Of a stretch of DNA of 64,000 nucleotides, positions 1 to 64,000 are shown piece by piece (positions within the stretch are counted from its first letter, which is position 1; each line of letters starts with the position of its first letter). The stretch is from Bacteroidales bacterium (GTDB lineage Bacteria; Bacteroidota; Bacteroidia; Bacteroidales; Lentimicrobiaceae). The position numbers were made by a program, and so were the translations under genes. The notes under the pieces were generated by a model, which saw only the letters and a list, made by a program, of their open reading frames with translations, did not search any database and had not been told where the DNA came from. Location of the stretch: positions 1 to 64,000 of the forward strand of contig JAEUTG010000046.1 in the NCBI GenBank assembly GCA_016788045.1. Reading direction: 5' to 3'.

Positions 1-141
1 ACTAATCTTGTGAAGAGACCGATAAAGAGAGTAAGCCAGATTGGAGTCAAAGAACTGATCACCCTATCCTGTACAGCTTCCTTCCATTTAAAATATTACA
101 ATACCGAACCTCCCTTTGGATAAATTTTCTAATGAGAATAG
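1..141. other. Unassigned window edge upstream of IS66 remnant
   Basis: No convincing gene was seen in this stretch. Transposase-like codons begin only near 142. Read on the minus strand there is a short hydrophobic open stretch at the edge, interrupted by a stop, which is too short to name. The true left end of the IS66 element is therefore either missing or lies outside the window. Confidence 0.4.
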
Positions 142-1088
142 GTGAGCAAGTTCGTTGATCATTTACCGTTTTACCGTCAGGTTCAAATTTTTAATCGTCA
201 GCAGCTTACCATACCTGAATCAACCATAGGCGGCTGGTTCAAGCAAGTTGCAGATTACTTGAACTATTATACAATACACTTAAAAGCAGGTTGGTTACCA
301 CCGATTATCTGATGGCCGACGAAACCCTCATCCCGGTGCTGACAAACGACAAGCTTGGGGCTACACACAAAGGTTATCACTGGGGTTATTACGATCCCGG
401 CAATAAAATGGTGTGTTTTGATTATCAAAAAACCAGAGGGCGCGAAGGTCCCGATGAATTTCTCAAAAAATTTATAGGGCATCTTCAAACCGATGGGTAC
501 ACAGTATACAATAATCTGAAGAACGGAGCCAATATCACTCAAATGGCCTGCATGGCACTTGCCCGGCGCAAGTTTGAGTATGCAAAAGACAATGATCCTG
601 CACTTGCTTCAGAAGCACTGGTTATGTTTCATCAGTTGTATGAAATTGAGCGTGATGCCAGGGATAAGGATCTGACACATGATGAAATCAAGTTGCTCAG
701 GTAAGAAAAATCTGCACCCATTCTGCACAAAATGGAAACATGGCTGAACGATAAGCTGAACAAGGTACTTCCCCAAAGTGCCATTGGACAAGCGATAGCA
801 TATACACTAACACTTTGGCCCCGGCTAATCCGATATATTGACCAGGGACGTTTTAACATTGACAATAACCTGATAGAAAATAGCATAAGACCGGTAGCCC
901 TCGGTCGTAAAAATTATATGTTTGCCGGATCTCAAGATGCCGCTCAGCAAGCAGCCATTGTTTACTCCTTGCTCGCTACCTGCAAGATCAATAGTGTTGA
1001 ACCTTTTGAGTGGCTCTCCAATACACTGTCGGTGATATCAACCTACCCAGCCGACCAACTGTTCAAACTCCTGCCCGGACAAAAGTAA
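142..1088 (+). pseudogene. IS66 family transposase, frameshifted and interrupted by a stop
   Basis: Three blocks of an IS66 transposase (DDE_Tnp_IS66) can be read. Block one (frame of 154) has the VDHLPFYRQ motif and a PESTIGGW segment. Block two (frame of 291) has the ADETLIPVL catalytic-region motif, the HKGYHWGYYDP segment and a TDGYTVYN motif. Block three (732-1088, same frame as block two) has NDNNLIENSIRP and GRKNYMFAGS, the usual C-terminal signature. Between blocks one and two the frame shifts near 285-292. Between two and three a TAA at 702-704 interrupts the frame, probably in place of a CAA glutamine codon. The N-terminal leucine-zipper and zinc-binding parts are absent. The gene cannot encode an intact transposase. 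Confidence 0.85.
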
Positions 1089-1134
1089 CCGACGCCCCAG
1101 CGTCGTGCTTAGATGCAGTTCCCCCGACGCTTAC
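1051..1134 (+). repeat. IS66 right-end repeat, copy A
   Basis: This 84-bp stretch covers the last codons of the IS66 transposase plus the right terminus. It recurs without gaps at 9155-9238, with 71 of 84 positions identical by hand alignment. Both copies point the same way and bracket the 8-kb cargo of secreted-protein genes. Confidence 0.8.
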
Positions 1135-1569
1135 GATTTATACGTAGTAATAGTATCGGCTGGAAAAAAAAGTTGACAAATCGTGGGTATTAAGAATAAT
1201 TATAGATTACTAAATTCACTTGATTTTTTATAATAATGGTCTATATTTGTAATTAACTGCCATATTAATTAATTACCATAATAGCATAAAGAGGGTAAAT
1301 TAGTTGATCAAGTAAAACATTAGAGTTGGAAATGTTTTAGGGAGGGGGTTTTATATTGTATATCAGTGTATTATTCTATTATCAAAGAAATACCTAAGTA
1401 TGGGAATCCTTCTGCAATTGTATTTTTCAAGACATACGTATTCAGGGTACCGGCATCGGTTTCCCCCTTGATACTTTCATAACGACATTAAATAGGGATT
1501 TAGCCGGGAAAACTAAATCAAATCAATAATCACATAATCAATTTTTGGTTGTGACAAAACATGTAAAAG
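1135..1569. other. AT-rich intergenic leader of the secreted protease gene
   Basis: This 435-bp stretch holds no gene. It contains one good promoter candidate (1220-1249). The remaining 300 or so bases to the ATG at 1570 would form a long untranslated leader. No riboswitch fold or terminator could be recognised in it by eye. Confidence 0.5.
1220..1249 (+). promoter_or_regulatory. Bacteroidota-type promoter for the secreted protease gene
   Basis: TTG at 1220-1222, a 19-bp spacer and TATATTTG at 1242-1249 fit the TTG-N19-TAnnTTTG promoter of Bacteroidota. The predicted start of transcription is near 1256, giving a leader of about 310 nt. Confidence 0.6.
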
Positions 1570-2769
1570 ATGAAAAATAATAAAATATTAATAATTGTAT
1601 TGTTCGTTTTCTGTTTTACTAGCATTTATGGTAAACAATCCGAACCAATTTTGAGTAAAATTATTAGCAGTGAAATCTCGTCAATTAATGGCCAGGCTAA
1701 TTTATCTGGTTATTTGAAAATTGGTGATACAGCGACCTTCTTACAGAACCCCATTTTTCGTTCTGCTTCCATTTACACTATTAGTAGCCCAGAACTTATT
1801 AACCTAACAGGAACAACAAAATTCCCGGGTGATAGTATTCCCTTTAGTATAGTTGTAAACTATCCACCTACTAATCTCCCCTTTTTCCCTGTCGAATTTG
1901 AGTTCGAATTAAATATTTTAACAAATCCGACGGGAGATACTACAATACACAAAACTGAGTTTTATTTATTCTTTACACCATATAATTCTATTGAGGCTTG
2001 GGATAAATTTGACTTTCCTGAAGTCAAGAGGAATTGGTTAAATCCTGATATTATTGCTGATACTACCAGAATTTATATAAATCCATCTTCAATTCCTGTG
2101 TCAAATCTTGAAGAGATCGTACGACAAGAAAATGATACAACGAAATATGATTGGGAAGATAATTTCAGAATAATACGTATTAATGGTTTAGCTTATGAAA
2201 TACTGATGAAAGCTAATCCTCTTGATTCCGTAACTTATTACTCATCATTTGGAGATGATATAAATAACGATCCTTCTCATGCTCCACTAAAAACTTTTAC
2301 TGGCATTGTCAAAGGCAGGCTAACAACTACAATAGAAAATGATCTTGGACAAATTGTTGAAATTCCCCTCACTGGGATCAGAGTAGAACTATATGACCGC
2401 GATGCTTTAGGCAGTGATTTTTTTGAAGGGGATTATACAGATTCTAATGGAGAATATTCTTTGTATTATAGAAAAAATCAGATGTGGGAAGGAGATAATG
2501 TAGAATTATATCTAAAATTTTTATCTCATACCCATAAAGCAATTTATGAGATTTTCAGCACAAATGCTATAAATGCCTATTATAATGTTATGACCTATCA
2601 ATGGAGTGCTCCAGAGAATGCAGGAGAAATGATTAGAAATTATAACCTTGCTACTTCATCTTTTCATGGCAATTCCAAACCTGAGGCATTCAGGGTTACG
2701 CATTGGCAAACAATGCTTACAATTATTTTGATGCTAATGATGTTAATATTGGTAAAGAATTACGTTTAA
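1570..2769 (+). CDS. Secreted T9SS metalloprotease, N-terminal part (frameshifted)
   Basis: This frame encodes the start of a very large exported protein. A signal peptide is obvious: K residues, the hydrophobic stretch IIVLFVFCFTSI, then a likely cleavage after YG near residue 21. Residues about 240-330 (IVKGRLTTTIEN... DSNGEYSLYY) look like a carboxypeptidase-regulatory-type beta-sandwich. After Trp379 at 2706 the frame runs into 21 unrelated hydrophobic residues and stops. The natural continuation (ANNAYNYFDAND) lies in the next frame from 2706, so one base, most simply a G after TGG, is missing. The rejoined protein would have about 1736 residues. Whether this is a real mutation or a sequencing error cannot be told here. 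Confidence 0.75.
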   Translation: MKNNKILIIVLFVFCFTSIYGKQSEPILSKIISSEISSINGQANLSGYLKIGDTATFLQNPIFRSASIYTISSPELINLTGTTKFPGDSIPFSIVVNYPPTNLPFFPVEFEFELNILTNPTGDTTIHKTEFYLFFTPYNSIEAWDKFDFPEVKRNWLNPDIIADTTRIYINPSSIPVSNLEEIVRQENDTTKYDWEDNFRIIRINGLAYEILMKANPLDSVTYYSSFGDDINNDPSHAPLKTFTGIVKGRLTTTIENDLGQIVEIPLTGIRVELYDRDALGSDFFEGDYTDSNGEYSLYYRKNQMWEGDNVELYLKFLSHTHKAIYEIFSTNAINAYYNVMTYQWSAPENAGEMIRNYNLATSSFHGNSKPEAFRVTHWQTMLTIILMLMMLILVKNYV

Positions 2770-5700
2770 ATATAAATTACTGGGGTTGGAGTAGTAATTA
2801 CTTATTTTTTGGAAATGCGCCTTGGCCTTTTGATAACCCTACTATCAACCTTACAAGTGGTGATGATGATAGAGAAACTACAACGTACCATGAATTTGGA
2901 CATCACGCAATGTATCGACTTCAGGATAATAACTTTACATTACCGAATGGTACAGATGGATTTAGTCATAGTTGGGATGAAGAAAATACAAGTAAATTAG
3001 CGTGGGTTGAAGGTTGGGCCGATTTTGTACAAATGATGCTGGATGCTGCTTACTTTTCTGAAGATAATGAATATGGCCTGGATCGTAACCAGAATAATAA
3101 CAGAGATTATTATGAATATAGGGATCACTATTCTCATCCGCATAGTGATATAACTAATGGCTTTCGATCAGAATATTATTTTGCCTGTGCACTTTACGAC
3201 GTTTGGGATGGTCCAAACAAAGGACTGCCTAATATGATACTTGATGGTAATTATATGCATGGTTGGAATGACTCTAATCAATTCCCGTATGGATGGAAAA
3301 CACTTGATGATATTGAAATTGGACTTAGTGAAATTTGCGCACCATTGCAAGCAAATGATTATCCTGAGAGAATTCATGAATATTATAAAGATTTACTCAA
3401 TTTGAATTCCGATTCTGAAGTTAAAGCTAAAATATCTAGAGCATTCAGAGAGAATCTGGTGCAATGGAATACTGATGAGTACCTTTGGGGATGGCATAAC
3501 ACATCCTTGGCAGGTGACAAAATATTTGTTCAGGAGGAATATGATGAAAACCCAAGCGGAATATGGGGGCCATATACTGATACTTACGATGTTAATTATT
3601 ATAATAAAGTACAAGTCAATGTGTTTTCTCTGTCGTCAACAGGGCTTGAACCAATAATTGATAATCAACATATCGGGATCTGGGATACATATTCCAATAT
3701 CTATCGAAATTCTTCTCTTAATCTGGTCACAGGAAACTTCAGTACTTATGGTCAAAATCGGATTTATGTTAATAACGGAGACCTAAATTTGGGTATTAAT
3801 AACAATACAACAAATCTGACAGAGAAAGATAATTCCGTAATCTGTATTCGAAGTCATGGTGTGTTCAATATTAACTCTAGTTCAACATTGGAAGTTAAAT
3901 CCGGTGCAAGTTTTGTTGCGGAATCAGGAAGTACGATTTTTATTAGAGGTAATGGTAAATTACTGTTCAAATCAGGTTCTTTTGTCTGTATTGGAAGTAA
4001 TGTTACTATAGTATTGCAAGATCCGGGCAGTATTATTGAATTTGAAACGGATGTAAATATGGGTTTAGCTCCCGATATACTAGATTTCAGCATTTACCAA
4101 TCGTGCAATACCCCTCCTTTCATCCCATTTACTGGTAACGGAAATATTATATATAATTGCGACGATTATGTAGCCTACACGCATACTGATGATTTTTATG
4201 TCACACAAAACACAACATGGAGTGGAAATTCATTTGTATTTAAAAAGAACTTGATTATTGAGCCAGGTTACTCACTTACAATAACAAATAGCTGTAAAAT
4301 GAGGTTTAGTATGTATTCAAAACTTATTGTAAAACCCGGTGCTAAGTTGATTGTTCTGAATTCATCGTTATCCAACAATGAAATATGCAATAATCCCTGG
4401 CAAGGTATAGAAGTTTGGGGAAATACTGCCCAGCACCAATGGCCTGATGTTAATGGTGTTTATATGCAGGGATATGTGGAGCTGAACAATGCTACAATTG
4501 AAAACGCAATTTGCGCTCTTGATTTATGGAAACCAGGCGATTACACCAAAACTGGCGGTATTGTGTTTGCAGATGAGAAAACTAAATTCAATAACAATAT
4601 AAGATCGGTTCACGCTTTGAATTATCGGAACTTCAACCCAAATGATCCTACTAAAACGATGGACTATCAGGCGGTTTTCAATGATTGCTCCTTTGCTATT
4701 AACGGGGATTTTCATAATTTATATGCTTTCTACAAGCATATTGACCTCTGCCTGGTAAACGGTGTCAGATTCAATGGCTGCGATTTTAGCCTATCACCAG
4801 ATGCTCTTGCCATATCTGATTACAACCAGGCCATAGCCGCATACAGCTCAGGGTTTGAGGTAAACGCCTTCTGCAACTCCACACAAACACCTTGCCCAGA
4901 AACTGAATATGACAAATGCACCTTTACTGGTTTCAGGACTGCTATTTATGCAGCCAATGGGAGTCTGAACACAAACACTTTCTACGTTAACCGGGCAGAG
5001 TTTAATAATAATTCTATTGGAATTGAAGTAAGTAATGTATGGAATCCGATAATCATTAACTCGAATTTCTACCTTAACAACAATCAATTCAGTACAGAAT
5101 TCTGCTCGTATGGTATTTATCTTGAAAAGTCCACTGGCTTTGCCATTGAAGAAAACAAGTTTTTTAAAGCAAACGGAGCCCCATTGGCCGATTATTTTGG
5201 CATCGGGTCAATTAATTGCGAAACAATTGATGACATATATAAAAATGAATTTACCGGGCTTAGTGCCGGGAATTACGCTTATGGTAAAAATTTTACCGGA
5301 CTAACCGCCGTTAAAGGTCTGACTTATTCCTGTAATAAAAACACAGGAAACTGGGCAGATTTTTACATAACCGGTAACCCTGATCTACACAATCAAGGAA
5401 TTCAGTTTTGGCAAGGCACTCCTACACAACCTGCAGGAAATACATTTACACGGGATGGAGCTAACTGGCATATATACAATGAAGAGGTTAACCCGATAAT
5501 TTATCATTACTGCACAACCTGTCCGGATGAGATACCTATCAAAATCGGTTATGTTTCGCTCGTCCGTGTAAATACTGCCAATTCGTGTCCATCGCACTAT
5601 GGTGGGCATAGTAGTAGGGACGTGGTTATGGATACACAACAAAAACTCGACAGAGAAGTTGAATTTGCTATAGCTTCTTTAAATTATGACAATGTTGAGA

Positions 5701-6779
5701 TACTGTATAACCAGCTCAAAGATGGAGGTTCTACCATTGAAAAAGAAATTGAGATCAACAGTTCGACTCCAGACGATATGTGGTCTTTGCGTGCTGAGCT
5801 TCTGGGCGATTCACCGCATCTGTCAAAAGAAGTGTTGAAATTGGTTGCTGATAAAACAGATGTATTTACCGAATCTGTTATCTTTGATATTCTGGCTGCC
5901 AATCCTGATGAACTGAGGGGTGAGGAACTTCTAAAATACGTTGCGGAAAAGGAAATTCCATTACCTGATTACATGATTGACATTCTAAGGCAGGTAGCTA
6001 CCGGTTCAACTTATAAAACTGTTTTGCAACAGGAAATGGCCCGATATAGTCATGACAGGGTCCGTTCAGCTAATGATATGATTCGTAGTATCCTGAACGA
6101 AGATGAGTTAGATGTTATTCAACTCCGTAACTGGTTAAGCAATTTAGGTGGTATTGAATCAGACAAACAAATTATCGCAACCTACCTGCAGGAAGGAAAC
6201 TTTAGTGCTGCGTTTGCATTAGCCAATACACTACCTCAAATGTACAACTTACAGCAAGATGAATTAACAGAGCATGACAAATATATGGGCTTGCTCCAAT
6301 TAGAGCAGACCTTATTCAACGAAGGGCGCAAGATTGACCAACTTACCCAAAGCGAGCAAGATATGGTGAACGAATTTGCTCTTTCAAGCGAGGGAAGCGC
6401 TGGTGCACAAGCCAGGGGGATACTCGAATCGTTTTACGGTGCCGATTTCAATGATTGTAAATCGCTTGATGGAGAAGAATCCTTCAAAAACACTGTAGTT
6501 AATCCCAACCTATTAGGCGAAGCTTATGGCTTGAGTATTTTGGCAAAACCCAATCCCGCCAAAGATTGGGCGACATTTGATTATACGCTGCCTCGCCAGG
6601 AGTCAGTTGCTGTTCTCGAAATAACAGATGCCAATGGTCGAATTGTTGAAACCATGAATCTTTCAGGCAACCAGGGTCAGAAACTGTGGGATACCCGAAA
6701 TATTCCTTCCGGTTCTTATATCATAACGATAAAGGTTGCAGGATTTTTGAAATCAATCAAACTGATAGTAAGCAAGTAG
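2703..6779 (+). CDS. Secreted T9SS metalloprotease, catalytic, beta-helix and sorting part
   Basis: This is the continuation of the gene starting at 1570, shifted by one frame. The apparent TTG start at 2703 is an artefact of the shift. It carries a gluzincin-type zinc site: HEFGHH at codons from 2889, followed 36 residues later by WVEGWADF, whose Glu is the likely third ligand. After the peptidase domain come about 450 residues rich in Asn, Gly and short beta segments (roughly 330-900 of this frame), which look like a right-handed parallel beta-helix. A more helical region follows (about 980-1250). The last 80 residues (KPNPAKDWATFDY..., ITDANGRIVETM, SGSYIITIKVAG) form a type A T9SS sorting domain. 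The protein should be exported through the outer membrane and attached to or released from the surface. Its substrate is unknown. Confidence 0.8.
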   Translation: MANNAYNYFDANDVNIGKELRLNINYWGWSSNYLFFGNAPWPFDNPTINLTSGDDDRETTTYHEFGHHAMYRLQDNNFTLPNGTDGFSHSWDEENTSKLAWVEGWADFVQMMLDAAYFSEDNEYGLDRNQNNNRDYYEYRDHYSHPHSDITNGFRSEYYFACALYDVWDGPNKGLPNMILDGNYMHGWNDSNQFPYGWKTLDDIEIGLSEICAPLQANDYPERIHEYYKDLLNLNSDSEVKAKISRAFRENLVQWNTDEYLWGWHNTSLAGDKIFVQEEYDENPSGIWGPYTDTYDVNYYNKVQVNVFSLSSTGLEPIIDNQHIGIWDTYSNIYRNSSLNLVTGNFSTYGQNRIYVNNGDLNLGINNNTTNLTEKDNSVICIRSHGVFNINSSSTLEVKSGASFVAESGSTIFIRGNGKLLFKSGSFVCIGSNVTIVLQDPGSIIEFETDVNMGLAPDILDFSIYQSCNTPPFIPFTGNGNIIYNCDDYVAYTHTDDFYVTQNTTWSGNSFVFKKNLIIEPGYSLTITNSCKMRFSMYSKLIVKPGAKLIVLNSSLSNNEICNNPWQGIEVWGNTAQHQWPDVNGVYMQGYVELNNATIENAICALDLWKPGDYTKTGGIVFADEKTKFNNNIRSVHALNYRNFNPNDPTKTMDYQAVFNDCSFAINGDFHNLYAFYKHIDLCLVNGVRFNGCDFSLSPDALAISDYNQAIAAYSSGFEVNAFCNSTQTPCPETEYDKCTFTGFRTAIYAANGSLNTNTFYVNRAEFNNNSIGIEVSNVWNPIIINSNFYLNNNQFSTEFCSYGIYLEKSTGFAIEENKFFKANGAPLADYFGIGSINCETIDDIYKNEFTGLSAGNYAYGKNFTGLTAVKGLTYSCNKNTGNWADFYITGNPDLHNQGIQFWQGTPTQPAGNTFTRDGANWHIYNEEVNPIIYHYCTTCPDEIPIKIGYVSLVRVNTANSCPSHYGGHSSRDVVMDTQQKLDREVEFAIASLNYDNVEILYNQLKDGGSTIEKEIEINSSTPDDMWSLRAELLGDSPHLSKEVLKLVADKTDVFTESVIFDILAANPDELRGEELLKYVAEKEIPLPDYMIDILRQVATGSTYKTVLQQEMARYSHDRVRSANDMIRSILNEDELDVIQLRNWLSNLGGIESDKQIIATYLQEGNFSAAFALANTLPQMYNLQQDELTEHDKYMGLLQLEQTLFNEGRKIDQLTQSEQDMVNEFALSSEGSAGAQARGILESFYGADFNDCKSLDGEESFKNTVVNPNLLGEAYGLSILAKPNPAKDWATFDYTLPRQESVAVLEITDANGRIVETMNLSGNQGQKLWDTRNIPSGSYIITIKVAGFLKSIKLIVSK

Positions 6780-6791
6780 TTTTAATTGCAG

Positions 6792-6827
6792 GCAGGGACA
6801 CGATAAGATATCGTGTCCCTGCTTTTT
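6792..6827 (+). terminator. Intrinsic terminator after the secreted protease gene
   Basis: A perfect 14-bp stem (6792-6805 with 6809-6822, GCAGGGACACGATA) closes a 3-nt loop and is followed by TTTTT. It lies 12 bp after the TAG stop at 6779 and before the next gene at 6842. Confidence 0.85.
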
Positions 6828-6841
6828 AAAATATTTTTAAT

Positions 6842-8464
6842 ATGAAAGTGAAGTTCCTTTTATTGATCTTGTTTTCAATTTCCTTTACATTTTGTAATAG
6901 CCAGCCTCTTATTATTGACTGGCAGAATTGTTTTGGGGGCCCAGGTAATGAGAAGGCATTTGACCTTGTAAGTACCGGCGATGGATATATAATCTTGGTT
7001 TCTCATTATGTTGATGAAATCCAGGGGCGTAATATTCAGTTGTTGAAGACGGATACCGGAGGCAATATTGTTTGGGAAAAATCATTGGGAGGAACAAAGT
7101 TCGATGAGCCCTGCCGAATTTTTAGTGCAGGTAATGGAAATTATTTCATAACAAGCGTTGCCACATCATCAGATGGCGACATTACTAACGACCCATATCC
7201 TACGGCTATGAATAACTGGATTCTTAAAATAAATGGGTCAGGCGAAATTTTATGGGAAAAGATTTACGGTGGAACGTGCATAGATAATGGAAATTTTGGA
7301 ACTACAACCTCCGATGGTAGTGTCATTGCATATTGTTACACATGTTCTGATGATGGTGATATCACGAATAATTATGGCAGTTACGATGCCTGGATGGTTA
7401 AAGTTGACAGTTTGGGCAACAAGGTATGGGACTTTACCATCGGCCATAATAATGGCGACTTTTCGAACGCTATTATTGAAACCTCAGACCGGGGTATTTT
7501 GGCGGCCTTACAGTCATATAGGGCTACCGGGGGTAATATTGAATGTGAATACTTCAATGAATACACCGATATCGTGTTGTTTAAATTGGATTCTGTGGCC
7601 AATATTGAATGGCAACAATGCTATGGAGGTAGCCAGATTGAATATGTGTATGATATAATTGAAACTACCGATGGGTATATATTGGCCGGAAGTGGGGAAT
7701 CTGATGACGGCGATCTTGCCGGGTCAGGATACCATTTAGGGTACGATAACAATGGTAATCAAACGAGTGATATCTGGTTGTTAAAGATTGATTTTACCGG
7801 CAACGTAATCTGGAGCAAATGCTATGGAGGAACAAGAAATGAATATGCTAATCGTGTTTTTCAAACCGGGGATGGCGGGTTTATTATATTTGGTGAAACC
7901 GGTTCTTTTGATGGTGATGTAACGGGCAATCATTCAGCCGGACCTGGTATCAGTGATATTTGGGTTATCAGAATTGATAGCATCGGACAACTATTATGGC
8001 AGCAATGTATCGGAGGCAATGGTTATGATCGCCTAGTATTAGGTGTTGTTGACAATGGGGATGGTAGTTTTGTAATCGCATCAACAATCTATGATTTTAA
8101 TTCTGGCCAGGTTGAATGCCCCACCACTAATGGAAGCGACCAGGTGTGGCTGATTAAAGTAATGGATACTACAGTTGTAAACATCCATGAAAAACCTCTT
8201 GCAGGAAATGGTGTTAAAGCTTATCCTAACCCAGCCAATGATTATGTGATATTTGAAGAAGTAGGGACACGGAATGTGGCGTCGAAAAAAGGCAATGAGC
8301 CAACATTACTCATTACCGATATTTATGGCCGTGCGGTCGCTCATTTATCTGTAATAGGTGATAAAACAATATGGGATGTAAGAGGAGTTGCACCAGGGGT
8401 GTATTTATACCAAATAATAAATGGCAGTATTTCTGACAAAGGAAAACTAATGATTTCACATTAA
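6842..8464 (+). CDS. Secreted beta-propeller-like repeat protein with T9SS sorting domain
   Basis: This is a 540-residue exported protein. The signal peptide (FLLLILFSISFTFCNS) ends near residue 20. The body is made of about six repeats of 50-80 residues, each with the pattern W-x-x-C-[FIY]-G-G, then TGDGYIL or a similar segment, then DGD and a D-x-W-[LMV]-[LIV]-[KR]-[LI]-[DN] strand. This suggests a beta-propeller related to proteins common in Bacteroidota and archaea. The last 80 residues (AYPNPANDYVIFEEV, ITDIYGRAV, VAPGVYLYQI) are a type A T9SS sorting domain. It follows the protease gene after a strong terminator, so it is probably transcribed separately. Its function is not known; an adhesive or binding role is a guess. 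Confidence 0.75.
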   Translation: MKVKFLLLILFSISFTFCNSQPLIIDWQNCFGGPGNEKAFDLVSTGDGYIILVSHYVDEIQGRNIQLLKTDTGGNIVWEKSLGGTKFDEPCRIFSAGNGNYFITSVATSSDGDITNDPYPTAMNNWILKINGSGEILWEKIYGGTCIDNGNFGTTTSDGSVIAYCYTCSDDGDITNNYGSYDAWMVKVDSLGNKVWDFTIGHNNGDFSNAIIETSDRGILAALQSYRATGGNIECEYFNEYTDIVLFKLDSVANIEWQQCYGGSQIEYVYDIIETTDGYILAGSGESDDGDLAGSGYHLGYDNNGNQTSDIWLLKIDFTGNVIWSKCYGGTRNEYANRVFQTGDGGFIIFGETGSFDGDVTGNHSAGPGISDIWVIRIDSIGQLLWQQCIGGNGYDRLVLGVVDNGDGSFVIASTIYDFNSGQVECPTTNGSDQVWLIKVMDTTVVNIHEKPLAGNGVKAYPNPANDYVIFEEVGTRNVASKKGNEPTLLITDIYGRAVAHLSVIGDKTIWDVRGVAPGVYLYQIINGSISDKGKLMISH

Positions 8465-8477
8465 AGTTCAAAATAAA

Positions 8478-9107
8478 ATGGAAACAAATACATTGGTAAA
8501 ATCCTGGTTATCTGATTTCTCAGGTATAATTAGAATTAATACGGCAGCATTTAAACTGACTATTGTCATGTTTGGTTTACTGTTATCAGGTTGTTGCATA
8601 AACAGAGATACTTATTTTCTTCCTGACAAAGTAAAGGAATATGTTGAATTTAATACTGGTTCATTCTGGATTTATTCAGATCAGAATGGACGGATTGACA
8701 CTTTTAAGGTAATTGATTCACAGTCAGGAATAGGAAAAGCAGGCAATGAATCGTGTGATGAAACTGAAGTACTAAGTTTAGAATATTTTTCATCCTTTAC
8801 TGGTAATAAATCCTATTCTTCCGGTTCAGGCAAAATTCTGGAAATAAATTATTGCCTTGGAAGAACACTCCCATGGATCTCACCAAGTGAAACTAACTAT
8901 ACTCAGGAATTCCTGCATGATGATACTCTTGTTCTTAACGGGGTCTCCTTTAACGATGTATATATTTGTGAATTTCCCGATCCTGAATATGTAAGCAGCT
9001 ACAACCTTCCATTCAGATACCATCTGGCTAAAAATGTCGGCATAATAAAAAAAGAGTATGCCGATGGTTCGGTTTTCTCGATTGTTGAATACCATATTGA
9101 AAAATAA
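8478..9107 (+). CDS. Putative lipoprotein of unknown function
   Basis: This is a 209-residue protein beginning 13 bp after the stop of the T9SS propeller gene, so the two are probably co-transcribed. A lipobox is visible in MFGLLLSGCC, with the lipidated Cys near residue 38. The start may be the ATG at 8478 or an internal one at 8568, because the stretch before the lipobox is long for a lipoprotein signal. The mature part is mostly beta-like, with short runs such as GSFWIYSDQNGRIDTF and KNVGIIKKEYADGSVF. That pattern resembles surface lipoproteins in Bacteroidota that carry no named domain. I do not recognise a family. Confidence 0.65.
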   Translation: METNTLVKSWLSDFSGIIRINTAAFKLTIVMFGLLLSGCCINRDTYFLPDKVKEYVEFNTGSFWIYSDQNGRIDTFKVIDSQSGIGKAGNESCDETEVLSLEYFSSFTGNKSYSSGSGKILEINYCLGRTLPWISPSETNYTQEFLHDDTLVLNGVSFNDVYICEFPDPEYVSSYNLPFRYHLAKNVGIIKKEYADGSVFSIVEYHIEK

Positions 9108-9154
9108 AATATAGAAATGCTTTCAGAAAGATTGGTAATATTCAAAACACCCCG

Positions 9155-9238
9155 CCGACCAACTGTTCAAACTCATGCCTTGACAAACGTAACCGACAGC
9201 CCAAGGTAAAGTTTAGATGCAGTTCCCCGGACGCTTAC
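9155..9238 (+). repeat. IS66 right-end repeat, copy B (solo remnant)
   Basis: This is a solo 84-bp copy of the IS66 transposase 3' end plus right terminus, the same length as copy A at 1051-1134 and with 13 mismatches. It ends in GACGCTTAC at 9238, and at that point it cuts into an IS4-type transposase reading the other way. No transposase body precedes it. Confidence 0.75.
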
Positions 9239-9592
9239 GTTACTTTTCAGTTCACGGCCAGCTATCACAACGAGGCAAAATGCAATGATTGCCGAATAAA
9301 CCTGGATTCGGACTGCATTTTCAGAAGTTCCCCAAAAGGACTTGATCTTCAAATGCTGCTTTATCCATTTGAAAAATAGCTCCACCACCTGCCAGCGATT
9401 TTTATAAAGTAATGCGATTTCAGAAGCTAGTAATTCCATATTGTTGGTCAGATAAATGAAGGTTCGCTTGGTTTCTTTATCGTAGAATTTGACTCTCCGT
9501 ATTTTGTCAGTATACTCTTTTGAAACATAGAAACCTGTTAACTTACGGTAGTATCCCTTTTTGTGTGTAATGAGTTCTTCTTCTAAATTCAA
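9239..9592 (-). pseudogene. IS4-family transposase fragment, both ends lost
   Basis: The minus strand encodes about 118 residues of an IS4-type DDE transposase C-terminal half: GFYVSKEYTDKIRRVKFYD, FIYLTNNMELLASEIALLYK and the RWQVVELFFKWIKQHLKIK block that carries the conserved Y..R..E..K signature, then FWGTSENAVRIQVYSAI. The catalytic Asp-containing N-terminal part is missing beyond about 9592, where the frame meets a stop. The C-terminus is cut at 9239 by the IS66 right end; translation there continues into unrelated residues to 9173. It is a dead remnant that marks the right border of the island. Confidence 0.8.
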
Positions 9593-9662
9593 AGGTATTC
9601 ATTTTTTTGTTTCAATTGAGAATGAATGGCAGCGGAACGAAGGCGTAGCCGAAGTGGAGCTG

Positions 9663-10973
9663 CTATTTGCTGCCCAGCGAAAGGTTATACCAGTCAATCT
9701 TCCGGGAGAAATACATGGTCAGCGCCAGGATCACAAACACCCCGATGCTGCCGATGAGCAGGGCATAATCCTGCAGCTGTATAATAACGAAGATAAAAGA
9801 ATACAATACTGTAAGGATACCGGTAATCAGGCCGGTGAGCTTCCACGATTTCAGGATGGCACGGATGTACCCGGCAATCAGCAGCAGGGTAGCCAGCGCT
9901 GAACTGATATAGGCCGGATTGAACAGGATATGCTCCGAAAGTGCCAGCAGGAGCGTGAAAAAGACAATGAGGGCGATACCGACCAGGATGTATTGTACCG
10001 GATGAATGAAGATCTTGTTCAGTACCTCTATAAAGAAAAACACCAGGAAGGTAAACCCGATAAAAAGAATGGCATAACGGATAGACCGGTGCGATTTCTG
10101 ATAATTATCAACCGGCAGCAACAGATCAACCCCGAAGGCTGATTCGGTGGTGTTGTACCTGGCTCCGCTCCAGATCTGCGGAAAATTACGGTTCAGGTGA
10201 AGTACGTTCCAGTTGGCATTGAAACCAGCAGCGCTGATCTCGCGGGAATCCGGCAGAAATGCCCCGTTGAAACTCGGGTTTGACCAGCCTGAATGCATGG
10301 TGATGTCGGTTTCCTTGCCCATAGGAGTAAAATACAACAACTGACTGCCTTTCAGATCCAGCGAAAAACTGAACCGGTAAGTGAGGCTGTCGCTGTCTGA
10401 AACAATCACCCGGGCATTGATGCCGCTGTTTACCACATCGGTAGAAGACACACCGGGGTTAAAAGATACCTGCGCATCGTTCCACTGAAGGCTGATCTGC
10501 TTTTCAATTCCCCGCAGATCGGGAATCCCCAGCACAAATTCCGCTTTGTCAAACTGAATGTTCTGCGGCCTGAAGTCAAGGGCTCCAAAATCAAGTTTCT
10601 GAAACGTGCCTGAAAAATTGAGCTTTGAATCGTAAACCACGATTTCATAAATGCCCCGTTCGCGCTTCTGCGGACTTATTTCACCGGCAATATCAAGTTT
10701 ATCAGGTAATATGTGGATATAATCCTTCACCTGAACCAGTCGCCCAGCAGAATCCTTTCCCACAGTTTCCCTCACATACCGGTAGTAAGGAATGGAGATA
10801 AAAGGTCCGGTGAGCGTCTGTTGTCCACCCCATTTCGAACTCACTTCCAGGATGGCCCTGCTTTGGGTTGACTCCCTTTCGCTGATCAGGCCGCTGATCA
10901 TGAATGCCGGAATAAGCAGCAACAGGGCAATCATGACAATTGAGCCGATTTTCAGATAGATGTTGTGTTTCAT
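9663..10973 (-). CDS. creD: CreD-like inner membrane protein
   Basis: This is a 436-residue member of the CreD family (PF06123), inner-membrane proteins linked in enterobacteria to the CreBC system and to envelope stress or beta-lactam response. One membrane segment lies near residues 9-29 (IGSIVMIALLLLIPAFMISG), followed by a long periplasmic domain with the family-like opening SRAILEVSSKWGGQQTLTGP and a YRYVRE segment. Four or more membrane helices lie in the C-terminal 140 residues (from AILFIGFTFLVFF onward). No creB or creC neighbour is present, so its regulation here is unknown. The length is typical for the family. It sits at the edge of the IS-rich island but its base composition matches the rest of the chromosome. 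Confidence 0.88.
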   Translation of the reverse strand: MKHNIYLKIGSIVMIALLLLIPAFMISGLISERESTQSRAILEVSSKWGGQQTLTGPFISIPYYRYVRETVGKDSAGRLVQVKDYIHILPDKLDIAGEISPQKRERGIYEIVVYDSKLNFSGTFQKLDFGALDFRPQNIQFDKAEFVLGIPDLRGIEKQISLQWNDAQVSFNPGVSSTDVVNSGINARVIVSDSDSLTYRFSFSLDLKGSQLLYFTPMGKETDITMHSGWSNPSFNGAFLPDSREISAAGFNANWNVLHLNRNFPQIWSGARYNTTESAFGVDLLLPVDNYQKSHRSIRYAILFIGFTFLVFFFIEVLNKIFIHPVQYILVGIALIVFFTLLLALSEHILFNPAYISSALATLLLIAGYIRAILKSWKLTGLITGILTVLYSFIFVIIQLQDYALLIGSIGVFVILALTMYFSRKIDWYNLSLGSK

Positions 10974-11246
10974 AATATCAGGTTCCGCCTGGTTTGTCTG
11001 AAGTGAATTTAACAGCCAAGCCTTTTCAGGATTGCCGGCTGTCTGAACAGGGTGAAGGAGAGGAAGAATCAGAAATCATTGCAGTTTCCCTTACCCAATT
11101 CAAAGGTACATCTAAAAAGGCAGAAAAGAACAGTTTTCTGAAGCCGGATAAAAAATGTGGATAATCTGAAAAAGTGACCACAAAGATTTCTGATGCCATG
11201 AACTGATCCAACCTTTTTCCTTAAATTTGAAGATTGTTCTGCCTTC

Positions 11247-11531
11247 ATGAGAAAGTTTATCAGCCTGTTGTTGGTATTATCCACGCTCCAGCTCACCTTT
11301 GATGAGACGCTTTCTCATTTTGATTTCTCAGGCAACATTGATCTGAAAGGAAATACTGCAACGGCAACCGCGAATTCCGGCCTTCAGAAGCTGCACGATC
11401 ACCTCTGGTGTTTTAAGTTTCGAATCCATCCGGCACACCTGAAGGTTCATCACTATAAAGTCTTCATTTCCAATGACACAACAGCCGATCCCGGGTTCTC
11501 ATTCAGAATCTGGCAACCTCCGAAATGTTAA
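11247..11531 (+). CDS. Small putative exported protein, uncertain
   Basis: This is a 94-residue open frame with a plausible N-terminal export signal (MRKFISLLLVLSTLQLTF) and a His-rich second half. A TAAATTTG box at 11222-11229, 17 bp before the ATG, fits a Bacteroidota minus-7 element, but no clear upstream TTG was found at the right distance. No domain is recognisable. It could be a real small periplasmic protein or a chance frame between creD and the cytochrome b561 gene. Confidence 0.35.
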   Translation: MRKFISLLLVLSTLQLTFDETLSHFDFSGNIDLKGNTATATANSGLQKLHDHLWCFKFRIHPAHLKVHHYKVFISNDTTADPGFSFRIWQPPKC

Positions 11532-11662
11532 GTCTTTGGAGACGAGGCACTTTACTCTCTCCCCGTGTAAGCATCATGTTTTGTTTTTTGCAGAAATAAT
11601 CAAGTATTAACTGGCATTCTGGCTGATATATAGCCTGTTTATTTGCCACAAACATTTTTGTT

Positions 11663-12412
11663 ATGAAAAGCGATTCGAAAACCTATGTGTGGGGGCTTCC
11701 CACAAGATTGTTTCACTGGCTGCTGGTGCTTTCACTGGCCGGCGCCTACGTTGCGGAAGAAAGCAACCTCACCGCCCATGTGGCCCTGGGCTATCTGGCC
11801 GGCATTCTGATGATTTTCCGGTTGATCTGGGGACTTGTCGGGCCTGAATACGTCAGATTCAGGGATTTTCCTGTCGGAGTAAGATCCATTAAGCAATTTC
11901 TGTCTGATATGCGCAATAACGGGCAAAAACATGCTGGCCACAACCCGGCAGCCTCCCTTGTTATGCTCGGTATCATGCTGATTGTGCTGATGGTAGTTTT
12001 TTCAGGTTTGATGACCCTCAGCCAGGAAGGCGGACAGGGTCTGTTTAAATCGGTAGCCATCCCTGCCGGCATCAGGTTTAAAGAAGTGCACGAGTTCTGG
12101 GTGCAGGTGCTGATTGCCCTCACCGTGCTTCACCTGGTCGGCCTGATTGTGGATACCATTCTCCACCCTCAGACCGGAACCCTGAAATCGATGTTCTCCG
12201 GGTATAAATCAGGAATCAGCGGAGAAAATGCCTCCATGAACGGTTTCCAGAAATTCTTTTCGTTTGTGTGGATTATTGCCCCGCTGGTGGCTTTTATCCT
12301 GACCATTACCGGCCCTCCGGTTTTGCTCAGTGAAGGGGAGGAGGAAGGTCAGTCAACCGAAACCACTATTTCGGAAGATGAAGCCCATGAACAGGAAGAG
12401 GAAAATGAGTAA
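11663..12412 (+). CDS. Cytochrome b561-type membrane protein
   Basis: This is a 249-residue membrane protein of the cytochrome b561 / Ni,Fe-hydrogenase cytochrome b family (PF01292). The N-terminal WGLPTRLFHWLLVLSLAGAY is the family signature with a haem-ligand His. Further His residues lie in AHVALGY, KEVHEFW and TVLHLVGL, each in or next to a membrane helix, giving the usual two b-haem sites across four helices. A fifth helix (FVWIIAPLVAFILTITG) precedes a very acidic 30-residue tail, which is unusual. Its role is electron transfer between quinone and a soluble or membrane c-type or hydrogenase partner. The CDF exporter begins 24 bp downstream, so they may be co-transcribed. Confidence 0.85.
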   Translation: MKSDSKTYVWGLPTRLFHWLLVLSLAGAYVAEESNLTAHVALGYLAGILMIFRLIWGLVGPEYVRFRDFPVGVRSIKQFLSDMRNNGQKHAGHNPAASLVMLGIMLIVLMVVFSGLMTLSQEGGQGLFKSVAIPAGIRFKEVHEFWVQVLIALTVLHLVGLIVDTILHPQTGTLKSMFSGYKSGISGENASMNGFQKFFSFVWIIAPLVAFILTITGPPVLLSEGEEEGQSTETTISEDEAHEQEEENE

Positions 12413-12436
12413 ATTCCGGTTCAGAACTGCACGCGC

Positions 12437-13303
12437 ATGGAACAGGTAAAAGATGAAAAACAACGGGTAGCAGGCTGGTCGGTGATGGCAGCAATCCTCC
12501 TTACAGGGGGTAAGTTGTTGGTCGGCCTGCTAACCGGCAGCCTTGGAATACTCTCCGAAGCACTTCACTCGGGGCTTGATCTGGTGGCTGCCGTGATCAC
12601 CTGGTTTGCAGTAAGGATATCCGACAAGCCCCCTGATAAGGATCATCCTTACGGACATGGTAAAATAGAAAATCTGTCAGCACTCATTGAATCACTGCTT
12701 TTACTCATCACCTGTGGATGGATTATCTACGAAGCCACCAGCAGGCTTATTTCAGGCCAGACCCACCTGGAAGTGACTCTGTGGAGCTATCTTGTGGTCG
12801 GGGTATCCATCATCATCGACATTTCGCGGTCAAGGGCCCTGATGCGGGTAGCACGGAAACACAACAGCCAGGCCCTGGAAGCCGATGCGTTGCACTTCTC
12901 CACAGATATCTGGAGTTCTGCTGTGGTGTTGCTGGGCCTGATCTGCGCGGATTTCGGATATTATCTTGCCGATTCTGTGGCAGCACTGGGTGTTGCCCTG
13001 ATCGTGATTTTTGTAACAGTCAGGCTGGGCCGCAGGGCGGTTGATGCACTGCTCGACAAGGCTCCGGAAGGCATTCAGCAAAAAATTGAGCAAATCCTGA
13101 ATGCAAATCCTCAGGTGATTGCTTTTCATGACCTCAGGGTAAGAACGGCAGGGGCAGACTACTTTGTGGATGTCACCATTCATGTGGACCGCAGCCTGGG
13201 AATTGGAGAAGCCCACGGGGTTTCCGACAGGCTTGAAGCCCTTATAAGGTCACAGGTTAAACGTTGTGTTGTTCAGGTGCATACGGAGCCTGATGACACT
13301 TAA
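12437..13303 (+). CDS. Cation diffusion facilitator (CDF) metal exporter
   Basis: This 288-residue CDF protein exports divalent metal by proton exchange across the inner membrane. Helix 2 carries SEALHSGLDLV and helix 5 carries ALHFSTDIWSS, giving two HxxxD pairs. That ligand set is common in zinc/cadmium-type members, whereas iron-type FieF has DxxxD. DHPYGHGKIENLSAL is the conserved cytoplasmic loop motif. The C-terminal 80 residues (DLRVRTAGADYFVDVTIHVD) form the cytoplasmic ferredoxin-like dimerisation domain. Six membrane helices are apparent and the length is typical. It is unclear whether its link with the preceding cytochrome is functional. Confidence 0.9.
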   Translation: MEQVKDEKQRVAGWSVMAAILLTGGKLLVGLLTGSLGILSEALHSGLDLVAAVITWFAVRISDKPPDKDHPYGHGKIENLSALIESLLLLITCGWIIYEATSRLISGQTHLEVTLWSYLVVGVSIIIDISRSRALMRVARKHNSQALEADALHFSTDIWSSAVVLLGLICADFGYYLADSVAALGVALIVIFVTVRLGRRAVDALLDKAPEGIQQKIEQILNANPQVIAFHDLRVRTAGADYFVDVTIHVDRSLGIGEAHGVSDRLEALIRSQVKRCVVQVHTEPDDT

Positions 13304-13358
13304 GTGTTCTGCTGCCTGTCTCCATCGGTTCACCCGGGATCATGCCGGTGTAGCAGGC

Positions 13359-15017
13359 TCAGAAACTTTTGCTTACCTGCAGAAAAATCCTGTTGAGCAG
13401 GTACCTTGAATCGTAATTGCCTTCGTAGTAAAATGAGCAGGACAGCTTCTTCATAACCTTCCAGTTGAGGCTGATTTCGCCGGAATGCTGCATCTGATTG
13501 TAATCGTTGCCGGTGTAGGTATAATCAGCAAAACGATAGGTAAATCCACCGCTGAGTTTTCCACGGATCAGGTCTCTGGAAAGACTGAGCGCAAAAACAT
13601 TGCCGTTGAGGTAGCTGGTACCGAGCAGTGTCGCAGACAGGGTGGCATTGATGCCGGTATAGGGTATCTGACTGTAGGTGGCATAAACATAAAGATTCTT
13701 TGAAGCAGCCGGATCTCCCTTCCTGAAACGGTACCCGCCGTTCGCACCCACCGCAAGCAATTTAAGCGGACGATAATTTACCTGAAGCAGCACTCCCTGT
13801 TGGGTTTCTTTTTCCAGCAGTTGTTCGATGAAGCTTTTATAGGTCTCGTAGTAAATAATGTTCTTTCGTGAACTGTACGAAACTGACACCGACATCCTGC
13901 TGCTGACCTTATACCGGAGAGAAAGATACATATTGGAAAGTTCCGGTGCTTTGTTGATTTCCTTCAGGGTGTCAGATTGGGGTAATAAACTATCGGTTAC
14001 TATTTTATACCGGTAGAGATCAAACTCTGTACTCCCGAAAAAACTAAGGTTTGGGATGAGCGTATTGCTGTGTTGCAGGTATGCAAAACGCCGGTCGGTG
14101 ACCCCTGAGTTCTTCTGTTCAACAAAAGCCAGGGTAGTTTGCAGGTTCCCGTGTGTTGATGTGGATTCATGACTTAAAAAAGCTCCGTATTGGAATAATT
14201 TTGTATTGAAACCGTAATTGCTGTAATCCGGCCTCGATCCGGCGAGCAGGCCGGTAGTAAAGTTGCGCGTTTTAAGCTCGAACTGAAGTCCGTCAACCGC
14301 GCCCATATTCGATAATTTCGGATTTATCTTCCGTCCTGCGACAATCCTGGCAGTTTTACCAAGGGCATAAGCCACCGACAGGTTGTAGATTTTAAGACCA
14401 TTGAAAACATTCTCCCTGATGTCGCCCCACCGCCCGTTTCTGTGCGAAAAGGTGACGTACGATTCAGCCGAAAACGCGGAACCGCCGATATTTTTGGCAT
14501 TCAGGAGCAGGTTGTACCTCATTCTCAGAGAATTGCCGTAGGAAGCTCCGGTAAGGTTGGTATAACTGGCAACGGAAACCCTGCCATAGATTGCTTCACT
14601 GTTCCGTTTTTTCGTATCCGTAGTTTTCTCAAGTGTATCAGCAGGGGAAGCCTGTTTTTCAACAGGTGGTTCGTTCACCGGAGCCGGATTCTTTTCAGTT
14701 TCAGGGTTTCCAGCTGCTTCGCGCTTATTCGTAAAAAAGATGCGGTCGTCCGAAGTGAACTTCCTATCGGTCAGCGGTTCACACACACAAGAGAAGGAGG
14801 AGCGTGCACTTACCCTGAGGGCGGCTTCTTTCCTGCCACCGATCATAATGTAAAGTGTATCTCCTTCTGCGATGTTCTCTGTGGTTTTAAACTTCACATA
14901 TACGTTTCGCGAAGTAACATAGGAAACAACCCCTTCAACAGGTTCTTTTGAATTCTGTGCTTTCAGTATCGGAGCAAAGAATAAACAGAGCAGTAAAATC
15001 CGGATTGAGGGCTTCAT
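13359..15017 (-). CDS. Outer-membrane beta-barrel, last gene of the multihaem operon
   Basis: This 552-residue protein is the last gene of the five-gene operon, 10 bp after the 37-haem cytochrome. A signal peptide (ILLLCLFFAPILKAQ) ends near residue 20. Residues about 25-95 form a small beta domain (VEGVVSYVTSRNVYVKF, NIAEGDTLYI). A Pro/Glu/Thr-rich linker follows to about 135, then some 410 residues with alternating hydrophobic and polar strands and aromatic girdles, ending in Phe (NRIFLQVSKSF). This is the form of an outer-membrane barrel of about 16-18 strands. By position it may be the porin that holds or anchors the cytochromes at the outer membrane, as MtrB-type porins do. No sequence resemblance to MtrB could be seen, so this role is inferred from context. 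Confidence 0.75.
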   Translation of the reverse strand: MKPSIRILLLCLFFAPILKAQNSKEPVEGVVSYVTSRNVYVKFKTTENIAEGDTLYIMIGGRKEAALRVSARSSFSCVCEPLTDRKFTSDDRIFFTNKREAAGNPETEKNPAPVNEPPVEKQASPADTLEKTTDTKKRNSEAIYGRVSVASYTNLTGASYGNSLRMRYNLLLNAKNIGGSAFSAESYVTFSHRNGRWGDIRENVFNGLKIYNLSVAYALGKTARIVAGRKINPKLSNMGAVDGLQFELKTRNFTTGLLAGSRPDYSNYGFNTKLFQYGAFLSHESTSTHGNLQTTLAFVEQKNSGVTDRRFAYLQHSNTLIPNLSFFGSTEFDLYRYKIVTDSLLPQSDTLKEINKAPELSNMYLSLRYKVSSRMSVSVSYSSRKNIIYYETYKSFIEQLLEKETQQGVLLQVNYRPLKLLAVGANGGYRFRKGDPAASKNLYVYATYSQIPYTGINATLSATLLGTSYLNGNVFALSLSRDLIRGKLSGGFTYRFADYTYTGNDYNQMQHSGEISLNWKVMKKLSCSFYYEGNYDSRYLLNRIFLQVSKSF

Positions 15018-15027
15018 GGCTGTTTCC

Positions 15028-17883
15028 TTAGTTTTGTCTGAATTCCTGTTTCCGTATCATGCTTTTACTGTCACCATCGGGGTGGCAGTTAAAGCAGGCA
15101 TTCGAGTTGTACTGGTATCCGCTCACCTCATCGTGTTCATCGTCCATTTCAGACTGGTTGTGTTCATGACAATCAATGCAACTGAACATGGCATAGTTTG
15201 ATGGATTGGTGTGACAGTCGGCGCATGAATTCCACTCTCCGTTGTGTTTGCCGGAATAGATCGGAAAATATTGATTGTCATGGTTAAATGTTGATGGCGT
15301 CCAGCCGTTTTCAGTATGGCAATCCTGGCAGGTAACCGGGAACTGGGCTGAAAGATGCGGCGGGTCATTCGTCTGGTTATAGGTATCTATATGACAATCC
15401 GCGCAGGTATTGGGTGTAGAATTATAGTTACCGTTGTGGCAGTCGGAACAATTGCCAGCAATCACCGCGTGGGCGCCATTCAGCGGGTAGTACTGGTTGT
15501 GGATGGGGAAGGTTGCCGGTTGCCAGCCCGGAAGGGTCGTATGGCAATCAGCACAGGTATTCGGCAAACCGAGTGACACATGATTCGGGTTAGCAGCCTG
15601 TGTATAGGCATTGGTATGGCAATCGCTGCACACGGCTGATGTTCCTGAGTAGCCACTGCTATGGCAGCCCTCGCAGCTTGCATTCACATGGGCGCCCGTG
15701 AGCGGGAAAGAGGTAGTGTTGTGGTCAAACCCCGCCGAAGCATCGCCGGTGGGATGACAGGCAAAGCAGGAGGGGGTATTGTAACTGTATCCGCCGATTC
15801 CCTGATGTTCACTGTTCATTTCGGCCTGGTTGTGGGCATGACAATCGATGCAACTGAACTGGCTGTAATCCGATGGATTCGTATGGCAATCAGAACAAAG
15901 GCTCCATTCTCCGTTGTGCTTTCCCGAGTAAACAGGGAAATACTGTCCGTCGTGATTGAATGTTGACGGCACCCAGCCATTTTCGGTATGGCAGGTCTGG
16001 CATTCGGTCGGGAACTGAGCCGATGCATGGGGAGGATTGGTCGTCTGGTTATAGCCTTCGATATGGCAACCGGCACAGGTGTTCGGGGTTGTAATGTAAT
16101 TACCGTTGTGGCAGGAGGCGCAATCGTTTGAAATGGTGGCATGGGCACCGTTCAGAGGGTAAACCTCATTGTGATCCGGGAAAGCAGCAGGCCGCCATCC
16201 GGGTTCTGTAGAATGACAATCCGCACAGGTATTCGGGATACCTGCCTGTTGATGGTTGGGATTGGTCGTCTGGTTATAGCTGCTCACATGGCAATCACCA
16301 CATACCAGGGTGGTGCCGGCATATCCGTTGGTATGACAATCAGCGCAGGCGGTAACCGTGTGTGCGCCGGTGAGCGGAAACGCTGTGTTGTTGTGATTAA
16401 AGCCGGAAGCTGCATCTCCGGTCGGATGACAGGAAAAGCAGGATGGACTGTCGTACAGGTATCCGTTTATGCCGGTATGTTCTTCATCCGTATCGGGTTT
16501 GTTGTGATCGTGGCAATCGATGCAACTGAACTGACCATAATCCGATGGATTGGTATGACAATCCGAGCATTGCTGCCATTCCCCGTTATGCTTACCTGAA
16601 TAGATCGGGAAATACTGACCGTCATGTTCAAATGTTGCTGGTTTCCAGGCTGTTTCCGCGTGACAAGTCAGGCATTCTGTAGAGAATTGTGAAGCGGCAT
16701 GCGGGGGATTGGTGGTCTGGTTATAATCTTCCAGGTGGCATCCGATACAGGTATTCGGCGTATTGTAGTAGTTGTTCTGATGGCACGATGCACAATTGTC
16801 AGCAATCAGGGCATGCGCCCCGTTGAGGGCATATACATCGTTGTGAGATGGAAAGCGGGCAGGGCTCCAGCCAGGAGCCGTAGTATGGCAGGTTTCGCAG
16901 GTGTTGGGCAAAGAAATCGAACCATGACTGGGGTTCGTTGTACTGTTGTAATCATCCTGATGACAGGCACTGCATGCTGTTGAGAGCGCTGTGTTGCCGT
17001 TGGTATGGCAATCCTCACACAAGGTGGAAGTATGTGCCCCTGTAAGCGGGAATCCGGTATTGTTGTGGTTAAAACTGCCATTTCCTGAACCGCTCGGGTG
17101 GCAGCCATAACAGGCGAGACTGTTGTAGCTGTATCCCGATACACCACCATGCTCATTGTCCATATCTCCCCGGTTGTGCTCGTGACAGCCTGTACAGCTG
17201 AATTCACCGTAATTGGCAGGATTCGTATGACAATCATTGCATTGATTCCACACCCCCTGGTGCTGGCCTGAATAGATCGGGAAATGCTCTGCATCATGTG
17301 CACTGAACTCCATCCAGGAATAGCCACTCACGAAATGACATTCTTCACAGTTGGTTGAATAGCCTGCTGTGAGGTGGTTTGGTTGTGTGGTTGACATATA
17401 GTCCTCCTGATGACAGGCGTAACATTCAACACTGAGCGGCTCGAAAATCAGGGAGGAGGCTGATTTATGACATTCGTCGCACGATGCCCCGGCATGGGCT
17501 CCCAGCAGCGGAAAGCGGGTTTGCTGGTGCAGCAGGGTAACATTGCTGATCAGCCATGATTCGGGTGTATGACACCTTTCACACTGATTGTCTGTTGTTT
17601 GCCCGTGGATATCGGTGTGGCAGGCGATGCAGGCAGGATCGGCTTCGTCAAAAACCAGCGATTCGTGGCATGACCTGCAGTTGGTTTGCCTGTGCATCCC
17701 GGTCAGCGGCATGGCAGTAACATCATGACTGAAGGTGATGCTGTCCTGATTTACCACCCAGCTATCGGTGACATGACACTCGGCACACCCGATGGTGAGG
17801 TCCTTCCCATGCGGGTTTGGTATCATCATCGTTAACGAGGTGAGGAATACCAGGGCTCCGGCAATTAATGACAGTTTTCGCAT
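15028..17883 (-). CDS. Giant multihaem c-type cytochrome with 37 CxxCH motifs
   Basis: This 951-residue protein has 37 CxxCH haem c attachment sites, counted by hand. Seven lie in an N-terminal part (residues 33-183). Nine lie in each of three consecutive 224-residue repeats (215-438, 439-662, 663-886), and three in a partial fourth repeat (887-951). Each repeat also holds about ten other His residues in fixed places (GAH, NPPH, FNHDGQYFP, GKHNGEW), enough for bis-His ligation of every haem. A signal sequence is present (LIAGALVFLTSLTMM); there is no lipobox and no T9SS domain. The recurring F-x-H-N-x-x-x-F-P-L-T-G-x-H-x4-CxxCH pattern resembles cytochrome c3/c7-like and doubled-CxxCH proteins. 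Such a chain would act as a periplasmic or surface haem wire. Its start overlaps the upstream cytochrome gene by 19 bp, so translation is probably coupled. Confidence 0.93.
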   Translation of the reverse strand: MRKLSLIAGALVFLTSLTMMIPNPHGKDLTIGCAECHVTDSWVVNQDSITFSHDVTAMPLTGMHRQTNCRSCHESLVFDEADPACIACHTDIHGQTTDNQCERCHTPESWLISNVTLLHQQTRFPLLGAHAGASCDECHKSASSLIFEPLSVECYACHQEDYMSTTQPNHLTAGYSTNCEECHFVSGYSWMEFSAHDAEHFPIYSGQHQGVWNQCNDCHTNPANYGEFSCTGCHEHNRGDMDNEHGGVSGYSYNSLACYGCHPSGSGNGSFNHNNTGFPLTGAHTSTLCEDCHTNGNTALSTACSACHQDDYNSTTNPSHGSISLPNTCETCHTTAPGWSPARFPSHNDVYALNGAHALIADNCASCHQNNYYNTPNTCIGCHLEDYNQTTNPPHAASQFSTECLTCHAETAWKPATFEHDGQYFPIYSGKHNGEWQQCSDCHTNPSDYGQFSCIDCHDHNKPDTDEEHTGINGYLYDSPSCFSCHPTGDAASGFNHNNTAFPLTGAHTVTACADCHTNGYAGTTLVCGDCHVSSYNQTTNPNHQQAGIPNTCADCHSTEPGWRPAAFPDHNEVYPLNGAHATISNDCASCHNGNYITTPNTCAGCHIEGYNQTTNPPHASAQFPTECQTCHTENGWVPSTFNHDGQYFPVYSGKHNGEWSLCSDCHTNPSDYSQFSCIDCHAHNQAEMNSEHQGIGGYSYNTPSCFACHPTGDASAGFDHNTTSFPLTGAHVNASCEGCHSSGYSGTSAVCSDCHTNAYTQAANPNHVSLGLPNTCADCHTTLPGWQPATFPIHNQYYPLNGAHAVIAGNCSDCHNGNYNSTPNTCADCHIDTYNQTNDPPHLSAQFPVTCQDCHTENGWTPSTFNHDNQYFPIYSGKHNGEWNSCADCHTNPSNYAMFSCIDCHEHNQSEMDDEHDEVSGYQYNSNACFNCHPDGDSKSMIRKQEFRQN
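15031..17241 (-). repeat. Three tandem 672-bp repeats plus a partial fourth within the cytochrome gene
   Basis: Protein repeats of exactly 224 residues map to 16570-17241, 15898-16569 and 15226-15897. A partial unit follows at 15031-15225. Every unit has the same CxxCH spacing (15, 28, 31, 15, 25, 35, 15, 25 and 35 residues from one Cys to the next). This indicates in-frame tandem duplication of a nine-haem module. The two downstream full units look most alike. Confidence 0.9.
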
Positions 17884-19457
17884 TTCACATCCTTAAATTT
17901 ATACTGTCTGTATGGCTTCGGGCTGGCCTCAACCATCTTATGGCAATCGTTACAGGCTACATGAATGTGTTTCCCATCCAGCGGGAATCTTGTTTTGTTG
18001 TGATCAAATCCTGAAAGGGTCCAGTTTTCGGAAGAATGACACCGGGAACAATCGGTAAACCCGTCAACATCGTACTGCCCCGCATGGTTGTCTTCATGGC
18101 AACTGCTGCAGGTTTGCGGCGTACCGGTAAAGCTGATTTTACCGGGTTCCGCTTGTTCCTGTTTTGCATGACAGGAACGGCAGCTCTGATTTGCATGCGC
18201 TCCTGTAATTGCAAATCTGGTAAGAGAATGGTCAAAGGTAATGGCGGCCCAGCTACTCTCTGAATGACAGTTTCTGCAATCTGACCCGGGATAATACTTC
18301 TGATCAAGGTACTCTTTATGAATGTCTTCATGGCAATCGCGGCAAACCAGGCCAATCTCACGGAATGACCAGTTATCTGTTTTTTTGTGACAGGCAATGC
18401 AGGGAATCGCCAGATGTGCGCCGTTCAAAGGGAAACTGCCCTGATTGTGCATTTCAACAGTAAAAATTGTTTCTCCAAACCCGCTGTCGGTATGACATTC
18501 ACGGCAGTCCCTGATGTGGTTGTCCTGCCTGAACTGACCCTTATGGAAATCAGGATGACAATCGGAGCATTTCTGATGCGCCAAAGGCGTTGTATAACTG
18601 CCCTTGTGGCATGAAGCACAGCTAACCGAACTATGCCTGCCGGTAAGCGGAAACCGTGTCTGGTTGTGATTGAAACTGTTGGTTCCCTTTAACTGCCTGA
18701 AAGATTCTTCCGAATGACATTGCGTACAATGCTGGCCGAATTTATTGTCGTGCGGATCGGTATGGCAGTCGGTACAGTTTTTAAACGGGAACCCTGTAAA
18801 CTGCTGGAAATTTTTACCGTTTCGGGTGCTTTTCTTATGACAATCAATACATTGTGTATCAAGATGCTTCCCTTTCAGCCTGAAGCCGGCTTTGTTGTGG
18901 TCAAACCTGCCGGCAGGTTTAAATTTAACATTGTCGTGGCAGTCAGCGCAATTCTCCGACAGGGTCTTCTGGTGATAATCTTCATGACAGGTAAGGCATA
19001 ACGCGTTAAGTCCCAGGTAGGTGTTCTTCTTTTTTCTGATAACCGGATCTTTGATGTTGGCAGCTTTGTGACAATCCTCACATTTTTTTTCAGCATGGGC
19101 TCCGGTTAATTTATATCCCGCCAGGTTATGATCAAACTTAAGCTTGTCGAAGCGGATAATCTCGAAATTCCGGCCATGGTGGTCGCTGTGGCATAGCGTG
19201 CATGATTTTCCGAGAACCTTTGATGAGGAATGATACCCCTTTTTCTGAGCAACCCGGACATTGATTTCCTTATGGCACGAAAGGCATTTGTCGTTCGACA
19301 CCTTTGCCCCCAGTGTATGGCATTTCGTGCAGTTCGACATTCCTTCAAGGTGGGCATGAACCTGGGCAAGGTCACCCGGTGACAGCTGAGCCCTGCCTGC
19401 CTGCGTCAATATGAGCAGCGATATGAGTATGTAAAGCCGGTAGCGTCTTATTTTCAT
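17865..19457 (-). CDS. Multihaem c-type cytochrome with 20 CxxCH motifs
   Basis: This 530-residue exported cytochrome has 20 CxxCH sites by hand count, the first at residue 43 and the last at the very C-terminus, where CENCH ends the protein. The signal peptide (LYILISLLILTQAGRAQ) ends near residue 23. The spacing is less regular than in the next gene, but the same F-D-H-N-x-x-x-F-x-L-x-G-K-H-x4-CxxCH unit recurs (FDHNKAGFRLKGKH, FNHNQTRFPLTGRH, FDHNKTRFPLDGKH). The two cytochromes therefore share an ancestry. It lies 13 bp after the oxidoreductase gene and overlaps the 37-haem gene by 19 bp. A likely role is periplasmic transfer of electrons from the inner-membrane proteins to the larger cytochrome. 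The exact donor and acceptor are unknown. Confidence 0.93.
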   Translation of the reverse strand: MKIRRYRLYILISLLILTQAGRAQLSPGDLAQVHAHLEGMSNCTKCHTLGAKVSNDKCLSCHKEINVRVAQKKGYHSSSKVLGKSCTLCHSDHHGRNFEIIRFDKLKFDHNLAGYKLTGAHAEKKCEDCHKAANIKDPVIRKKKNTYLGLNALCLTCHEDYHQKTLSENCADCHDNVKFKPAGRFDHNKAGFRLKGKHLDTQCIDCHKKSTRNGKNFQQFTGFPFKNCTDCHTDPHDNKFGQHCTQCHSEESFRQLKGTNSFNHNQTRFPLTGRHSSVSCASCHKGSYTTPLAHQKCSDCHPDFHKGQFRQDNHIRDCRECHTDSGFGETIFTVEMHNQGSFPLNGAHLAIPCIACHKKTDNWSFREIGLVCRDCHEDIHKEYLDQKYYPGSDCRNCHSESSWAAITFDHSLTRFAITGAHANQSCRSCHAKQEQAEPGKISFTGTPQTCSSCHEDNHAGQYDVDGFTDCSRCHSSENWTLSGFDHNKTRFPLDGKHIHVACNDCHKMVEASPKPYRQYKFKDVKCENCH

Positions 19458-19470
19458 CAGGTAACTTCCG

Positions 19471-20802
19471 CTAATGTTTCAGAATTGCATCCCCGAATTT
19501 TTTGGTAATCTGTATCCCCGCTTTCATCAGGAACTGGGTGGGTAATTCTCCGCCGGCAAAAATGTATACCAGGTCGTTCGGAATGGTAACCGCTTCTCCG
19601 GTGTCGCTGTTAAGCAGGGTGATGTCTGTTTTGCCGATCTCCGTTACGGTAGTGTTGAACCTGATTTCCGGCTTTCCTTCCTGCGCTGCCTTCACTATCC
19701 GCTCATTGTTCCGGGGTTTAATGCGGCTGAAGGCATTGCCGCGATAAGCCAGAATTACATGATTCTTGTCGGAAAGCAACAGTGCCGATTCAATGGCAGA
19801 GTCTCCACCGCCCACAACGACAATCTCCTTTCCGCTGATTTCTTCGGGTTCCAGAAGGCGGTAAGCGACTTTTTCCTGCATTTCACCCGCGACATCCAGT
19901 TTTCGGGGTGTGCCCCTGCGGCCGATGGCGAGCAGTATGCTTTTGGCTGTATGGATTTCGCCGTTAAGGGTTTTTACCTCAAAATAGTCATCCTTGCGGA
20001 GTATTTCATCAACTTTGGAGTTCTCTTTAATTTCAATACTGTTTTTTGACAAGGCATCCTGCCACAGATTCAGCAATTCGGTTTTGCTGGTTTCGAATAA
20101 CTTAACCTTACCGTAAAGGGGCAATTCCATGGCTGAAGTCATGATGATTTTGGAGCGGGGAAAGGTATAGATGGTTCCCCCCAGCGTGTCCTGTTCAAGT
20201 GTAAGGCACTTGAGCCTGTTCTTTTTTGCAGTGAGGCTGGCAGATATGCCTGCAGGTCCGGCTCCAACCACGATCAGATCATAATCAGCCTGATGATGCA
20301 CTCCGGCAGTTCTCGCGATGTTGTCAACTGCCTGACGGCCCTGTTCAACAGCATTTTTGATGAGGCCCATTCCTCCAAGTTCCCCCGCAATAAAAATACC
20401 GGGTACATTGGTTTCAAAGGTCTGGTTAACATGTGGAAGTTCCACACCCCGTTTTTCAGTACCAATACATAAGGTAATGGCCTGGGTAGGGCAGGCGTGA
20501 AAGCAGGCCCCATGACCTATACACCGGGAAGCATTCACCGTGGTAGCTTTCCCGTTTACAATTCCAAGAATGTCTTTCTCCGGACAGGCAGCCACACAGG
20601 CACCAGTCCTGATACAACTGTTGACATCAATTACCGGATGAAGCGAAACCGGCTCATACAGCCCCTCCAGTTTTGCCTTTTCAATTTTCTCCCTGACAAT
20701 GCCGGAATTCCGGCGTTGTTTACGCACATAAAGGAAAATCACCAGCCCGCAAAGCAGGAAAGCTGTCCCGTAAATGATGATGCTTTCAAGAAGTTGTTCC
20801 AT
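19471..20802 (-). CDS. Membrane-anchored ferredoxin/FAD-NAD(P) oxidoreductase
   Basis: About 443 residues from the ATG at 20802; an alternative GTG lies at 20817, overlapping the upstream gene. One N-terminal membrane helix (IIIYGTAFLLCGLVIFLYV) is followed by a ferredoxin-like domain (CIRTGACVAACP and CIGHGACFHACP). A thioredoxin-reductase-like flavoprotein fills the rest: an FAD-binding VVGAGPAGISASLTA motif, a GRRGTPRKLDV stretch, and a second nucleotide-binding motif VVGGGDSAIESALL. The usual second Cys of each cluster motif (CxxCxxCxxxCP) is Thr in the first and His in the second, which I recall from related proteins of this class. It probably moves electrons between NAD(P)H or ferredoxin and the membrane cytochrome b-like partner, but the direction is unknown. 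Confidence 0.85.
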   Translation of the reverse strand: MEQLLESIIIYGTAFLLCGLVIFLYVRKQRRNSGIVREKIEKAKLEGLYEPVSLHPVIDVNSCIRTGACVAACPEKDILGIVNGKATTVNASRCIGHGACFHACPTQAITLCIGTEKRGVELPHVNQTFETNVPGIFIAGELGGMGLIKNAVEQGRQAVDNIARTAGVHHQADYDLIVVGAGPAGISASLTAKKNRLKCLTLEQDTLGGTIYTFPRSKIIMTSAMELPLYGKVKLFETSKTELLNLWQDALSKNSIEIKENSKVDEILRKDDYFEVKTLNGEIHTAKSILLAIGRRGTPRKLDVAGEMQEKVAYRLLEPEEISGKEIVVVGGGDSAIESALLLSDKNHVILAYRGNAFSRIKPRNNERIVKAAQEGKPEIRFNTTVTEIGKTDITLLNSDTGEAVTIPNDLVYIFAGGELPTQFLMKAGIQITKKFGDAILKH

Positions 20803-20804
20803 AC

Positions 20805-21686
20805 TCAAAAAATCCACCTGTAACCGAAAACGATGGTAACAGCAATATGAATGATCATGATAATCAGCATGATAATGGCAAAAGGTAAATGAGCCACATG
20901 CCAGTACCTGAACAGATTCTGCATAAAGAGCAGGCGGTCGATTTTACGGTTCAGCGAAACTTCATTCCTGACCAGTTTAAGCACTTGCCTGATTTCAGTT
21001 TTGTTCAGGTTCTTACCTTTCAGGCTCTTTCTGACAGACCGGATGGTTGAAAAATCATCGAAATAATTCTTTGTATAACGCCAGAACAGGATTCCCTCTT
21101 CAAGCTCAGCCTTTTTGCGTGTCGATTCAATGATCAGGTTATAACTCATTTCATCCAGCTTGTACCCCGATGATAATACATCACCAAGGTTGCTTTTCAT
21201 CTCGCGCACTTCATTCAGCGTTAATTCGCGGCCTTCTATACTTCGTGGTATCTGAATGTAGATAAATCTGCCGATGATTCCGCTCAGGAATACAGCCACC
21301 ATACTCCAGAAACTGATAGCAACCAGCCCCCCGAACTTGAAGGAGGTATGAAACAGAATCAGCAATGGGCCCAGGGTACACAGAAAAATATGAAATTCGA
21401 GCCAGTGCTTTAGCAGCCCAAGCCTCGAAAGCGATCTGACCCTTTTTCTGAGCACATAAATCAGAACCCCGACGAGCATCAACAACGATCCGAAAATTCC
21501 GAGACCATGCCCCCATGAACCGCTGGGCTTAAGGGCAGCGTAATCGGGATGGAAGAACCTTTCTTCAACAGGAACCCTGTAATAGGAGATGCCTTTTTGC
21601 AGAATATAGACCAACACCAGTGCCACAATGGCAATCAATGCTAAAATGTAAATACGGTGTGCTTTTCCCATTTCTGAACAGTTCAT
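20805..21686 (-). CDS. Cytochrome b-like inner membrane protein, first gene of multihaem operon
   Basis: This 293-residue membrane protein has five or six helices. His residues lie in helix-forming stretches: KHWLEFHIFLCTLGPLLILF, then HTSF, and near the end YWHVAHLPFAII followed by an MIIHIAV segment. This arrangement fits a di-haem b-type electron carrier. Between helices 4 and 5 is a charged cytoplasmic region of about 100 residues (EGRELTLNEVREMKSNLGD... to SLNRKIDRLL) that could dock the next gene's ferredoxin/FAD protein. The stop lies 2 bp before the ATG of that gene. A quinone-linked role is inferred from context; no named family was matched with certainty. Confidence 0.72.
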   Translation of the reverse strand: MNCSEMGKAHRIYILALIAIVALVLVYILQKGISYYRVPVEERFFHPDYAALKPSGSWGHGLGIFGSLLMLVGVLIYVLRKRVRSLSRLGLLKHWLEFHIFLCTLGPLLILFHTSFKFGGLVAISFWSMVAVFLSGIIGRFIYIQIPRSIEGRELTLNEVREMKSNLGDVLSSGYKLDEMSYNLIIESTRKKAELEEGILFWRYTKNYFDDFSTIRSVRKSLKGKNLNKTEIRQVLKLVRNEVSLNRKIDRLLFMQNLFRYWHVAHLPFAIIMLIIMIIHIAVTIVFGYRWIF

Positions 21687-22015
21687 TTAAAGGCATTCAG
21701 ACAAAAAATTCTCTGAATGAATAATTCTCGAAATCTATCCTAAGATCAAAAGTACATCCATTATTCCACTATCTGAAAATCCGGCCCTTATTTGAAAAGA
21801 TTCCTGATAGTGACTTAGATTATAAATCACGTAAAACCGGAACCTGAAACAGCCGAATCAATGGCAGAGAAATCTTTAATCTTCTGAGTCTCAAAGCAAC
21901 CAGCGTAAACAAGGCCCGTGAATAACACCTCCGGCAAAACTAATTCCTGCAGATCAGTTTATCCCTTCAGCACCGGAAATGCCGTGCTATACCTTCTGGA
22001 CATATAGTAACGTAA
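21687..22015. other. Intergenic region upstream of the multihaem operon
   Basis: This 329-bp stretch between the operon and the cusB gene (both read leftward) holds no gene. It contains the TACTTTTG box noted at 21747-21754. No clear terminator for the cusB transcript was found by eye. Confidence 0.5.
21747..21754 (-). promoter_or_regulatory. Possible promoter minus-7 box of the multihaem operon
   Basis: On the minus strand TACTTTTG matches TAnnTTTG, about 60 bp before the ATG of the cytochrome b-like gene. No TTG was seen at the usual distance upstream, so this is only a half match; an activator could replace that contact. Confidence 0.35.
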
Positions 22016-23125
22016 TCACAAGGCTACATTGTATGCTCCGGCGGTCAGAATCTGTCCCTCAGGCAGATCGCCCATAACCTCTGTGTAGCCGTTGCTTTGC
22101 CGTCCTGTATTAATTTCTGATTTTTTGAAAAAGTAATTTCCCTTTTCCTGTTTTTTCAACACCAGCACAGCGTAACCGGCTTCAGTTTTCAGAATAGCTG
22201 CAGTGGGCAGGGCATTGGACATTTCTGCAACAGTCACGATTTCTGCTTCAATATAATCGCCTGAAACTACGTGTGAATTTTGTGGATTGTCAATGTCGGC
22301 ATAGCACAGGATTGTTCTGGTGTCCTCATCAACACTCACCCCGACAGCACTGATACGGGCAGTTCCTGCTACAGGTGCATCAGCCGGTTTAAACCTGACT
22401 GTCTGACCAACTTTCAGGCTGGCCACATCACCTGAAAAAACAGATAGTTTGAGCTGTACCTTTCCGGGATCGGTGATCCCGGCAACCACTGTCTGTGGAT
22501 CTATATACTGTCCGATTGAAGCATCAAGCCCTGATACATAGCCATCTAAAGGTGATTTTATCTGAAAATAATCATAAAAATTACCACTTTCAATCTGCTC
22601 TGCTTCGAATCCGAGGGCCTTTACCTTCAGTTTTGCAGCAGTATAAACAGCCAGCGCAGACTTAAAACTGCTTTCAGTTTCCACGAAATCCTTCTCTGAG
22701 GTAACCGACTCTTTAAAAAGTGCTTTTGCCCGCTCGTATTCAATGCTGAGGCGATGATACCTGGCTGCCGCCTCAGCATAGTCCTTTTGAATGTCAATAA
22801 CCTCTGTGCCGGAAACCGTCAGGAGGGGCTGGTTCTTGCTGACATACTGACCATTGCGGCACAATATACTCCGGATGATTCCCGACAGGGGAGTGCCAGC
22901 CAGGGCCGTGCCTCCTGCTACCGGTTCGATGGTACCGGTTGACTTAACAATGCTCTCAAACTCCTTATTTTCAATACGTCCAAGGCTCATTCCATCGGTG
23001 GTAAATTGCTTTCCGGTAATCTCAATGAAGGAGCTTTCAACCTCCGGTGCTTCTGCTGTTCCCGAACAGGACCAGAACAGGAGGGCGCCAACGGAAGTAA
23101 ACAGAATAAGTTTTGCAGATTTCAT
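22016..23125 (-). CDS. cusB: RND efflux periplasmic adaptor, CusB/CzcB type
   Basis: This 369-residue membrane-fusion protein links the inner-membrane pump to the outer-membrane channel. The signal SVGALLFWSC has a lipobox-like Cys near residue 20. The barrel-sandwich halves are visible (GGTALAGTPLSGIIRSILCR and FQIKSPLDGYVSGLDASIGQ), separated by a coiled-coil hairpin rich in Ala, Glu and Lys (residues about 112-175). A beta-barrel domain follows (VQLKLSVFSGDVASLKVGQT), then a membrane-proximal end. It begins 5 bp after the pump gene, so the two form one operon. The family and neighbour point to monovalent copper/silver or divalent zinc/cobalt/cadmium export; the metal cannot be fixed from what I see. 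Confidence 0.88.
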   Translation of the reverse strand: MKSAKLILFTSVGALLFWSCSGTAEAPEVESSFIEITGKQFTTDGMSLGRIENKEFESIVKSTGTIEPVAGGTALAGTPLSGIIRSILCRNGQYVSKNQPLLTVSGTEVIDIQKDYAEAAARYHRLSIEYERAKALFKESVTSEKDFVETESSFKSALAVYTAAKLKVKALGFEAEQIESGNFYDYFQIKSPLDGYVSGLDASIGQYIDPQTVVAGITDPGKVQLKLSVFSGDVASLKVGQTVRFKPADAPVAGTARISAVGVSVDEDTRTILCYADIDNPQNSHVVSGDYIEAEIVTVAEMSNALPTAAILKTEAGYAVLVLKKQEKGNYFFKKSEINTGRQSNGYTEVMGDLPEGQILTAGAYNVAL

Positions 23126-23130
23126 GATGT

Positions 23131-26100
23131 TTATTTTGAAAGATAGTTTAATTCAAGGGTCACTGAACTGAACTCAAGCAGGTTATTCAGGTATTCCAGT
23201 TTCAGTTGGAATGCAGTTTCGGTGCTGGCTGCATACCGGTAGAAATCAATTTCGCCTGTATCAAAGCCAAACTGTGCAGTTCTCAGTATCTCAGTGTAGA
23301 GTGTACTTCCCGACTCTTCATATTCTTTTAACCACTGACTTAAACGGTGGTAGTTGTTGAAAAGCTCCTGCTGCCTGGTTTTCAGTTGTATGGTTTCGTT
23401 AGCGTTCAGTTGCCTGGTTGCTTCCAGTGCCAGTTCTGAAGACCTGATTTTCGATTTCTGAGGCCCGAAAAACAGGGGAACAGCCAGTCCGGCCTCAAAT
23501 CCGTGATAGATGCGGGCACTTTCGTATTTGTTTGTACCGAGAAAGTAGGAAAGCTGAAGATCGGGAAGCAGTTTTTTTCGCTCTACGGCCAGGGAATGCT
23601 GGCTTAGCTTTTCACTGTTTCGGAGCTGTATTGTAAACGGAAGCGAATCAATGTTCCTGTTATTCAGGTCAATACGCTGAATTCCCGGTGATACGGTAAA
23701 AGGACCGTCAAGTCCCATCAAAGCACTGAGTCTCAGCATGGCATTATCGATGTTGCTGAGAATTCCGTTCATGAGTTGCCTTGTCTGCTGCTGCCTTGCT
23801 TTGGTATTCAGCAGATCAAGCCTGGTGATATCCCCTTTGCTTTGACGCAGGGCCGAACCTTTCAGTACTTCCATATAGAGGCTGTCGAGATACCGGTACA
23901 GCCGGAGTTTCTCATTCAGGATCTGAATATCCAGGTAGGTCAGGGATACCTGCTTCGCTATCTGTTCCTGCTTCACATTGCTCTCGCTGAATGCAAGCTG
24001 ATGGATGGCTTTCTGTTCTTTCCGGCGGGAAGCATAAAGCGATGGGAAACTGAAATTCTGCGATACGCCCCATACTGTCAGTGGGTGATTGTTGGCTGCA
24101 ATGTTGTTCTGATCGGTTCCAACCGAAAAAACGGTTTTTTCAGGATCGAAGGAAGTAGGGATCAGGGCCTTTTTTTCTTCGGTCATCAAGGCAAACGCTT
24201 TGAGTTCCGGGTTATTCAGCCTGGCCAGTTCAAGAGCCTCGCCGAAACTGATTTGTTTCTGCTGGGCAGAGGCCATCGCGGTAGGAATCGCAATCAACAG
24301 TATTACAAGGCCTTGTCTTCCCCTGATAATCCTGAACGGGAAAAAGCGGACAGATTTAATGTTATAGAAAAGTTCAAACAATATCGGCAGTGCGATCATG
24401 GTCAGCATGGTTGACGTAAAAAGACCTCCGATCACCACTGTTGCCAGCGGTCGTTGTACTTCAGCCCCGGCACCGTTCGAAATTGCCATTGGCAAAAAAC
24501 CCATGGCAGCCGCCCCGGCAGTAAGCATTACCGGCCGAAGCCTGTCTTTCGCACCCATGATGATCAGTTCCCTGAATGAATGAGTGCCTTCACTTTTTAA
24601 CTCCTTCAGATGTTCTATCAGAACGATTCCGTTCAGCACGGCTATCCCAAACAAAGCAATAAAACCAACACCGGCAGATACACTGAAGGGCATATCGCGC
24701 AGCCAGAGCAGAAAGACACCACCTACCGTTGCCAGGGGGATAGCCGTAAAGATCATAATGGCATCTTTAAACGATTGAAAGGCAAAATGCAGGAAAATGA
24801 AAATCAGCAACAAGGCCACAGGAACAGCCACCAGCAGGCGGTTGGTTGCATTCTGCAGGTTTTCGAACTGCCCGCCGTAAGCAATATATGTACCAGGCCT
24901 CAGCGTAATGTTTTTATCAACAGTAGCCTGAATATCTTTTACTACCGACTGCAGATCCCGGTTGCGGACATTTACACTCACCACAACCCTGCGATGGGTG
25001 TTCTCCCGGGAGATTTTTGCCGGTCCTGATGAATATTCAATGGTGGCCAGTTCAGAAAGGGGGATCAGCAAACCATCGTTAACCGGAACCTTCATCTGCT
25101 GGATGTCGTTGATGTCAGTCCGGTTTTTTGTGTCGAACCGCACAACCAGGTCAAAGCGTTTCTCACCTTCAAATACTACACCTGCAGCTTCTCCGCCGAA
25201 TGCCGCCGCGAGGTGTGCGTTCAGCTTACTGATATCCGCTCCGTAGTAAGCAATCTTACTCCTGTTGTAGTCAATTTTTATCTGCGGTAATCCGGCTGTT
25301 TTCTCGAGAATCACATCTCCCGCACCGGGAATATGCTCAATAAGTTTTTTGATTTCATTTGCCTTCTTATCGATATATTCCAGATCATCTCCGAAAATCT
25401 TGATGGCGATATCGGAACGGACACCGGTAATCAGTTCGTTAAAGCGCATTTCAATCGGCTGGGTAAATTCATATTCAATGCCAGGGATTGCCGACAAGGA
25501 GTCTTTAAACCGTTCGGCGAGCTCTTCTTTGCTGCCGGCACTGGTCCATGTTTTTCGGGGCCTGAGTTTGATAATCATATCAATTTCTTCCATCGACATA
25601 GGATCAGTCGGAACTTCAGCGGCCCCGATTCTGCTAACAATTTTATCCACTTCCGGAAAACCCTTTATGAGGATCTGTTCCATTTTCGTGGTTGTTTCAA
25701 TGGTTTTCGAGAGTGAAGTACCTGTCTTAAGTACAGGCTGTATCACAAAATCACCCTCATCGAGGGTCGGCACAAATTCGCCCCCCATTCTGGTAAACAG
25801 GAAGCCTGTCAGCAGTAATGACAGAAGCGCAGCGCCCAAAACAGTTTTTTTGTGGCAACATGCCCACCGGATAACCGGAAGATAGGTTCTGTGTGCCAGG
25901 CTGAGAAACCAGTCAGCGATGGTTCTCTTATCCGATGTTGAAGGCCGCAGAAACAACGAAGAGGCTACCGGTAACCAGGTCAGGCCCATAATCATGGCTC
26001 CGATGATCGCAAAGCAGAACGACAATGCCATGGGTCTGAACATTTTGCCTTCAACGCCGGTAAGGGAAAGAATCGGAATAAAAACAATCAGAATAATGAT

Positions 26101-27471
26101 CTGCCCGAACAAGGCAGATTTCATCATCCTTGAAGCTCCGTCAAACGCAACAGTATCCATCAGATTCATCCGTGCCTCTCCTGTTGTTTCCCTGATTTCA
26201 CTTTTCATCACTGAAATACGCAAAGCAATGAATTCTACAATAATCACCGCCCCATCAATAATAATCCCGAAATCAAGAGCACCCAGGCTCATCAGGTTGG
26301 CATCGATCCCGAAAATATACATCATGGCGATGGTAAAAAGCAACGATAGCGGAATCATTGATGTGATTACCAAAGCTGAACGGAGATTTCCCAGAAGGAG
26401 CATCACGGTTAGCATGACGATGAGGGCGCCGAGAATCAGGTTCTCCACAACGGTAAAGGAAGTTTTGGCAACCAGTTCACTCCGGTCAACAATCGGATTG
26501 ATGAATACACCCTCAGGCAGGTTACCCTGAATCTCTTCAACCCGCTTCTTCACCTCATTGATGACTTCCCTCGAATTTGCATTCTTGAGCATCATCACCT
26601 GCCCCAGAATGGTTTCCCCTTTCCCGTTGGCCGTGATGGCCCCGTAGCGGTTGGCATGGCCTGTCTGAACACTGGCAATGTTCCTGATCAGCACAGGACT
26701 TCCCTTTATATTTTTAACAACAATATTTTCAATGTCTTCCGCGGACTTTACCTGGCCATCGCCGCGGATAAAATAGCTTTGGTTGGTTTTTTCAATGTAA
26801 GAACCGCCCGAAATACTGTTGTTCGACTCAAGGGCATCAAATACTTCCATCAGGGTTATGCCGGTTGCATTCAGCTTCTCAGGGTTTATTGATACTTCAT
26901 ATTGTTTGAGCAATCCGCCCCAGCTGTTGATTTCAACCACCCCATTAATGCCCGAAAGCCTTCGCTTTACCACCCAGTCCTGAATGGTCCTTAACTCCGT
27001 GGCAGAATACCGGTCTTCATATCCCTCCTTCACATCGAGTGTATACTGATAAATCTCACCGAGACCGGTGGTCACTGGTCCCATTTCAGGTTCACCAAAC
27101 CCTTCAGGAATGCTTGCTGAAGCACTTTTTAGTTTTTCTGCAATCAACTGACGGGGAAGATAAGTTCCTGATTTTTCATCGAATACAATGGTTACCAGCG
27201 ATATTCCGAATTTAGAAACGGATCTTATTTCCTTAACCCCAGGTAAATTTGCCATCTCCATCTCAACAGGTGCAGTAATATACTGCTCGATTTCCTGGGT
27301 CGAAAGGTTCCCTGAAGTGGTGATCACCTGAACCTGATTGTTGGTAATATCCGGAACTGCACCTACCGGGATCCTGAACACGGCATACAATCCGAAGGAA
27401 GCAACAGTTAATGTAAACAGAATGATAATCAGCTTATTCTTAATACTGAAGTCAATAATTTTCTCTAGCAT
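23131..27471 (-). CDS. cusA: CusA/CzcA-type RND metal pump fused to a TolC-like outer-membrane factor
   Basis: This 1446-residue fusion has two parts. Residues 1 to about 1040 are a heavy-metal efflux RND transporter: an N-terminal helix, two large periplasmic loops, twelve membrane helices and the helix-4 proton-relay segment DFGIIIDGAVIIVEF. From about 1045 a hydrophobic stretch that still looks like a signal peptide (LVILLIAIPTAMASAQQ) leads into about 390 residues of outer-membrane-factor type, with long helical pairs (FGEALELARLNNPELKAF; RQLNANETIQLKTRQQEL). The fused order is known in Bacteroidota. The former signal peptide would serve as a thirteenth helix placing the TolC-like part in the periplasm. 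The adaptor gene follows within 5 bp. Confidence 0.9.
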   Translation of the reverse strand: MLEKIIDFSIKNKLIIILFTLTVASFGLYAVFRIPVGAVPDITNNQVQVITTSGNLSTQEIEQYITAPVEMEMANLPGVKEIRSVSKFGISLVTIVFDEKSGTYLPRQLIAEKLKSASASIPEGFGEPEMGPVTTGLGEIYQYTLDVKEGYEDRYSATELRTIQDWVVKRRLSGINGVVEINSWGGLLKQYEVSINPEKLNATGITLMEVFDALESNNSISGGSYIEKTNQSYFIRGDGQVKSAEDIENIVVKNIKGSPVLIRNIASVQTGHANRYGAITANGKGETILGQVMMLKNANSREVINEVKKRVEEIQGNLPEGVFINPIVDRSELVAKTSFTVVENLILGALIVMLTVMLLLGNLRSALVITSMIPLSLLFTIAMMYIFGIDANLMSLGALDFGIIIDGAVIIVEFIALRISVMKSEIRETTGEARMNLMDTVAFDGASRMMKSALFGQIIILIVFIPILSLTGVEGKMFRPMALSFCFAIIGAMIMGLTWLPVASSLFLRPSTSDKRTIADWFLSLAHRTYLPVIRWACCHKKTVLGAALLSLLLTGFLFTRMGGEFVPTLDEGDFVIQPVLKTGTSLSKTIETTTKMEQILIKGFPEVDKIVSRIGAAEVPTDPMSMEEIDMIIKLRPRKTWTSAGSKEELAERFKDSLSAIPGIEYEFTQPIEMRFNELITGVRSDIAIKIFGDDLEYIDKKANEIKKLIEHIPGAGDVILEKTAGLPQIKIDYNRSKIAYYGADISKLNAHLAAAFGGEAAGVVFEGEKRFDLVVRFDTKNRTDINDIQQMKVPVNDGLLIPLSELATIEYSSGPAKISRENTHRRVVVSVNVRNRDLQSVVKDIQATVDKNITLRPGTYIAYGGQFENLQNATNRLLVAVPVALLLIFIFLHFAFQSFKDAIMIFTAIPLATVGGVFLLWLRDMPFSVSAGVGFIALFGIAVLNGIVLIEHLKELKSEGTHSFRELIIMGAKDRLRPVMLTAGAAAMGFLPMAISNGAGAEVQRPLATVVIGGLFTSTMLTMIALPILFELFYNIKSVRFFPFRIIRGRQGLVILLIAIPTAMASAQQKQISFGEALELARLNNPELKAFALMTEEKKALIPTSFDPEKTVFSVGTDQNNIAANNHPLTVWGVSQNFSFPSLYASRRKEQKAIHQLAFSESNVKQEQIAKQVSLTYLDIQILNEKLRLYRYLDSLYMEVLKGSALRQSKGDITRLDLLNTKARQQQTRQLMNGILSNIDNAMLRLSALMGLDGPFTVSPGIQRIDLNNRNIDSLPFTIQLRNSEKLSQHSLAVERKKLLPDLQLSYFLGTNKYESARIYHGFEAGLAVPLFFGPQKSKIRSSELALEATRQLNANETIQLKTRQQELFNNYHRLSQWLKEYEESGSTLYTEILRTAQFGFDTGEIDFYRYAASTETAFQLKLEYLNNLLEFSSVTLELNYLSK

Positions 27472-27783
27472 GTTAACTCAGTTTAAAAGGTGAGGGAGTA
27501 ACCATGTGAGTATTTGTAAAAATAACTATTGCCTGGAAAAACAGGAATTACCTGTTTTTAAGGCATTCTCCCTTTCAGAATTTGCTGTGCTAAGTTAAAG
27601 TCTATTGTCCTTTAATCAACCTCTTTGTTTAATAAGTTTTGGGTTATTTCTTATGTTATTTTATGATATTGTCTTTTTGGTGCATTGAAATCAGGTGACC
27701 GGCAGGAATATCTCTTTATTGATTACAATAGGTCGTCGCATTGCCCCGAAGTCAGTCCTCAGGAATGGCTTATCTATGCTTTA
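27472..27783. other. Intergenic region upstream of the metal efflux operon
   Basis: This 312-bp stretch lies between the response-regulator gene and the pump gene, both transcribed leftward. It holds the inverted repeat at 27531-27564 and an AT-rich middle (27600-27690). No gene is visible. Confidence 0.5.
27531..27564. promoter_or_regulatory. Inverted repeat upstream of cusA, possible operator
   Basis: GCCTGGAAAAACAGG and CCTGTTTTTAAGGC form an inverted repeat with a perfect 9-bp core (27537-27545 with 27551-27559) around AATTA. It lies 60 bp before the pump start codon. It could bind the adjacent LytTR regulator or another regulator, or fold as a hairpin in the leader; a role as terminator of the regulator transcript is less likely since no T-run follows. 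Confidence 0.45.
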
Positions 27784-28542
27784 TCAGCCATTCAGCCAGT
27801 TCCTGAATTCTGCTGAGCGGTCGACACTTACAATGCTGTCGAATTCATGGTCAGCCGGAGGTTTCAGTTCCAGCTTAATTCTGCTCCTCGACCAGGCTGT
27901 CATCTGAACAATGGCCTCCATATTTACAAGATATTTCCGGTTGATGCGGAAGAAACAAGCCGGGTCAAGCTGCAATTCAAGCTTGTCGAGTGATGTGTCC
28001 AGCGGTAAATTGTTTCCTGTGAAGGTTCGTAGGTAAGTACCTTTTTCCATGACATAGAAATAAGCTACCTCAGCCGTTTCAATCTTTTTGATTTTTTCGC
28101 CGATCTGAATAAGAAATCGTTTTTTATAAGCGGCGGTTCCCTCACCCTTCAGTTGAGATAACAGTGCGTCAAAATCAATGGTAAATGCCGATTTCAGGCT
28201 GTTTAGTTTTCTGAGACTCTCTTCCAGTTCTGATTTTCGGATGGGTTTCAGCAAGTAGGAAATGCTGTTCAGCTGAAAAGCTTTGATTGCGTATTGATCA
28301 TAGGCTGTGGTAAATATTACCGGCGTTGTAACTGCCACCTGATCAAAAATACTGAAACTGATCCCATCGGATAGCTGAATATCAAGAAAGATCAGGTCAG
28401 CAGAATGCTGCATCAGCCAACTGACCGATTCTTTCACCGAGCCAAGTCTGGCGATTACCCTGATCCGGGAATCTGTTTCCAGAAGCATGGATTCCAGCTT
28501 CTCAACAGCAAGTTTTTCATCTTCAATAATCACTACATTCAT
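27784..28542 (-). CDS. LytTR-family response regulator
   Basis: About 252 residues counted from the ATG at 28542. A receiver domain fills residues 1-120: acidic pair in IIEDEK, phospho-acceptor Asp54 in IFLDIQLSDG, Thr in IFTTAYD and Lys in LLKPIRK. A LytTR DNA-binding domain follows at about 150-250 (FLIQIGEKIKKIETAEVAYF; FFRINRKYLVNMEAI). Its ATG comes 1 bp after the kinase stop codon, so kinase and regulator are translated as a pair. By position it may control the adjacent metal efflux operon, but no binding site has been shown. Confidence 0.9.
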   Translation of the reverse strand: MNVVIIEDEKLAVEKLESMLLETDSRIRVIARLGSVKESVSWLMQHSADLIFLDIQLSDGISFSIFDQVAVTTPVIFTTAYDQYAIKAFQLNSISYLLKPIRKSELEESLRKLNSLKSAFTIDFDALLSQLKGEGTAAYKKRFLIQIGEKIKKIETAEVAYFYVMEKGTYLRTFTGNNLPLDTSLDKLELQLDPACFFRINRKYLVNMEAIVQMTAWSRSRIKLELKPPADHEFDSIVSVDRSAEFRNWLNG

Positions 28543-28543
28543 T

Positions 28544-29608
28544 TCAGTCAATTTCAATGAGTGGAAGCCGGGCAATGTAGTCGTTGTTTACGATGGAAAA
28601 TTCAGGTGGCTGGTTGCAAATCAGGGCATATCTTTTTGTCAGGTTCTTTAACCCCAGTCCTGTGGATTTGCCCAGGGTTATTTTTGGCTGAATTCCGTTT
28701 CTTACCATCAGAAAATCGTCTTCGCAATATACATCAATCCGCAATGGCTTTGTCTCGTTGATGACATTGTGTTTGATGGCATTCTCCAATACCACCTGAA
28801 GAGAAAGCGGAGGAAGACTTTTTTTCAGAATTCCGGATGGGATATTGATGGAATATGTGAGGTCATTGCCATAACGGATCTGCTGCAGAAAAAGGTAGGA
28901 TCGCATAAAGTCAAGTTCCTTTTCAAGTGAAGCCACCGGTTGTTCAATTGTTTCAAGCACATACCGGTATATATGAGAAAACTCGTCGATGAATTGCTGT
29001 GCCTTCGCAGTGTTCTTTTCAATCAGCCCCGACAGGACATTCAGGCTGTTGAACATAAAATGCGGATTGATCTGGCTCTTAAGAACCTCAAATTTAATCT
29101 GAGACAATTCTTCCTGCAGATTTTTAGCCATTTGTTCCGCACGCTTACTGTCTGTATAGAACAGCCACCCTTCCAGTATAGCCATCACAAGAATATTCAC
29201 AACAGGAAAGATCAGGCCGTTGGCAATGAGCACCCCGGGAAGCGCCTCGGAATACGGTCTTATCAGATGAGCAAGCATCGTAAAAGCTACAGAAACCACA
29301 AAAGCTGTGAGCACGGCAAAACCTGTCTCTAACAGCACCCGGAGCAATATTTTCCTGTTCCATGGAGCAGTTTTGTTGAGGTGCCTGATCAGAAAAAGGT
29401 CGGGATAAATCAGTAAAAAACCAAATAGTATACTGAGGGAGGTTCCGCGCAGAAGTCTGAAAATAAAATGTGCGAAACTACTCAGTTCATGATATCCTGA
29501 AAAATGGTTGTACAGAATCACAATCAGTTGAATTACAGCAGAAAATCCTGCCAGAAATTTCAGAATTTTACTGAAAGGCAACAACTGATGTATTGATTTA
29601 AAATCCAT
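28544..29608 (-). CDS. YehU/LytS-type sensor histidine kinase
   Basis: About 354 residues from the ATG at 29608; an in-frame TTG at 29626 is less likely. Four membrane helices occupy the N-terminal 160 residues, with no large periplasmic sensor domain. The His_kinase domain (PF06580) carries the QINPHFMFNSLNVLSGL motif with the phospho-accepting His. A HATPase domain follows with VVLENAIKHNVI as N-box and KSTGLGLKNLTKRY as the G-box. This class pairs with LytTR regulators, as here. It probably senses a signal within or near the membrane. Confidence 0.9.
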   Translation of the reverse strand: MDFKSIHQLLPFSKILKFLAGFSAVIQLIVILYNHFSGYHELSSFAHFIFRLLRGTSLSILFGFLLIYPDLFLIRHLNKTAPWNRKILLRVLLETGFAVLTAFVVSVAFTMLAHLIRPYSEALPGVLIANGLIFPVVNILVMAILEGWLFYTDSKRAEQMAKNLQEELSQIKFEVLKSQINPHFMFNSLNVLSGLIEKNTAKAQQFIDEFSHIYRYVLETIEQPVASLEKELDFMRSYLFLQQIRYGNDLTYSINIPSGILKKSLPPLSLQVVLENAIKHNVINETKPLRIDVYCEDDFLMVRNGIQPKITLGKSTGLGLKNLTKRYALICNQPPEFSIVNNDYIARLPLIEID

Positions 29609-29784
29609 TTCTGTATCGTATTTCAAGTCAAACCTACATGAAATAAAGCATATTTACAAACCCATCAATCGGTTTGGTCATCCGTTGACAACCCCATCAA
29701 CACCGGAGTTCGCGTATTCGGGGTAAATTCATGTTATTCATCATGTTGCATTTCAGGAATTTCTACTCATCAGGTAATGGCCTC

Positions 29785-30198
29785 TCACCCTTTCTCAGGT
29801 ATAAACAGCTTTTTTACAGGAAGATTTCCCCGATGCACCGCAACTAACGATAGTGTAACCAGAAGCCCGTCGATGATTCCGGTAAACCAGAAAATTGTCG
29901 GAAACCCTTCAGCAAACAGCATGAATCCGTAAAGCAGCAGGATGTAGAGAATTCTTCCTGAGATCAGACAACCGGCTACAATCAGATACTTACTGATGTT
30001 GCAGGATGCAGCAAACTGCAGATAAGCAAAGCAAAAGAAAAACGACCCTAGAAAAAGGGCATAGAATGGGTCTGTGGATGGATCGTCAATCAAACGTCCC
30101 GTTCCGATAGCAAAGGAATACAGAATCCCGGCTATGCTATCCCACGCCCCACCAAGGGCAATACTTAAAGCCAATAGCTTCATGGAAGCATTTTTCAT
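29785..30198 (-). CDS. Small four-helix membrane protein of unknown function
   Basis: This 137-residue protein has four hydrophobic helices (LLALSIALGGAWDSIAGILY; ALFLGSFFFCFAYLQFAA; YLIVAGCLISGRILYILLLY; TIFWFTGIIDGLLVTLSLVA). No domain is recognised. It begins 16 bp after the secreted metallopeptidase gene, so the two are likely co-transcribed. It ends with the conserved-looking tail PVKKLFIPEKG. Confidence 0.7.
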   Translation of the reverse strand: MKNASMKLLALSIALGGAWDSIAGILYSFAIGTGRLIDDPSTDPFYALFLGSFFFCFAYLQFAASCNISKYLIVAGCLISGRILYILLLYGFMLFAEGFPTIFWFTGIIDGLLVTLSLVAVHRGNLPVKKLFIPEKG

Positions 30199-30214
30199 GA
30201 TTGTCTGTGGTTTG

Positions 30215-31501
30215 TCATTGATGGTTGAAATCCGGGGTTAAAGCAGCATCTTTCAGTTCACTGATCAGCGCTTCCAGAGGACCGGCCTGAGCTTCAATCA
30301 ATTCAATAAGGTCGTTGTCTGCATAGGCTTTTTTAAACTGCTCAAGTCCGGTTATTTCAATAACCCGCTTAACAAAAATGCCCGATATGCTGTAGTTGAC
30401 CATGTTACTGAAGAAGTTGTTTTCTGTTTGAAGTACCAGTGATGGGGTGAGCATCTCTGCATGTTCCCGGAAAACCTTCAGGTCATTTTCATATGCGGCC
30501 TGACTGAACAGATAATCCGTATATTGCCTGAATCCTTCGCTGAAGAAGGCACTGTGGTTTTTCCCGATTTTGCTTTCGATGATACTATGGCCGGTTTCAT
30601 GTTTTACGATGGCCATGTCAAGCGACATACTGTGGTTGATGTTCCCATAGGATTTGCCATACACCGTCTGGGCTTTCGGGGCAGCAATGAAAGCCTGCAG
30701 GTCATCGCGGCTTGCATAGATGTAAGTGGTCACCATTGGAATTCCTGATGTATCTGTCTGGAGAAAGCGGCAAAGATCCTCAACAAAAGTATCTGTCAGG
30801 CTGATTAACGAGTCTGCATCGGGCAGTTGTTTCTGAGAACAGGGAAAAAAATAGTGGATTCTACGGCTTCGTATGCTTTTACAGAAGTAGGCATTGCGCA
30901 AGGCGTCCAGATCATTGATGGAAGGGGTGGAGCCGTCGTTACTGTCGAACCCGGTTATTCTAAGTTGATTTCCGCTGAAGATATAGAGCGGATAAGCTCC
31001 TCCGGCAAGGTAAGCCGTATAGGGATGAATGGATTGTCTGCGGTTGGTGCAGGTATAGATACATCGCCCTGAAGGGTGCATATAGTAGAATGCATCACCT
31101 GAATCCACAAACCGCATGCCATGATAAACAAATCCACTATCGGCCCTTGTGAAAGGGGTAGAGCCCAGTATGTTGACGTTAAACTCATTGATTGGCCCAA
31201 AGTATTGTAAATGCCTTTGAGGCCTGACTTCCCGGAACGCTGATTCGTGAATCCATTCATAAACCAGGTCTTTCCGCCAGAACGAAAAGCCTTCGACAGA
31301 TCGTCTGGCCTCGCTGTCCGGGTTATAATCATCCGGAATAATTACCGTTAATGTATCCGTATTGTAGAAGTCAATCAGCGATTGCATGGTCTCATCGATC
31401 GGGATAAATCCCTGTACCTGGGCAGAAGAGTGCAGGGACATTAGCTGCATTATAAAACATAACCACAGTCCGGGGATTAAACATTTTACTTTCAGACACA
31501 T
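30215..31501 (-). CDS. Secreted gluzincin-type metallopeptidase-like protein
   Basis: This 428-residue exported protein has a signal peptide ending near residue 28 (LWLCFIMQLMSLHSSAQ). The catalytic signature is KHETGHSIIES, an HExxH zinc site, followed after about 20 residues by FFSEGFRQYTDY, whose Glu is the likely third ligand, as in the peptidase MA clan. The N-terminal half (residues about 30-230) has no recognised domain but contains several Cys pairs (GRCIYTCTNRR; NAYFCKS). It lacks a lipobox and a T9SS domain, so it should stay in the periplasm or be released by another route. The neighbour downstream is the small membrane protein. Confidence 0.75.
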   Translation of the reverse strand: MCLKVKCLIPGLWLCFIMQLMSLHSSAQVQGFIPIDETMQSLIDFYNTDTLTVIIPDDYNPDSEARRSVEGFSFWRKDLVYEWIHESAFREVRPQRHLQYFGPINEFNVNILGSTPFTRADSGFVYHGMRFVDSGDAFYYMHPSGRCIYTCTNRRQSIHPYTAYLAGGAYPLYIFSGNQLRITGFDSNDGSTPSINDLDALRNAYFCKSIRSRRIHYFFPCSQKQLPDADSLISLTDTFVEDLCRFLQTDTSGIPMVTTYIYASRDDLQAFIAAPKAQTVYGKSYGNINHSMSLDMAIVKHETGHSIIESKIGKNHSAFFSEGFRQYTDYLFSQAAYENDLKVFREHAEMLTPSLVLQTENNFFSNMVNYSISGIFVKRVIEITGLEQFKKAYADNDLIELIEAQAGPLEALISELKDAALTPDFNHQ

Positions 31502-31581
31502 AATTTTTGGTGTTTACGTTGAAGTAGAGGGCAATCTGAATCTTATCGGTTCAATCCATGCACCAGAAGTCTTTACCTGTA

Positions 31582-31632
31582 TCCGTGTTATCCGTATGAA
31601 TTCCGGAAGAAACCCTATACGGATAACACGGA
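31582..31632. terminator. Long perfect hairpin between OMP and peptidase genes
   Basis: TCCGTGTTATCCGTAT at 31582-31597 pairs perfectly with ATACGGATAACACGGA at 31617-31632 (16 bp, 19-nt loop). It lies 34 bp after the outer-membrane protein gene stop and 81 bp before the peptidase start, both on the minus strand. No T-run follows, so it may be a Rho-independent-like attenuator, a stabilising hairpin or a repeat. Confidence 0.55.
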
Positions 31633-31665
31633 GTAAGTTGGTGAGACTACCCTCAGGACTATGGT

Positions 31666-32253
31666 TTAAAACCGTTTCAGGATGCCTATTCTGAGTGAAA
31701 GGTAACTGTGGTCAATTTCAGTGGTTACACCTTCCCTGATGGTTTCATTGGATAGACTGTTGAATTTTATTCCCGGAGTGATACTCCAGTTTTTCCCCAG
31801 AGGATAGTCGATTCCGGCAGCAAGCTGAAAACCAGGACCATGGCCGGTATCATGGGTAATATCACCTTCCTTGTTTTCAATTTCGATATGATTATAGAGC
31901 AATCCGGCCCTCAGGTAGACGCTCAGGGGACTTTTACCTACAGGATGTTTGTGCTGAACTCCGATAATATAGCCGGTTTCTTCAATACTGACGTTTGAAC
32001 CGGCAAATGATTCATCAGCGCCGAAACGGTTCCATCCCCAGCCACCGTAGATACCAGTATATTTCAGTATTCTGCAGTGCAGAATGCCTTCAAATCCGTA
32101 TCCAGGGTTCAGTTCAGTACCACCTGGCTCAGTTGTGGCCAATGAAGCTCCTCCGCTTAATTCAAAACCAAAGCGCTTTTGAATATCCTGTGCAGCTGAA
32201 GTACCCATAATCAGGGTTACAAGCACTGCGATCATCATTACTCTTGTTTTCAT
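31666..32253 (-). CDS. Small outer-membrane beta-barrel protein
   Basis: This 195-residue protein has a signal peptide (VMMIAVLVTLIMGTSAAQ) and a short barrel of about eight strands (FGFELSGGASLAT; GIYGGWGWNRFGAD; LSVYLRAGLLYNHI; FQLAAGIDYPLG), ending in LSLRIGILKRF with the terminal Phe expected of Bam substrates. It belongs to the broad group of eight-stranded OmpA/OmpX/opacity-like barrels. Its role is unknown. Confidence 0.75.
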   Translation of the reverse strand: MKTRVMMIAVLVTLIMGTSAAQDIQKRFGFELSGGASLATTEPGGTELNPGYGFEGILHCRILKYTGIYGGWGWNRFGADESFAGSNVSIEETGYIIGVQHKHPVGKSPLSVYLRAGLLYNHIEIENKEGDITHDTGHGPGFQLAAGIDYPLGKNWSITPGIKFNSLSNETIREGVTTEIDHSYLSLRIGILKRF

Positions 32254-32564
32254 GTTTCTGTTATTTAATGGATTAAAAACAGAGCAAAAGTATGATGGAG
32301 TAAATCCACGCTAAAAGAAATGGTTCCGGAAGTGCGAAATCAGCCGATGAAGGTGTTTTTGCGAGGGATGAGTGTTTCCGTGAAACCTGGTTTTTCCGGA
32401 AAAAGTGGTCCGGAATGTGCAGTCAGCCGCTTTCGGAGAGGCTCGTTCAGATTATTACGTTGTTTCCACTGCCCGGTAAGGGGAGTCCCCGGGGGCTTTC
32501 TTTCGTACTGTGTTATTTTGCTACACCAGAGTGTTCGGGATTTGCGGATAAAACTGAAACAGTA

Positions 32565-32610
32565 CTCCTTGTCCCCGTTTCTCCTTGTCTTATGATAAGA
32601 AACGAAATCT
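32565..32610 (+). repeat. CTCCTTGTC repeat, copy 1
   Basis: The stretch starts with CTCCTTGTC, repeats it once, and ends TATGATAAGAAACGAAATC. It matches the copy at 32751-32804 at 25 of the last 30 positions. No coding role is apparent. Confidence 0.55.
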
Positions 32611-32750
32611 CAGAATAGAGCAGGATACCCACAAAAGCAGCAAAGGTGTTGTTCACACGCACCTGCCTGTTTGCCCATGCAGACAGGTCAGAAAATAAGA
32701 TGCGCACGAACATCCGGGGAATGAAATCTGTGAATGAAGCAGGATTTAAT

Positions 32751-32804
32751 CTCCTTGTCACCCCGTCACCTTGTCTCCTTGTCACATGATCAGCAACGAA
32801 ATCA
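32751..32804 (+). repeat. CTCCTTGTC repeat, copy 2
   Basis: CTCCTTGTC occurs twice here, with an extra CACCTTGTC between, and the end is CATGATCAGCAACGAAATC. Its distance from copy 1 is about 190 bp. The pair lies upstream of the barrel gene and after the acyl-CoA synthetase gene stop. Confidence 0.55.
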
Positions 32805-32814
32805 TGATTATGAA

Positions 32815-34869
32815 TCAGGTGCCCTTTGCTTCTATCCTGATCCGGGCATCCACGGCTACCACGCCTCTGGCATTTCCAAGCAGTGGATTGATGTCCATTT
32901 CAGCAATCTCAGGGGCTGCTTCACACAAAGCTGAAAGCCTGACAATTGCCTCGGCAAAGGCAGCTTCATTCACCCCTTCCTGTCCGCGGACACCCTGAAT
33001 AATCTTATAGGATTTCAGGTTGCGGATCATGGAGTAAGCCTCATCCGGCGAAACCGGAGAGAGGGCAGTCTGAACATCCTTCAGTACTTCAATAAAAATG
33101 CCGCCAAGGCCGCACAGGATCATGTGACCGAACTTAGGTTCATATTTGGCTCCGGCAAAAATCTGCGTTCCCGAAAGCATGGGTTGTATCAGTACAGCCG
33201 TGGTATCCTTAATTTGAATCATGCGGTTAAATTCCTGAAAAACAGCATTGTCATCCATTACATTCAGTTTAACCCCACCAACGTCTGATTTATGAACAGG
33301 CCCGACAACCTTCATCACGACAGGGAATCCCATTTTCTTTGCTGCATGTACTGCATCGGGTGCACTGGCAACAACGGCTTCTCCGGCTCTGGGGATTCCG
33401 GCCGCATCGAGCAATTGCTGTACTTTTTCAGGGCTCAGGTAGCCGTCGGCAGACGATTCCACAATCTTACGGATAGCGGCTGTATCAATCCCCGGTAAAG
33501 CCACAGACGGGGCAGGGGGAGGGGTATGGTAAACCTTCGCCAGGGCATTGCCGAAAACCACTTCATCCGGGAAGTTGATCCGGCCCAGTGAAAGGAAATA
33601 GTCGATTTCATTTTTCACATTCACCACCGATGGAAGTACCGGATAGATCGGCTTACGGCAGGTCTTCATTTTCTCATCAAGCAGCTTGTAAACGTCGTAA
33701 ACTTCAGTAAGTCCAGGGCTTCCGAAGATCACAGCCATGGCGTCAATGTGATCGAACCTGTTGTCGCAGTAATCAATGATATCGCTCAGGTTAGCGGCCG
33801 TTCCGGTAGCCAGAAAATCAATAGGGTTTGCGACCGATGAACCCGGCAGGAGTTTCTCAAGCAATTCAGGGCTTTCAATGTGCGGCACTTCCAGGCCGTT
33901 GTTCGACAGGGCATCGGTAAGCATCACTGCCGGACCGCCGGCATGGGTGATGATGGCGATATTCTTGCCTGTGAGTGGCTTGTGCATAAAGATGCCGGCT
34001 ACGGTGGCCAGTTCTTCGCGTCCGTAACAACGAACGATGCCGGCCTTTCGGAACAGGGCATCCACGGCCGCATCGCTGCTCGCGAGGGCGCCGGTGTGTG
34101 ACGAGGCGGCACGGCTTCCGGCCGACGAACTGCCCGATTTGATGGCAGCAATGCGGCATCCCTTGCCGATGAGTGATGTTGCATGCTTTAACAGCATTTC
34201 AGGCTTGTTGATGCTTTCAATGTAAAGTAGTTTAACCCGGCTGCTTTTTTCAGGATCGAAGTTTTCATCGAGGTACTGAAGCACCTCTTCAACCCCCATC
34301 TGGGCGCTGTTGCCTACCGAATAGACACTCGAGAACGACAAGCCGTTGGGCATGGCCGATTCCATAATAAATACAGCAGTTGCTCCGGAACCTGAAATAA
34401 AATCCACACCCTTGGGATCCAGCTTTGGAATGGGTGTCGTGAAAACAGAGGTATGGTGCGGATTCATCACTCCGATACAGTTTGGGCCGATCAGACAGCC
34501 ATTCACGCGGTTGATGGTATCCACAATTTTCTGTTCCAATAGAGCTCCGGCTTCACTTTCTTCGTGAAATCCGGCTGAGAGTATGATAAAAGCGCGTGTG
34601 TTTTTCTGATCTGCAAGCAACTCAACTGTTTCGGGACAGAACCGCGCGGCAATGGCTAAAATAGCCAGATCACAGTCGGGAAGCCCGTTGATGTCCTGAT
34701 AGCACCGGATACCCTGGATTTCGGTTTCTTTCGGGTTGGTAACATACAATTGACCACTGAATTGATGGTCAATCAGGTTTTTCAGGACTTTTCCGCCTGG
34801 TTTGGTTATGTCGTTGGAGCCACCGATGACGACAATACTACGGGGATTGATAAGTTGCTGGTTGATCAT
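32815..34869 (-). CDS. ADP-forming acetate/acyl-CoA synthetase, single-chain
   Basis: About 684 residues from the ATG at 34869 (MINQQLINPRSIVVIGGS); earlier codons to 34980 give an unlikely extension. The enzyme interconverts acyl-CoA, ADP and phosphate with free acid, CoA and ATP, conserving energy in fermentation. It joins the alpha part (CoA-binding Rossmann fold, then succinyl-CoA-ligase-like domains with the phosphohistidine motif ASSHTGALASSD) to the beta part, an ATP-grasp domain from about residue 485 (FPVVMKVVGPVHKSDVGGV; EMDINPLLGN). The single-chain order is common in bacteria. Substrate preference cannot be read from the sequence. A TACCTTCG box at 34921-34928 is a possible promoter element. 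Confidence 0.9.
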   Translation of the reverse strand: MINQQLINPRSIVVIGGSNDITKPGGKVLKNLIDHQFSGQLYVTNPKETEIQGIRCYQDINGLPDCDLAILAIAARFCPETVELLADQKNTRAFIILSAGFHEESEAGALLEQKIVDTINRVNGCLIGPNCIGVMNPHHTSVFTTPIPKLDPKGVDFISGSGATAVFIMESAMPNGLSFSSVYSVGNSAQMGVEEVLQYLDENFDPEKSSRVKLLYIESINKPEMLLKHATSLIGKGCRIAAIKSGSSSAGSRAASSHTGALASSDAAVDALFRKAGIVRCYGREELATVAGIFMHKPLTGKNIAIITHAGGPAVMLTDALSNNGLEVPHIESPELLEKLLPGSSVANPIDFLATGTAANLSDIIDYCDNRFDHIDAMAVIFGSPGLTEVYDVYKLLDEKMKTCRKPIYPVLPSVVNVKNEIDYFLSLGRINFPDEVVFGNALAKVYHTPPPAPSVALPGIDTAAIRKIVESSADGYLSPEKVQQLLDAAGIPRAGEAVVASAPDAVHAAKKMGFPVVMKVVGPVHKSDVGGVKLNVMDDNAVFQEFNRMIQIKDTTAVLIQPMLSGTQIFAGAKYEPKFGHMILCGLGGIFIEVLKDVQTALSPVSPDEAYSMIRNLKSYKIIQGVRGQEGVNEAAFAEAIVRLSALCEAAPEIAEMDINPLLGNARGVVAVDARIRIEAKGT

Positions 34870-35223
34870 GATTACACAGAATTGAGGCAGTTTTACGAAA
34901 ATGCTTGTGAAATATGCCTGCGAAGGTAAGAAATGGATCAGATATGGTAAACCCTGCACCAAAATAACGGTGGGTTGCAAAAAAAAGCAGGAATAATTTA
35001 ATAGCTTCCGATGTTATCCTGGTTGATTATGAGATTTGCTTCGGAGAACTTGTCTGCCTGACAGCACAGACAAGCAAGCCTTCATTTTTGCACAGGCAAA
35101 AGCATGATTATTTGAAATGAAGAACCGATCAATGGATGAATCTTTTAACAATTCCAAAGCTTACCGGATGATACAGGTTTAACTTTTGACTTTTAAGCAA
35201 CACAACCTGAAAAAAATGCCGAT
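34870..35223. other. Intergenic region with a cruciform-like palindrome
   Basis: This 354-bp stretch has no gene. It holds the hairpin at 35049-35074 and the downstream end of the broken toxin gene at 35224. Confidence 0.5.
35049..35074. repeat. Short palindrome, CTTGTCTG...CAGACAAG
   Basis: A perfect 8-bp stem (35049-35056 with 35067-35074) closes a 10-nt loop. The CTTGTCTGC(C/T)TGAC left half recurs at 63848-63860, with another palindrome near 32663-32690. This suggests a dispersed REP-like family between genes. Confidence 0.5.
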
Positions 35224-35632
35224 CTAAATAAACGGGTTCAATATCCTGAGCGTGTTCTCAATCATTTGGTTATGCTGCATATCTTCCGAGTAAAGTGAAT
35301 TGCATCCTGCCTCCAGAGCCGAAGCAATAATCAGGGAATCGTAGAATGAATACCTGTATTTATCTTTTATCTCACAAGCATGTATAATTGTTTCGGGAGT
35401 ATTGATAAAAATCTGGTAATTTAATGTAAGTTCTTGAATTGCAGCCTGAACACTATTACAGTGTTGACCAAACTTTTTTAACTATTGTATTGCCAAATTC
35501 CTGAATTACCTGCGTACTTACAACTGTATCAGGATTAAGAGAAACTCTTTTAGCTATAATTTTCTTATCTTTCTCCGATTCGGAATAACAATACATAACA
35601 ATATTTGTGTTAACAAATGATTTACCTTTCAT
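35224..35632 (-). pseudogene. VapC-like PIN-domain toxin, frameshifted
   Basis: The first half (MKGKSFVNTNIVMYCYSES; STQVIQEFGNTIVKK) carries the PIN N-terminal Asp/Asn region and the conserved Glu of STQVxxEF. Translation then ends at a stop near 35459. The second half continues in another frame with SLIIASALEAGCNSLYSEDM and a final RILNPFI, the usual PIN end. Removing one A from the A6 run (T6 at 35474-35479 on the plus strand) joins them as NTIVKKFGQHCNSVQAAI. The first Asp of the usual DTNI motif reads VNTNI (Asn), another possible defect. PIN toxins are RNases. This one is either inactivated or affected by a homopolymer sequencing error. Confidence 0.7.
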
Positions 35633-35828
35633 TTGCTTCTTCCCTGTTGAATTTATAACCAATCGTATCAATACTCAATGCTTTGAAGTCTTTTTTCCGG
35701 ATTGGCATCTTGCTTCTTTTCACTTTCACCAGTTTGTATTTTTTTAATAAATAAGTATAGAATTCCATCAGTTCTTTTCTTGCTTCTTCCGACAAGTTGC
35801 TGACATCTATAAAAGCTGAATGATCCAT
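35622..35828 (-). CDS. Antitoxin-like protein of a VapBC-type pair
   Basis: This 68-residue protein ends 11 bp inside the PIN toxin gene, the overlap typical of type II toxin-antitoxin pairs. It has a mainly helical middle (LSEEARKELMEFYTYLLKKYKL) and a basic C-terminal half (KVKRSKMPIRKKDFKAL), resembling DUF2281-like antitoxins that wrap PIN toxins. It should neutralise the toxin and repress the pair, if the toxin gene were intact. Confidence 0.7.
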   Translation of the reverse strand: MDHSAFIDVSNLSEEARKELMEFYTYLLKKYKLVKVKRSKMPIRKKDFKALSIDTIGYKFNREEANER

Positions 35829-36155
35829 ATCTGCTTAGTTTATTTCAAAAGTACGAAGAAGGATTACCATTGTCCGAATAAATCTTTGGCAGCAGTATGT
35901 TAGTATAAAGTAATTCGGTTGCACCTTTTGAACAATTGTTTTAACTAATTGATTATATGCATTTTGCCTTATTAATTTCATTAAAAAGCTGCGGAGCAGC
36001 GTAAGGTTGATAGTAAAATCGACCTAACGAAAATTTTAAGCCCCAGCGGGGCGTAACATTGCATTTTACCACCCTACCAAAGGATTCAGCGGACTTTTGG
36101 AATTTTTCCCGTACAGTAGTGAAAAAAAATCTGAAAACTTGCCAATAAAATGGAT
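35829..36155. other. Intergenic region with hairpin-rich dispersed repeat
   Basis: This 327-bp stretch lies between the antitoxin and the DUF1295 gene. It holds the hairpin element at 35985-36062. A 68-codon frame across the repeat (36159 to 35953) is likely spurious. Confidence 0.5.
35985..36062. repeat. Palindromic repeat element with GCTGC and GCCCC hairpins
   Basis: GCTGCGGAGCAGC (35988-36000) and GCCCCAGCGGGGC (36040-36052) are perfect hairpins separated by an AT-rich spacer. From memory, similar GCCCC-x3-GGGGC repeats are scattered between genes in many Bacteroidota; whether they recur in this genome cannot be tested in this window. Confidence 0.45.
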
Positions 36156-36923
36156 TCATCTTAATCTGAATGGAAAAAAAATTGGAGTCCTGCTTTTGTA
36201 TTCCTCCCAGTCAGCACGACCTTCATATTTTTTCTCCAGCATCGGTACACCGGAAACATAGCGCAACAACACCGTAATGGTGATCGGGCTCACAATGGTG
36301 AAAATACCATCCACCACCGGCACAGCCATCAGCCAGATGCCCCACCACAACAGGGCTTCGCCGAAATAGTTCGGATGGCGGGTGAGTTTCCACAAGCCGG
36401 TTGCGATGATCTTCCCCTGATTCTCACGATTCTTCCTGAATTTCATCAACTGGTAATCACCCGCTGCCTCGAAGTAAAAACCCACCGTAAAAATCAGCAG
36501 GCCGGCGATGTGGATCAGACCAAACTCTCTTTCGCCGCTGCTGCCCAGGATATGCAATACAGGCCAGGCAATCACCAGCATAAAGAACCCCTGCAGCATA
36601 AAAATCTGCAGGTAACTTCTCAGTACAAAATACTTCCAGGTCCGCCGCCAGTTGGCATACCTGAAATCTTCGCCCCGACCTTTGTTTCTGAGGAAGATAT
36701 GAACCGACAACCTGATCGCCCACAGCCATACCAGCGAAGCCACCATTACCCTGTTCAGATCTGTTCCCGATTGGCGGAACAGGAAAAAGAGTGTAAGGAC
36801 CATAAATCCGATTCCCCAGAAAATATCAACGATTGAATTGTCTTTCAGTAACATAGCCAGAAAAAAGACAGCGGTCATGTACACGAACACAATCAGCGCG
36901 GCTTCAGTGTAATAAGTAAACAT
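36156..36923 (-). CDS. DUF1295 (steroid 5-alpha-reductase-like) membrane protein
   Basis: About 255 residues from the ATG at 36923; the frame opens at 36989 but that end overlaps the terminator at 36969-37003. It belongs to DUF1295, related to the isoprenylcysteine methyltransferase/steroid reductase membrane fold. The C-terminal signature LWKLTRHPNYFGEALLWWG is clear, as is DIFWGIGF near the N-terminus and GRGEDFRYANWR in a loop. Six or seven helices are apparent. The reaction is unknown; members of the fold reduce or methylate lipid-like substrates using NADPH or SAM. Confidence 0.85.
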   Translation of the reverse strand: MFTYYTEAALIVFVYMTAVFFLAMLLKDNSIVDIFWGIGFMVLTLFFLFRQSGTDLNRVMVASLVWLWAIRLSVHIFLRNKGRGEDFRYANWRRTWKYFVLRSYLQIFMLQGFFMLVIAWPVLHILGSSGEREFGLIHIAGLLIFTVGFYFEAAGDYQLMKFRKNRENQGKIIATGLWKLTRHPNYFGEALLWWGIWLMAVPVVDGIFTIVSPITITVLLRYVSGVPMLEKKYEGRADWEEYKSRTPIFFPFRLR

Positions 36924-36968
36924 AAGCGGAAATTTTAACCGGTTATCAGAAATGTAAGTTTCTTTTGA

Positions 36969-37003
36969 TAAAAAAAGCCGGAAACTCACAGAATCTCCGG
37001 CTT
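36969..37003 (-). terminator. Intrinsic terminator of the DhaL-DegV gene
   Basis: AAGCCGGA (36975-36982) pairs with TCCGGCTT (36996-37003). Read leftward, the stem is followed by a run of seven U residues, directly after the stop of the gene at 37022. Confidence 0.8.
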
Positions 37004-37021
37004 CAGTTTTTGTTTACTGGA

Positions 37022-38866
37022 TCAGTCTTCAAACATGATTGACAAGGCAACAACCCCTGGTCCTGCATTCACACCCAAAACAGGGGAAGCATCGTTGATA
37101 AATTCAGGCTCAAGTCCGCAGATCTGGCGCATCTGATCGGCATACCAGTTGGCGGTGCTCAGGTTGCGGGCATGTGAAATAGAGTAGCCCCATATTTTTC
37201 TGCCGGCAGCCAGGCTGCGGGCTTTGGCGATCACGAGCTCCATGCTGCCTTTTTCAGTAAAAGGTTTTCCGAAAGCCTCGGTTCGCCCCTCATTGTTCAC
37301 CGTAACAATCGGCTTCAGGTTAAGGAGTGAACCAATCAGCCCTTTGGTATAACTCACCCGACCGCTCTTTACCATGTATTTGATGGTTTTGGAGGAGACC
37401 AGCATGGTGGTGTTCTCCGACCACTTATTCAGGTTTTCAGCAATGTATTGATGGTCAGCACCGTTTTCAATGGCTTTGGCCGCACGCAGCACCAGCAGTC
37501 CCAATCCGCTGGAAAGCCGTTTGGAATTCAATACACTGATGCGTTTCCCACTATGTTCAGCCACTGCATGAGAAGCTTTTGAGCTGTTGCTCCAGGTACC
37601 GCTCATGGCAGCACTGATGTGTATCCCGATGATGGATTCGTAATGACTGGCGAGGTATGAATAGCGGTTAAAAAAGTCTTTGTAAGCCGGCTGGGCAGTG
37701 GTTGGATAATCTGCACTTTTGTCAATCATGGAATAGAACTGAGCAGGCAGAATGGTTAGCCGGTCGAGAAAGTAATTTTCTCCGAAATGAACACTCAGCG
37801 GAACAACATGCAGCTGATATTTCTCAATCAGTTCCTGAGGAATGTCGCACGTAGAATCGGTTACAACGGCTATGGGAAATTTTGCATTCGCAACCACTTC
37901 CTGCTGCATTACCATATCATCCACTTTCTGGTAAGTGATGTTGCCAAAGCGGGTAAGTACTTTCATTACCTTGGCCGGCTGATCGCTGTGGATGTGAACC
38001 CGCATTTTTTTAGCAGATCCGGCAACAACCATGGAATCACCCATATGAGCAATTGATTTGCGTACCTGCGAAAAGTCGGTTTTCTTCTTTTCGTCGAGCA
38101 ACAGCATGGCCTCGGTGCAATAGCGGTAGGTAATCACATCGTGGGATACAACTTCAGAATCAGCAATGACCACGGTTTCGCGTCCTGAGAGCAGTTTACG
38201 GAGTTCCCCGGCTTTTACAAATTCAACCATACCCTGAAGAAAAACCACGAAGCCTTTGGCACCGGCATCTACAACATTTGATTTGGCCAGAACAGCCAGT
38301 TTTCCTGTTGTTGCCTGAAGCGATTCAAGCGCCTTCTGATAAGCCTGGGCCAGCAGTTCAATGAAATCCTGAATGGTGTCCTTGAGAATGTAGATAAATT
38401 CAGCCCATTCTCGGATTACCGTAATCATTGTACCCTCAATGGGGTTGGCAATAGCTTCGTAAGCGTAATTGACAGCCTTTTTGATGATTTCAGCAAAGGT
38501 TTCAACACTCACCGTTTCATGCTTCTGAATTTCATTGCTGAAACCGTAGATAAACTGGGCAAAGATTATCCCTGAATTACCTCTTGCACCGGTAAGGGCT
38601 GCATCGGCAAGGGCTGCGGCAGTCAGTTTCAGGTCAGAGGTCGGAATCGGGCTCTCCACAATCGACCGCATGGTGGAAGCCAGATTGGTTCCTGTATCCG
38701 CATCGGCAACCGGAAAAACATTGATCTTGTTGATAAGTACCTGATTCTCGAAAATCTTTTGTGCGCCGGCCAAAAAACTGTAGTAAAGTGTTTTTCCGTC
38801 GAGCTCAGTCACTGATTTTGCTTGTGTATTCAACGTCTGAAGTTTAGTTGTACAGTATTGAGGCAA
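37022..38866 (-). CDS. DhaL (FakA-like) and DegV (FakB-like) fusion protein
   Basis: This 614-residue protein joins two parts of a fatty acid kinase. Residues about 20-215 are a DhaL/DAK2 domain with the Mg-ATP motif INVFPVADADTGTN and the ALTGARGNSGIIFAQ segment. A linking domain like the middle of FakA follows (to about 325). Residues about 330-614 are a DegV domain with AVVTDSTCDIPQELI, then PTTAQPAY and HISAAMSGTWSNS, the lipid-binding signature of FakB. In Firmicutes FakA and FakB are separate and phosphorylate fatty acids for phospholipid synthesis. The start here is a TTG; a second TTG at 38833 (LNTQAKSV) is an alternative. Confidence 0.87.
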   Translation of the reverse strand: MPQYCTTKLQTLNTQAKSVTELDGKTLYYSFLAGAQKIFENQVLINKINVFPVADADTGTNLASTMRSIVESPIPTSDLKLTAAALADAALTGARGNSGIIFAQFIYGFSNEIQKHETVSVETFAEIIKKAVNYAYEAIANPIEGTMITVIREWAEFIYILKDTIQDFIELLAQAYQKALESLQATTGKLAVLAKSNVVDAGAKGFVVFLQGMVEFVKAGELRKLLSGRETVVIADSEVVSHDVITYRYCTEAMLLLDEKKKTDFSQVRKSIAHMGDSMVVAGSAKKMRVHIHSDQPAKVMKVLTRFGNITYQKVDDMVMQQEVVANAKFPIAVVTDSTCDIPQELIEKYQLHVVPLSVHFGENYFLDRLTILPAQFYSMIDKSADYPTTAQPAYKDFFNRYSYLASHYESIIGIHISAAMSGTWSNSSKASHAVAEHSGKRISVLNSKRLSSGLGLLVLRAAKAIENGADHQYIAENLNKWSENTTMLVSSKTIKYMVKSGRVSYTKGLIGSLLNLKPIVTVNNEGRTEAFGKPFTEKGSMELVIAKARSLAAGRKIWGYSISHARNLSTANWYADQMRQICGLEPEFINDASPVLGVNAGPGVVALSIMFED

Positions 38867-39105
38867 ATAAACATGCCAATGGCAAAAATGTTGAAAGCCA
38901 GGTAAGCATTTAACGTAAAGTGAGCGAAATAGTTAACCCCAATCATCGGATTATTCACATAAACCGGATTGCAAAGGTAACTCTAAATGGAAAAACTAAG
39001 TGTTAACAATACACCACTCAACCGATTTTTAAGCGGTTTTTAATCTAATAATCCTGTTAATATACTGTTTGTAAATAACTTAGAGAATAAAACCTGTTAA
39101 CAACT

Positions 39106-39603
39106 TTATTTCAACCGGGAAAATCCGGATAGTTTGTTGCTTTTGATAATTTCATTCAATTCAGGAATCATATCCTTGTATTCGCTTTTTTTACCGCACC
39201 GGTACATTTCTGTGAACGGATCTTTATCAAGGATCATGCGCATCAGCTCCTCCGGCTTCGGGGTATGATCAAGACGGCTGTACTCATAATAGGTCCACTT
39301 CAGAAAGGCACTGTTCTCGTTGATCCCACGCCTGTCGAGCAGATATCCGCCCTCCAGTTTTACGGGTAAGGCCAGTTCTCCGTTTACCATTAAATCAGAA
39401 GGGGCAGGGTAGGATACAAGGGTTTTCTTATCCTGTGATAAAGTAACAGGAACATGAAAGAAATAGTTGTCAGTTGTTTTATAGACAATCACACCCGGGC
39501 CGGTAACGCCCGATGGTTTTGTATTTTTTGACGAAGAATGGCATCCCGAAAACAGAGCGGTGAGTGTGATGAAAAGTGCACCTAAACGAAAAATCCGGAT
39601 CAT
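39106..39603 (-). CDS. Putative lipoprotein of unknown function
   Basis: This 165-residue protein has a lipobox (LFITLTALFSGC, lipidated Cys near residue 21). The mature part includes TTDNYFFHVPVTLSQDKKTL, a SYPAPSDL segment and KLEGGYLLDRRGINENSAFL. No family is recognised. It is probably exported to the outer-membrane inner face or to the surface, and is separated from the DhaL-DegV gene by 239 bp. Confidence 0.75.
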   Translation of the reverse strand: MIRIFRLGALFITLTALFSGCHSSSKNTKPSGVTGPGVIVYKTTDNYFFHVPVTLSQDKKTLVSYPAPSDLMVNGELALPVKLEGGYLLDRRGINENSAFLKWTYYEYSRLDHTPKPEELMRMILDKDPFTEMYRCGKKSEYKDMIPELNEIIKSNKLSGFSRLK

Positions 39604-39741
39604 CGGTAGTCTTTTAATATTTTAGAGATCATTGTAAACATTTCAATGCAAATATCGGTTTAAAAATTCAGTTGCAAAGATGTTTTTTATGTTTTCACCG
39701 GCTATTTACGGTACGATATTTGAAAAGAAAAGGCAATTAAA

Positions 39742-39771
39742 TTGCATCTTCGGCAATTTTCATTAATTTTG
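39742..39771 (+). promoter_or_regulatory. Promoter of the DUF1573 gene
   Basis: TTG at 39742-39744, 19-bp spacer and TAATTTTG at 39764-39771. The predicted start of transcription is near 39778, about 40 bp before the ATG at 39820. Confidence 0.65.
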
Positions 39772-39819
39772 CGGTATTGCAACAGTCAACAAAAACTTAA
39801 AACTTCTAAACAGAGTGAA

Positions 39820-40296
39820 ATGAAAAAGTCATTAACATTGCTCGCTGCCTTTCTGTTAAGTTTCGGTTTTTTACTCGCTCAGGAACCTGTAAAAACAGAA
39901 GCTGCCACCCCGAATCCCAATGCACCTGAAATTACCTTTGTCAAGCTGGTTCATGATTATGGGACACTCTTTCTTCAGGGTGATGGAAACTGTGAATTTG
40001 AATTTACCAATACCGGTAAGGAACCGCTGATTCTTTCCAGCGTTAAATCATCCTGCGGATGCACGGTTCCAAGCTGGCCGCGTGAACCAATCCTTCCAGG
40101 CAAAAAGGAATCCATCAAAGTGAAATACGACACCAACCGCATGGGCCCGATCAACAAAACCATTACCGTGATGTCGAATGCCAAAAATTCACCGGTTGTG
40201 CTTAAGATCACCGGCAACATCATCAAAAACCCTGACGATAACACCATTCCCGAAAAGAATGTTGGTACAGGTGCTGTACCGGTATCAAAGAAATAA
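39820..40296 (+). CDS. DUF1573 domain exported protein
   Basis: This 158-residue exported protein starts at the ATG 39820 (MKKSLTLLAAFLLSFGFLL); the frame upstream lacks a fitting signal. The DUF1573 domain covers residues about 35-140, with the family signature HDYGTLFLQGDGNCEFEFTN and SVKSSCGCTVPSWPREPI, then IKVKYDTN and PVVLKITGNI. It forms an Ig-like fold, often found in Bacteroidota envelopes. Function is unknown. It ends at a clear terminator. Confidence 0.88.
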   Translation: MKKSLTLLAAFLLSFGFLLAQEPVKTEAATPNPNAPEITFVKLVHDYGTLFLQGDGNCEFEFTNTGKEPLILSSVKSSCGCTVPSWPREPILPGKKESIKVKYDTNRMGPINKTITVMSNAKNSPVVLKITGNIIKNPDDNTIPEKNVGTGAVPVSKK

Positions 40297-40317
40297 CCCG
40301 TTCAATACAGTGTTCTT

Positions 40318-40344
40318 AAAGGTCGGTATTACCGGCCTTTTTTT
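40318..40344 (+). terminator. Terminator after the DUF1573 gene
   Basis: AAAGGTCGG (40318-40326) pairs with CCGGCCTTT (40332-40340), including one G-T pair, and a T-run continues to 40344. Confidence 0.8.
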
Positions 40345-40378
40345 GTTTCCGGATGCGTTAAAAAATCAGGCTTTTTTA

Positions 40379-40408
40379 TTGCTACTCATAAAATTGCTTA
40401 TACCTTTG
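40379..40408 (+). promoter_or_regulatory. Promoter of the aminotransferase gene
   Basis: TTG at 40379-40381, 19-bp spacer and TACCTTTG at 40401-40408, a full match, 40 bp before the ATG. Confidence 0.65.
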
Positions 40409-40448
40409 CCTGCATTAAAACGTACCTTTTAAGCTAAAAAGAACCACC

Positions 40449-41645
40449 ATGCCAAGTATTTCAGACCGTGGCTGCAAAATGCCCGCTTCACCCATCCGTA
40501 AGCTTGTTCCTTTTGCCGAAGCTGCAAAAAAAAGGGGGATAAAGGTATATCACCTTAACATTGGTCAGCCTGACATACGCACTCCGGAAGTAGCCCTGAA
40601 CGCCATCCGTAACTTTGATCAGCAGGTGATCGAATACAGTCACTCTGCAGGCAACGAAAGCTACCGCACCAAACTGGCAGCCTATTACCGCAACATCGGC
40701 ATCAACATCGGGTCGGAAGACATCATCATTACCACCGGTGGTTCTGAAGCCATTTCCTTCGCCTTTAAAGTCTGCATGAACCCGGGTGATGAAGTCATCA
40801 TTCCCGAGCCTTTTTATACCAATTACAATGCCTTCGCCCTTTCGGCCGGCGTTAAGGTTATCCCGATCACCTCAAGCATCAGGGATGGGTTTGCATTGCC
40901 ACCCATCAGTGAATTTGAAAAGTCCATCACCCCGCGTACCAAAGCCATCATGGTCTGTAATCCGAACAATCCGACCGGCTATCTCTACAGCAAAGAGGAG
41001 CTTCTGCAGCTGCGCGACCTGGTGCTGAAACACGATCTCTACCTCTTTGCCGATGAAGTTTACCGTGAATTCTGCTACGATGGCAACAAGCATTTCTCGG
41101 TCATGAACCTGGAGGGCCTTGAAGACCATGCTGTGCTGATGGACTCTGTATCAAAGCGCTACAGCGAATGCGGCGTCAGGATTGGCGCCCTCATCTCAAA
41201 GAACAAAAGGCTGATTGCTACAGCTTTGAAATTTGCCCAGGCACGCCTCAGTCCGCCATCACTCGGACAGGTCATCGGGGAAGCATCGCTCGAAACACCG
41301 GCCACCTATTTCGAAGAAGTTTACAATGAGTACATTTCACGGCGTAACCTGGTGATTGAAGAACTGAACAAAATCCCCGGGGTGTTCGCCCCCATGCCCA
41401 AAGGCGCCTTTTATTCGGTCATCAGCCTGCCCATCGACAATGCCGACACCTTCTGCCAGTGGCTGCTCGAAGAATTTGAATACAAGGGACAAACAGTCAT
41501 GCTGGCCCCGGCTACCGGCTTTTATGCGACCGAAGGCCTTGGGCTGAACGAAGCAAGAATTGCCTACGTGCTCAAAAAGGATGATCTGCGCAATGCCGTA
41601 AAATGTCTGGAAGAAGCCCTGAAAGTTTATCCGGGAAGGAGATAA
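40449..41645 (+). CDS. Class I/II PLP aminotransferase (aspartate-type)
   Basis: This 398-residue cytosolic aminotransferase of fold type I moves amino groups between amino acids and 2-oxo acids using pyridoxal phosphate. Landmarks are IGQPDIRTP near the N-terminus, TTGGSEAISFAF, the VCNPNNPTGYLYS substrate/PLP motif, LFADEVYREFCYDG and the PLP-binding Lys in DSVSKRYSECGVRIG. The C-terminus has MLAPATGFY and the conserved Arg region EARIAYVL. Substrate cannot be fixed; it is close to aspartate or broad-specificity enzymes. Its own promoter is present. Confidence 0.93.
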   Translation: MPSISDRGCKMPASPIRKLVPFAEAAKKRGIKVYHLNIGQPDIRTPEVALNAIRNFDQQVIEYSHSAGNESYRTKLAAYYRNIGINIGSEDIIITTGGSEAISFAFKVCMNPGDEVIIPEPFYTNYNAFALSAGVKVIPITSSIRDGFALPPISEFEKSITPRTKAIMVCNPNNPTGYLYSKEELLQLRDLVLKHDLYLFADEVYREFCYDGNKHFSVMNLEGLEDHAVLMDSVSKRYSECGVRIGALISKNKRLIATALKFAQARLSPPSLGQVIGEASLETPATYFEEVYNEYISRRNLVIEELNKIPGVFAPMPKGAFYSVISLPIDNADTFCQWLLEEFEYKGQTVMLAPATGFYATEGLGLNEARIAYVLKKDDLRNAVKCLEEALKVYPGRR

Positions 41646-41675
41646 TGGTTCAATAACCAGGCTTATGTGGGTTTT

Positions 41676-42923
41676 TCAGAAATCGTGATACAACAGGTAT
41701 TTCTTTCTGATTTTTAGAAACTTATCCAGACCCTCCTGCCAGGAGGCTTTGATCTCTTCTTCGCTGCAGCCCGAGAGAATCTGATCTTTCAGGGTATCAT
41801 TACCGGCCAGTTTATTGAAGAATGAATTAAAAAATTGTTCCTTCTCAGGGTAAGATTGATACATCCGGATCAACCAGTGCAGCCGGATTCCAGGGGTTTG
41901 CCTGATTACAGCAGCGCTGTCAGCCAGTTTTAATCCCCGGCATTCAATGCCCTTGTAGAGCGGATTCACACTGGCACCGGCCCGGCTTTCAGGGGTAAAC
42001 ACAAAATTACCTTCGCCAAAGCCCGGATAGCCGATCACCGTGAAGGGGTAATCCGTTCCCCGGCCAACACTCACGTTGGTTCCTTCGAAAAAACACAGGG
42101 AAGGGTAGAGGTACACCGAAGACATATCCGGAAGGTTTGGCGAAGGCCTCACCGGAAGTTCGTAAAACCGCCTGTGATTGTATCCTGAATTTTCAACCCA
42201 CCGGAGCCTGCATACCAGACTATCCTTCAACCAGAACTCTCCGTTTATCATGCGGGCATATTCGGCCATGGTCATCCCATGCACCACCGGCACCGTATGC
42301 ATTCCAACAAACGAGGTAAATCCGGGTTCAAGCAGGGGGCCATCCACGTAGAAACCGTTCGGATTGGGCCTGTCGAGGACGAGCAAGGGCAGATTGTTTT
42401 CCGCGCAGGCTTCCATGACAAGGGTAAGCGTTGAAATGTAGGTGTAAAAACGTGCCCCGACATCCTGCAGGTCAAACAACACAAGATCAATGCCGGCCAG
42501 GTCCTCTGTGCGGGGCTTGCGGTGATCGCCGTATAGCGATACCAGTGGCAAGCCCGTTTTTGAGTCAACATCACTGCTTACCAGCTCACCGGCTTCTGCC
42601 TGCCCACGAAACCCATGCTCGGGCGAAAAAACTTTCACTACCTTCAATCCGGCTCCCAGCAGGCTGTCAACCAGATGCGTGCTGCCGATCCGTGAAGTCT
42701 GGTTGGCCACAACCCCGATTCTCAGGCCTTCCAGGTCACCGAAATACTGGCGTGTACGCTCAGCGCCGGTCTTGATGGCTGAACGGTGGTAAGCTTCTGC
42801 AGCTGGTCCTTTCGCAGAAATGCTTTCTGCAGGGGGCGGCGTGGTACGCTGAACTTTCCTTGACTGACTGCAGGAGATTGCTAACAGTGATAAAACGATG
42901 AGAAATACTGACTGAAGGCGCAT
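41676..42923 (-). CDS. namZ: NamZ-like exo-beta-N-acetylmuramidase (DUF1343)
   Basis: This 415-residue lipoprotein has a lipobox (VLSLLAISC; Cys18). It belongs to DUF1343, now known as exo-beta-N-acetylmuramidases (GH171) which release MurNAc from the non-reducing end of peptidoglycan fragments. The family signatures are visible: IGVVANQTSRIG, FSPEHGFRGQAEAG, DLVLFDLQDVGARFYTY, VLDRPNPNGFYVDGP and FFEGTNVSVGRGTDYPF. The likely place of action is the periplasm. It is transcribed alone, back to back with the permease gene. Together with Mpl (46458) it points to wall recycling. Confidence 0.9.
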   Translation of the reverse strand: MRLQSVFLIVLSLLAISCSQSRKVQRTTPPPAESISAKGPAAEAYHRSAIKTGAERTRQYFGDLEGLRIGVVANQTSRIGSTHLVDSLLGAGLKVVKVFSPEHGFRGQAEAGELVSSDVDSKTGLPLVSLYGDHRKPRTEDLAGIDLVLFDLQDVGARFYTYISTLTLVMEACAENNLPLLVLDRPNPNGFYVDGPLLEPGFTSFVGMHTVPVVHGMTMAEYARMINGEFWLKDSLVCRLRWVENSGYNHRRFYELPVRPSPNLPDMSSVYLYPSLCFFEGTNVSVGRGTDYPFTVIGYPGFGEGNFVFTPESRAGASVNPLYKGIECRGLKLADSAAVIRQTPGIRLHWLIRMYQSYPEKEQFFNSFFNKLAGNDTLKDQILSGCSEEEIKASWQEGLDKFLKIRKKYLLYHDF

Positions 42924-42998
42924 GCGCTGTGAAACAGATTGATTTTTGCGGCTGTAAAGTTAAGTTTAAACTTTAACTTTGCGCCAAACACCCTCGCC

Positions 42999-44219
42999 TT
43001 GAATTTTGAGTTTTACATAAGCCGTCGCATCCGATCCAGGGAAGGCAGTTCATTTTCACGACCGATCATCAAAGTATCGGTTGCCGGGATTGCCCTCGGA
43101 CTGGCAGTAATGATCATCTCAGTGAGCATCCTGCAGGGCTTTCAGACGCAGGTGCGCGATAAGGTGTCGGGTTTTGCAGGGCATATCCAGATTTCCAATT
43201 TCGACTCCAACAACTCTTTCGAACCGACTCCCATTGACCGGCGCGATGCGAAACCCGGACAGCTTGCACAGATTCAGGGGGTAACCGATGTTCAGGCTTA
43301 TGGCCTTAAGGCCGGAATCGTAAAGACCAAAGACCAGATTGAAGGTGTTGTTTTTAAGGGGGTTACCAAAACATATCGGTGGGATTTTCTAAAGGACAAG
43401 CTGATTTCCGGAAGAATCCCGGTTTTCAGCGACACGGCTGCGGGGACAGAAATCCTGATTTCTGAAAAACTGGCCAACAGCCTCGGATTCAAAACCGGTG
43501 ACGACCTCAGGATGTATTTTATCATCGACAATGTTACCCGGGGCCGCAAATTCGTGATCAGCGGAATATACAACACCGGACTGGCTGAATTTGATGAAAC
43601 CTACCTCTTCGGCGACTTTGCCCAGGTCAGAAACCTGAACTCCTGGGATGAGAATACCGTATCCGGAATTGAAATCACCCTCCGTGATTTCAGCAAACTG
43701 AACAACCTGGGGGAGCAGATTTATTCGACTATAGGTTACAAGCTCAATGCACTGACAGTTAAGCAGATCTATCCACAGATATTTGACTGGATCGAAATAC
43801 AGGATATGAATGTGGTAATCATTCTTGTGCTGATCGCGCTGGTTTCCGGCATAACCATGATTTCTACCCTGTTGATTCTGATTCTCGAGCACACCCGTGA
43901 CATTGGCATGCTTAAGGCTATGGGTGCCAGCAACAACAGCATCAGAAAGATCTTTATTTATGCTTCGGTCAACATCACACTCCGCGGTCTTTTGTGGGGA
44001 AACTCCATCGCCCTGTTGCTGGTCCTCCTCCAGAAAAAGTTCAGTTTTATTCCCCTTCCGGCTGATTCATATTTCGTGTCTGCCGTTCCTGTTTCCATCA
44101 ACATTCCTGCAATACTGCTGATCAACCTGTCCACCGTTGCAGTTTGCACCCTCATGATGCTGATTCCTTCCCTGGTAATCCGGTATATTTCGCCGGTAAG
44201 GGTAATCCGGTTTGAATAA
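42999..44219 (+). CDS. LolE/LolC-type ABC transporter permease
   Basis: About 406 residues from the TTG at 42999 (LNFEFYISRRI), as in LolE-type starts; an earlier TTG at 42939 is less likely. A MacB-like periplasmic core lies between helix 1 (SVAGIALGLAVMIISVSILQ) and the last three helices (NVVIILVLIALVSGITMIS; YASVNITLRGLLWGNSIALL; LLINLSTVAVCTLMML). The FtsX domain includes LEHTRDIGMLKAMGAS. It would move lipoproteins from the inner membrane together with an ATPase LolD, which is not in this window. A TAACTTTG box at 42974-42981 fits a promoter. Confidence 0.87.
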   Translation: MNFEFYISRRIRSREGSSFSRPIIKVSVAGIALGLAVMIISVSILQGFQTQVRDKVSGFAGHIQISNFDSNNSFEPTPIDRRDAKPGQLAQIQGVTDVQAYGLKAGIVKTKDQIEGVVFKGVTKTYRWDFLKDKLISGRIPVFSDTAAGTEILISEKLANSLGFKTGDDLRMYFIIDNVTRGRKFVISGIYNTGLAEFDETYLFGDFAQVRNLNSWDENTVSGIEITLRDFSKLNNLGEQIYSTIGYKLNALTVKQIYPQIFDWIEIQDMNVVIILVLIALVSGITMISTLLILILEHTRDIGMLKAMGASNNSIRKIFIYASVNITLRGLLWGNSIALLLVLLQKKFSFIPLPADSYFVSAVPVSINIPAILLINLSTVAVCTLMMLIPSLVIRYISPVRVIRFE

Positions 44220-44266
44220 AAAAAGCCACCCTAACATGGATGGCTGTTCAATCAGAAGGTGATATC

Positions 44267-44575
44267 CTATAGTTTGATTACTGCATTCTCTGAATCACCC
44301 ATTCCACTGCCGGTAAACCCGTCAGCTTCGGGATCGTTGATCCATGAAGTACCGTTTGCCAGATATCTGAACTGATAATCACGGCCTGTTTCCAACTCTA
44401 CAGATGCGCTGAAGGAACCATCTTTTAAGGGTTTCAGTTCATCTGCACTTTCATTCCAGCCGTTGAAATCGCCCACAAGGTTCACTTTTCCGGCTCCATT
44501 GGCTTCTTCTTTCGACAGTTTAAACGTAACCTTACAAACAGGTTTGCTTTTAAGAAATTGCTTTTTAATGCTCAT
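44267..44575 (-). CDS. Small CBM48-like (isoamylase early-set) protein
   Basis: This 102-residue single-domain protein has the glycogen-binding/isoamylase N-terminal fold: KVTFKLSKEEANGAGKVNLV, VGDFNGWNES, GSFSASVELETGRDYQFRYL and WINDPEADGF. The Trp and Lys positions that bind alpha-glucans in this family are present. It has no catalytic domain and no export signal, so it may bind glycogen or regulate an enzyme in the cytosol. It is transcribed on its own. Confidence 0.85.
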   Translation of the reverse strand: MSIKKQFLKSKPVCKVTFKLSKEEANGAGKVNLVGDFNGWNESADELKPLKDGSFSASVELETGRDYQFRYLANGTSWINDPEADGFTGSGMGDSENAVIKL

Positions 44576-44782
44576 TAATCTAAGTATTTGTTAAACAATA
44601 AATTATAAACCTAAAAATATCCTGTAAAGGGACCATTTCAGGCGGCACAAAAATACTTAATTAATGAATCGGAATTGATAACGAAGTGTTATTAAATTGT
44701 TAAATTTCTGATGTTTACAGAGGTTTAAAGCACTTTGGAAAGCATTGCTTCAGCCGGTTCCTGGAGAGGTCTACAGGTCCAT

Positions 44783-45493
44783 TCAGCCCTTTTTGTGCAA
44801 ACCACATTCTTTTGTTTCCGGATTCTCCCACCACCAGCGGCCGGCGCGTACATCTTCACCTGGCATCACAGCACGGGTGCAGGGCTGACAGCCAATGCTG
44901 GGAAATCCGGCATCGTGCAGTTTGTTGTAGGGGATGAAATTCGATTTCAGGTATGCCCATAGATGCTCTTCAGTCCAGTCAATCAACGGATTAACCTTAA
45001 TCAGACCATTGTTTTCGTCCCATTCAACCAATTGCATGTCTTTTCGGGTAACCGATTGTTCCCTTCTTAGACCGCAAATCCAGGCATCCAATCCGCTGAA
45101 AGCCCTTTTCAAGGGTTCAATTTTTCTTATATGGCAGCACAGCTTCCGGTTCTCTATGCTGTCGTAGAAGAGGTTGATGCCCTTTTCGTTCACCATGGCT
45201 TCAACCCGGGCCGCATCGGGAAACATTACCCGTATGCTGATGCCATATTTCTTTGACGTCAGGTCAATAAGGTCGTAGGTCTCCGGAAAAAGCCGGCCTG
45301 TATCAAGGGTAAATACATCTGCTGTTTTATCGACCTGTGAAATCATATAGGTGAGTGCCTGATCCTCAGCTCCAAGGCTGGTCGACAAGGCAACCTTTCC
45401 ATTGAAATCCTTCAGAAACCAGGTGATCACCTCTTCTGCCGGCTTTCCCTGAAGCAGCTGGTTGATTTCTGCTGCCTGATCTTTCCTGTTCAT
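44783..45493 (-). CDS. cysH: Phosphoadenylyl/adenylyl-sulfate reductase (4Fe-4S type)
   Basis: About 236 residues from the ATG at 45493 (MNRKDQAAEINQLL). It reduces APS or PAPS to sulfite in assimilatory sulfate reduction. Landmarks are STSLGAEDQALTYMI, TLDTGRLFPETYDLI, the paired cysteines RKLCCHIRK and GCQPCTRAV that hold the 4Fe-4S cluster of APS-type reductases, and ECGLHKKG with the catalytic Cys near the end. The presence of CC and CxxC favours APS over PAPS as substrate. It ends 10 bp from the neighbouring MBL hydrolase gene, so they may be one transcript. Confidence 0.92.
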   Translation of the reverse strand: MNRKDQAAEINQLLQGKPAEEVITWFLKDFNGKVALSTSLGAEDQALTYMISQVDKTADVFTLDTGRLFPETYDLIDLTSKKYGISIRVMFPDAARVEAMVNEKGINLFYDSIENRKLCCHIRKIEPLKRAFSGLDAWICGLRREQSVTRKDMQLVEWDENNGLIKVNPLIDWTEEHLWAYLKSNFIPYNKLHDAGFPSIGCQPCTRAVMPGEDVRAGRWWWENPETKECGLHKKG

Positions 45494-45503
45494 ATACTGT
45501 GTT

Positions 45504-46346
45504 TTAAAGATTACTAATCCGGATATCTTCTCCTGCTTCAGGCCCTTTTTCTCCGGCAAATACGGTACAGGCCTCGTGATGAAAATCGTGTTCAAACAAC
45601 AGAACGTACTGATTGCGTGCAGCTTCTGTAAGAAATGTTTCCTTTTCGGTCAGGGTAAGCAAAGGTTCAATATCCACCGAAGGAACCCAGGCCAGGGGAA
45701 TGTGCCCTTTCGACGGGATAAAATCTGCACAGAAAACAAGGGTTCTGTTATGGTACTCAATAAAAGGGACAATCTGCCCCCGGGTATGACCATTGAATAT
45801 CTCAAACCTGATGTGCGGAATCCAGGGCCCTGCAGAAGTCACCAGGTTCAGCCTGCCCGATTGTTCCAGCGCCTGAAGGTTGTCGGGAAAAAAGGCAGCC
45901 TGTTCCCGTTTGTTTGAATTCCAGGCCCATTTCCACTGGGCTTCTGAACACCAGTACCTGGCGTTGGGGAAAACCTCTTCAACGCTGCCATCCTCCCTGA
46001 GTTGTGTTGCTCCGCCTACATGATCGTCGTGCAGGTGGGTAAACACAATGTCGGTGATATCGGCAGGGGAGAGGCCGGCCGCTGCAATGCCCGGTAAAAG
46101 GCCATCTTCACCGGATCTGTACTTGTATTTATAGTACTTCTCACCCCGCTTATTGCCCATTCCCGTATCGATCAGGATGTTGCCGGCATCATGCAGTATC
46201 AGCAAGCACCGGGTGGTGATGTCGATCAGGTTGAATTCATCTGCCGGATAAACCTTGGTCCACAGGGATTTAGGCACCACCCCGAAGGCAACACCGCCAT
46301 CCATTTTCCAGCGATCAGCTTCAATGGTTGTGAGTTTCATTGTCAT
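45504..46346 (-). CDS. Metallo-beta-lactamase-fold hydrolase
   Basis: This 280-residue MBL-fold protein carries the metal motif FTHLHDDHVGGATQL, a further His in FNGHTRGQIV, Asp in VFCADFIPS and a last His in LFEHDFHHEA. The early DTGMGNKRGEKYY segment is a usual strand-loop motif of the lactonase-like branch. It has no signal peptide. Substrate is unknown. It precedes cysH by 10 bp on the same strand. Confidence 0.88.
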   Translation of the reverse strand: MTMKLTTIEADRWKMDGGVAFGVVPKSLWTKVYPADEFNLIDITTRCLLILHDAGNILIDTGMGNKRGEKYYKYKYRSGEDGLLPGIAAAGLSPADITDIVFTHLHDDHVGGATQLREDGSVEEVFPNARYWCSEAQWKWAWNSNKREQAAFFPDNLQALEQSGRLNLVTSAGPWIPHIRFEIFNGHTRGQIVPFIEYHNRTLVFCADFIPSKGHIPLAWVPSVDIEPLLTLTEKETFLTEAARNQYVLLFEHDFHHEACTVFAGEKGPEAGEDIRISNL

Positions 46347-46359
46347 AAGTTGAATTGCA

Positions 46360-46367
46360 CAAAAATA
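46360..46367 (-). promoter_or_regulatory. Possible minus-7 box of the MBL hydrolase gene
   Basis: TATTTTTG on the minus strand, 13 bp before the ATG, faces a TACATTTG box on the plus strand at 46435-46442 for the mpl gene. Neither has a clear TTG at the right distance, so they are half matches in a divergent promoter region. Confidence 0.3.
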
Positions 46368-46457
46368 AGGGTTTCAGTCGTTGCATCATGCAGGCAGATT
46401 GAAGTAATACCCGGGCAGTAAAAACAGTTTTGATTACATTTGCCGTATAATACAGAA

Positions 46458-47828
46458 ATGCCGATGAACGTTCATTTTATTGCCATTGGCGGAAGTGCCA
46501 TGCACAACCTTGCCATCGCCCTGCATTACAAAGGGTATAAAATTACAGGATCCGATGATGAGATATTCGATCCGGCAAAATCGCGGCTGGAGCAGCTGGG
46601 GCTGCTGCCCGAAACCATCGGCTGGAATCCCGCCAATATCCACGAAGGGCTGGATGCCGTTATCCTGGGAATGCATGCACGGGCTGACAATCCGGAACTG
46701 GCAAAGGCAAAGGCACTCGGGTTGAAGATTTTCTCTTATCCGGAGTATCTGTACGAGCAGTCAAAAGATAAAATCAGGGTGGTGATCGGCGGAAGCCACG
46801 GAAAAACCACCATCACCGCCATGATCCTGCATGTGCTGAAACAGGCCGGCATTGACGCCGATTATATGGTTGGTGCGCAGCTGGAAGGATTTGATGTGAT
46901 GGTAAAGCTTTCAGAAAATGCCCGTTTTATGGTGTTTGAAGGGGATGAGTACCTGACCTCAGCCCTCGACCGCAGGCCCAAATTCCACCTTTACATGCCT
47001 GATATTGCCCTCATCAGTGGTATAGCCTGGGATCATGTGAATGTTTTTCCAACATTTGATCATTACGTAGATCAGTTCAGGATTTTTGCAAAGATGATTC
47101 CCGGTGGAGGTTCGCTGGTGTATTGCAGTGAAGATGAACAGGTAGTTTCAGTAGCTGAATCAGTTGATAAAGAGGTCGTTAAACTTCCTTATTCAAAACC
47201 GGATTATGTTATTGAAAACGGAATCACCAGCCTGATTACCGGACCTGAAAAAATCCCCCTCAGGGTGTTCGGGCACCACAACATGCTGAACCTCGAAGGT
47301 GCCCGCCTGGTTTGTGAGTGCATGGGTGTAAATGCTCAGACTTTTTATCATGCAATCGGAACCTTTGCCGGCGCTTCGAAACGTCTTGAACTGCTGGCTG
47401 CCAATGATACCTGTTCGGTTTACAAAGATTTTGCACACAGCCCTTCAAAGCTGAGGGCTACCATCAATGCTGTGAGGGAACAGTTTCCGGGACGAAAGCT
47501 TGTTGCCTGCATGGAGCTGCACACTTTCAGCAGCCTCAGCCTTGGATTTTTGCAGGAATACAGGGATTCAATGAATGAAGCCGATAGTGCAGTTGTTTTC
47601 TACAGCCGTCATGCGCTGGAACTGAAGCGCCTTCCCGTTTTTGAAGTAAAAGATGTAAAAACAGCTTTTAACCGGGTTGATATTCTGACATTTAACGAAA
47701 AACCATCCCTTGAAGAATACCTGTTATCCGAACACTGGGGAAATGCCGTATTGCTGATGATGAGCTCCGGAAATTTCGATGGCCTCGATTTACGGGAACT
47801 CGCTCAGACCATCGTTACCGGAAAATGA
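46458..47828 (+). CDS. mpl: Mpl, UDP-MurNAc:tripeptide ligase
   Basis: About 456 residues from the ATG at 46458 (MPMNVHFIAIGGSAM). A Mur ligase that joins recycled L-Ala-gamma-D-Glu-meso-diaminopimelate to UDP-MurNAc. The Rossmann motif IGGSAMHNLA and the P-loop VIGGSHGKTTITAMIL are clear, with the FEGDEYLTSALDRRPKF segment and IAWDHVNVFP typical of Mpl rather than MurC. It completes a recycling path with NamZ at 41676. It indicates that the wall contains meso-diaminopimelate. Confidence 0.93.
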   Translation: MPMNVHFIAIGGSAMHNLAIALHYKGYKITGSDDEIFDPAKSRLEQLGLLPETIGWNPANIHEGLDAVILGMHARADNPELAKAKALGLKIFSYPEYLYEQSKDKIRVVIGGSHGKTTITAMILHVLKQAGIDADYMVGAQLEGFDVMVKLSENARFMVFEGDEYLTSALDRRPKFHLYMPDIALISGIAWDHVNVFPTFDHYVDQFRIFAKMIPGGGSLVYCSEDEQVVSVAESVDKEVVKLPYSKPDYVIENGITSLITGPEKIPLRVFGHHNMLNLEGARLVCECMGVNAQTFYHAIGTFAGASKRLELLAANDTCSVYKDFAHSPSKLRATINAVREQFPGRKLVACMELHTFSSLSLGFLQEYRDSMNEADSAVVFYSRHALELKRLPVFEVKDVKTAFNRVDILTFNEKPSLEEYLLSEHWGNAVLLMMSSGNFDGLDLRELAQTIVTGK

Positions 47829-47888
47829 TACCGATCAGATTTCTAAAGTAGATTTTGATATAAAATACACCAATCTACTGTAAATAAA

Positions 47889-48845
47889 TTACTTATTCCT
47901 GTATTTTTCTCTTCGTTGGTTGGCCAGGATCTCTTCGTTCTGTTTACGGATAAACTTCAGGAGTTCACCCAATATGCCGATCATATAGGAAACCACGCCC
48001 CAGAATGCCATGATGGCCAGTAAAATCAGCGAAGGAATATAGGTTCTTCCTTTGTCGGGATGATCGGTAATGAAGAGCAGGTATATAAACCGGATACCCA
48101 GGACAGCGGCAGCCAGGTTGAAAACGTTACCGATCCAGAGGAAAAACCTGCCGGGCCGATACAGGATATACATCCGGATCATGGTATCCCCCGATTTGTA
48201 GATATGCTCAAAAATGTTTCTGAACAACCTCGATTCGCGGGTTTTTGCATTGACCCTGATATCGACAGAATGAACCCTCAGGTTTGAATTTCCGGCCTGA
48301 ATGAGGTTCTCCATGGTATAGGAGAACTTTGAATAAATGAACATTCTCAGGCAGGCTTCTCTAGAAAAAGCCCTGAAACCCGAAGGCGCATCCTTTACAT
48401 CAGTTTTGGATATCTTACGCAAAATCCAGCTTCCCATGAGTTGGAAAAGCTTTTTAACCGGACTGAATTCTTTGTGCTCTTTTATCGGACGACAGCCTAC
48501 CACAATGTCGGCACGGCTTTCAACGATAGGCTGGACCAACAGGGCTATATCTTCACCAACATACTGATTGTCACCATCGGTATTTACCACAATGTCAGCT
48601 CCCTGTTCAAGGGCATAACGAATACCGGATGAAAAGGCATAAGCAAGACCACGGTTACTTCCAAGCTGCAGTACATGATGTACCTTAAGTTCGTGGGCTA
48701 CCGCAACCGTATTGTCGGAACTGCCATCATCAATCACAAGGTATTCAATTACCTCAATGCCAGGCAATGACTTCGGAAGATCGCGGATTACCCCGGGCAG
48801 GGTTATCGCTTCATTGTAGCAGGGGATTTGTATAATGAGCTTCAT
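47889..48845 (-). CDS. Membrane-linked glycosyltransferase family 2
   Basis: This 318-residue GT2 enzyme has the GT-A domain in residues 1-220: IQIPCYNEAITLPG, LVIDDGSSDNT, the DxD-like NTDGDNQYVGED, and a DAPSGFRAFS acceptor-loop motif. Two C-terminal helices (FNLAAAVLGIRFIYLLF; LILLAIMAFWGVVSYMIGI) place it in the membrane, as in DPM1/GtrB-like enzymes that load sugars on polyprenyl phosphate. Its start overlaps the GtrA gene stop by 4 bp, so both belong to one pathway, probably transfer of an isoprenyl-linked sugar across the inner membrane. Confidence 0.9.
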   Translation of the reverse strand: MKLIIQIPCYNEAITLPGVIRDLPKSLPGIEVIEYLVIDDGSSDNTVAVAHELKVHHVLQLGSNRGLAYAFSSGIRYALEQGADIVVNTDGDNQYVGEDIALLVQPIVESRADIVVGCRPIKEHKEFSPVKKLFQLMGSWILRKISKTDVKDAPSGFRAFSREACLRMFIYSKFSYTMENLIQAGNSNLRVHSVDIRVNAKTRESRLFRNIFEHIYKSGDTMIRMYILYRPGRFFLWIGNVFNLAAAVLGIRFIYLLFITDHPDKGRTYIPSLILLAIMAFWGVVSYMIGILGELLKFIRKQNEEILANQRREKYRNK

Positions 48846-49261
48846 GGTAACTGTTTCTCCATAATTTTTTTACTGTAGAAGAACTTGGCCAGCGAAAATA
48901 TAACAACATTCCCGATCTGCACCACAAGGTAGTAAATTTCGGTATATTTCACCAGTAAGGTGTATAAACCCCAGTCAAGTAACCTGAAAAAGGCAATTCC
49001 GTAAAGAAACCTGAAATAGGTTTTCAGTACCCGCTCTTCTGTCCTCTCCCTGAACACAAAGATCCGGAGCATGATAAAATTGGCCGTTACCTGGAAAAAC
49101 AACGTAATCATGTAGGCAACAGGCTTTTGCATGAACATGTATTCAACAAGCAACCAGTTGAGCGGGATGGCAATAAGGAATGAGGGCAAACCAGCCAACC
49201 CAAAACTCAATAGCTGGATCACCAGTTTTTTGGATTTTTCATTGTACCTGAGCCCAGCCAT
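48842..49261 (-). CDS. GtrA-family membrane protein
   Basis: This 139-residue protein has four helices and matches GtrA-like proteins (LLSFGLAGLPSFLIAIPLNW; QVTANFIMLRIFVFRER), which are thought to help flip polyprenyl-linked glucose or related sugars. It is translated just before the GT2 gene with a 4-bp overlap, and starts 9 bp after the toroid protein gene. Sugar type is unknown. Confidence 0.85.
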   Translation of the reverse strand: MAGLRYNEKSKKLVIQLLSFGLAGLPSFLIAIPLNWLLVEYMFMQKPVAYMITLFFQVTANFIMLRIFVFRERTEERVLKTYFRFLYGIAFFRLLDWGLYTLLVKYTEIYYLVVQIGNVVIFSLAKFFYSKKIMEKQLP

Positions 49262-49270
49262 ATCAACAGA

Positions 49271-50851
49271 CTAATGAAGTTTTACCAAAGTACTTGCAAT
49301 AAAAACGCTTCCGTTAATGTGGCTTTCAGTTTCAACAGTGTAACCCTTCACCATCTCCATATCTTCCGGATGGAATGAATCGGCACTGGCAACATGCCTT
49401 TTTGAAAACCTCTGCGCCTTTACAATCAGTTCGCTTCCTTTTAGTCCGCTGATCTGATCCGTGATCACCAGTTGATCTTTTTTCAGCTCAATATGCCTGG
49501 TGAAAGCATACCTGGGGTCACTTTTTCTGAAAATCAACAGGTTCTTAAGCAATGAGATGATCTTGTGTCCGGTGAAATAACTTACCGCCCGTAACACAAA
49601 ATGTTTAAAAGGAGTGCTGGTGTTTTCCCTGAACCGGACCGGATGGCCGGAGATGCGGATTTCATCCGGGCTGCCTGAAAAAACGGTGGAAGGGGTCCAC
49701 CAATGCGTAACAAACTGTTTTCCATGATCGAAAACAATCCATCCGAAATCATTGAAGTAGTCATCCTCTTTGGTAAGGGTTACAATACCACCCTTCAGGC
49801 AACTGATAATGATCCGGTGTTCAGCTGACGATGAAACCACCATTCCACTCTGCTTCATCACAGAAGGTTCAATCACCGGCAGTTTAGTTTCATGCTCAGG
49901 TTTTATCTTATCCAGAACCAACTGGGCTCTTACCACCGAATGTCCGATGTAATGACTCCAGTACCGGTCATCGGTTGCATGGAAAAAGTGCAGCGGACTA
50001 TCCGTACCGGAATAAAGCACGGCGGCAACCTGTCTGGCTGAATTCACAAGTTCCTGATTCTCCGATTGAAGAAAGCGGCAAATACCATAGGGTACGATGT
50101 AATCGGTATTCCGGGCATTGTGCATTCCGATGGATCCCCGACGGTGAATCACAAGTCGGGAAAGAAAGCTGAAAGCCCTTTCAGCTGAATCATAGAACCT
50201 CGGATCTCCGGTGTAGTCGTACAGGTCCCACAGGCAGTCGAGCGATACCGACAGATAGCCCAGATCCGGGCCGTCGTATTCGTTGAACCAGCCTTCTTCA
50301 GACTGCAGAGCAAGGGTTTTAACAGTCAGGTGTTCAAACTTCGGATTATTCACCAGTCCGGGATCCAGTTTCTTTAATACAGCCAGGGCTGCCAGTCCGG
50401 CAATCTGCTGGTTGGCGGCCTGCGGCTCAAATCGCTGCGTGAGCTTAATGGCGGCTTTTCTCAGTGCATCAGAATGACGTGTCGTTCCGGTTCCCTTGCG
50501 GTGGATGATTTTCGCAATGGCCAGTGTAGAAAAGGCGAGTGGGGGATAGCCATCCTCCCAGGGATAATACTCTTCAAAAGCACCTCTGCGGACAGCCCTG
50601 CCGGCCCAGAAATCAACTGCCGCATCAGCAAAGCTGCGGAACTGAGCCCGGTTTCCTCCGAATTCTGGTAAATCTGCTGCCATTTCAAGAAAGTAGCCTC
50701 CCTGCTGAAGAATAATGGAAGAGAAGTCCCTGATCTTGTAATGCCACCAGTTGCGGTCGAAACTCCCGTAATGCAGGGTGTTGGGATCGCGGTTCAGCTG
50801 CGTGAGTATGCGGGGTAAAACGCTTCCTATGATTGGATGGAAATCGACCAT
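49271..50851 (-). CDS. Alpha/alpha-toroid protein of glycan operon, function unknown
   Basis: About 526 residues from the ATG at 50851 (MVDFHPIIGSVL), 2 bp after the FrhB-like gene stop. An alternative start at 50926 would overlap that gene by 73 bp. The first 320 residues are helix pairs with glycan-active motifs (AFEEYYPWEDGYPPLAFSTL; SEEGWFNEYDGPDLGYLSVS), like polysaccharide lyases or epimerases. The last 180 residues are beta-rich (IIISCLKGGIVTLTKEDDYF), as in heparinase II/III-type lyases. There is no signal peptide, so it would act in the cytosol or on the inner face, unlike secreted lyases. It may modify or check a growing glycan. Confidence 0.62.
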   Translation of the reverse strand: MVDFHPIIGSVLPRILTQLNRDPNTLHYGSFDRNWWHYKIRDFSSIILQQGGYFLEMAADLPEFGGNRAQFRSFADAAVDFWAGRAVRRGAFEEYYPWEDGYPPLAFSTLAIAKIIHRKGTGTTRHSDALRKAAIKLTQRFEPQAANQQIAGLAALAVLKKLDPGLVNNPKFEHLTVKTLALQSEEGWFNEYDGPDLGYLSVSLDCLWDLYDYTGDPRFYDSAERAFSFLSRLVIHRRGSIGMHNARNTDYIVPYGICRFLQSENQELVNSARQVAAVLYSGTDSPLHFFHATDDRYWSHYIGHSVVRAQLVLDKIKPEHETKLPVIEPSVMKQSGMVVSSSAEHRIIISCLKGGIVTLTKEDDYFNDFGWIVFDHGKQFVTHWWTPSTVFSGSPDEIRISGHPVRFRENTSTPFKHFVLRAVSYFTGHKIISLLKNLLIFRKSDPRYAFTRHIELKKDQLVITDQISGLKGSELIVKAQRFSKRHVASADSFHPEDMEMVKGYTVETESHINGSVFIASTLVKLH

Positions 50852-50853
50852 GA

Positions 50854-52197
50854 CTATTGTTCTGAAATAATGACTTCGTAGGAGGTCAGCCCCTGACGCT
50901 TTGTCTTTTTGGAAATACTCTTCCACCTGAGCCTCAGTGAATTGAAAAGTGGTCCTATGATTCTTTCCGGCAACAGATACAGGATCAGCCTGAACAAACG
51001 GGTTCTTCCGAAAAGAAATATAGCTGAAATTACCAGCTCTACAAGTACTCTTTTTATCCCGATAACTGCCGGTTTGTAGCCGAAGTCAGGGGCTTTCATT
51101 AAGAGCATTCTGCGCATCCGGTTCCTGATGTAACTTCCACGTTTCTTAAAATCAATCATATGCCCATGCATGGAATGAGCCGATTCAGCAGGGGCATCCT
51201 CCAGGCTAAGTATTCCCTGATGCTTCATTTCAGAAAGGATTGCCGTCATGGATTCGTTGCGGCTGACCACCACAGAAAATCCCTGCCCTTGTGATTCAAA
51301 TTCCGGCGACCACGCATCCCCGACAGCCAGGTCAGCAAATTCGTTGGCAAAATCCATGCTTTGTAACGAGGTATTGGTTACAAAGAAAGGAATCAGGAAA
51401 TTGTAATAAACCTTCGGTGACCGGAGAACCTTGCCCGACTCCGTCAGGATCTCCAGATATCCGGGCCATTCTCCGGCCCGCCATTTCAGTGAGCTTACCC
51501 TGTCGTGCCGTTTCACTCCATTGATGGTTTTAAAGGTAGTGATCGCCGCAGGATAAATGGCCGTTCCTGTATAAGGACCGAGGATATACCGGATGCTCAG
51601 AGCCTGCGGATGCCCCTTGTGCTGCAGATAGCGCAAAGCTGCCGACTGCTCTGGCAGACACGTAATGGCATATTTTTTCTCCGGATCAAGCTTGTGCAGG
51701 ACATCCAGTGTTGAAACCGGGATATAAACAGATTGAGATGCTGCCCTGATCGCTTCAGCAGTAGAAACGATAACCACCGAGGCTTTTTCCGGTTCCGGAA
51801 TTCCCTGGGTAACCACAATTGCTGAATCGATGCGGCCCGTTTCCAGCAGGGTAGTGAGTACGGCTGTAATCACACCGCCCGATGAACTGTTCCTTCTGAC
51901 CTGTTCATCCTTACAAAATCCAGTATAAACCCCGGAGATTGTTCCGGTAAGCCAGCTTTCCGGATATTTTCCGTAATGCGCCCTGTAAAGGGCCGGATAA
52001 TCAAGGCGGTGTCCGGCACAACAATGAAAAATATCATCAGGAATCCGGTGATCAGATGAAATCGATGGTCGCGGGCCGAGTGGGGTATCTTTCATAAAGG
52101 ACTTGCCAGAGTTATCAAGGCCTGCGCACAAACCACACCCCGTGCAGGTTCCGCTATCCGTAACTTTTCCGATAAATTCAGTTATCCTGTCCGGCAT
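50854..52197 (-). CDS. FrhB/FdhB-like iron-sulfur flavoprotein of glycan operon
   Basis: This 447-residue protein is of the coenzyme F420 hydrogenase/dehydrogenase beta-subunit type. GTCTGCGLCAGL near residue 20 supplies three cluster cysteines, RNSSSGGVITAVL is the family core, and ITCLPEQSAALRYL holds another Cys. A second domain follows (NEFADLAVGDAWSPEF). The last 90 residues include a hydrophobic helix (VLVELVISAIFLFGRT). Such proteins are also found beside polysaccharide and pyruvyl-transferase genes in bacteria without F420. Its electron donor is unknown. The gene is 8 bp after the glycosyltransferase gene. Confidence 0.8.
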   Translation of the reverse strand: MPDRITEFIGKVTDSGTCTGCGLCAGLDNSGKSFMKDTPLGPRPSISSDHRIPDDIFHCCAGHRLDYPALYRAHYGKYPESWLTGTISGVYTGFCKDEQVRRNSSSGGVITAVLTTLLETGRIDSAIVVTQGIPEPEKASVVIVSTAEAIRAASQSVYIPVSTLDVLHKLDPEKKYAITCLPEQSAALRYLQHKGHPQALSIRYILGPYTGTAIYPAAITTFKTINGVKRHDRVSSLKWRAGEWPGYLEILTESGKVLRSPKVYYNFLIPFFVTNTSLQSMDFANEFADLAVGDAWSPEFESQGQGFSVVVSRNESMTAILSEMKHQGILSLEDAPAESAHSMHGHMIDFKKRGSYIRNRMRRMLLMKAPDFGYKPAVIGIKRVLVELVISAIFLFGRTRLFRLILYLLPERIIGPLFNSLRLRWKSISKKTKRQGLTSYEVIISEQ

Positions 52198-52205
52198 CTG
52201 AAACG

Positions 52206-53810
52206 CTATTTCCTGGGAACGATTATACCGGCCTGTATCTGCTCTTCCATCCTGATTTCTGCCTGTTTTCGTATCAGACTTTCGTAACTGACATTCAATT
52301 CAATGGCTTTATTCTCCCACTCCTTCATTTTTGTACTATCACTCTTCAGTTCCTCTGCAATGTCTTTTTCAACTTTGGAAAGGATCTCTTCCCTGCTCAG
52401 TTTTCCGGTGTACCGCTGATCAATCACCGGAGTCGGGTATTCTCCCTTTCTGGCACTTTCATAATCAGGAAAAGAGAGCAGGTATTTTAACCTCGGGGAA
52501 GGGTGAAGTCGCATAAAGGAATCCCAGTAAGCTTCTTTGGTCATCGATACATAATGGATGGCTCCATGATAATGTTGCCGCAGCTGGAAGAGGTTGTGTG
52601 CAATAAAAATTCCTGCAATTAAAATACCGGTGATGAAACCAAGGGTTCTTCTTTTGCTGAACAGTGAAATGAAAACAGCGGCAAGCGGAATAGCCATAAT
52701 ACCGTAAGAGGCAACATAGGCACGCTGCCCGTAACTGCCTCCATACCACGGCAGACACCACGATGATATGATCCAGAGGTTGATCAGGAAATAAACCAGT
52801 ACCGGCCAGAAATACTCCCGGTATTTGCGATAGAGCAGGATAAAACCGGGCAGCAGTAACAACATTACCGGTGTATACAGCAACCATCCTTTGCGGTAGC
52901 TGAAAAGAGAAAGGAAAATCTGGGGATTTTCAAAAAAGAATCTGAAGCCGGCATCTTTGTAAGGGTTGTACATATAATGATCTGTAAAATGCTTCCAATA
53001 AAGCATCTGAGGCACCCAAACAAGAAATGCAAAAAACAATATAGTAAGAATCAACGGCCATTTTCTGAGAAAAAGCTGAATGTTGAATTTCAGTGCCCCG
53101 AAATTGCTGACTTTCCAGAGTATAAAAATAAGTGCAATGATCACGTCGGTTGGCCGGATCAGGGATATAAGCCCTGTAATCAGGCCCAGTAAAACCGAAT
53201 TGAGAAAACCGGGTTTTTCATGCCACCTGATTGTCAGGTAAAGAAAATAAACATTGAAAGCAAAGTTAAAAGCATGGGGCATCCCGGGTTCGTAAGTAAT
53301 ATAGTAAATCAGGTTGGTCGCCAGCACCAGGGTAACCAGAGTCAGGGCAGCGATGCGGTCGTCAAAGTATCTTGCCAGGATTTTTCGTAACAACAGCAGG
53401 GCTGTAATAGCGTAAAACAGGCAGGCTAGCATAATGGCGATACGGTAAGGCATCGAAAAACCGGTAGTCGGGTAGCCCATCCACTTCATCGGATAATGGA
53501 TTGCGAAAAAGAAAGGTGAGTAAGCAATGGCCATCCCCATGGTGTATGGATTGATGTTGTTGCCATTATCAACCGGTATGCTGTAAACATAGTCCTTCAT
53601 GATGGGGAAACTCTCCGCATCAAAGCGGTAATCCATCTGATCGTAGATAAATGTCAGGGGCAGGTAAGCATAATAATTGCTGGCATCACTGTCGATAATC
53701 CTGTGGGGGTTCTCATAAAATTTCAGACTAAGTGTTTGATATATAATTACATATAAGATAATTGCAAAAGCCAGATTACTCCAGCTGAAAAACTTTCCTG
53801 TCTTGATCAT
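52206..53810 (-). CDS. Polytopic glycosyltransferase-like membrane protein (GT-C fold)
   Basis: This 534-residue membrane protein has about ten helices and an early periplasmic loop with DSDASNYYAYLPLTFIYDQM, an acidic pair typical of GT-C enzymes (GT39/PMT, ArnT type) that use polyprenyl-linked sugars. The last 100 residues are charged and soluble (RYTGKLSREEILSKVEKDIA). It is the first gene of the operon ending at 47889. It would transfer sugars outside the inner membrane. No close named family was recognised. Confidence 0.75.
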   Translation of the reverse strand: MIKTGKFFSWSNLAFAIILYVIIYQTLSLKFYENPHRIIDSDASNYYAYLPLTFIYDQMDYRFDAESFPIMKDYVYSIPVDNGNNINPYTMGMAIAYSPFFFAIHYPMKWMGYPTTGFSMPYRIAIMLACLFYAITALLLLRKILARYFDDRIAALTLVTLVLATNLIYYITYEPGMPHAFNFAFNVYFLYLTIRWHEKPGFLNSVLLGLITGLISLIRPTDVIIALIFILWKVSNFGALKFNIQLFLRKWPLILTILFFAFLVWVPQMLYWKHFTDHYMYNPYKDAGFRFFFENPQIFLSLFSYRKGWLLYTPVMLLLLPGFILLYRKYREYFWPVLVYFLINLWIISSWCLPWYGGSYGQRAYVASYGIMAIPLAAVFISLFSKRRTLGFITGILIAGIFIAHNLFQLRQHYHGAIHYVSMTKEAYWDSFMRLHPSPRLKYLLSFPDYESARKGEYPTPVIDQRYTGKLSREEILSKVEKDIAEELKSDSTKMKEWENKAIELNVSYESLIRKQAEIRMEEQIQAGIIVPRK

Positions 53811-54079
53811 CTTGTATTATACCTGTTTTACCTGTGACAAAGTTAAATAGAAAAAATTACAGGATGCACTTAAAAACCGTATAATTGATGCGACAGACCA
53901 ATCTAAACAGGGCTTTTCAACGCTGAAGCGTTTACTCCTCCAACCCTCCATTCTTTCTGCCTGAGCTCATATCTGCTCCGGGAACCAGGGTTGCAGAAGT
54001 GTCGGTGAGTACAACGTTGACAATAGAAATATTTTATAAATAATTTATAATCTATCAATTAGCTTCATTATTTAAGCCC
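53811..54079. other. Intergenic region before the glycan operon
   Basis: This 269-bp stretch has no gene. It must hold the promoter of the glycan operon on the minus strand, but no full TTG-N19-TAnnTTTG match was found by eye. Confidence 0.4.
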
Positions 54080-54496
54080 TCAATCCCATTTAATATCTTT
54101 CAGGATGGCTGGTCCATACCAGGGGTGAATCTCCATTACCAGCCTGCCGGCCTGAACCGCAGGATCCTGATTGGTTAATGCTTCTGCTTCCTCTCTGGAA
54201 GCGACATTAAATATGAAAATACCCCTCAGCTCACCATTGTCAAGAAATGGACCTGCAAGCACAAGTTTTTTTTCAGCCGCCATTTTCATGATGTGCCCCA
54301 TGTGAGCTTCCTGAATTTTAGCGGCTGTAGCGGAATCGTGATCCCTTACCGGCCCGCTTTTCAACATGGCCATATAGTAAACGGTCATCTTATCCGGATC
54401 CGGTGCTGCTGACTTATTTTCAGTCTGGCCTGACAAGTCAGTGGATGTGAGCAGGCAAAAAATAGCAACAATACCCGCGGAGAGGAGATTTTTCAT
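54080..54496 (-). CDS. Exported YciI-like protein
   Basis: About 138 residues from the ATG at 54496. It has a signal peptide (LLSAGIVAIFCLLTSTDLSG), which is unusual for YciI-type proteins as these are normally cytosolic. The YciI domain fills the rest: MTVYYMAMLKSGPVRDHD, QEAHMGHIMKMAAEKKLVLA and GPFLDNGELRGIFIFNV, ending HPWYGPAILKD. The conserved His and Asp of the fold are present in AHMGH and DNGELRG. The role is unknown. Confidence 0.8.
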   Translation of the reverse strand: MKNLLSAGIVAIFCLLTSTDLSGQTENKSAAPDPDKMTVYYMAMLKSGPVRDHDSATAAKIQEAHMGHIMKMAAEKKLVLAGPFLDNGELRGIFIFNVASREEAEALTNQDPAVQAGRLVMEIHPWYGPAILKDIKWD

Positions 54497-54618
54497 AATA
54501 CCCTTTTTCAGAATAAACACCGTTTGTAAGATAATGTTTTGTAGGGTGTTTCCTGGAAGAGAGCCTGTTAACTATTTTATATTTAAACTTCCTGCACCGG
54601 ATTAACCGATGCTTGTTT

Positions 54619-56523
54619 TCATGACTCTTTTCTGATTACTTTTCTGATTTCCCTGATTAACTCCGAACTTCGAATTGGCTTGGGAACATAGCCATCGCAC
54701 CCTGCCTCAAAACAAAGTTCTTTATCCCCATCCATTGCATAAGCGGTGGTTGCAATTACCGGGATAACGGGGTTATTCTTTTTAATTATCCGGGTTGCTT
54801 CAAGCCCGTTAATATCCGGCATTTTGATATCCATCAGTATCAGATGGATGTTGTTGTTCTTTTCGAGTATATCCAACACCTGCCGGCCTGTTTCAGCATG
54901 AAGCAGGGAAGCGCCGCTGGGAATCAGCAGTCGCTTGATGTAGGCGTAATTGGTCTGATCATCTTCTGCTATCAGGAAAGTTAAGGCCGAATAATCCGGA
55001 ATTTCAAGGGCACGGGTAATTCCCTCTTCCTTGATTCTAACCGGAAACGATAGGGTGAAAACCGACCCCTGTGGTTCATTTTTCCTCACGGAAATAACAC
55101 CTCCAAGCAACTCAACATATGCCCGGCAGATTGCAAGTCCCAGACCATTGCCGCCATGACGACGGCTGAGGGATTCATCAACCTGCCTGAACGGCTCAAA
55201 AATATTCTGCATCTCTTCCTGAGGGATTCCGATACCAGTATCGGAAACCGCTATTTCAAGCTGCGAATCTTTACGGCTCACATTGAGGTCTATCGATCCG
55301 GAAGTAGTGAATTTCAATGCATTGTCGAGGAGGTGGGTAACCGAAAGCCTGATTTTCTGGTCATCAGAGATAACAAGCAGTTTCTCATGGAAAGCATCGT
55401 AGTTAAGATGAAATTCCAATCCCGCTTTTAATGCCAGGGGTGTGTACTGAAATTCGATATCCAGTAATAATTCATTCAAGCCAAACTCTTTATAGTTGAT
55501 GCTCAGTTGTTCTGTTTCAATCTTCGAGATTTCAATGATATCCGAAATAATCTTCAGCAACTGGTTTGAATTGTCCATGATGGTTTCAACATACTCCTTT
55601 TTCGACTCATCATCCAGGTAAGGATCGAGCAGTAATTCAGCAAACCCGACAATTCCGTTCATGGGGGTTCTTACTTCATGACTCAGGTTCGAAAGGAAAG
55701 CGGATTTCAGTCTGTCGCTCTCTTCTGCTTTTTCCTTGGCTTTCAGCAGCTCATTCTCAGCTTTTTTGCGGTCAGAAATATCCAGAACCATTCCCGTAAT
55801 GATTCCTTCCTGTATAGATGCTCCGATCAGTACATCTTTCTGTTCTCCAAACCGGGTTACAAACGACGTTTCAAAATCGGTAACAGATTTCTGTTCGGTT
55901 ACCATTTCAATTAGTTCGGTCTCCTCGTCTTCGTAGACAAAGATACTCCGCATATCGTTGTTGAGAAGCTCCTGTTGACCGGAATAGGAGAGCAATCTGG
56001 CGAAGGCCGTATTTACATAAACCAGCTTTCCTTGCAGGCTTGTCTGAAATATCCCGGCAGGGGAGTGTTCTACAAGGTTTCTGTACCTGATCTCTGAATC
56101 AATCAGGGCTTTCTCGGCTTTGTCCTTATCGCGGCGTATCGAATTGCGCGAAATCACATCCTTCACAGCAAATGGCAATCTTCTGTACTGGTCCTTGAGC
56201 ACATAATCTGCGGCTCCGGCTTTCATACAAGTAACCGCTGTTTCTTCGTTGATTGAACCGGTTGTGATGATTACCGGCACATCAGGAAATTCTTCAAGTA
56301 CTTTTTTGAGTACATATAAGCCATCAAATTCAGGAAGGAAAAAATCAGAAATGATGATGTCCGGGTTATAAGTTCCGAGAAGCCTGTCAAAGTCATTTTT
56401 TTTATCAGTACACTGACTTTCATACAATATTCCGGCATTCCGGAGCTCCCTTTCTGCAAGGTGGAGGTCTAATACATTGTCTTCAACAAATAATATTCTG
56501 ATAGCCTGATGCGAACCCTCCAT
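54619..56523 (-). CDS. Hybrid sensor histidine kinase (REC-PAS-HisKA-HATPase-REC)
   Basis: This 634-residue soluble kinase has a receiver first (acidic pair in FVEDN, Asp60 in IIISDFFLPEFDG), a PAS domain (about 145-255), HisKA with His282 in LSNLSHEVRTPMNG, and HATPase with LLDNALKFTTSG, DTGIGIP and HGGNGLGLAI. A second receiver (about 515-630, Asp565 in LILMDIKMPD) ends it. No membrane helix is present. It should take up phosphate in its N-terminal receiver from another kinase, or sense a ligand via PAS, and pass it to an unknown regulator. It stands alone between yciI and clpC. Confidence 0.92.
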   Translation of the reverse strand: MEGSHQAIRILFVEDNVLDLHLAERELRNAGILYESQCTDKKNDFDRLLGTYNPDIIISDFFLPEFDGLYVLKKVLEEFPDVPVIITTGSINEETAVTCMKAGAADYVLKDQYRRLPFAVKDVISRNSIRRDKDKAEKALIDSEIRYRNLVEHSPAGIFQTSLQGKLVYVNTAFARLLSYSGQQELLNNDMRSIFVYEDEETELIEMVTEQKSVTDFETSFVTRFGEQKDVLIGASIQEGIITGMVLDISDRKKAENELLKAKEKAEESDRLKSAFLSNLSHEVRTPMNGIVGFAELLLDPYLDDESKKEYVETIMDNSNQLLKIISDIIEISKIETEQLSINYKEFGLNELLLDIEFQYTPLALKAGLEFHLNYDAFHEKLLVISDDQKIRLSVTHLLDNALKFTTSGSIDLNVSRKDSQLEIAVSDTGIGIPQEEMQNIFEPFRQVDESLSRRHGGNGLGLAICRAYVELLGGVISVRKNEPQGSVFTLSFPVRIKEEGITRALEIPDYSALTFLIAEDDQTNYAYIKRLLIPSGASLLHAETGRQVLDILEKNNNIHLILMDIKMPDINGLEATRIIKKNNPVIPVIATTAYAMDGDKELCFEAGCDGYVPKPIRSSELIREIRKVIRKES

Positions 56524-56748
56524 TGCCTGTTTATGTTAATTTGCAATAAGATAACAGTTCGGTATAGTATGCCTGTTACTGGTATAAATGATGTATTCTT
56601 TCACTGCAGGACTAACAGATATTCCATCGAAAACACATTAATCCGGTCCGGGTTTTTAAAATAGCGCTGCAGATGAATTGATAAATATACGAAATAATCT
56701 GATAAAATCAATACATCATTTCTATAAAATTAAAATATAGATACAAGA

Positions 56749-56786
56749 AAAGCGGGAAGATGGCCAATTGGGTCTCTTCCCGCTTT
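56749..56786 (-). terminator. Terminator of clpC
   Basis: AAAGCGGGAAGA (56749-56760) pairs with TCTTCCCGCTTT (56775-56786), a perfect 12-bp stem, 20 bp after the clpC stop on the minus strand. Confidence 0.8.
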
Positions 56787-56805
56787 GATTAAGGCATGAC
56801 TATTC

Positions 56806-59352
56806 TCAGATAGTGATCTCGGGATGGGTCTCCGGCTTGGTAATACTGATGGTCAGTTCCGCATCATTTTCGGTATAGTCAATCAGTATCAGGTCACCTT
56901 CACTCAGCTTCGATTTGATTATCTCCTCGGCCAGGGCATCCTCTATGTATTTCTGAATAGCGCGTTTCAGCGGTCTGGCACCGAACTGTGAATCCCAGCC
57001 TTTTTCTACAATAAAATCCTTGGCGCTTGTTGATACTTCCATTTTATATCCCATATCAGCAATTCTCTTGAAGAGATTCTTGAGCTCAATGTCGATGATT
57101 TTATGAATATCATCCCTTTCAAGTGAATCGAAAATGATCACATCATCAATTCTGTTGAGGAATTCCGGGGCAAAAGATCTCTTCAGGGCGTTTTCTATTA
57201 CTCCCTGGGCAAAGGCAGAAGTGCCAGAAAGCTTGGCATTGGTAGAGAAACCTACTCCCTGTCCGAAATCCTTCAACTGTCGCGAACCTATATTGGAGGT
57301 CATAATAACAATGGTGTTCTTGAAGTCGACCTTACGGCCAAGGCTATCTGTAAGTATGCCATCATCAAGCACCTGAAGCAGGATGTGAAATATATCCGGG
57401 TGGGCTTTCTCAATTTCATCAAGCAGCACAATGGAGTAAGGCTTGCGCCTCACTTTCTCGGTCAGCTGCCCGCCTTCTTCGTACCCTACATAACCCGGAG
57501 GTGCTCCCACAAGCCGTGAAACAGCAAATTTCTCCATGTATTCGCTCATGTCAATCCTTACCAGGGTATCTTCTGAATCAAACAGGTACCTTGCCAGCAC
57601 TTTGGCCAGGTGGGTTTTACCTACTCCGGTAGGACCCAGGAAGATGAAAGTTCCGATGGGTTTGTTCGGATCTTTGAGTCCGGCGCGGTTCCTGCGGATG
57701 GCTTTCACCACCTTTTTTATGGCTTCATCCTGTCCGATGACGCTGCCGGCAAGATCGGTCTCCATACTGATAAGCTTGTCGCTCTCGTTCTGGGCAATAC
57801 GCTGTACGGGAACTCCCGTCATCATGGCAACCACCTCAGCAACATTCTCTTCACTCACTTCAACCCGGTTAATTTTTGATTCTTCTTCCCAACGGCGTTT
57901 CGCTGATTCAAGTTCAATCATCAGTTTTCGTTCCGAGTCACGGTATTTGGCAGCTTCCTCAAATTTCTGACTGTGAATCGCCTTGTTTTTAAGTTTTTTC
58001 ACGTCCTCAATACGGCTTTCGAGCTCAAGAATTTCGACCGGTACCTGCATATTGGTAATGTGTACACGGGCGCCGGCTTCATCCAGGGCATCAATGGCCT
58101 TGTCGGGAAGATAGCGGTCGCTCAGGTAACGGTTGGTAAGCGTAACACAGGCCTTAATGGCATCAGGTGCGTATTTCACAAGATGATGATCCTCATATTT
58201 TTCTTTGATGTTGTTCAGAATCTCAACTGTTTCTTCAACCGAAGTAGGATCAACCAATATCTTCTGGAACCTGCGCTCGAGGGCTCCGTCCTTCTCGATA
58301 TACTGACGGTATTCATCCAGGGTAGTTGCCCCGATGCACTGGATTTCTCCCCGGGCGAGGGCCGGTTTGAACATGTTGGATGCATCCAGCGATCCTGAGG
58401 CATTGCCCGCTCCGACAATGGTGTGTATCTCATCAATAAAAAGGATGATGTCGCGGTTTTTCTCCAGTTCATTGAGTACAGCTTTCATCCGTTCTTCAAA
58501 CTGGCCACGGTATTTCGTACCGGCAACCAGGGATGCAAGGTCCAGCGTAAAGATTCGTTTGTTAAACAATACCCTCGATACCTTTCGGGCAATGATACGC
58601 AGCGCAAGGCCTTCAGCAATGGCTGACTTTCCGACTCCAGGTTCTCCGATCAGAATGGGGTTGTTTTTCTTCCTGCGGCTCAGAATCTGGGCGATGCGCT
58701 CCAGCTCCTTTTCCCTCCCGACAATGGGGTCAAGCCTGCCTTCTTCAGCGGCTTTGGTTAAATCGCGCCCAAAATTATCGAGAACCGGTGTTTTTGACTT
58801 GGAATCAGCCGGTTTACGGGCACCACCACTGAATCCCCTGCCTTCCTCAGGCTCGTCCTCTGATGAACTGCCCGGCAGCTCATCGTGCGGTGTTTCGTGG
58901 GTTGATTGCTCTTCGTTGCTGATAATCGACTTCAGTTCATCCCTCACGGCATCATAATCAACTCCATATTTGTTGAGGGTACTGGTTACCAGGTTGTCTT
59001 CGTCTTTCAGAATTGCGAGTAATAAATGTTCTGTACCGATGAGTTCACTGTTAAACATTTTTGCTTCAAGATAAGTGAGTTTCAGGGCCCGCTCTGCCTG
59101 CTTGACCAATGGCAGGTTTTCTGCCGATTTGTCACGTTTTGCAGAACTGCAAACGGCAGATTCGATGGTCCGCCTTACTTCATTGGTATCAACATTCAAC
59201 AGGTTCAGTATCTGTATGGCCATACCTTCTCCCTCACGTATGATTCCCAGAAGCAAATGTTCGACACCTATATAATCATTGCCCAGCCTGAGCGATTCCT
59301 CACGGCTGTAGGTTAAAACATCCTTAACACGCTGAGAAAACTTTGCTTCCAT
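56806..59352 (-). CDS. clpC: ClpC ATP-dependent protease unfoldase
   Basis: About 848 residues from the ATG at 59352 (MEAKFSQRVKDVLTY); the frame extends to 59406. An AAA+ unfoldase that feeds ClpP. It has the Clp_N double repeat (residues about 1-140), AAA1 with GEPGVGKSAIAEGLA, a UVR/middle coiled coil (QKFEEAAKYRDSERKL), then AAA2 with GPTGVGKTHLAKVLA and the hallmark pore stretch GYVGYEEGG. The final 80 residues form the D2-small domain (FGARPLKRAIQKYIEDALAE). The middle UVR motif distinguishes it from ClpA and ClpB. clpP is not in the window. A promoter is found upstream. Confidence 0.95.
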   Translation of the reverse strand: MEAKFSQRVKDVLTYSREESLRLGNDYIGVEHLLLGIIREGEGMAIQILNLLNVDTNEVRRTIESAVCSSAKRDKSAENLPLVKQAERALKLTYLEAKMFNSELIGTEHLLLAILKDEDNLVTSTLNKYGVDYDAVRDELKSIISNEEQSTHETPHDELPGSSSEDEPEEGRGFSGGARKPADSKSKTPVLDNFGRDLTKAAEEGRLDPIVGREKELERIAQILSRRKKNNPILIGEPGVGKSAIAEGLALRIIARKVSRVLFNKRIFTLDLASLVAGTKYRGQFEERMKAVLNELEKNRDIILFIDEIHTIVGAGNASGSLDASNMFKPALARGEIQCIGATTLDEYRQYIEKDGALERRFQKILVDPTSVEETVEILNNIKEKYEDHHLVKYAPDAIKACVTLTNRYLSDRYLPDKAIDALDEAGARVHITNMQVPVEILELESRIEDVKKLKNKAIHSQKFEEAAKYRDSERKLMIELESAKRRWEEESKINRVEVSEENVAEVVAMMTGVPVQRIAQNESDKLISMETDLAGSVIGQDEAIKKVVKAIRRNRAGLKDPNKPIGTFIFLGPTGVGKTHLAKVLARYLFDSEDTLVRIDMSEYMEKFAVSRLVGAPPGYVGYEEGGQLTEKVRRKPYSIVLLDEIEKAHPDIFHILLQVLDDGILTDSLGRKVDFKNTIVIMTSNIGSRQLKDFGQGVGFSTNAKLSGTSAFAQGVIENALKRSFAPEFLNRIDDVIIFDSLERDDIHKIIDIELKNLFKRIADMGYKMEVSTSAKDFIVEKGWDSQFGARPLKRAIQKYIEDALAEEIIKSKLSEGDLILIDYTENDAELTISITKPETHPEITI

Positions 59353-59452
59353 TTCTTTAGTTTTGTTAGTTTGTTGAGCCTGAACTTCCGTCCAGCTTTT
59401 CCCCATACCAGTCTATAACAACCAGTATCATCTATTGTTTTTAAGCATATAT

Positions 59453-59483
59453 CAAAGTTACGACTTTAATCAGCCAATATCAA
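59453..59483 (-). promoter_or_regulatory. Promoter of clpC
   Basis: On the minus strand TTG (59481-59483), a 20-bp spacer and TAACTTTG (59453-59460) give a full Bacteroidota match, about 100 bp before the ATG. Confidence 0.65.
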
Positions 59484-59606
59484 CACGCTGCTGATTTTGG
59501 TTCAGTAAAATTGACAATAAAACCCAAAATCAAATACAATGCCGCAATCCATTTCTTAACAAGACGTTGTTAGTAAGTTGATGATTAAGTCCTGTTTTCA
59601 AAACCA

Positions 59607-59633
59607 TTGGTAGCAAAAAAAAATGTACCTTCG
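59607..59633 (+). promoter_or_regulatory. Possible promoter of gyrA
   Basis: TTG at 59607-59609 and TACCTTCG at 59626-59633, which differs from TAnnTTTG at one position and has a 16-bp spacer. It lies 51 bp before the ATG. Confidence 0.4.
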
Positions 59634-59683
59634 TATCCCTTTAATGACTACATTGTTTCTTTTAAAACTTACTGGGTTAAGTA

Positions 59684-62296
59684 ATGGAAAATCAAGAGAA
59701 TAGCGAAAAGATTGTAAAAGTTAATATTGAGAATCAGATGAAGGCAGCCTACATCGACTATTCAATGTCGGTGATTGTGTCGAGGGCGCTGCCGGATGTC
59801 AGGGATGGTTTAAAACCGGTTCACCGCCGGGTTTTATACGGGATGCTGGATCTTGGGGTTTATTCAAACCGTCCTTATAAAAAAAGTGCCAGGATAGTAG
59901 GGGAGGTGCTCGGTAAGTATCATCCCCATGGAGACTCATCGGTTTATGATGCCATGGTGCGAATGGCCCAGGAATGGTCGCTCCGCTATCCGCTGGTTGA
60001 CGGACAAGGTAACTTTGGTTCTATCGACGGTGACAGTCCTGCTGCCATGCGATATACCGAAGCCCGGCTCCAGAAAATCGCCGAAGAAATGCTGGCCGAC
60101 ATCAACAAAGATACGGTTGACTTTCAGCTTAATTTTGATGATTCGTTGCAGGAACCTACCGTTCTGCCTGCACAGTTGCCCAACCTGCTGATCAACGGGG
60201 CCAGCGGTATTGCTGTTGGTATGGCAACCAATATGCCTCCCCATAACCTCAAAGAAGTAGTTGATGGAATCATCGCCTACATCGATAACCGGGAGATTAC
60301 CATTCCTGAGCTGATGAAGTTTATCAAAGCCCCCGATTTCCCTACCGGTGGGTTTATCTATGGCTACGAAGGCGTTAAGGATGCTTACGAAACCGGCCGC
60401 GGAAGGATTGTTATGCGCGCCGAAAGTAAGATTGAAACCGACAGTCATGGCCGCGAAAGTATTGTTGTTAGCGCCATCCCTTACCAGGTAAACAAAGCAG
60501 AAATGATCAGGAAAACAGCCGACCTGATCAATGATAAAAAAATTGAAGGGATTTCCGACATCCGCGATGAGTCAGATCGTTCAGGAATGCGCATTGTTTA
60601 TGAACTGAAACGGGATGCCGTAACCAACGTGGTACTGAATAAGCTCTATCAGTTAACCCAGTTGCAGACTTCATTCAGTGTTAACAATATCTGTCTGGTT
60701 AAAGGCAGACCAATGCTGCTTAACCTTAAGCAGCTGATCCATTATTTCGTAGAGCACCGTCACGAAGTCGTCGTCAGGCGCACCCGCTACGACCTGAACG
60801 AAGCAGAGAAGAGAGCACACATCCTTGAAGGCCTGCTGATAGCCCTCGATCATCTGGACGAAGTGATCGCACTGATCAGGGCTGCAAGAACTCCGGAAGA
60901 AGCCCGCAACGGACTTATCGAAACCTTCAGCCTCACCGAGATTCAGGCCAGGGCCATACTCGACATGCGCCTGCAGCGTCTTACCGGACTTGAACGCGAT
61001 AAAATCAGAGAAGAATACAACGAACTGCTCAAAATGATTGAGTATTACAGAAATGTTCTTTCTGATGAAACAATGAGGATGGAGATCATCAAAACCGAAC
61101 TCCTGGCCATAAAGGAAAACTATGGCGACGAAGCCAGAACAGAAATTGTCTACTCTGCCAGTGATTTCAGGATAGAAGATACCATTGCCGATGAAAATGT
61201 GGTGATTACCATTTCTCATATGGGTTACATCAAGCGCACCATGCTTTCTGAATACCGCAGGCAGAACAGGGGAGGCCGTGGTGCCAAAGGGTCGGATATC
61301 CGTGATGAAGACTTCCTCGAATACCTCTTTGTTGCTTCTATGCACAATTACATGCTTTTCTTCACGGAAAAAGGTAAAGTATTCTGGCTCAGGGTCTTTG
61401 AAATACCTGAAGGTACCAAAACATCCAAAGGAAGAGCCATTCAGAATATGATCAACATCGAACCTGATGACAAGGTGAGGGCTTTTATCAATCTGAAAAG
61501 CATTAAAGATGAGGATTATATCAACAACAACTTCATCATTCTCTGTACACGGAAAGGAATAATCAAGAAAACTTCCCTGGAAGCTTATTCACGGCCAAGG
61601 GCGAACGGAATCAACGCGATTACCATACGCGACGACGACCAGCTGCTGGAAGCCAGGCTGACCAATGGCAGCAGTGAAGTGGTGATGGCTCTGAAATCGG
61701 GGAGGGCTATCCGCTTCAACGAACGGACAGTCAGGCCAATGGGGAGAAATGCCTCCGGTGTTAAGGGAATTACCCTGGCCAGTGATGCGGATGAAGTAGT
61801 CGGCATGATCTGCCTTGACAACAATTCTTTTGATATTCTCGTTGTTTCAGAAAATGGTTATGGAAAGCGTTCAAAACTTGACGATTACCGAGTAACCAAC
61901 CGGGGAGGTAAGGGCGTTAAAACTATCAATGTTACCGATAAAACCGGTCAGCTGATTTCCATTGACTCGGTTACCGACAACGATGACCTTATGATCATCA
62001 ACCGGTCAGGACTCATCATCAGAATGGCTGTGGCTGATCTGAGGGTTATGGGACGGGCAACGCAGGGAGTCAGGCTCATCAACCTTCGCGAGAATGATTC
62101 AATTGCTGCTGTAACCAAAGTGGAAGCCGATGAAACCGTTGATGAAGAACAGGTCGACGGCCTTCACCCGGTACCTCCGACAGAAAGCGCTTTTGATACG
62201 TTCCCGACAGAGGAAGATGCGGATGCTGACTCAGATGAAACAGAAGAAGGCGATTCCGATGAAGAGAATGGCAAGGAAATTGGTAATGAGGATTAA
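59684..62296 (+). CDS. gyrA: DNA gyrase subunit A
   Basis: This 870-residue protein is the DNA-cleaving subunit of gyrase. The catalytic Tyr124 lies in [11 protein letters not shown]. The quinolone region [15 protein letters not shown] has Ser85 and Asp89 at the positions of E. coli Ser83 and Asp87, so no classical resistance change is present. The GyrA-box-like [18 protein letters not shown] starts near residue 525, followed by the beta-pinwheel C-terminal domain. A long, very acidic tail follows the last blade (from about residue 815, rich in E and D), unlike shorter tails in enterobacteria. gyrB is not in the window. It is divergent from clpC. Confidence 0.96.
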
Positions 62297-62309
62297 TCAC
62301 TTATATTTG
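62280..62309 (+). promoter_or_regulatory. Promoter of the TPR protein gene, inside the gyrA end
   Basis: TTG at 62280-62282, a 19-bp spacer and TATATTTG at 62302-62309 form a full match; the upstream element overlaps the last gyrA codons. The ATG lies 42 bp further on. Confidence 0.65.
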
Positions 62310-62351
62310 CAGCCTTCAAGACCCTGGCTTAACCAAACAAATCATATTCAA

Positions 62352-63515
62352 ATGAAAAAATCATCCCTGATTCTCCTGATCTTTTTCGCGGTATCAGCAA
62401 TTTATGGTCAGAAAGCCCTGCGTACGACCGCTTACAACGATCTCCGCAAAGGCAATCTCGACAAGGCTTTGACCAATATTGAACCGACAATTTCGGATCC
62501 GACCACCATGAGTGATCCCAAAACCTGGTTTTACCGTGGCAACATCTACCTGCAGATTCACATGAGTACCAATCCGGAATACAAGAAGCTGGATGCCGAT
62601 GCACTCACCAAAGCCTACGATTCGTACAAGAAACTGCTTGAACTGGATACCAAACGCGAGTTTTATACAGAAGCCATCCAGAACCTGTTTGTAATCAGTG
62701 AGCAACTCTACAATCAAGGTGTAAACTATTTTAAACTGGGTGACTCACTCAATTCTCCGGCTGAGTACAACAAAGCGCTCTTATCCTTTGAAAGGGCAGT
62801 AGAAGTAAATGCTTCATACGGCAGTGTTGATACCCTGGCAATCTTCAATGCCGGATTATCAGCCGACAAGGGCCTCAATTATCCTAAGGCACGTGAATAT
62901 TATGGTAAAGTAATTGCTATGAACTATCCCCAGCCTTTGGTATACAATTCTTTATCAGATGTTTATTTGAAAGAAAAGGATACACTCCAGGCAATTTCAA
63001 CCATTCAGGAAGGGCGTAAGAAATATCCTGAAAACTTTAACCTGTTGATCGCAGAAACCAATATTTATCTGGCCGCCAAACAAAATGACAAAGCCATGGC
63101 CAACCTGGCAGAAGCAGTGAAAACAGACCCGATGAATCCAACCATTCATTACGCAGTAGGGGTTAACTATTTCACGATGAACAACCTTGAAGAGGCTGAA
63201 AAGAGTTACCTGCGCGCCATTGAGATCAAACCTGACTATTTTGAGGCAAATTATAATCTGGGAGCCTTGTATGTAAATCAGGCTGCCACGGTTATTGACA
63301 AAGCCAACAAGCTTCCTTTATCAGCCGCAGCCGAATATGACGCACTGAAACTTCAGGCTGACGAGATTCTGAAGAAATCAATTCCTTTTCTGGAAACTGC
63401 CTCTAAACTCGATCCAACCGACAAAAGTACCTTGCTATCGCTGAAGGAGATTTATACAAGGCTTAACATGCTGGAGAAAAGAAAAGAAGTGGAAGCTAAA
63501 CTCGCTGGATTATAG
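62352..63515 (+). CDS. Exported tetratricopeptide-repeat protein
   Basis: About 387 residues from the ATG at 62352, with the signal peptide LILLIFFAVSAIYG. The body is a chain of TPR units: KAYDSYKKLLELDTKREFYT, NQGVNYFKLGDSLNSPAEYN, AVGVNYFTMNNLEEAEKSYL and IKPDYFEANYNLGALYVNQA. It is probably a periplasmic or outer-membrane scaffold; no lipobox or T9SS domain is present. It has its own promoter and is followed by a terminator. Its partners are unknown. Confidence 0.87.
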   Translation: MKKSSLILLIFFAVSAIYGQKALRTTAYNDLRKGNLDKALTNIEPTISDPTTMSDPKTWFYRGNIYLQIHMSTNPEYKKLDADALTKAYDSYKKLLELDTKREFYTEAIQNLFVISEQLYNQGVNYFKLGDSLNSPAEYNKALLSFERAVEVNASYGSVDTLAIFNAGLSADKGLNYPKAREYYGKVIAMNYPQPLVYNSLSDVYLKEKDTLQAISTIQEGRKKYPENFNLLIAETNIYLAAKQNDKAMANLAEAVKTDPMNPTIHYAVGVNYFTMNNLEEAEKSYLRAIEIKPDYFEANYNLGALYVNQAATVIDKANKLPLSAAAEYDALKLQADEILKKSIPFLETASKLDPTDKSTLLSLKEIYTRLNMLEKRKEVEAKLAGL

Positions 63516-63534
63516 AACTTCTTAAAGTAATAGC

Positions 63535-63566
63535 AAAGGCTGCTCAGAAGGGCAGCCTTTGTTGTT
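63535..63566 (+). terminator. Terminator after the TPR protein gene
   Basis: AAAGGCTGC (63535-63543) pairs with GCAGCCTTT (63552-63560), followed by GTTGTTTT. It lies 20 bp after the stop codon. Confidence 0.8.
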
Positions 63567-64000
63567 TTAGGGGAAGGGGTTCGAAAACGCTATTTGACAT
63601 AATATAAATTATAGTACTTTTAGAACCAGATGTATTGGTGGCATATTAGCCATGAATTAATAAAGACATGTGAACAAATGCGCTGTAAAACAGATGATTG
63701 ACCAGCAGATGGTTTTTCCGAAAATTTTATTTAACAGAAATTTTACTGTGGAAAAGTCTGAAATGCTTCGAAGAAATTCCCATTTCCTTTCATTATTGTC
63801 CGGATAAAGTAAAAGAAAGCCTGACACCAAAACTCCAATCCACCAACTTGTCTGCTTGACGCATTCAGGCAGGAATTGCTCTAAATCAGATAAATAAGTT
63901 GGTGATTTCCTGCCTGGATGAGCCAGGCCGACAGGTTGGTGATTTCGTGTGTTGGTGCCAAAAAAAGAAAGCAAGGTACCTGTTTTGAATAATGGCTGCA
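63567..64000. other. Intergenic end of the window with REP-like palindromes
   Basis: No credible gene is seen; a 105-codon minus-strand frame over the repeats (63974 to 63657) is probably spurious. The palindromes at 63852-63928 are listed separately. Confidence 0.45.
63845..63945. repeat. REP-like palindrome cluster
   Basis: CTGCTTGA (63852-63859) pairs with TCAGGCAG (63865-63872), and GCCTGG (63912-63917) pairs with CCAGGC (63923-63928). GTTGGTGATTT occurs at 63898-63908 and 63935-63945. The cluster shares ACTTGTCTGC(C/T)TGAC with the palindrome at 35049. Confidence 0.5.

Follow-up and report, generated by a model that had tools for sequence, protein, structure and literature searches.

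The described system closest to the operon reported here appears to be porin-cytochrome c complex 3 (PCC3), itself a putative conduit, which is found in Alpha-, Beta- and Gammaproteobacteria (He et al. 2017, PMC5566968). Examples are the gene clusters Slit_0867-0870 and Slit_1446-1449 of S. lithotrophicus (PMC5566968). One PCC3 cytochrome is nearly constant, with a median of 21 haems. The other is variable and built from repeats, with a median of 34 haems and up to 85. The median number of residues per haem is 26 (range 22-39), and the barrel has up to 42 strands (PMC5566968). The inner-membrane component, or IMP, is about 300 aa long and has five transmembrane helices, with the motif WX3HX13H on TM3 and TM5 and SGxxG on TM4. 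He et al. drew an analogy between this protein and NADPH oxidases and ferric reductases (PMC5566968). PCC4 has the same IMP signature, and in its Subgroup II a gene for an Fe-S protein adjoins (PMC5566968).

Other reports concern Bacteroidota more directly. Very large cytochromes have been noted there without an operon (PMC11495043), a different seven-gene cluster has been described in an anode Bacteroidetes (PMC8258643), and Ignavibacteria have conduits of the OmbB/MtrB type (PMC7399161). No report of PCC3 in Bacteroidota was found in the literature searched, which was largely without subscription journals.

A five-gene operon with 57 haem c motifs

The window, which is the whole 64-kb stretch of DNA analysed, contains five minus-strand genes, here called A to E (Table 1). 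A sequence-only reading had described five such genes at 13359-21686, together with their gaps and overlap, and had counted 57 haem c motifs. The ORF coordinates agree with this description, and the motif count gives 20 CxxCH in C and 37 in D. These are 57 of the 59 CxxCH motifs in all six frames of the window, far above chance. B and C are separated by 13 bp and D and E by 10 bp, while C and D overlap by 19 bp. Met6 is the most likely start of B, because this residue is invariant in an alignment of homologues; the gap between A and B is then 2 bp. From their spacing and linkage the five genes are read as a single operon, and haem attachment is predicted from the CxxCH motifs. A scan of the operon for promoters and terminators gave a signal at background level.

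Table 1. Positions of the five genes and of features within them
Feature	Position	Strand	Basis
Gene A	20805..21686	minus	ORF list
Gene B (true start probably 20802)	19471..20817	minus	ORF list
Gene C	17865..19457	minus	ORF list
Gene D	15028..17883	minus	ORF list
Gene E	13359..15017	minus	ORF list
B, Fe-S motifs CxxTxxCxxxCP and CxxHxxCxxxCP	20488..20616	minus	Homologue alignment
B, segment that is C-terminal in ordinary TrxR/YpdA, here before the FAD domain	20284..20466	minus	Profile matches
D, signal peptide and constant 7-haem head	17278..17883	minus	CxxCH spacings 36,16,16,34,19,25
D, super-repeat of 672 bp, three copies, each of 9 haems in three modules	15106..16674	minus	72% identity between copies
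E, signal peptide, small N-terminal beta domain (about 27-95) and predicted 22-strand barrel (142-551)	13359..15017	minus	AlphaFold2

The inner-membrane cytochrome

The product of A is about 290 aa long, and its conserved start may be Met6. Its hydrophobic segments fit five transmembrane helices and two HX13H pairs. The motif WX3HX13H occurs as WLEFHIFLCTLGPLLILFH at residue 95 and as WHVAHLPFAIIMLIIMIIH at residue 262, and SGxxG occurs as SGIIG at residue 135. All 77 complete close homologues have WX3HX13H twice together with SGxxG. Among 21 distant homologues, 15 have both WX3HX13H motifs and the others at least one. A has no match in Pfam or NCBIfam. On the basis of the motifs it can very probably be classed with the IMPs of PCC3 and PCC4, as a dihaem cytochrome b.

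A parallel to A comes from plasmids. A tblastn run with A against plasmids gave two weak proteobacterial matches, each in a three-gene unit adjoining metal or copper resistance genes (L096:8073-11427 and L097:6537-9259). In both units the A-like protein, with two HX13H pairs and SGxxG, stands between an NAD/FAD/2Fe-2S oxidoreductase and a 7-haem cytochrome of the c7/c3 type. The oxidoreductase belongs to another family than B. The unit looks like a minimal relative of the input module. By analogy, the input end of the model proposed below draws its best support from these units, in which another NAD(P)H-type enzyme accompanies a cytochrome b of the same kind and a multihaem cytochrome.

A permuted flavoprotein

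B appears to encode a membrane-anchored Fe-S/FAD/NAD(P) oxidoreductase. A single N-terminal transmembrane segment (13-31) is followed by a Fer4 region and then by FAD and NAD(P) domains. The profile matches are to Pyr_redox_3 (E 6e-42) and Fer4_10 (E 5e-11), and the match to PDB entry 7a76 has an E of 1e-28.

The two Fe-S motifs of B have unusual ligands. At the second ligand position, all 92 homologues have His in motif 2; in motif 1 the residue there is Thr in 71, Cys in 11, Ser in 9 and Ala in 1. In ferredoxins, such changes lead to a His-ligated 4Fe cluster and to a 3Fe or open cluster, usually with a higher potential. One cluster of B is probably His-ligated, and by analogy with ferredoxins the cluster types and potentials may be similar to these.

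The FAD fold of B is predicted to be circularly permuted. A segment with GIFIAGELGG, normally the C-terminal piece of the FAD fold, stands ahead of the FAD domain. Taken alone, this segment aligns with the end of three profiles, those of TIGR04018, TIGR01292 and lipoamide dehydrogenase. When it was re-joined in silico behind the NAD(P) domain, the match to TIGR04018 grew from 1-264 to 1-311 of 316 positions, with a gain of 15.9 bits. An AlphaFold model of B made with 32 relatives was poor (pLDDT 64.8) and was therefore not used for a fold search, so that sequence is the basis of the case for permutation. The same FAD order exists outside the five-gene system, in a Pseudoalteromonas protein from an unrelated neighbourhood. 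This protein, of 784 aa, is encoded on plasmid pPBSW1 (L098:5932-8286). It is fused to membrane and polyferredoxin domains and lies in a glycosyltransferase neighbourhood.

B has FAD and NAD(P) domains in common with YpdA and thioredoxin reductase. Unlike these, it appears permuted, carries a membrane anchor and an Fe-S domain, and is without the redox cysteines. Assignment to the YpdA disulfide reductases was rejected: the score against the family profile TIGR04018 is 153.7 bits, below the cut-off of 339.9, and in the alignment GPA stands in place of GPC, so that the active-site Cys is absent. Without the redox Cys pair, disulfide reduction is unlikely.

A constant and a variable cytochrome

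C is predicted to be a 20-haem c-type cytochrome with a signal peptide and is probably periplasmic. Its homologues have 20 haems in 79 of 93 cases and 23 in 8; most of the remaining six are ORFs that are split or cut short. C matches the Cytochrome_C7 profile (E 3e-27) and has about 26.5 residues per haem, compared with about 25.7 in D. A sequence search of the PDB with C and D gave no match.

D is predicted to be a 37-haem c-type cytochrome made of a 7-haem head and ten triheme modules. When CX3CH and CX4CH sites are included in the counts, the haem number is 7+3n in 85 of 90 homologues and ranges from 10 to 64. Five homologues depart from this rule: three are short paralogues with 9 haems, one is an ORF with 8, and one is missing a single site. 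Counts of 15, 18, 21, 24, 27 and 30 were rejected as further exceptions, as nearly all of them vanish with this way of counting. The spacing of the haem motifs in the head is exact in 50 of the 90 homologues and nearly identical in most others.

Tandem Repeats Finder reported no repeat in D; the 672-bp unit is longer than its longest period and was found by a separate repeat search. An assembly artefact was rejected as the origin of the repeats, since the copies are just 72% identical and the pattern occurs in many independent assemblies. The number of modules changes readily. Two relatives whose A and B are 94% identical have 49 and 34 haems in D, a difference of 15, and at least 26 changes of haem number are required on a tree of A and B (53 rows). 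A constant C, together with a D that has a constant head and a variable tail, fits a chain with one fixed docking end and one free end.

A second, shorter D is present in some loci. It is a 13-haem copy beside E in five (L028, L040, L045, L081 and L023) and a 9-haem paralogue in three (L117, L119 and L120). Possibly it is this short form that functions at the barrel.

The location of the tail of D can be approached from its length. Haems in such chains are spaced by an estimated 0.8-1 nm per haem, as judged from MtrA. Laid straight, 61-64 haems would be longer than the periplasm is wide, which favours an outward wire. A point against the conduit model given below is that sequence offers no explanation for surface anchoring: 89 of 90 D sequences are without a lipoprotein signal (a lipobox-like motif occurs in one), and a profile search of D gave no C-terminal sorting domain.

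The outer-membrane barrel

E is predicted to be a 22-strand outer-membrane barrel. The AlphaFold2 model has a mean pLDDT of 83.9, with most strands above 90. All Foldseek matches of the model are outer-membrane barrels, of generic kinds (ushers, AlgE, porins) and with low TM-scores; MtrB stands at rank 44. The modelled fold by itself would be no proof of a cytochrome sheath. In the loci examined, E always adjoins D and travels with cytochromes.

Conservation, linkage and gene order

A collection of species genomes was scanned with A and gave 142 relatives, of which the best 80 were analysed. Judged by their titles, almost all of these 80 are metagenome-assembled genomes (MAGs) of Bacteroidota, with one from Chlorobiota and a few named just "bacterium". 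All five genes occur together in 60 of the best 80 loci: 53 have the plain order A-B-C-D-E, and 7 more have the same genes with an extra D or with a split C or B. The remaining 20 are without the downstream genes, mostly because the contig ends.

A second sample consisted of 395 genomes spread over the phylum Bacteroidota. A is present in 40 and E in 33, and all 33 genomes with E also have A. The expected overlap is 3.3 genomes (hypergeometric P 1e-41, a statistic that ignores kinship). Gene order was examined in 20 loci of this sample. The order is A-B-C-D-E in five and A-C-D-E-B in twelve, every one of the latter outside the window's class. A thirteenth locus of the A-C-D-E-B type has an unrecognised ORF where E would be, and in another (L115) the contig stops within E. 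In deep lineages B has thus shifted to the opposite end and is yet retained, so that the five-gene set is linked despite rearrangement. The remaining locus (L129:11014-12136) is apparently a decayed copy of the operon: B, C and D are missing, and a shortened A stands directly before a 94-aa fragment of E.

Distribution is patchy at a finer scale, as A occurs in 8 of 19 genomes of the window's own genus. In Emticicia oligotrophica DSM 17448 all five genes lie on plasmid pEMTOL02, where a cytochrome c assembly gene of the CcsA/ResB type directly precedes A.

Neighbouring genes and host

On the plus strand (window 11663-13303), genes for a cytochrome b561 and a CDF (FieF/MamB-like) cation-efflux protein run convergently towards the 3' end of the operon. 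In 7 other loci the two genes are found together upstream of A, mostly in divergent orientation, and CDF alone is found in 9. These neighbours hint at a link with metal handling. RND metal-efflux genes were rejected as part of the system, with CzcB in none of the loci and weak CzcA-like matches in 5. The window itself has a 1446-aa ORF (23131-27471, minus strand) in which a CusA/CzcA-type RND pump (Pfam ACR_tran 5-1035) is joined to an outer-membrane efflux domain of the TolC type (Pfam OEP from 1078). Two ORFs at 2703-8464 (plus strand) have a type IX secretion C-terminal sorting domain (Por_Secre_tail).

Beside the operon, before A or after E, about 26 loci encode a small protein that starts like a lipoprotein and is weakly similar to GW domains (for example L087:8470-8919 and L095:20632-21402). 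It is absent from the window, and it is a possible sixth component.

In the host genome there are genes for three haem-copper oxidases and for cytochrome c assembly, and a second cytochrome resembling C is absent. Given the three oxidases, a conduit would be one route among others, and the host would not depend on it.

Comparison with known systems

The operon resembles PCC3 in several respects. A has the IMP signature. The haem numbers of C and D (20, constant, and 10-64, variable) and their roughly 26 residues per haem are like those of PCC3, and E corresponds to the outer-membrane barrel gene of the PCC3 cluster; for C, D and E the likeness is one of description. The genes are clustered in both systems. 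They differ in the barrel, which has up to 42 strands in PCC3 and a predicted 22 in E, and in their hosts, which are Proteobacteria and Bacteroidota. PCC3 also consists of four genes without a flavoprotein, whereas B is present in both gene orders of the operon; possibly B is an accessory whose gene lies elsewhere in PCC3 hosts. The five-gene system would work like PCC3 and is a variant of that kind, not a proven member. New in comparison with PCC3 are flavoprotein B and the 7+3n triheme ladder of D.

PCC4 has an inner-membrane signature as in A, and the adjoining Fe-S gene of its Subgroup II is a further likeness. It differs in having small cytochromes (4, 5 and 10 haems) and no large one.

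MtrCAB, MtoAB and PioAB also combine multihaem cytochromes with an outer-membrane barrel. MtrCAB is fed from quinol through CymA, and its surface cytochrome is a lipoprotein, unlike D. Membership of the MtrCAB/MtoAB group was rejected: the two cytochromes score 32.4-41.0 bits against TIGR03508 (DmsE/MtrA decahaem), below the cut-off of 192.2, E has no MtrB-family match among Pfam and NCBIfam profiles, and D has no lipoprotein anchor.

A and B together can be compared with NADPH oxidases and ferric reductases, in which NAD(P)H likewise gives electrons to a flavin, from which they reach two b haems (HX13H pairs) and the far side of the membrane. Here the flavoprotein is separate, of the TrxR/YpdA type and with Fe-S clusters, and the electrons would continue to c haems. 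A has no match to the Pfam FRD family.

A model for electron export

The favoured model is a PCC3-like electron conduit across the envelope that has its own cytoplasmic input enzyme, is independent of quinones and probably exports electrons. Its probability is put at about 0.6. In the proposed order of carriers, NAD(P)H would reduce the FAD of B, and electrons would pass one at a time to its two Fe-S clusters. From there they would cross the inner membrane through the two presumed b haems of A, which B adjoins in one of the two gene arrangements, and reach C, whose 20 haems could in principle form a chain long enough to bridge the periplasm. C would pass them to D. The constant 7-haem head of D would dock at C and at barrel E, and the triheme modules would make up an unattached wire that varies in length and most likely lies outside the barrel. 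In sum, the cell would get rid of reducing equivalents without quinones, by passing them to an extracellular acceptor.

The sequence-only reading had also proposed a conduit, of a kind little described in Bacteroidota. The proposal has gained support from linkage after rearrangement, from PCC3 architecture with the IMP signature, and from co-occurrence, for which the check suggested at the time has now been run with the results given above. The remark on novelty holds as far as the literature searched shows, but PCC3 is a describable relative. Against the model, the modelled similarity of E to known barrels appears generic.

A wider version of the model can be advanced only tentatively. In this version a conduit found across the phylum would take electrons from NAD(P)H by way of a permuted Fe-S flavoprotein with a His ligand, bypass quinones, and end in a surface wire whose reach depends on how many triheme modules have been gained or lost (7+3n, 10-64 haems).

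Direction and alternative functions

Multihaem conduits can run both ways, and the same proteins might work inward. An outside donor such as Fe(II), reduced minerals, partner cells or a cathode would then supply electrons to D, C and A, and the membrane potential, which the haem-copper oxidases of the host could build, would help to push them up to NAD(P)+ through B. PCC3 is found in Fe(II) oxidisers, and in Sideroxydans CL21 its inner-membrane component rises with Fe(II)-oxidising ability (PMC12442390), whereas in S. lithotrophicus ES-1 the PCC3 clusters are lowered in expression on Fe(II) (PMC8788666). These expression data do not settle the direction, and uptake is possible. Many carriers are, by their record titles, MAGs from sediments, lake hypolimnia and digesters, which speaks against inward flow. 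Transfer from NAD(P)H to a multihaem cytochrome is downhill, and NAD(P)+ reduction from typical multihaem potentials is uphill. Export is therefore preferred, and inward flow is considered unlikely. Outward flow conserves no energy at the conduit step, so the exporting conduit would act as an electron sink.

The haems might instead serve as a periplasmic store that buffers the cell between oxic and anoxic periods, with nothing leaving the cell. Storage has been proposed for such cytochromes (PMC11495043, PMC7399161, PMC10734462), and 57 haems per operon and a freely varying haem number in D would suit it. However, a capacitor needs no barrel, and the dedicated barrel E is conserved as strongly as the cytochromes, which makes this explanation improbable. 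It is more improbable still that the chain feeds a soluble or surface oxyanion or metal reductase and serves detoxification rather than general extracellular transfer, despite the weak scores that C obtains against ExtN/ExtO from the selenite/tellurite operon and CDF genes close by in the window and 9 other loci, since those scores (23-24 bits) are far below the 200-bit cut-offs and no reductase gene is conserved beside the five genes, whose commonest neighbour is the small GW-like lipoprotein.

Significance

Bacteroidota are abundant in sediments, lakes and digesters, and few conduits have been defined in them besides the MtrB/OmbB type of Ignavibacteria. The five-gene marker lets genomes be scored for conduit ability. 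Because Emticicia oligotrophica DSM 17448, a cultured type strain, carries the operon on a plasmid, function can be tested directly. The 7+3n ladder of D provides a natural length series, in which electron transport can be compared with haem number in otherwise matched systems.

What the first reader, a model, noticed from the sequence alone, without database searches (positions are those of the whole stretch)
15028..17883. 37-haem cytochrome made of three 224-residue nine-haem repeats
Seen: 37 CxxCH sites by hand count; three in-frame repeats of exactly 224 residues (672 bp) plus a partial fourth, with the same spacing and about ten further His per unit. Inference: modular growth by tandem duplication made a long haem wire. 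Comparison point: well-known conduit cytochromes carry far fewer haems (about ten in Mtr-type proteins).
Basis: seen in the sequence. Interest (0 to 1): 0.82.

Follow-up and report, generated by a model that had tools for sequence, protein, structure and literature searches.

The report
Haem wire built from three-haem modules
A Bacteroidota genome encodes a 37-haem electron-carrying protein that belongs to a family whose members hold 10 to 88 haems, almost always three times a whole number plus one, so this bacterial "wire" has lengthened and shortened in whole three-haem steps while the other parts of its membrane-crossing machine stayed the same.

Summary
Confirmed: window 15028-17883 (-) is one 951-aa ORF with 37 CxxCH sites and an exact 224-aa period. 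The reading needs correcting. The unit of growth is a ~75-aa three-haem module; the 224-aa nine-haem block is only this lineage's duplication block. Among 103 complete orthologues, 97 have 3n+1 haems (10 to 88; CxxxCH counted), including 27 of 28 in a set fetched after the rule was seen. Blocks of one to five modules were copied in different lineages. Close relatives differ by whole modules (49 vs 34 haems with 94%-identical partner proteins). The units here are old (at most 76% DNA identity), so an assembly artefact is unlikely. The gene sits in a conserved five-gene operon: di-haem cytochrome b, Fe-S/FAD oxidoreductase, 20-haem cytochrome, 37-haem cytochrome, 22-stranded outer-membrane barrel. 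The cytochrome b carries the signature motifs of the published porin-cytochrome type PCC3, whose outer cytochromes already reach 85 haems. So this is a five-gene Bacteroidota variant of a known kind of conduit. What looks new is the strict triplet ladder, which published Gallionellaceae PCC3 counts do not follow. AlphaFold2 failed on the cytochrome (pLDDT 39.5); wire shape, position and electron direction remain inference.

The parts
20805..21686 (-). Inner-membrane di-haem cytochrome b (IMP), 293 aa, five predicted TM segments; first gene of the operon
   Evidence: WX3HX13H at aa 95 (WLEFHIFLCTLGPLLILFH) and aa 262 (WHVAHLPFAIIMLIIMIIH), SGIIG at aa 135; motifs conserved in nearly all of 45 relatives; alignment A6; no Pfam match
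19471..20817 (-). Membrane-anchored oxidoreductase, 448 aa: N-terminal TM (8-33), two 4Fe-4S motifs (about 60-115), FAD/NAD(P)-binding pyridine-nucleotide oxidoreductase domain (about 180-440)
   Evidence: Pfam Fer4_10 and Pyr_redox_3 E=6e-42; TM by hydropathy; two Fe-S motifs in all 50 relatives
17865..19457 (-). 20-haem c-type cytochrome, 530 aa, Sec signal peptide; presumed periplasmic carrier
   Evidence: 20 CxxCH; orthologues nearly always hold 20 or 23 haems; alignment A5; its 3' end overlaps the next gene by 19 bases
15028..17883 (-). 37-haem c-type cytochrome, 951 aa, presumed outer conduit or wire: 12 three-haem modules plus one haem
   Evidence: Pfam Cytochrome_C7 E=1.8e-31
17284..17883 (-). 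Conserved N-terminal part (aa 1-200, 7 haems) including the Sec signal peptide; present in every orthologue used
16441..17112 (-). Nine-haem unit 1 (aa 258-481), three modules, 10 extra His
15769..16440 (-). Nine-haem unit 2 (aa 482-705), three modules, 10 extra His
15097..15768 (-). Nine-haem unit 3 (aa 706-929), three modules, 10 extra His
15031..15330 (-). Conserved C-terminal cap (aa 852-951, four haems, ends CxxCHPxG); last haem makes the +1 of 3n+1
13359..15017 (-). Outer-membrane beta-barrel protein, 552 aa: signal peptide, small N-terminal beta domain (27-95), 22-stranded barrel (142-551)
   Evidence: AlphaFold2 on 43 orthologues, mean pLDDT 81.7; best structural matches are TonB-dependent receptor barrels, Z about 19-20; directly downstream of the large cytochrome in most relatives

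Best explanation
The 37-haem protein is the outer cytochrome of a PCC3-type porin-cytochrome conduit. It forms a chain of bis-histidine c-haems that carries electrons across and probably beyond the outer membrane, held by the 22-stranded barrel encoded next to it. Proposed route: NAD(P)H or another cytosolic donor, to the membrane-anchored Fe-S/FAD protein, to two b-haems in the IMP, to the 20-haem periplasmic cytochrome, to the 37-haem cytochrome in and beyond the barrel, to an outside acceptor (metal oxide, humics or another cell). The reverse direction, electron uptake, is possible. The chain grows and shrinks by copying or deleting whole three-haem modules, singly or in blocks of two to five, between a conserved N-terminal part (7 haems) and a conserved C-terminal cap (4 haems). 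Partial-module changes are almost never seen, probably because they would break haem-to-haem spacing. Shown: gene order, motifs, module structure, quantised haem number, recent duplications, predicted barrel fold. Inferred: haem loading, extended shape, insertion in the barrel, direction, and reach as the selected property.
For: 37 CxxCH and 42 non-motif His, at least three per triplet, enough for bis-His ligation of every haem. 70 of 75 complete orthologues have 3n+1 haems when CxxxCH is counted; 60 of 74 with CxxCH only. In a later set found with the IMP profile, not the cytochrome, 27 of 28 new complete orthologues fit, 10 to 64 haems, several on chromosome-size contigs. At least 26 changes of haem number on a 43-tip tree of the non-haem partners; 49 vs 34 haems at 94% partner identity, 88 vs 82 at 96%. 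Block size one to five modules by lineage. Five-gene operon complete in 25 of 34 loci with enough flank. IMP has all the published PCC3 motifs. 22-strand barrel model. Full operon plus a CcsA-like cytochrome c assembly gene on a complete Emticicia oligotrophica plasmid.
Against: No usable structure for the cytochrome (pLDDT 39.5), so linearity is unproven. No solved structure is close in sequence (best is a 16-haem cytochrome, 1z1n, E=8e-6; GSU1996 E=0.31). No direct sequence comparison with named PCC3 proteins was possible. No expression, haem-content or electrochemical data. Three genes of the haem-copper oxidase family in the genome leave the direction open.
Confidence: 0.75

Rival explanations
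1. Electron store (capacitor): the many haems hold charge in the periplasm when outside acceptors are missing, and length sets capacity rather than reach.
For: The same idea is published for GSU1996 (PMC10138318) and for large MHCs (PMC7399161, PMC11495043). Haem number varies widely while the partner genes stay.
Against: Regular co-occurrence with a beta-barrel directly downstream. The shortest members hold 10 haems, as many as the membrane-spanning MtrA, which suggests a conduit core. Storage alone would not demand whole triplets. The two roles do not exclude each other.
Confidence: 0.15
2. Electron uptake: the conduit takes electrons from Fe(II), Mn(II) or another outside donor to feed aerobic respiration or NAD(P)+ reduction.
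For: PCC3 was described in and proposed for Fe(II) oxidisers (PMC5566968, PMC10734462); its inner-membrane gene rises with iron oxidation in Sideroxydans CL21 (PMC12442390). This genome has oxidase-family genes, and a relative carries the operon on a plasmid although Emticicia is an aerobe (from memory).
Against: The extra Fe-S/FAD NAD(P)-type oxidoreductase in the operon fits electron input from the cytosol more simply; uptake to NAD(P) would be uphill. Relatives include Ignavibacteria/Melioribacter, a group linked to iron reduction in the literature (PMC7399161).
Confidence: 0.3
3. Assembly artefact: collapsed or expanded near-identical repeats created the number 37.
For: Repeats are a known assembly hazard; some relatives' contigs end inside the array (L039, L055, L128, L129).
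Against: Units here share at most 76% DNA identity over 210 bp. L034, from a separately named MAG record, is 99% identical at the protein level and also has 37. A complete isolate plasmid and chromosome-size contigs also obey 3n+1.
Confidence: 0.02

Closest known systems
PCC3 porin-cytochrome complex of Proteobacteria (He et al. 2017, PMC5566968; Gallionellaceae survey PMC10734462)
   Same: Porin + very large outer cytochrome (median 34, up to 85 haems) + periplasmic cytochrome (median 21) + ~300-aa inner-membrane protein with five TM helices, SGXXG on TM4 and WX3HX13H on TM3 and TM5; repeats in the cytochromes; variable haem number.
   Different: Here in Bacteroidota, Ignavibacteria and neighbours; a fifth gene, Fe-S/FAD oxidoreductase, is part of the operon; outer cytochrome nearly always 3n+1 haems, whereas published Gallionellaceae outer subunits have 10-18, 26, 28, 29, 33 and 35; periplasmic partner 20 or 23 rather than 21, 24 or 27; modelled barrel 22 strands, whereas PCC3 porins are predicted to have up to 42.
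Burkholderiales porin + 24-haem + 49-haem cluster (PMC7399161)
   Same: Same order of smaller and larger cytochrome before the porin; larger cytochrome differs between close relatives by insertion or deletion of CxxCH domains while partners are 96-98% identical.
   Different: Three genomes only; no triplet rule stated; different phylum.
GSU1996 / GSU0592, 12-haem cytochromes of Geobacter (PMC10138318)
   Same: Single chain made of repeated three-haem domains in a line; 12 haems in about 12 nm.
   Different: Periplasmic, one His-Met haem per domain; c7 haem spacing differs (about 24-14 from memory; here 15-25-35); no significant sequence match (3ov0 E=0.31).
MtrCAB of Shewanella
   Same: Cytochrome-in-barrel electron conduit; the shortest family members here hold 10 haems, like MtrA.
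   Different: Barrel has no Pfam match; cytochrome scores far below the DmsE/MtrA cut-off (41 vs 192 bits); no MtrC-type outer subunit in the operon.
Giant Saprospiraceae / ANME multihaem cytochromes (PMC11495043, PMC9012536)
   Same: Very high haem number in one chain (over 100, and 86).
   Different: ANME ones carry S-layer domains and no porin; the Saprospiraceae ones were counted without operon or module analysis and may be members of the present family.

Membership tests
PCC3 porin-cytochrome complex | ~300-aa inner-membrane protein, five TM helices, SGXXG on TM4, WX3HX13H on TM3 and TM5 | tested here: met
   293 aa; five TM regions by hydropathy; WX3HX13H at 95 and 262, SGIIG at 135; 42 of 45 relatives have both W motifs plus SGXXG
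PCC3 porin-cytochrome complex | Two large multihaem cytochromes with low residue-to-haem ratio (22-39, median 26) | tested here: met
   37 haems in 951 aa (25.7) and 20 haems in 530 aa (26.5)
PCC3 porin-cytochrome complex | Outer-membrane beta-barrel porin in the same cluster | tested here: met
   552-aa gene directly downstream; 22-strand barrel model, pLDDT 81.7
PCC3 porin-cytochrome complex | Sequence homology of the components to named PCC3 proteins (e.g. Sideroxydans lithotrophicus ES-1) | not testable with these tools
PCC3 porin-cytochrome complex | Function in extracellular electron transfer | not testable with these tools
   Not demonstrated experimentally for PCC3 in the papers read either
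MtrAB/MtoAB/PioAB | Barrel of the MtrB/PioB family | tested here: not met
   No Pfam family at E<=0.001 for the barrel protein
MtrAB/MtoAB/PioAB | Decahaem DmsE/MtrA-family cytochrome | tested here: not met
   TIGR03508 41 bits (37-haem) and 32 bits (20-haem) against a cut-off of 192
GSU1996-type c7 cytochrome | Chain of c7 three-haem domains | tested here: inconclusive
   Three-haem modules and Pfam Cytochrome_C7 above cut-off, but haem spacing differs and 3ov0 is not significant (E=0.31); the structure prediction failed
OmbB-OmaB-OmcB (Geobacter PCC) | Barrel homologous to OmbB | not tested
   No OmbB model or sequence in the libraries used
Polymerised cytochrome filaments (OmcS, OmcE, OmcZ) | Filament of many copies of a small cytochrome | tested here: inconclusive
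   Profile search against PDB sequences lists no OmcS/OmcE/OmcZ chain at E<=1; polymerisation itself cannot be tested here

The most novel reading that the evidence does not exclude
A single-molecule, length-adjustable wire: lineages tune how far electrons reach outside the cell (roughly 10 to 90 nm if about 1 nm per haem, as in GSU1996) by adding or removing three-haem modules, fed directly from cytosolic NAD(P)H through the Fe-S/FAD protein and cytochrome b without the quinone pool: a machine like a transmembrane NADPH oxidase with an extending outer arm.
Probability: 0.2. Interest if true: 0.82.

Novelty: new variant of a known kind. Interest (0 to 1): 0.55.

Why it matters
It turns an anecdote (a large haem number) into a rule that can be tested: in this family haem number moves in threes, so the three-haem module is the structural quantum of the conduit. 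Nature has made a length series from 10 to 88 haems with the same partner proteins, which would allow length, conductance and reach to be compared directly. A cultured host with a complete plasmid (Emticicia oligotrophica DSM 17448, 40 haems) makes the work possible. It also extends PCC3-like conduits to Bacteroidota with a predicted cytosolic entry point. PMC7399161 called variation in haem number an unexplored area of protein evolution; this is a clean case.

Tried and rejected
AlphaFold2 on the 37-haem protein with 23 aligned sequences failed (mean pLDDT 39.5, pTM 0.19); nothing was built on it, and no fold search was run on it. The nine-haem block as the basic unit was rejected because counts fall in all three mod-9 classes that fit 3n+1 and other block sizes dominate elsewhere. 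A chance explanation for 3n+1 was rejected (binomial p about 1e-27 ignoring relatedness; at least 26 changes on the tree). The idea that 3n+1 is general to PCC3 was rejected on published Gallionellaceae counts. Exceptions were examined: most strict-count exceptions carry a CxxxCH site (e.g. CTTSCH) that restores 3n+1; L072 has one degenerate CxxCN site; L081 and L083 are divergent Neomarinimicrobiota; L022 and L032 (12 haems) and L163 (11) remain unexplained. MtrB does not appear among the listed barrel fold hits, and OmcS and GSU1996 are not significant PDB sequence hits, which shows nothing either way. A claim of record haem number was rejected: over 100 are reported (PMC11495043). An idea that the 740-aa IMP-bearing ORFs in a second phylum are IMP-FAD fusions was tested and not supported.

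Full report
Observation. The ORF at 15028-17883 (minus strand) is 951 aa with a Sec-type N-terminus and 37 CxxCH sites; the only other CxxCH-bearing ORF over 60 aa in the window is its neighbour, with 20. A self-comparison peaks sharply at an offset of 224 residues (48% of all positions, 54-78% in most 50-residue windows of the repeated part), with echoes at 448 and 672; offsets one or two residues away give background. Three full units lie at residues 258-481, 482-705 and 706-929, with a partial unit before them. Each has nine haems and ten other His.

Unit of structure. Inside each 224-residue unit the haem spacing repeats every three haems (about 15-25-35), and weaker identity peaks appear at offsets 75 and 149-150. 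The whole protein divides into twelve triplets and one final haem; every triplet holds at least three non-motif His, and there are 42 for 37 haems, enough for bis-His ligation (the ligation itself is inference). DNA identity between units is at most 76% over 210 bp and Tandem Repeats Finder sees no array, so the units are old and safe from assembly collapse.

Relatives. Two searches found the protein in 36 of 247 genomes of the same order and in 61 loci of named assemblies: Bacteroidales, Saprospiraceae, Flavobacteriales, Ignavibacteria, Neomarinimicrobiota and one labelled Acidobacteria. A third hit is a complete plasmid of a cultured strain, Emticicia oligotrophica DSM 17448. Complete orthologues were defined by the conserved N-terminal 190 residues and checked for the C-terminal cap. 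Typical haem counts are 13, 16, 19, 22, 25, 28, 31, 34, 37, 40, 43, 46, 49, 58, 61, 67, 70, 73, 76, 82 and 88: all 3n+1. With CxxCH alone, 60 of 74 fit; when CxxxCH is also counted, 70 of 75. The rule was then tested on loci found through the cytochrome b profile rather than the haem protein: 27 of 28 new complete orthologues fit, from 10 to 64 haems, some on contigs of 3.6-4.2 Mb. These species are related, so a binomial p-value overstates independence; a tree of the non-haem partners needs at least 26 changes of haem number among 43 tips (in one search the tip L060 is labelled 13 but carries 31, corrected).

How the array changes. Identity between modules at different lags shows which block was copied. 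The window, L005, L006, L035, L037, L038 and L040 favour blocks of three modules (nine haems). Others favour one (L018, L077, L095), one to three (L069, L073), two (L008, L041, L074), four (L015, L048) or five (L051, L053). So the nine-haem repeat is one lineage's history; the quantum is the triplet. Close relatives show recent steps: L045/L046 (49) against L052 (34) with partner proteins 94% identical; L036 (88) against L038 (82) at 96%, the extra modules lying inside the array while the ends match module for module. In Emticicia, neighbouring 73-residue modules are 98.6% identical in DNA.

Operon. On the minus strand the order is cytochrome b (20805-21686), Fe-S/FAD oxidoreductase (19471-20817), 20-haem cytochrome (17865-19457), 37-haem cytochrome, barrel (13359-15017), with short overlaps or gaps. 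All four partners are found in 25 of 34 loci with enough flank; several of the rest have one partner further away or too divergent for BLAST. The periplasmic partner holds 20 or 23 haems in most loci. The barrel modelled well (pLDDT 81.7): 22 strands plus a small N-terminal domain, closest in shape to TonB-dependent receptor barrels (Z about 20). The large cytochrome did not model, so its shape is not known from this work.

Mechanism. Best reading: a trans-envelope electron conduit. The cytochrome b has four His in two HX13H pairs, as in ferric reductase and NADPH oxidase membrane domains (argument of PMC5566968). The Fe-S/FAD protein (Pyr_redox_3 plus two 4Fe-4S) suggests electrons from NAD(P)H or ferredoxin. 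The 20-haem protein would bridge the periplasm and the large cytochrome would pass through the barrel; family members as short as 10 haems (L138-L141) match the haem number of MtrA, which suggests that a core spans the membrane and the rest is extension. At about 1 nm per haem, as in GSU1996 (12 haems, 12 nm; PMC10138318), 37 haems would reach about 37 nm and 88 about 88 nm; this is extrapolation. Which end lies in the barrel, and the direction, are open. Oxidase-family genes in the genome and the PCC3 literature on iron oxidisers keep uptake possible.

Comparison. The anatomy matches PCC3 (PMC5566968): IMP motifs, two very large cytochromes, porin. PCC3 outer cytochromes have a median of 34 and a maximum of 85 haems; in Gallionellaceae they have 10-18, 26, 28, 29, 33 and 35 (PMC10734462), so the 3n+1 rule is not a PCC3 property but one of the present lineage. 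PCC3 clusters are described with four genes; the Fe-S/FAD gene is an addition. Variation in haem number of the larger cytochrome was seen in Burkholderiales (PMC7399161) and called unexplored; novel PCCs in Bacteroidetes were noted in bog lakes (PMC6344600); Saprospiraceae cytochromes with over 100 motifs were counted in sludge (PMC11495043). The kind is therefore known; the five-gene Bacteroidota variant and its triplet ladder were not found described in the papers read, which is not proof of absence.

Limits. Almost all relatives are metagenome assemblies; homology to named PCC3 proteins was not tested directly; the strict-count exceptions depend on accepting CxxxCH as a haem site; the 12-haem members L022 and L032 and the 11-haem L163 are unexplained.

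Noticed in passing
L034 (CALMDN010000115.1) against window 14.8-21.4 kb: The near-identical relative is a mosaic: the 5' part of the operon is about 80% identical in DNA, but from the middle of the 20-haem gene to the end of the 37-haem gene it is 95-100% identical. Either a recent recombination moved the cytochrome block between species or one of the assemblies is chimeric.
   Followed up: partly
L095 (NC_018749.1, Emticicia oligotrophica plasmid pEMTOL02) 2926-14724: The whole conduit operon, preceded by a CcsA/ResB-type cytochrome c assembly gene, sits on a plasmid, so the conduit may travel with its own haem-attachment machinery.
   Followed up: partly
L060 13624-14694; L058 15688-16701; L137 8673-14512: Some loci carry a second paralogue of the large cytochrome near the operon (13 haems beside 31; 13 beside 70; 19 and 34 together), all still 3n+1.
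   Followed up: no
L085 6627-9509: A 960-aa ORF joins the Fe-S/FAD protein and the 20-haem cytochrome in one frame; a real fusion or an assembly error.
   Followed up: no
L155-L162, L175 and others from genome G248's phylum: The cytochrome b profile finds clusters in another phylum with 21-, 27- or 30-haem cytochromes (multiples of three) and sometimes a 740-aa IMP-bearing ORF of unknown fusion partner.
   Followed up: partly
L038 and L039 (same Saprospiraceae MAG): Two contigs of one genome bin carry nearly the same operon with 82 and at least 72 haems (the second is cut by the contig end): duplicated operons or strain variants with broken arrays.
   Followed up: no
window 22016-27471 (-): Just upstream of the operon lie a CusB/HlyD-type adaptor and a 1446-aa RND-type pump whose C-terminus looks like a fused TolC-type channel; a metal efflux context next to an electron conduit.
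   Followed up: no
window 6842-8464 (+): 540-aa protein ending in what looks like a type IX secretion sorting domain, consistent with a Bacteroidota host.
   Followed up: no
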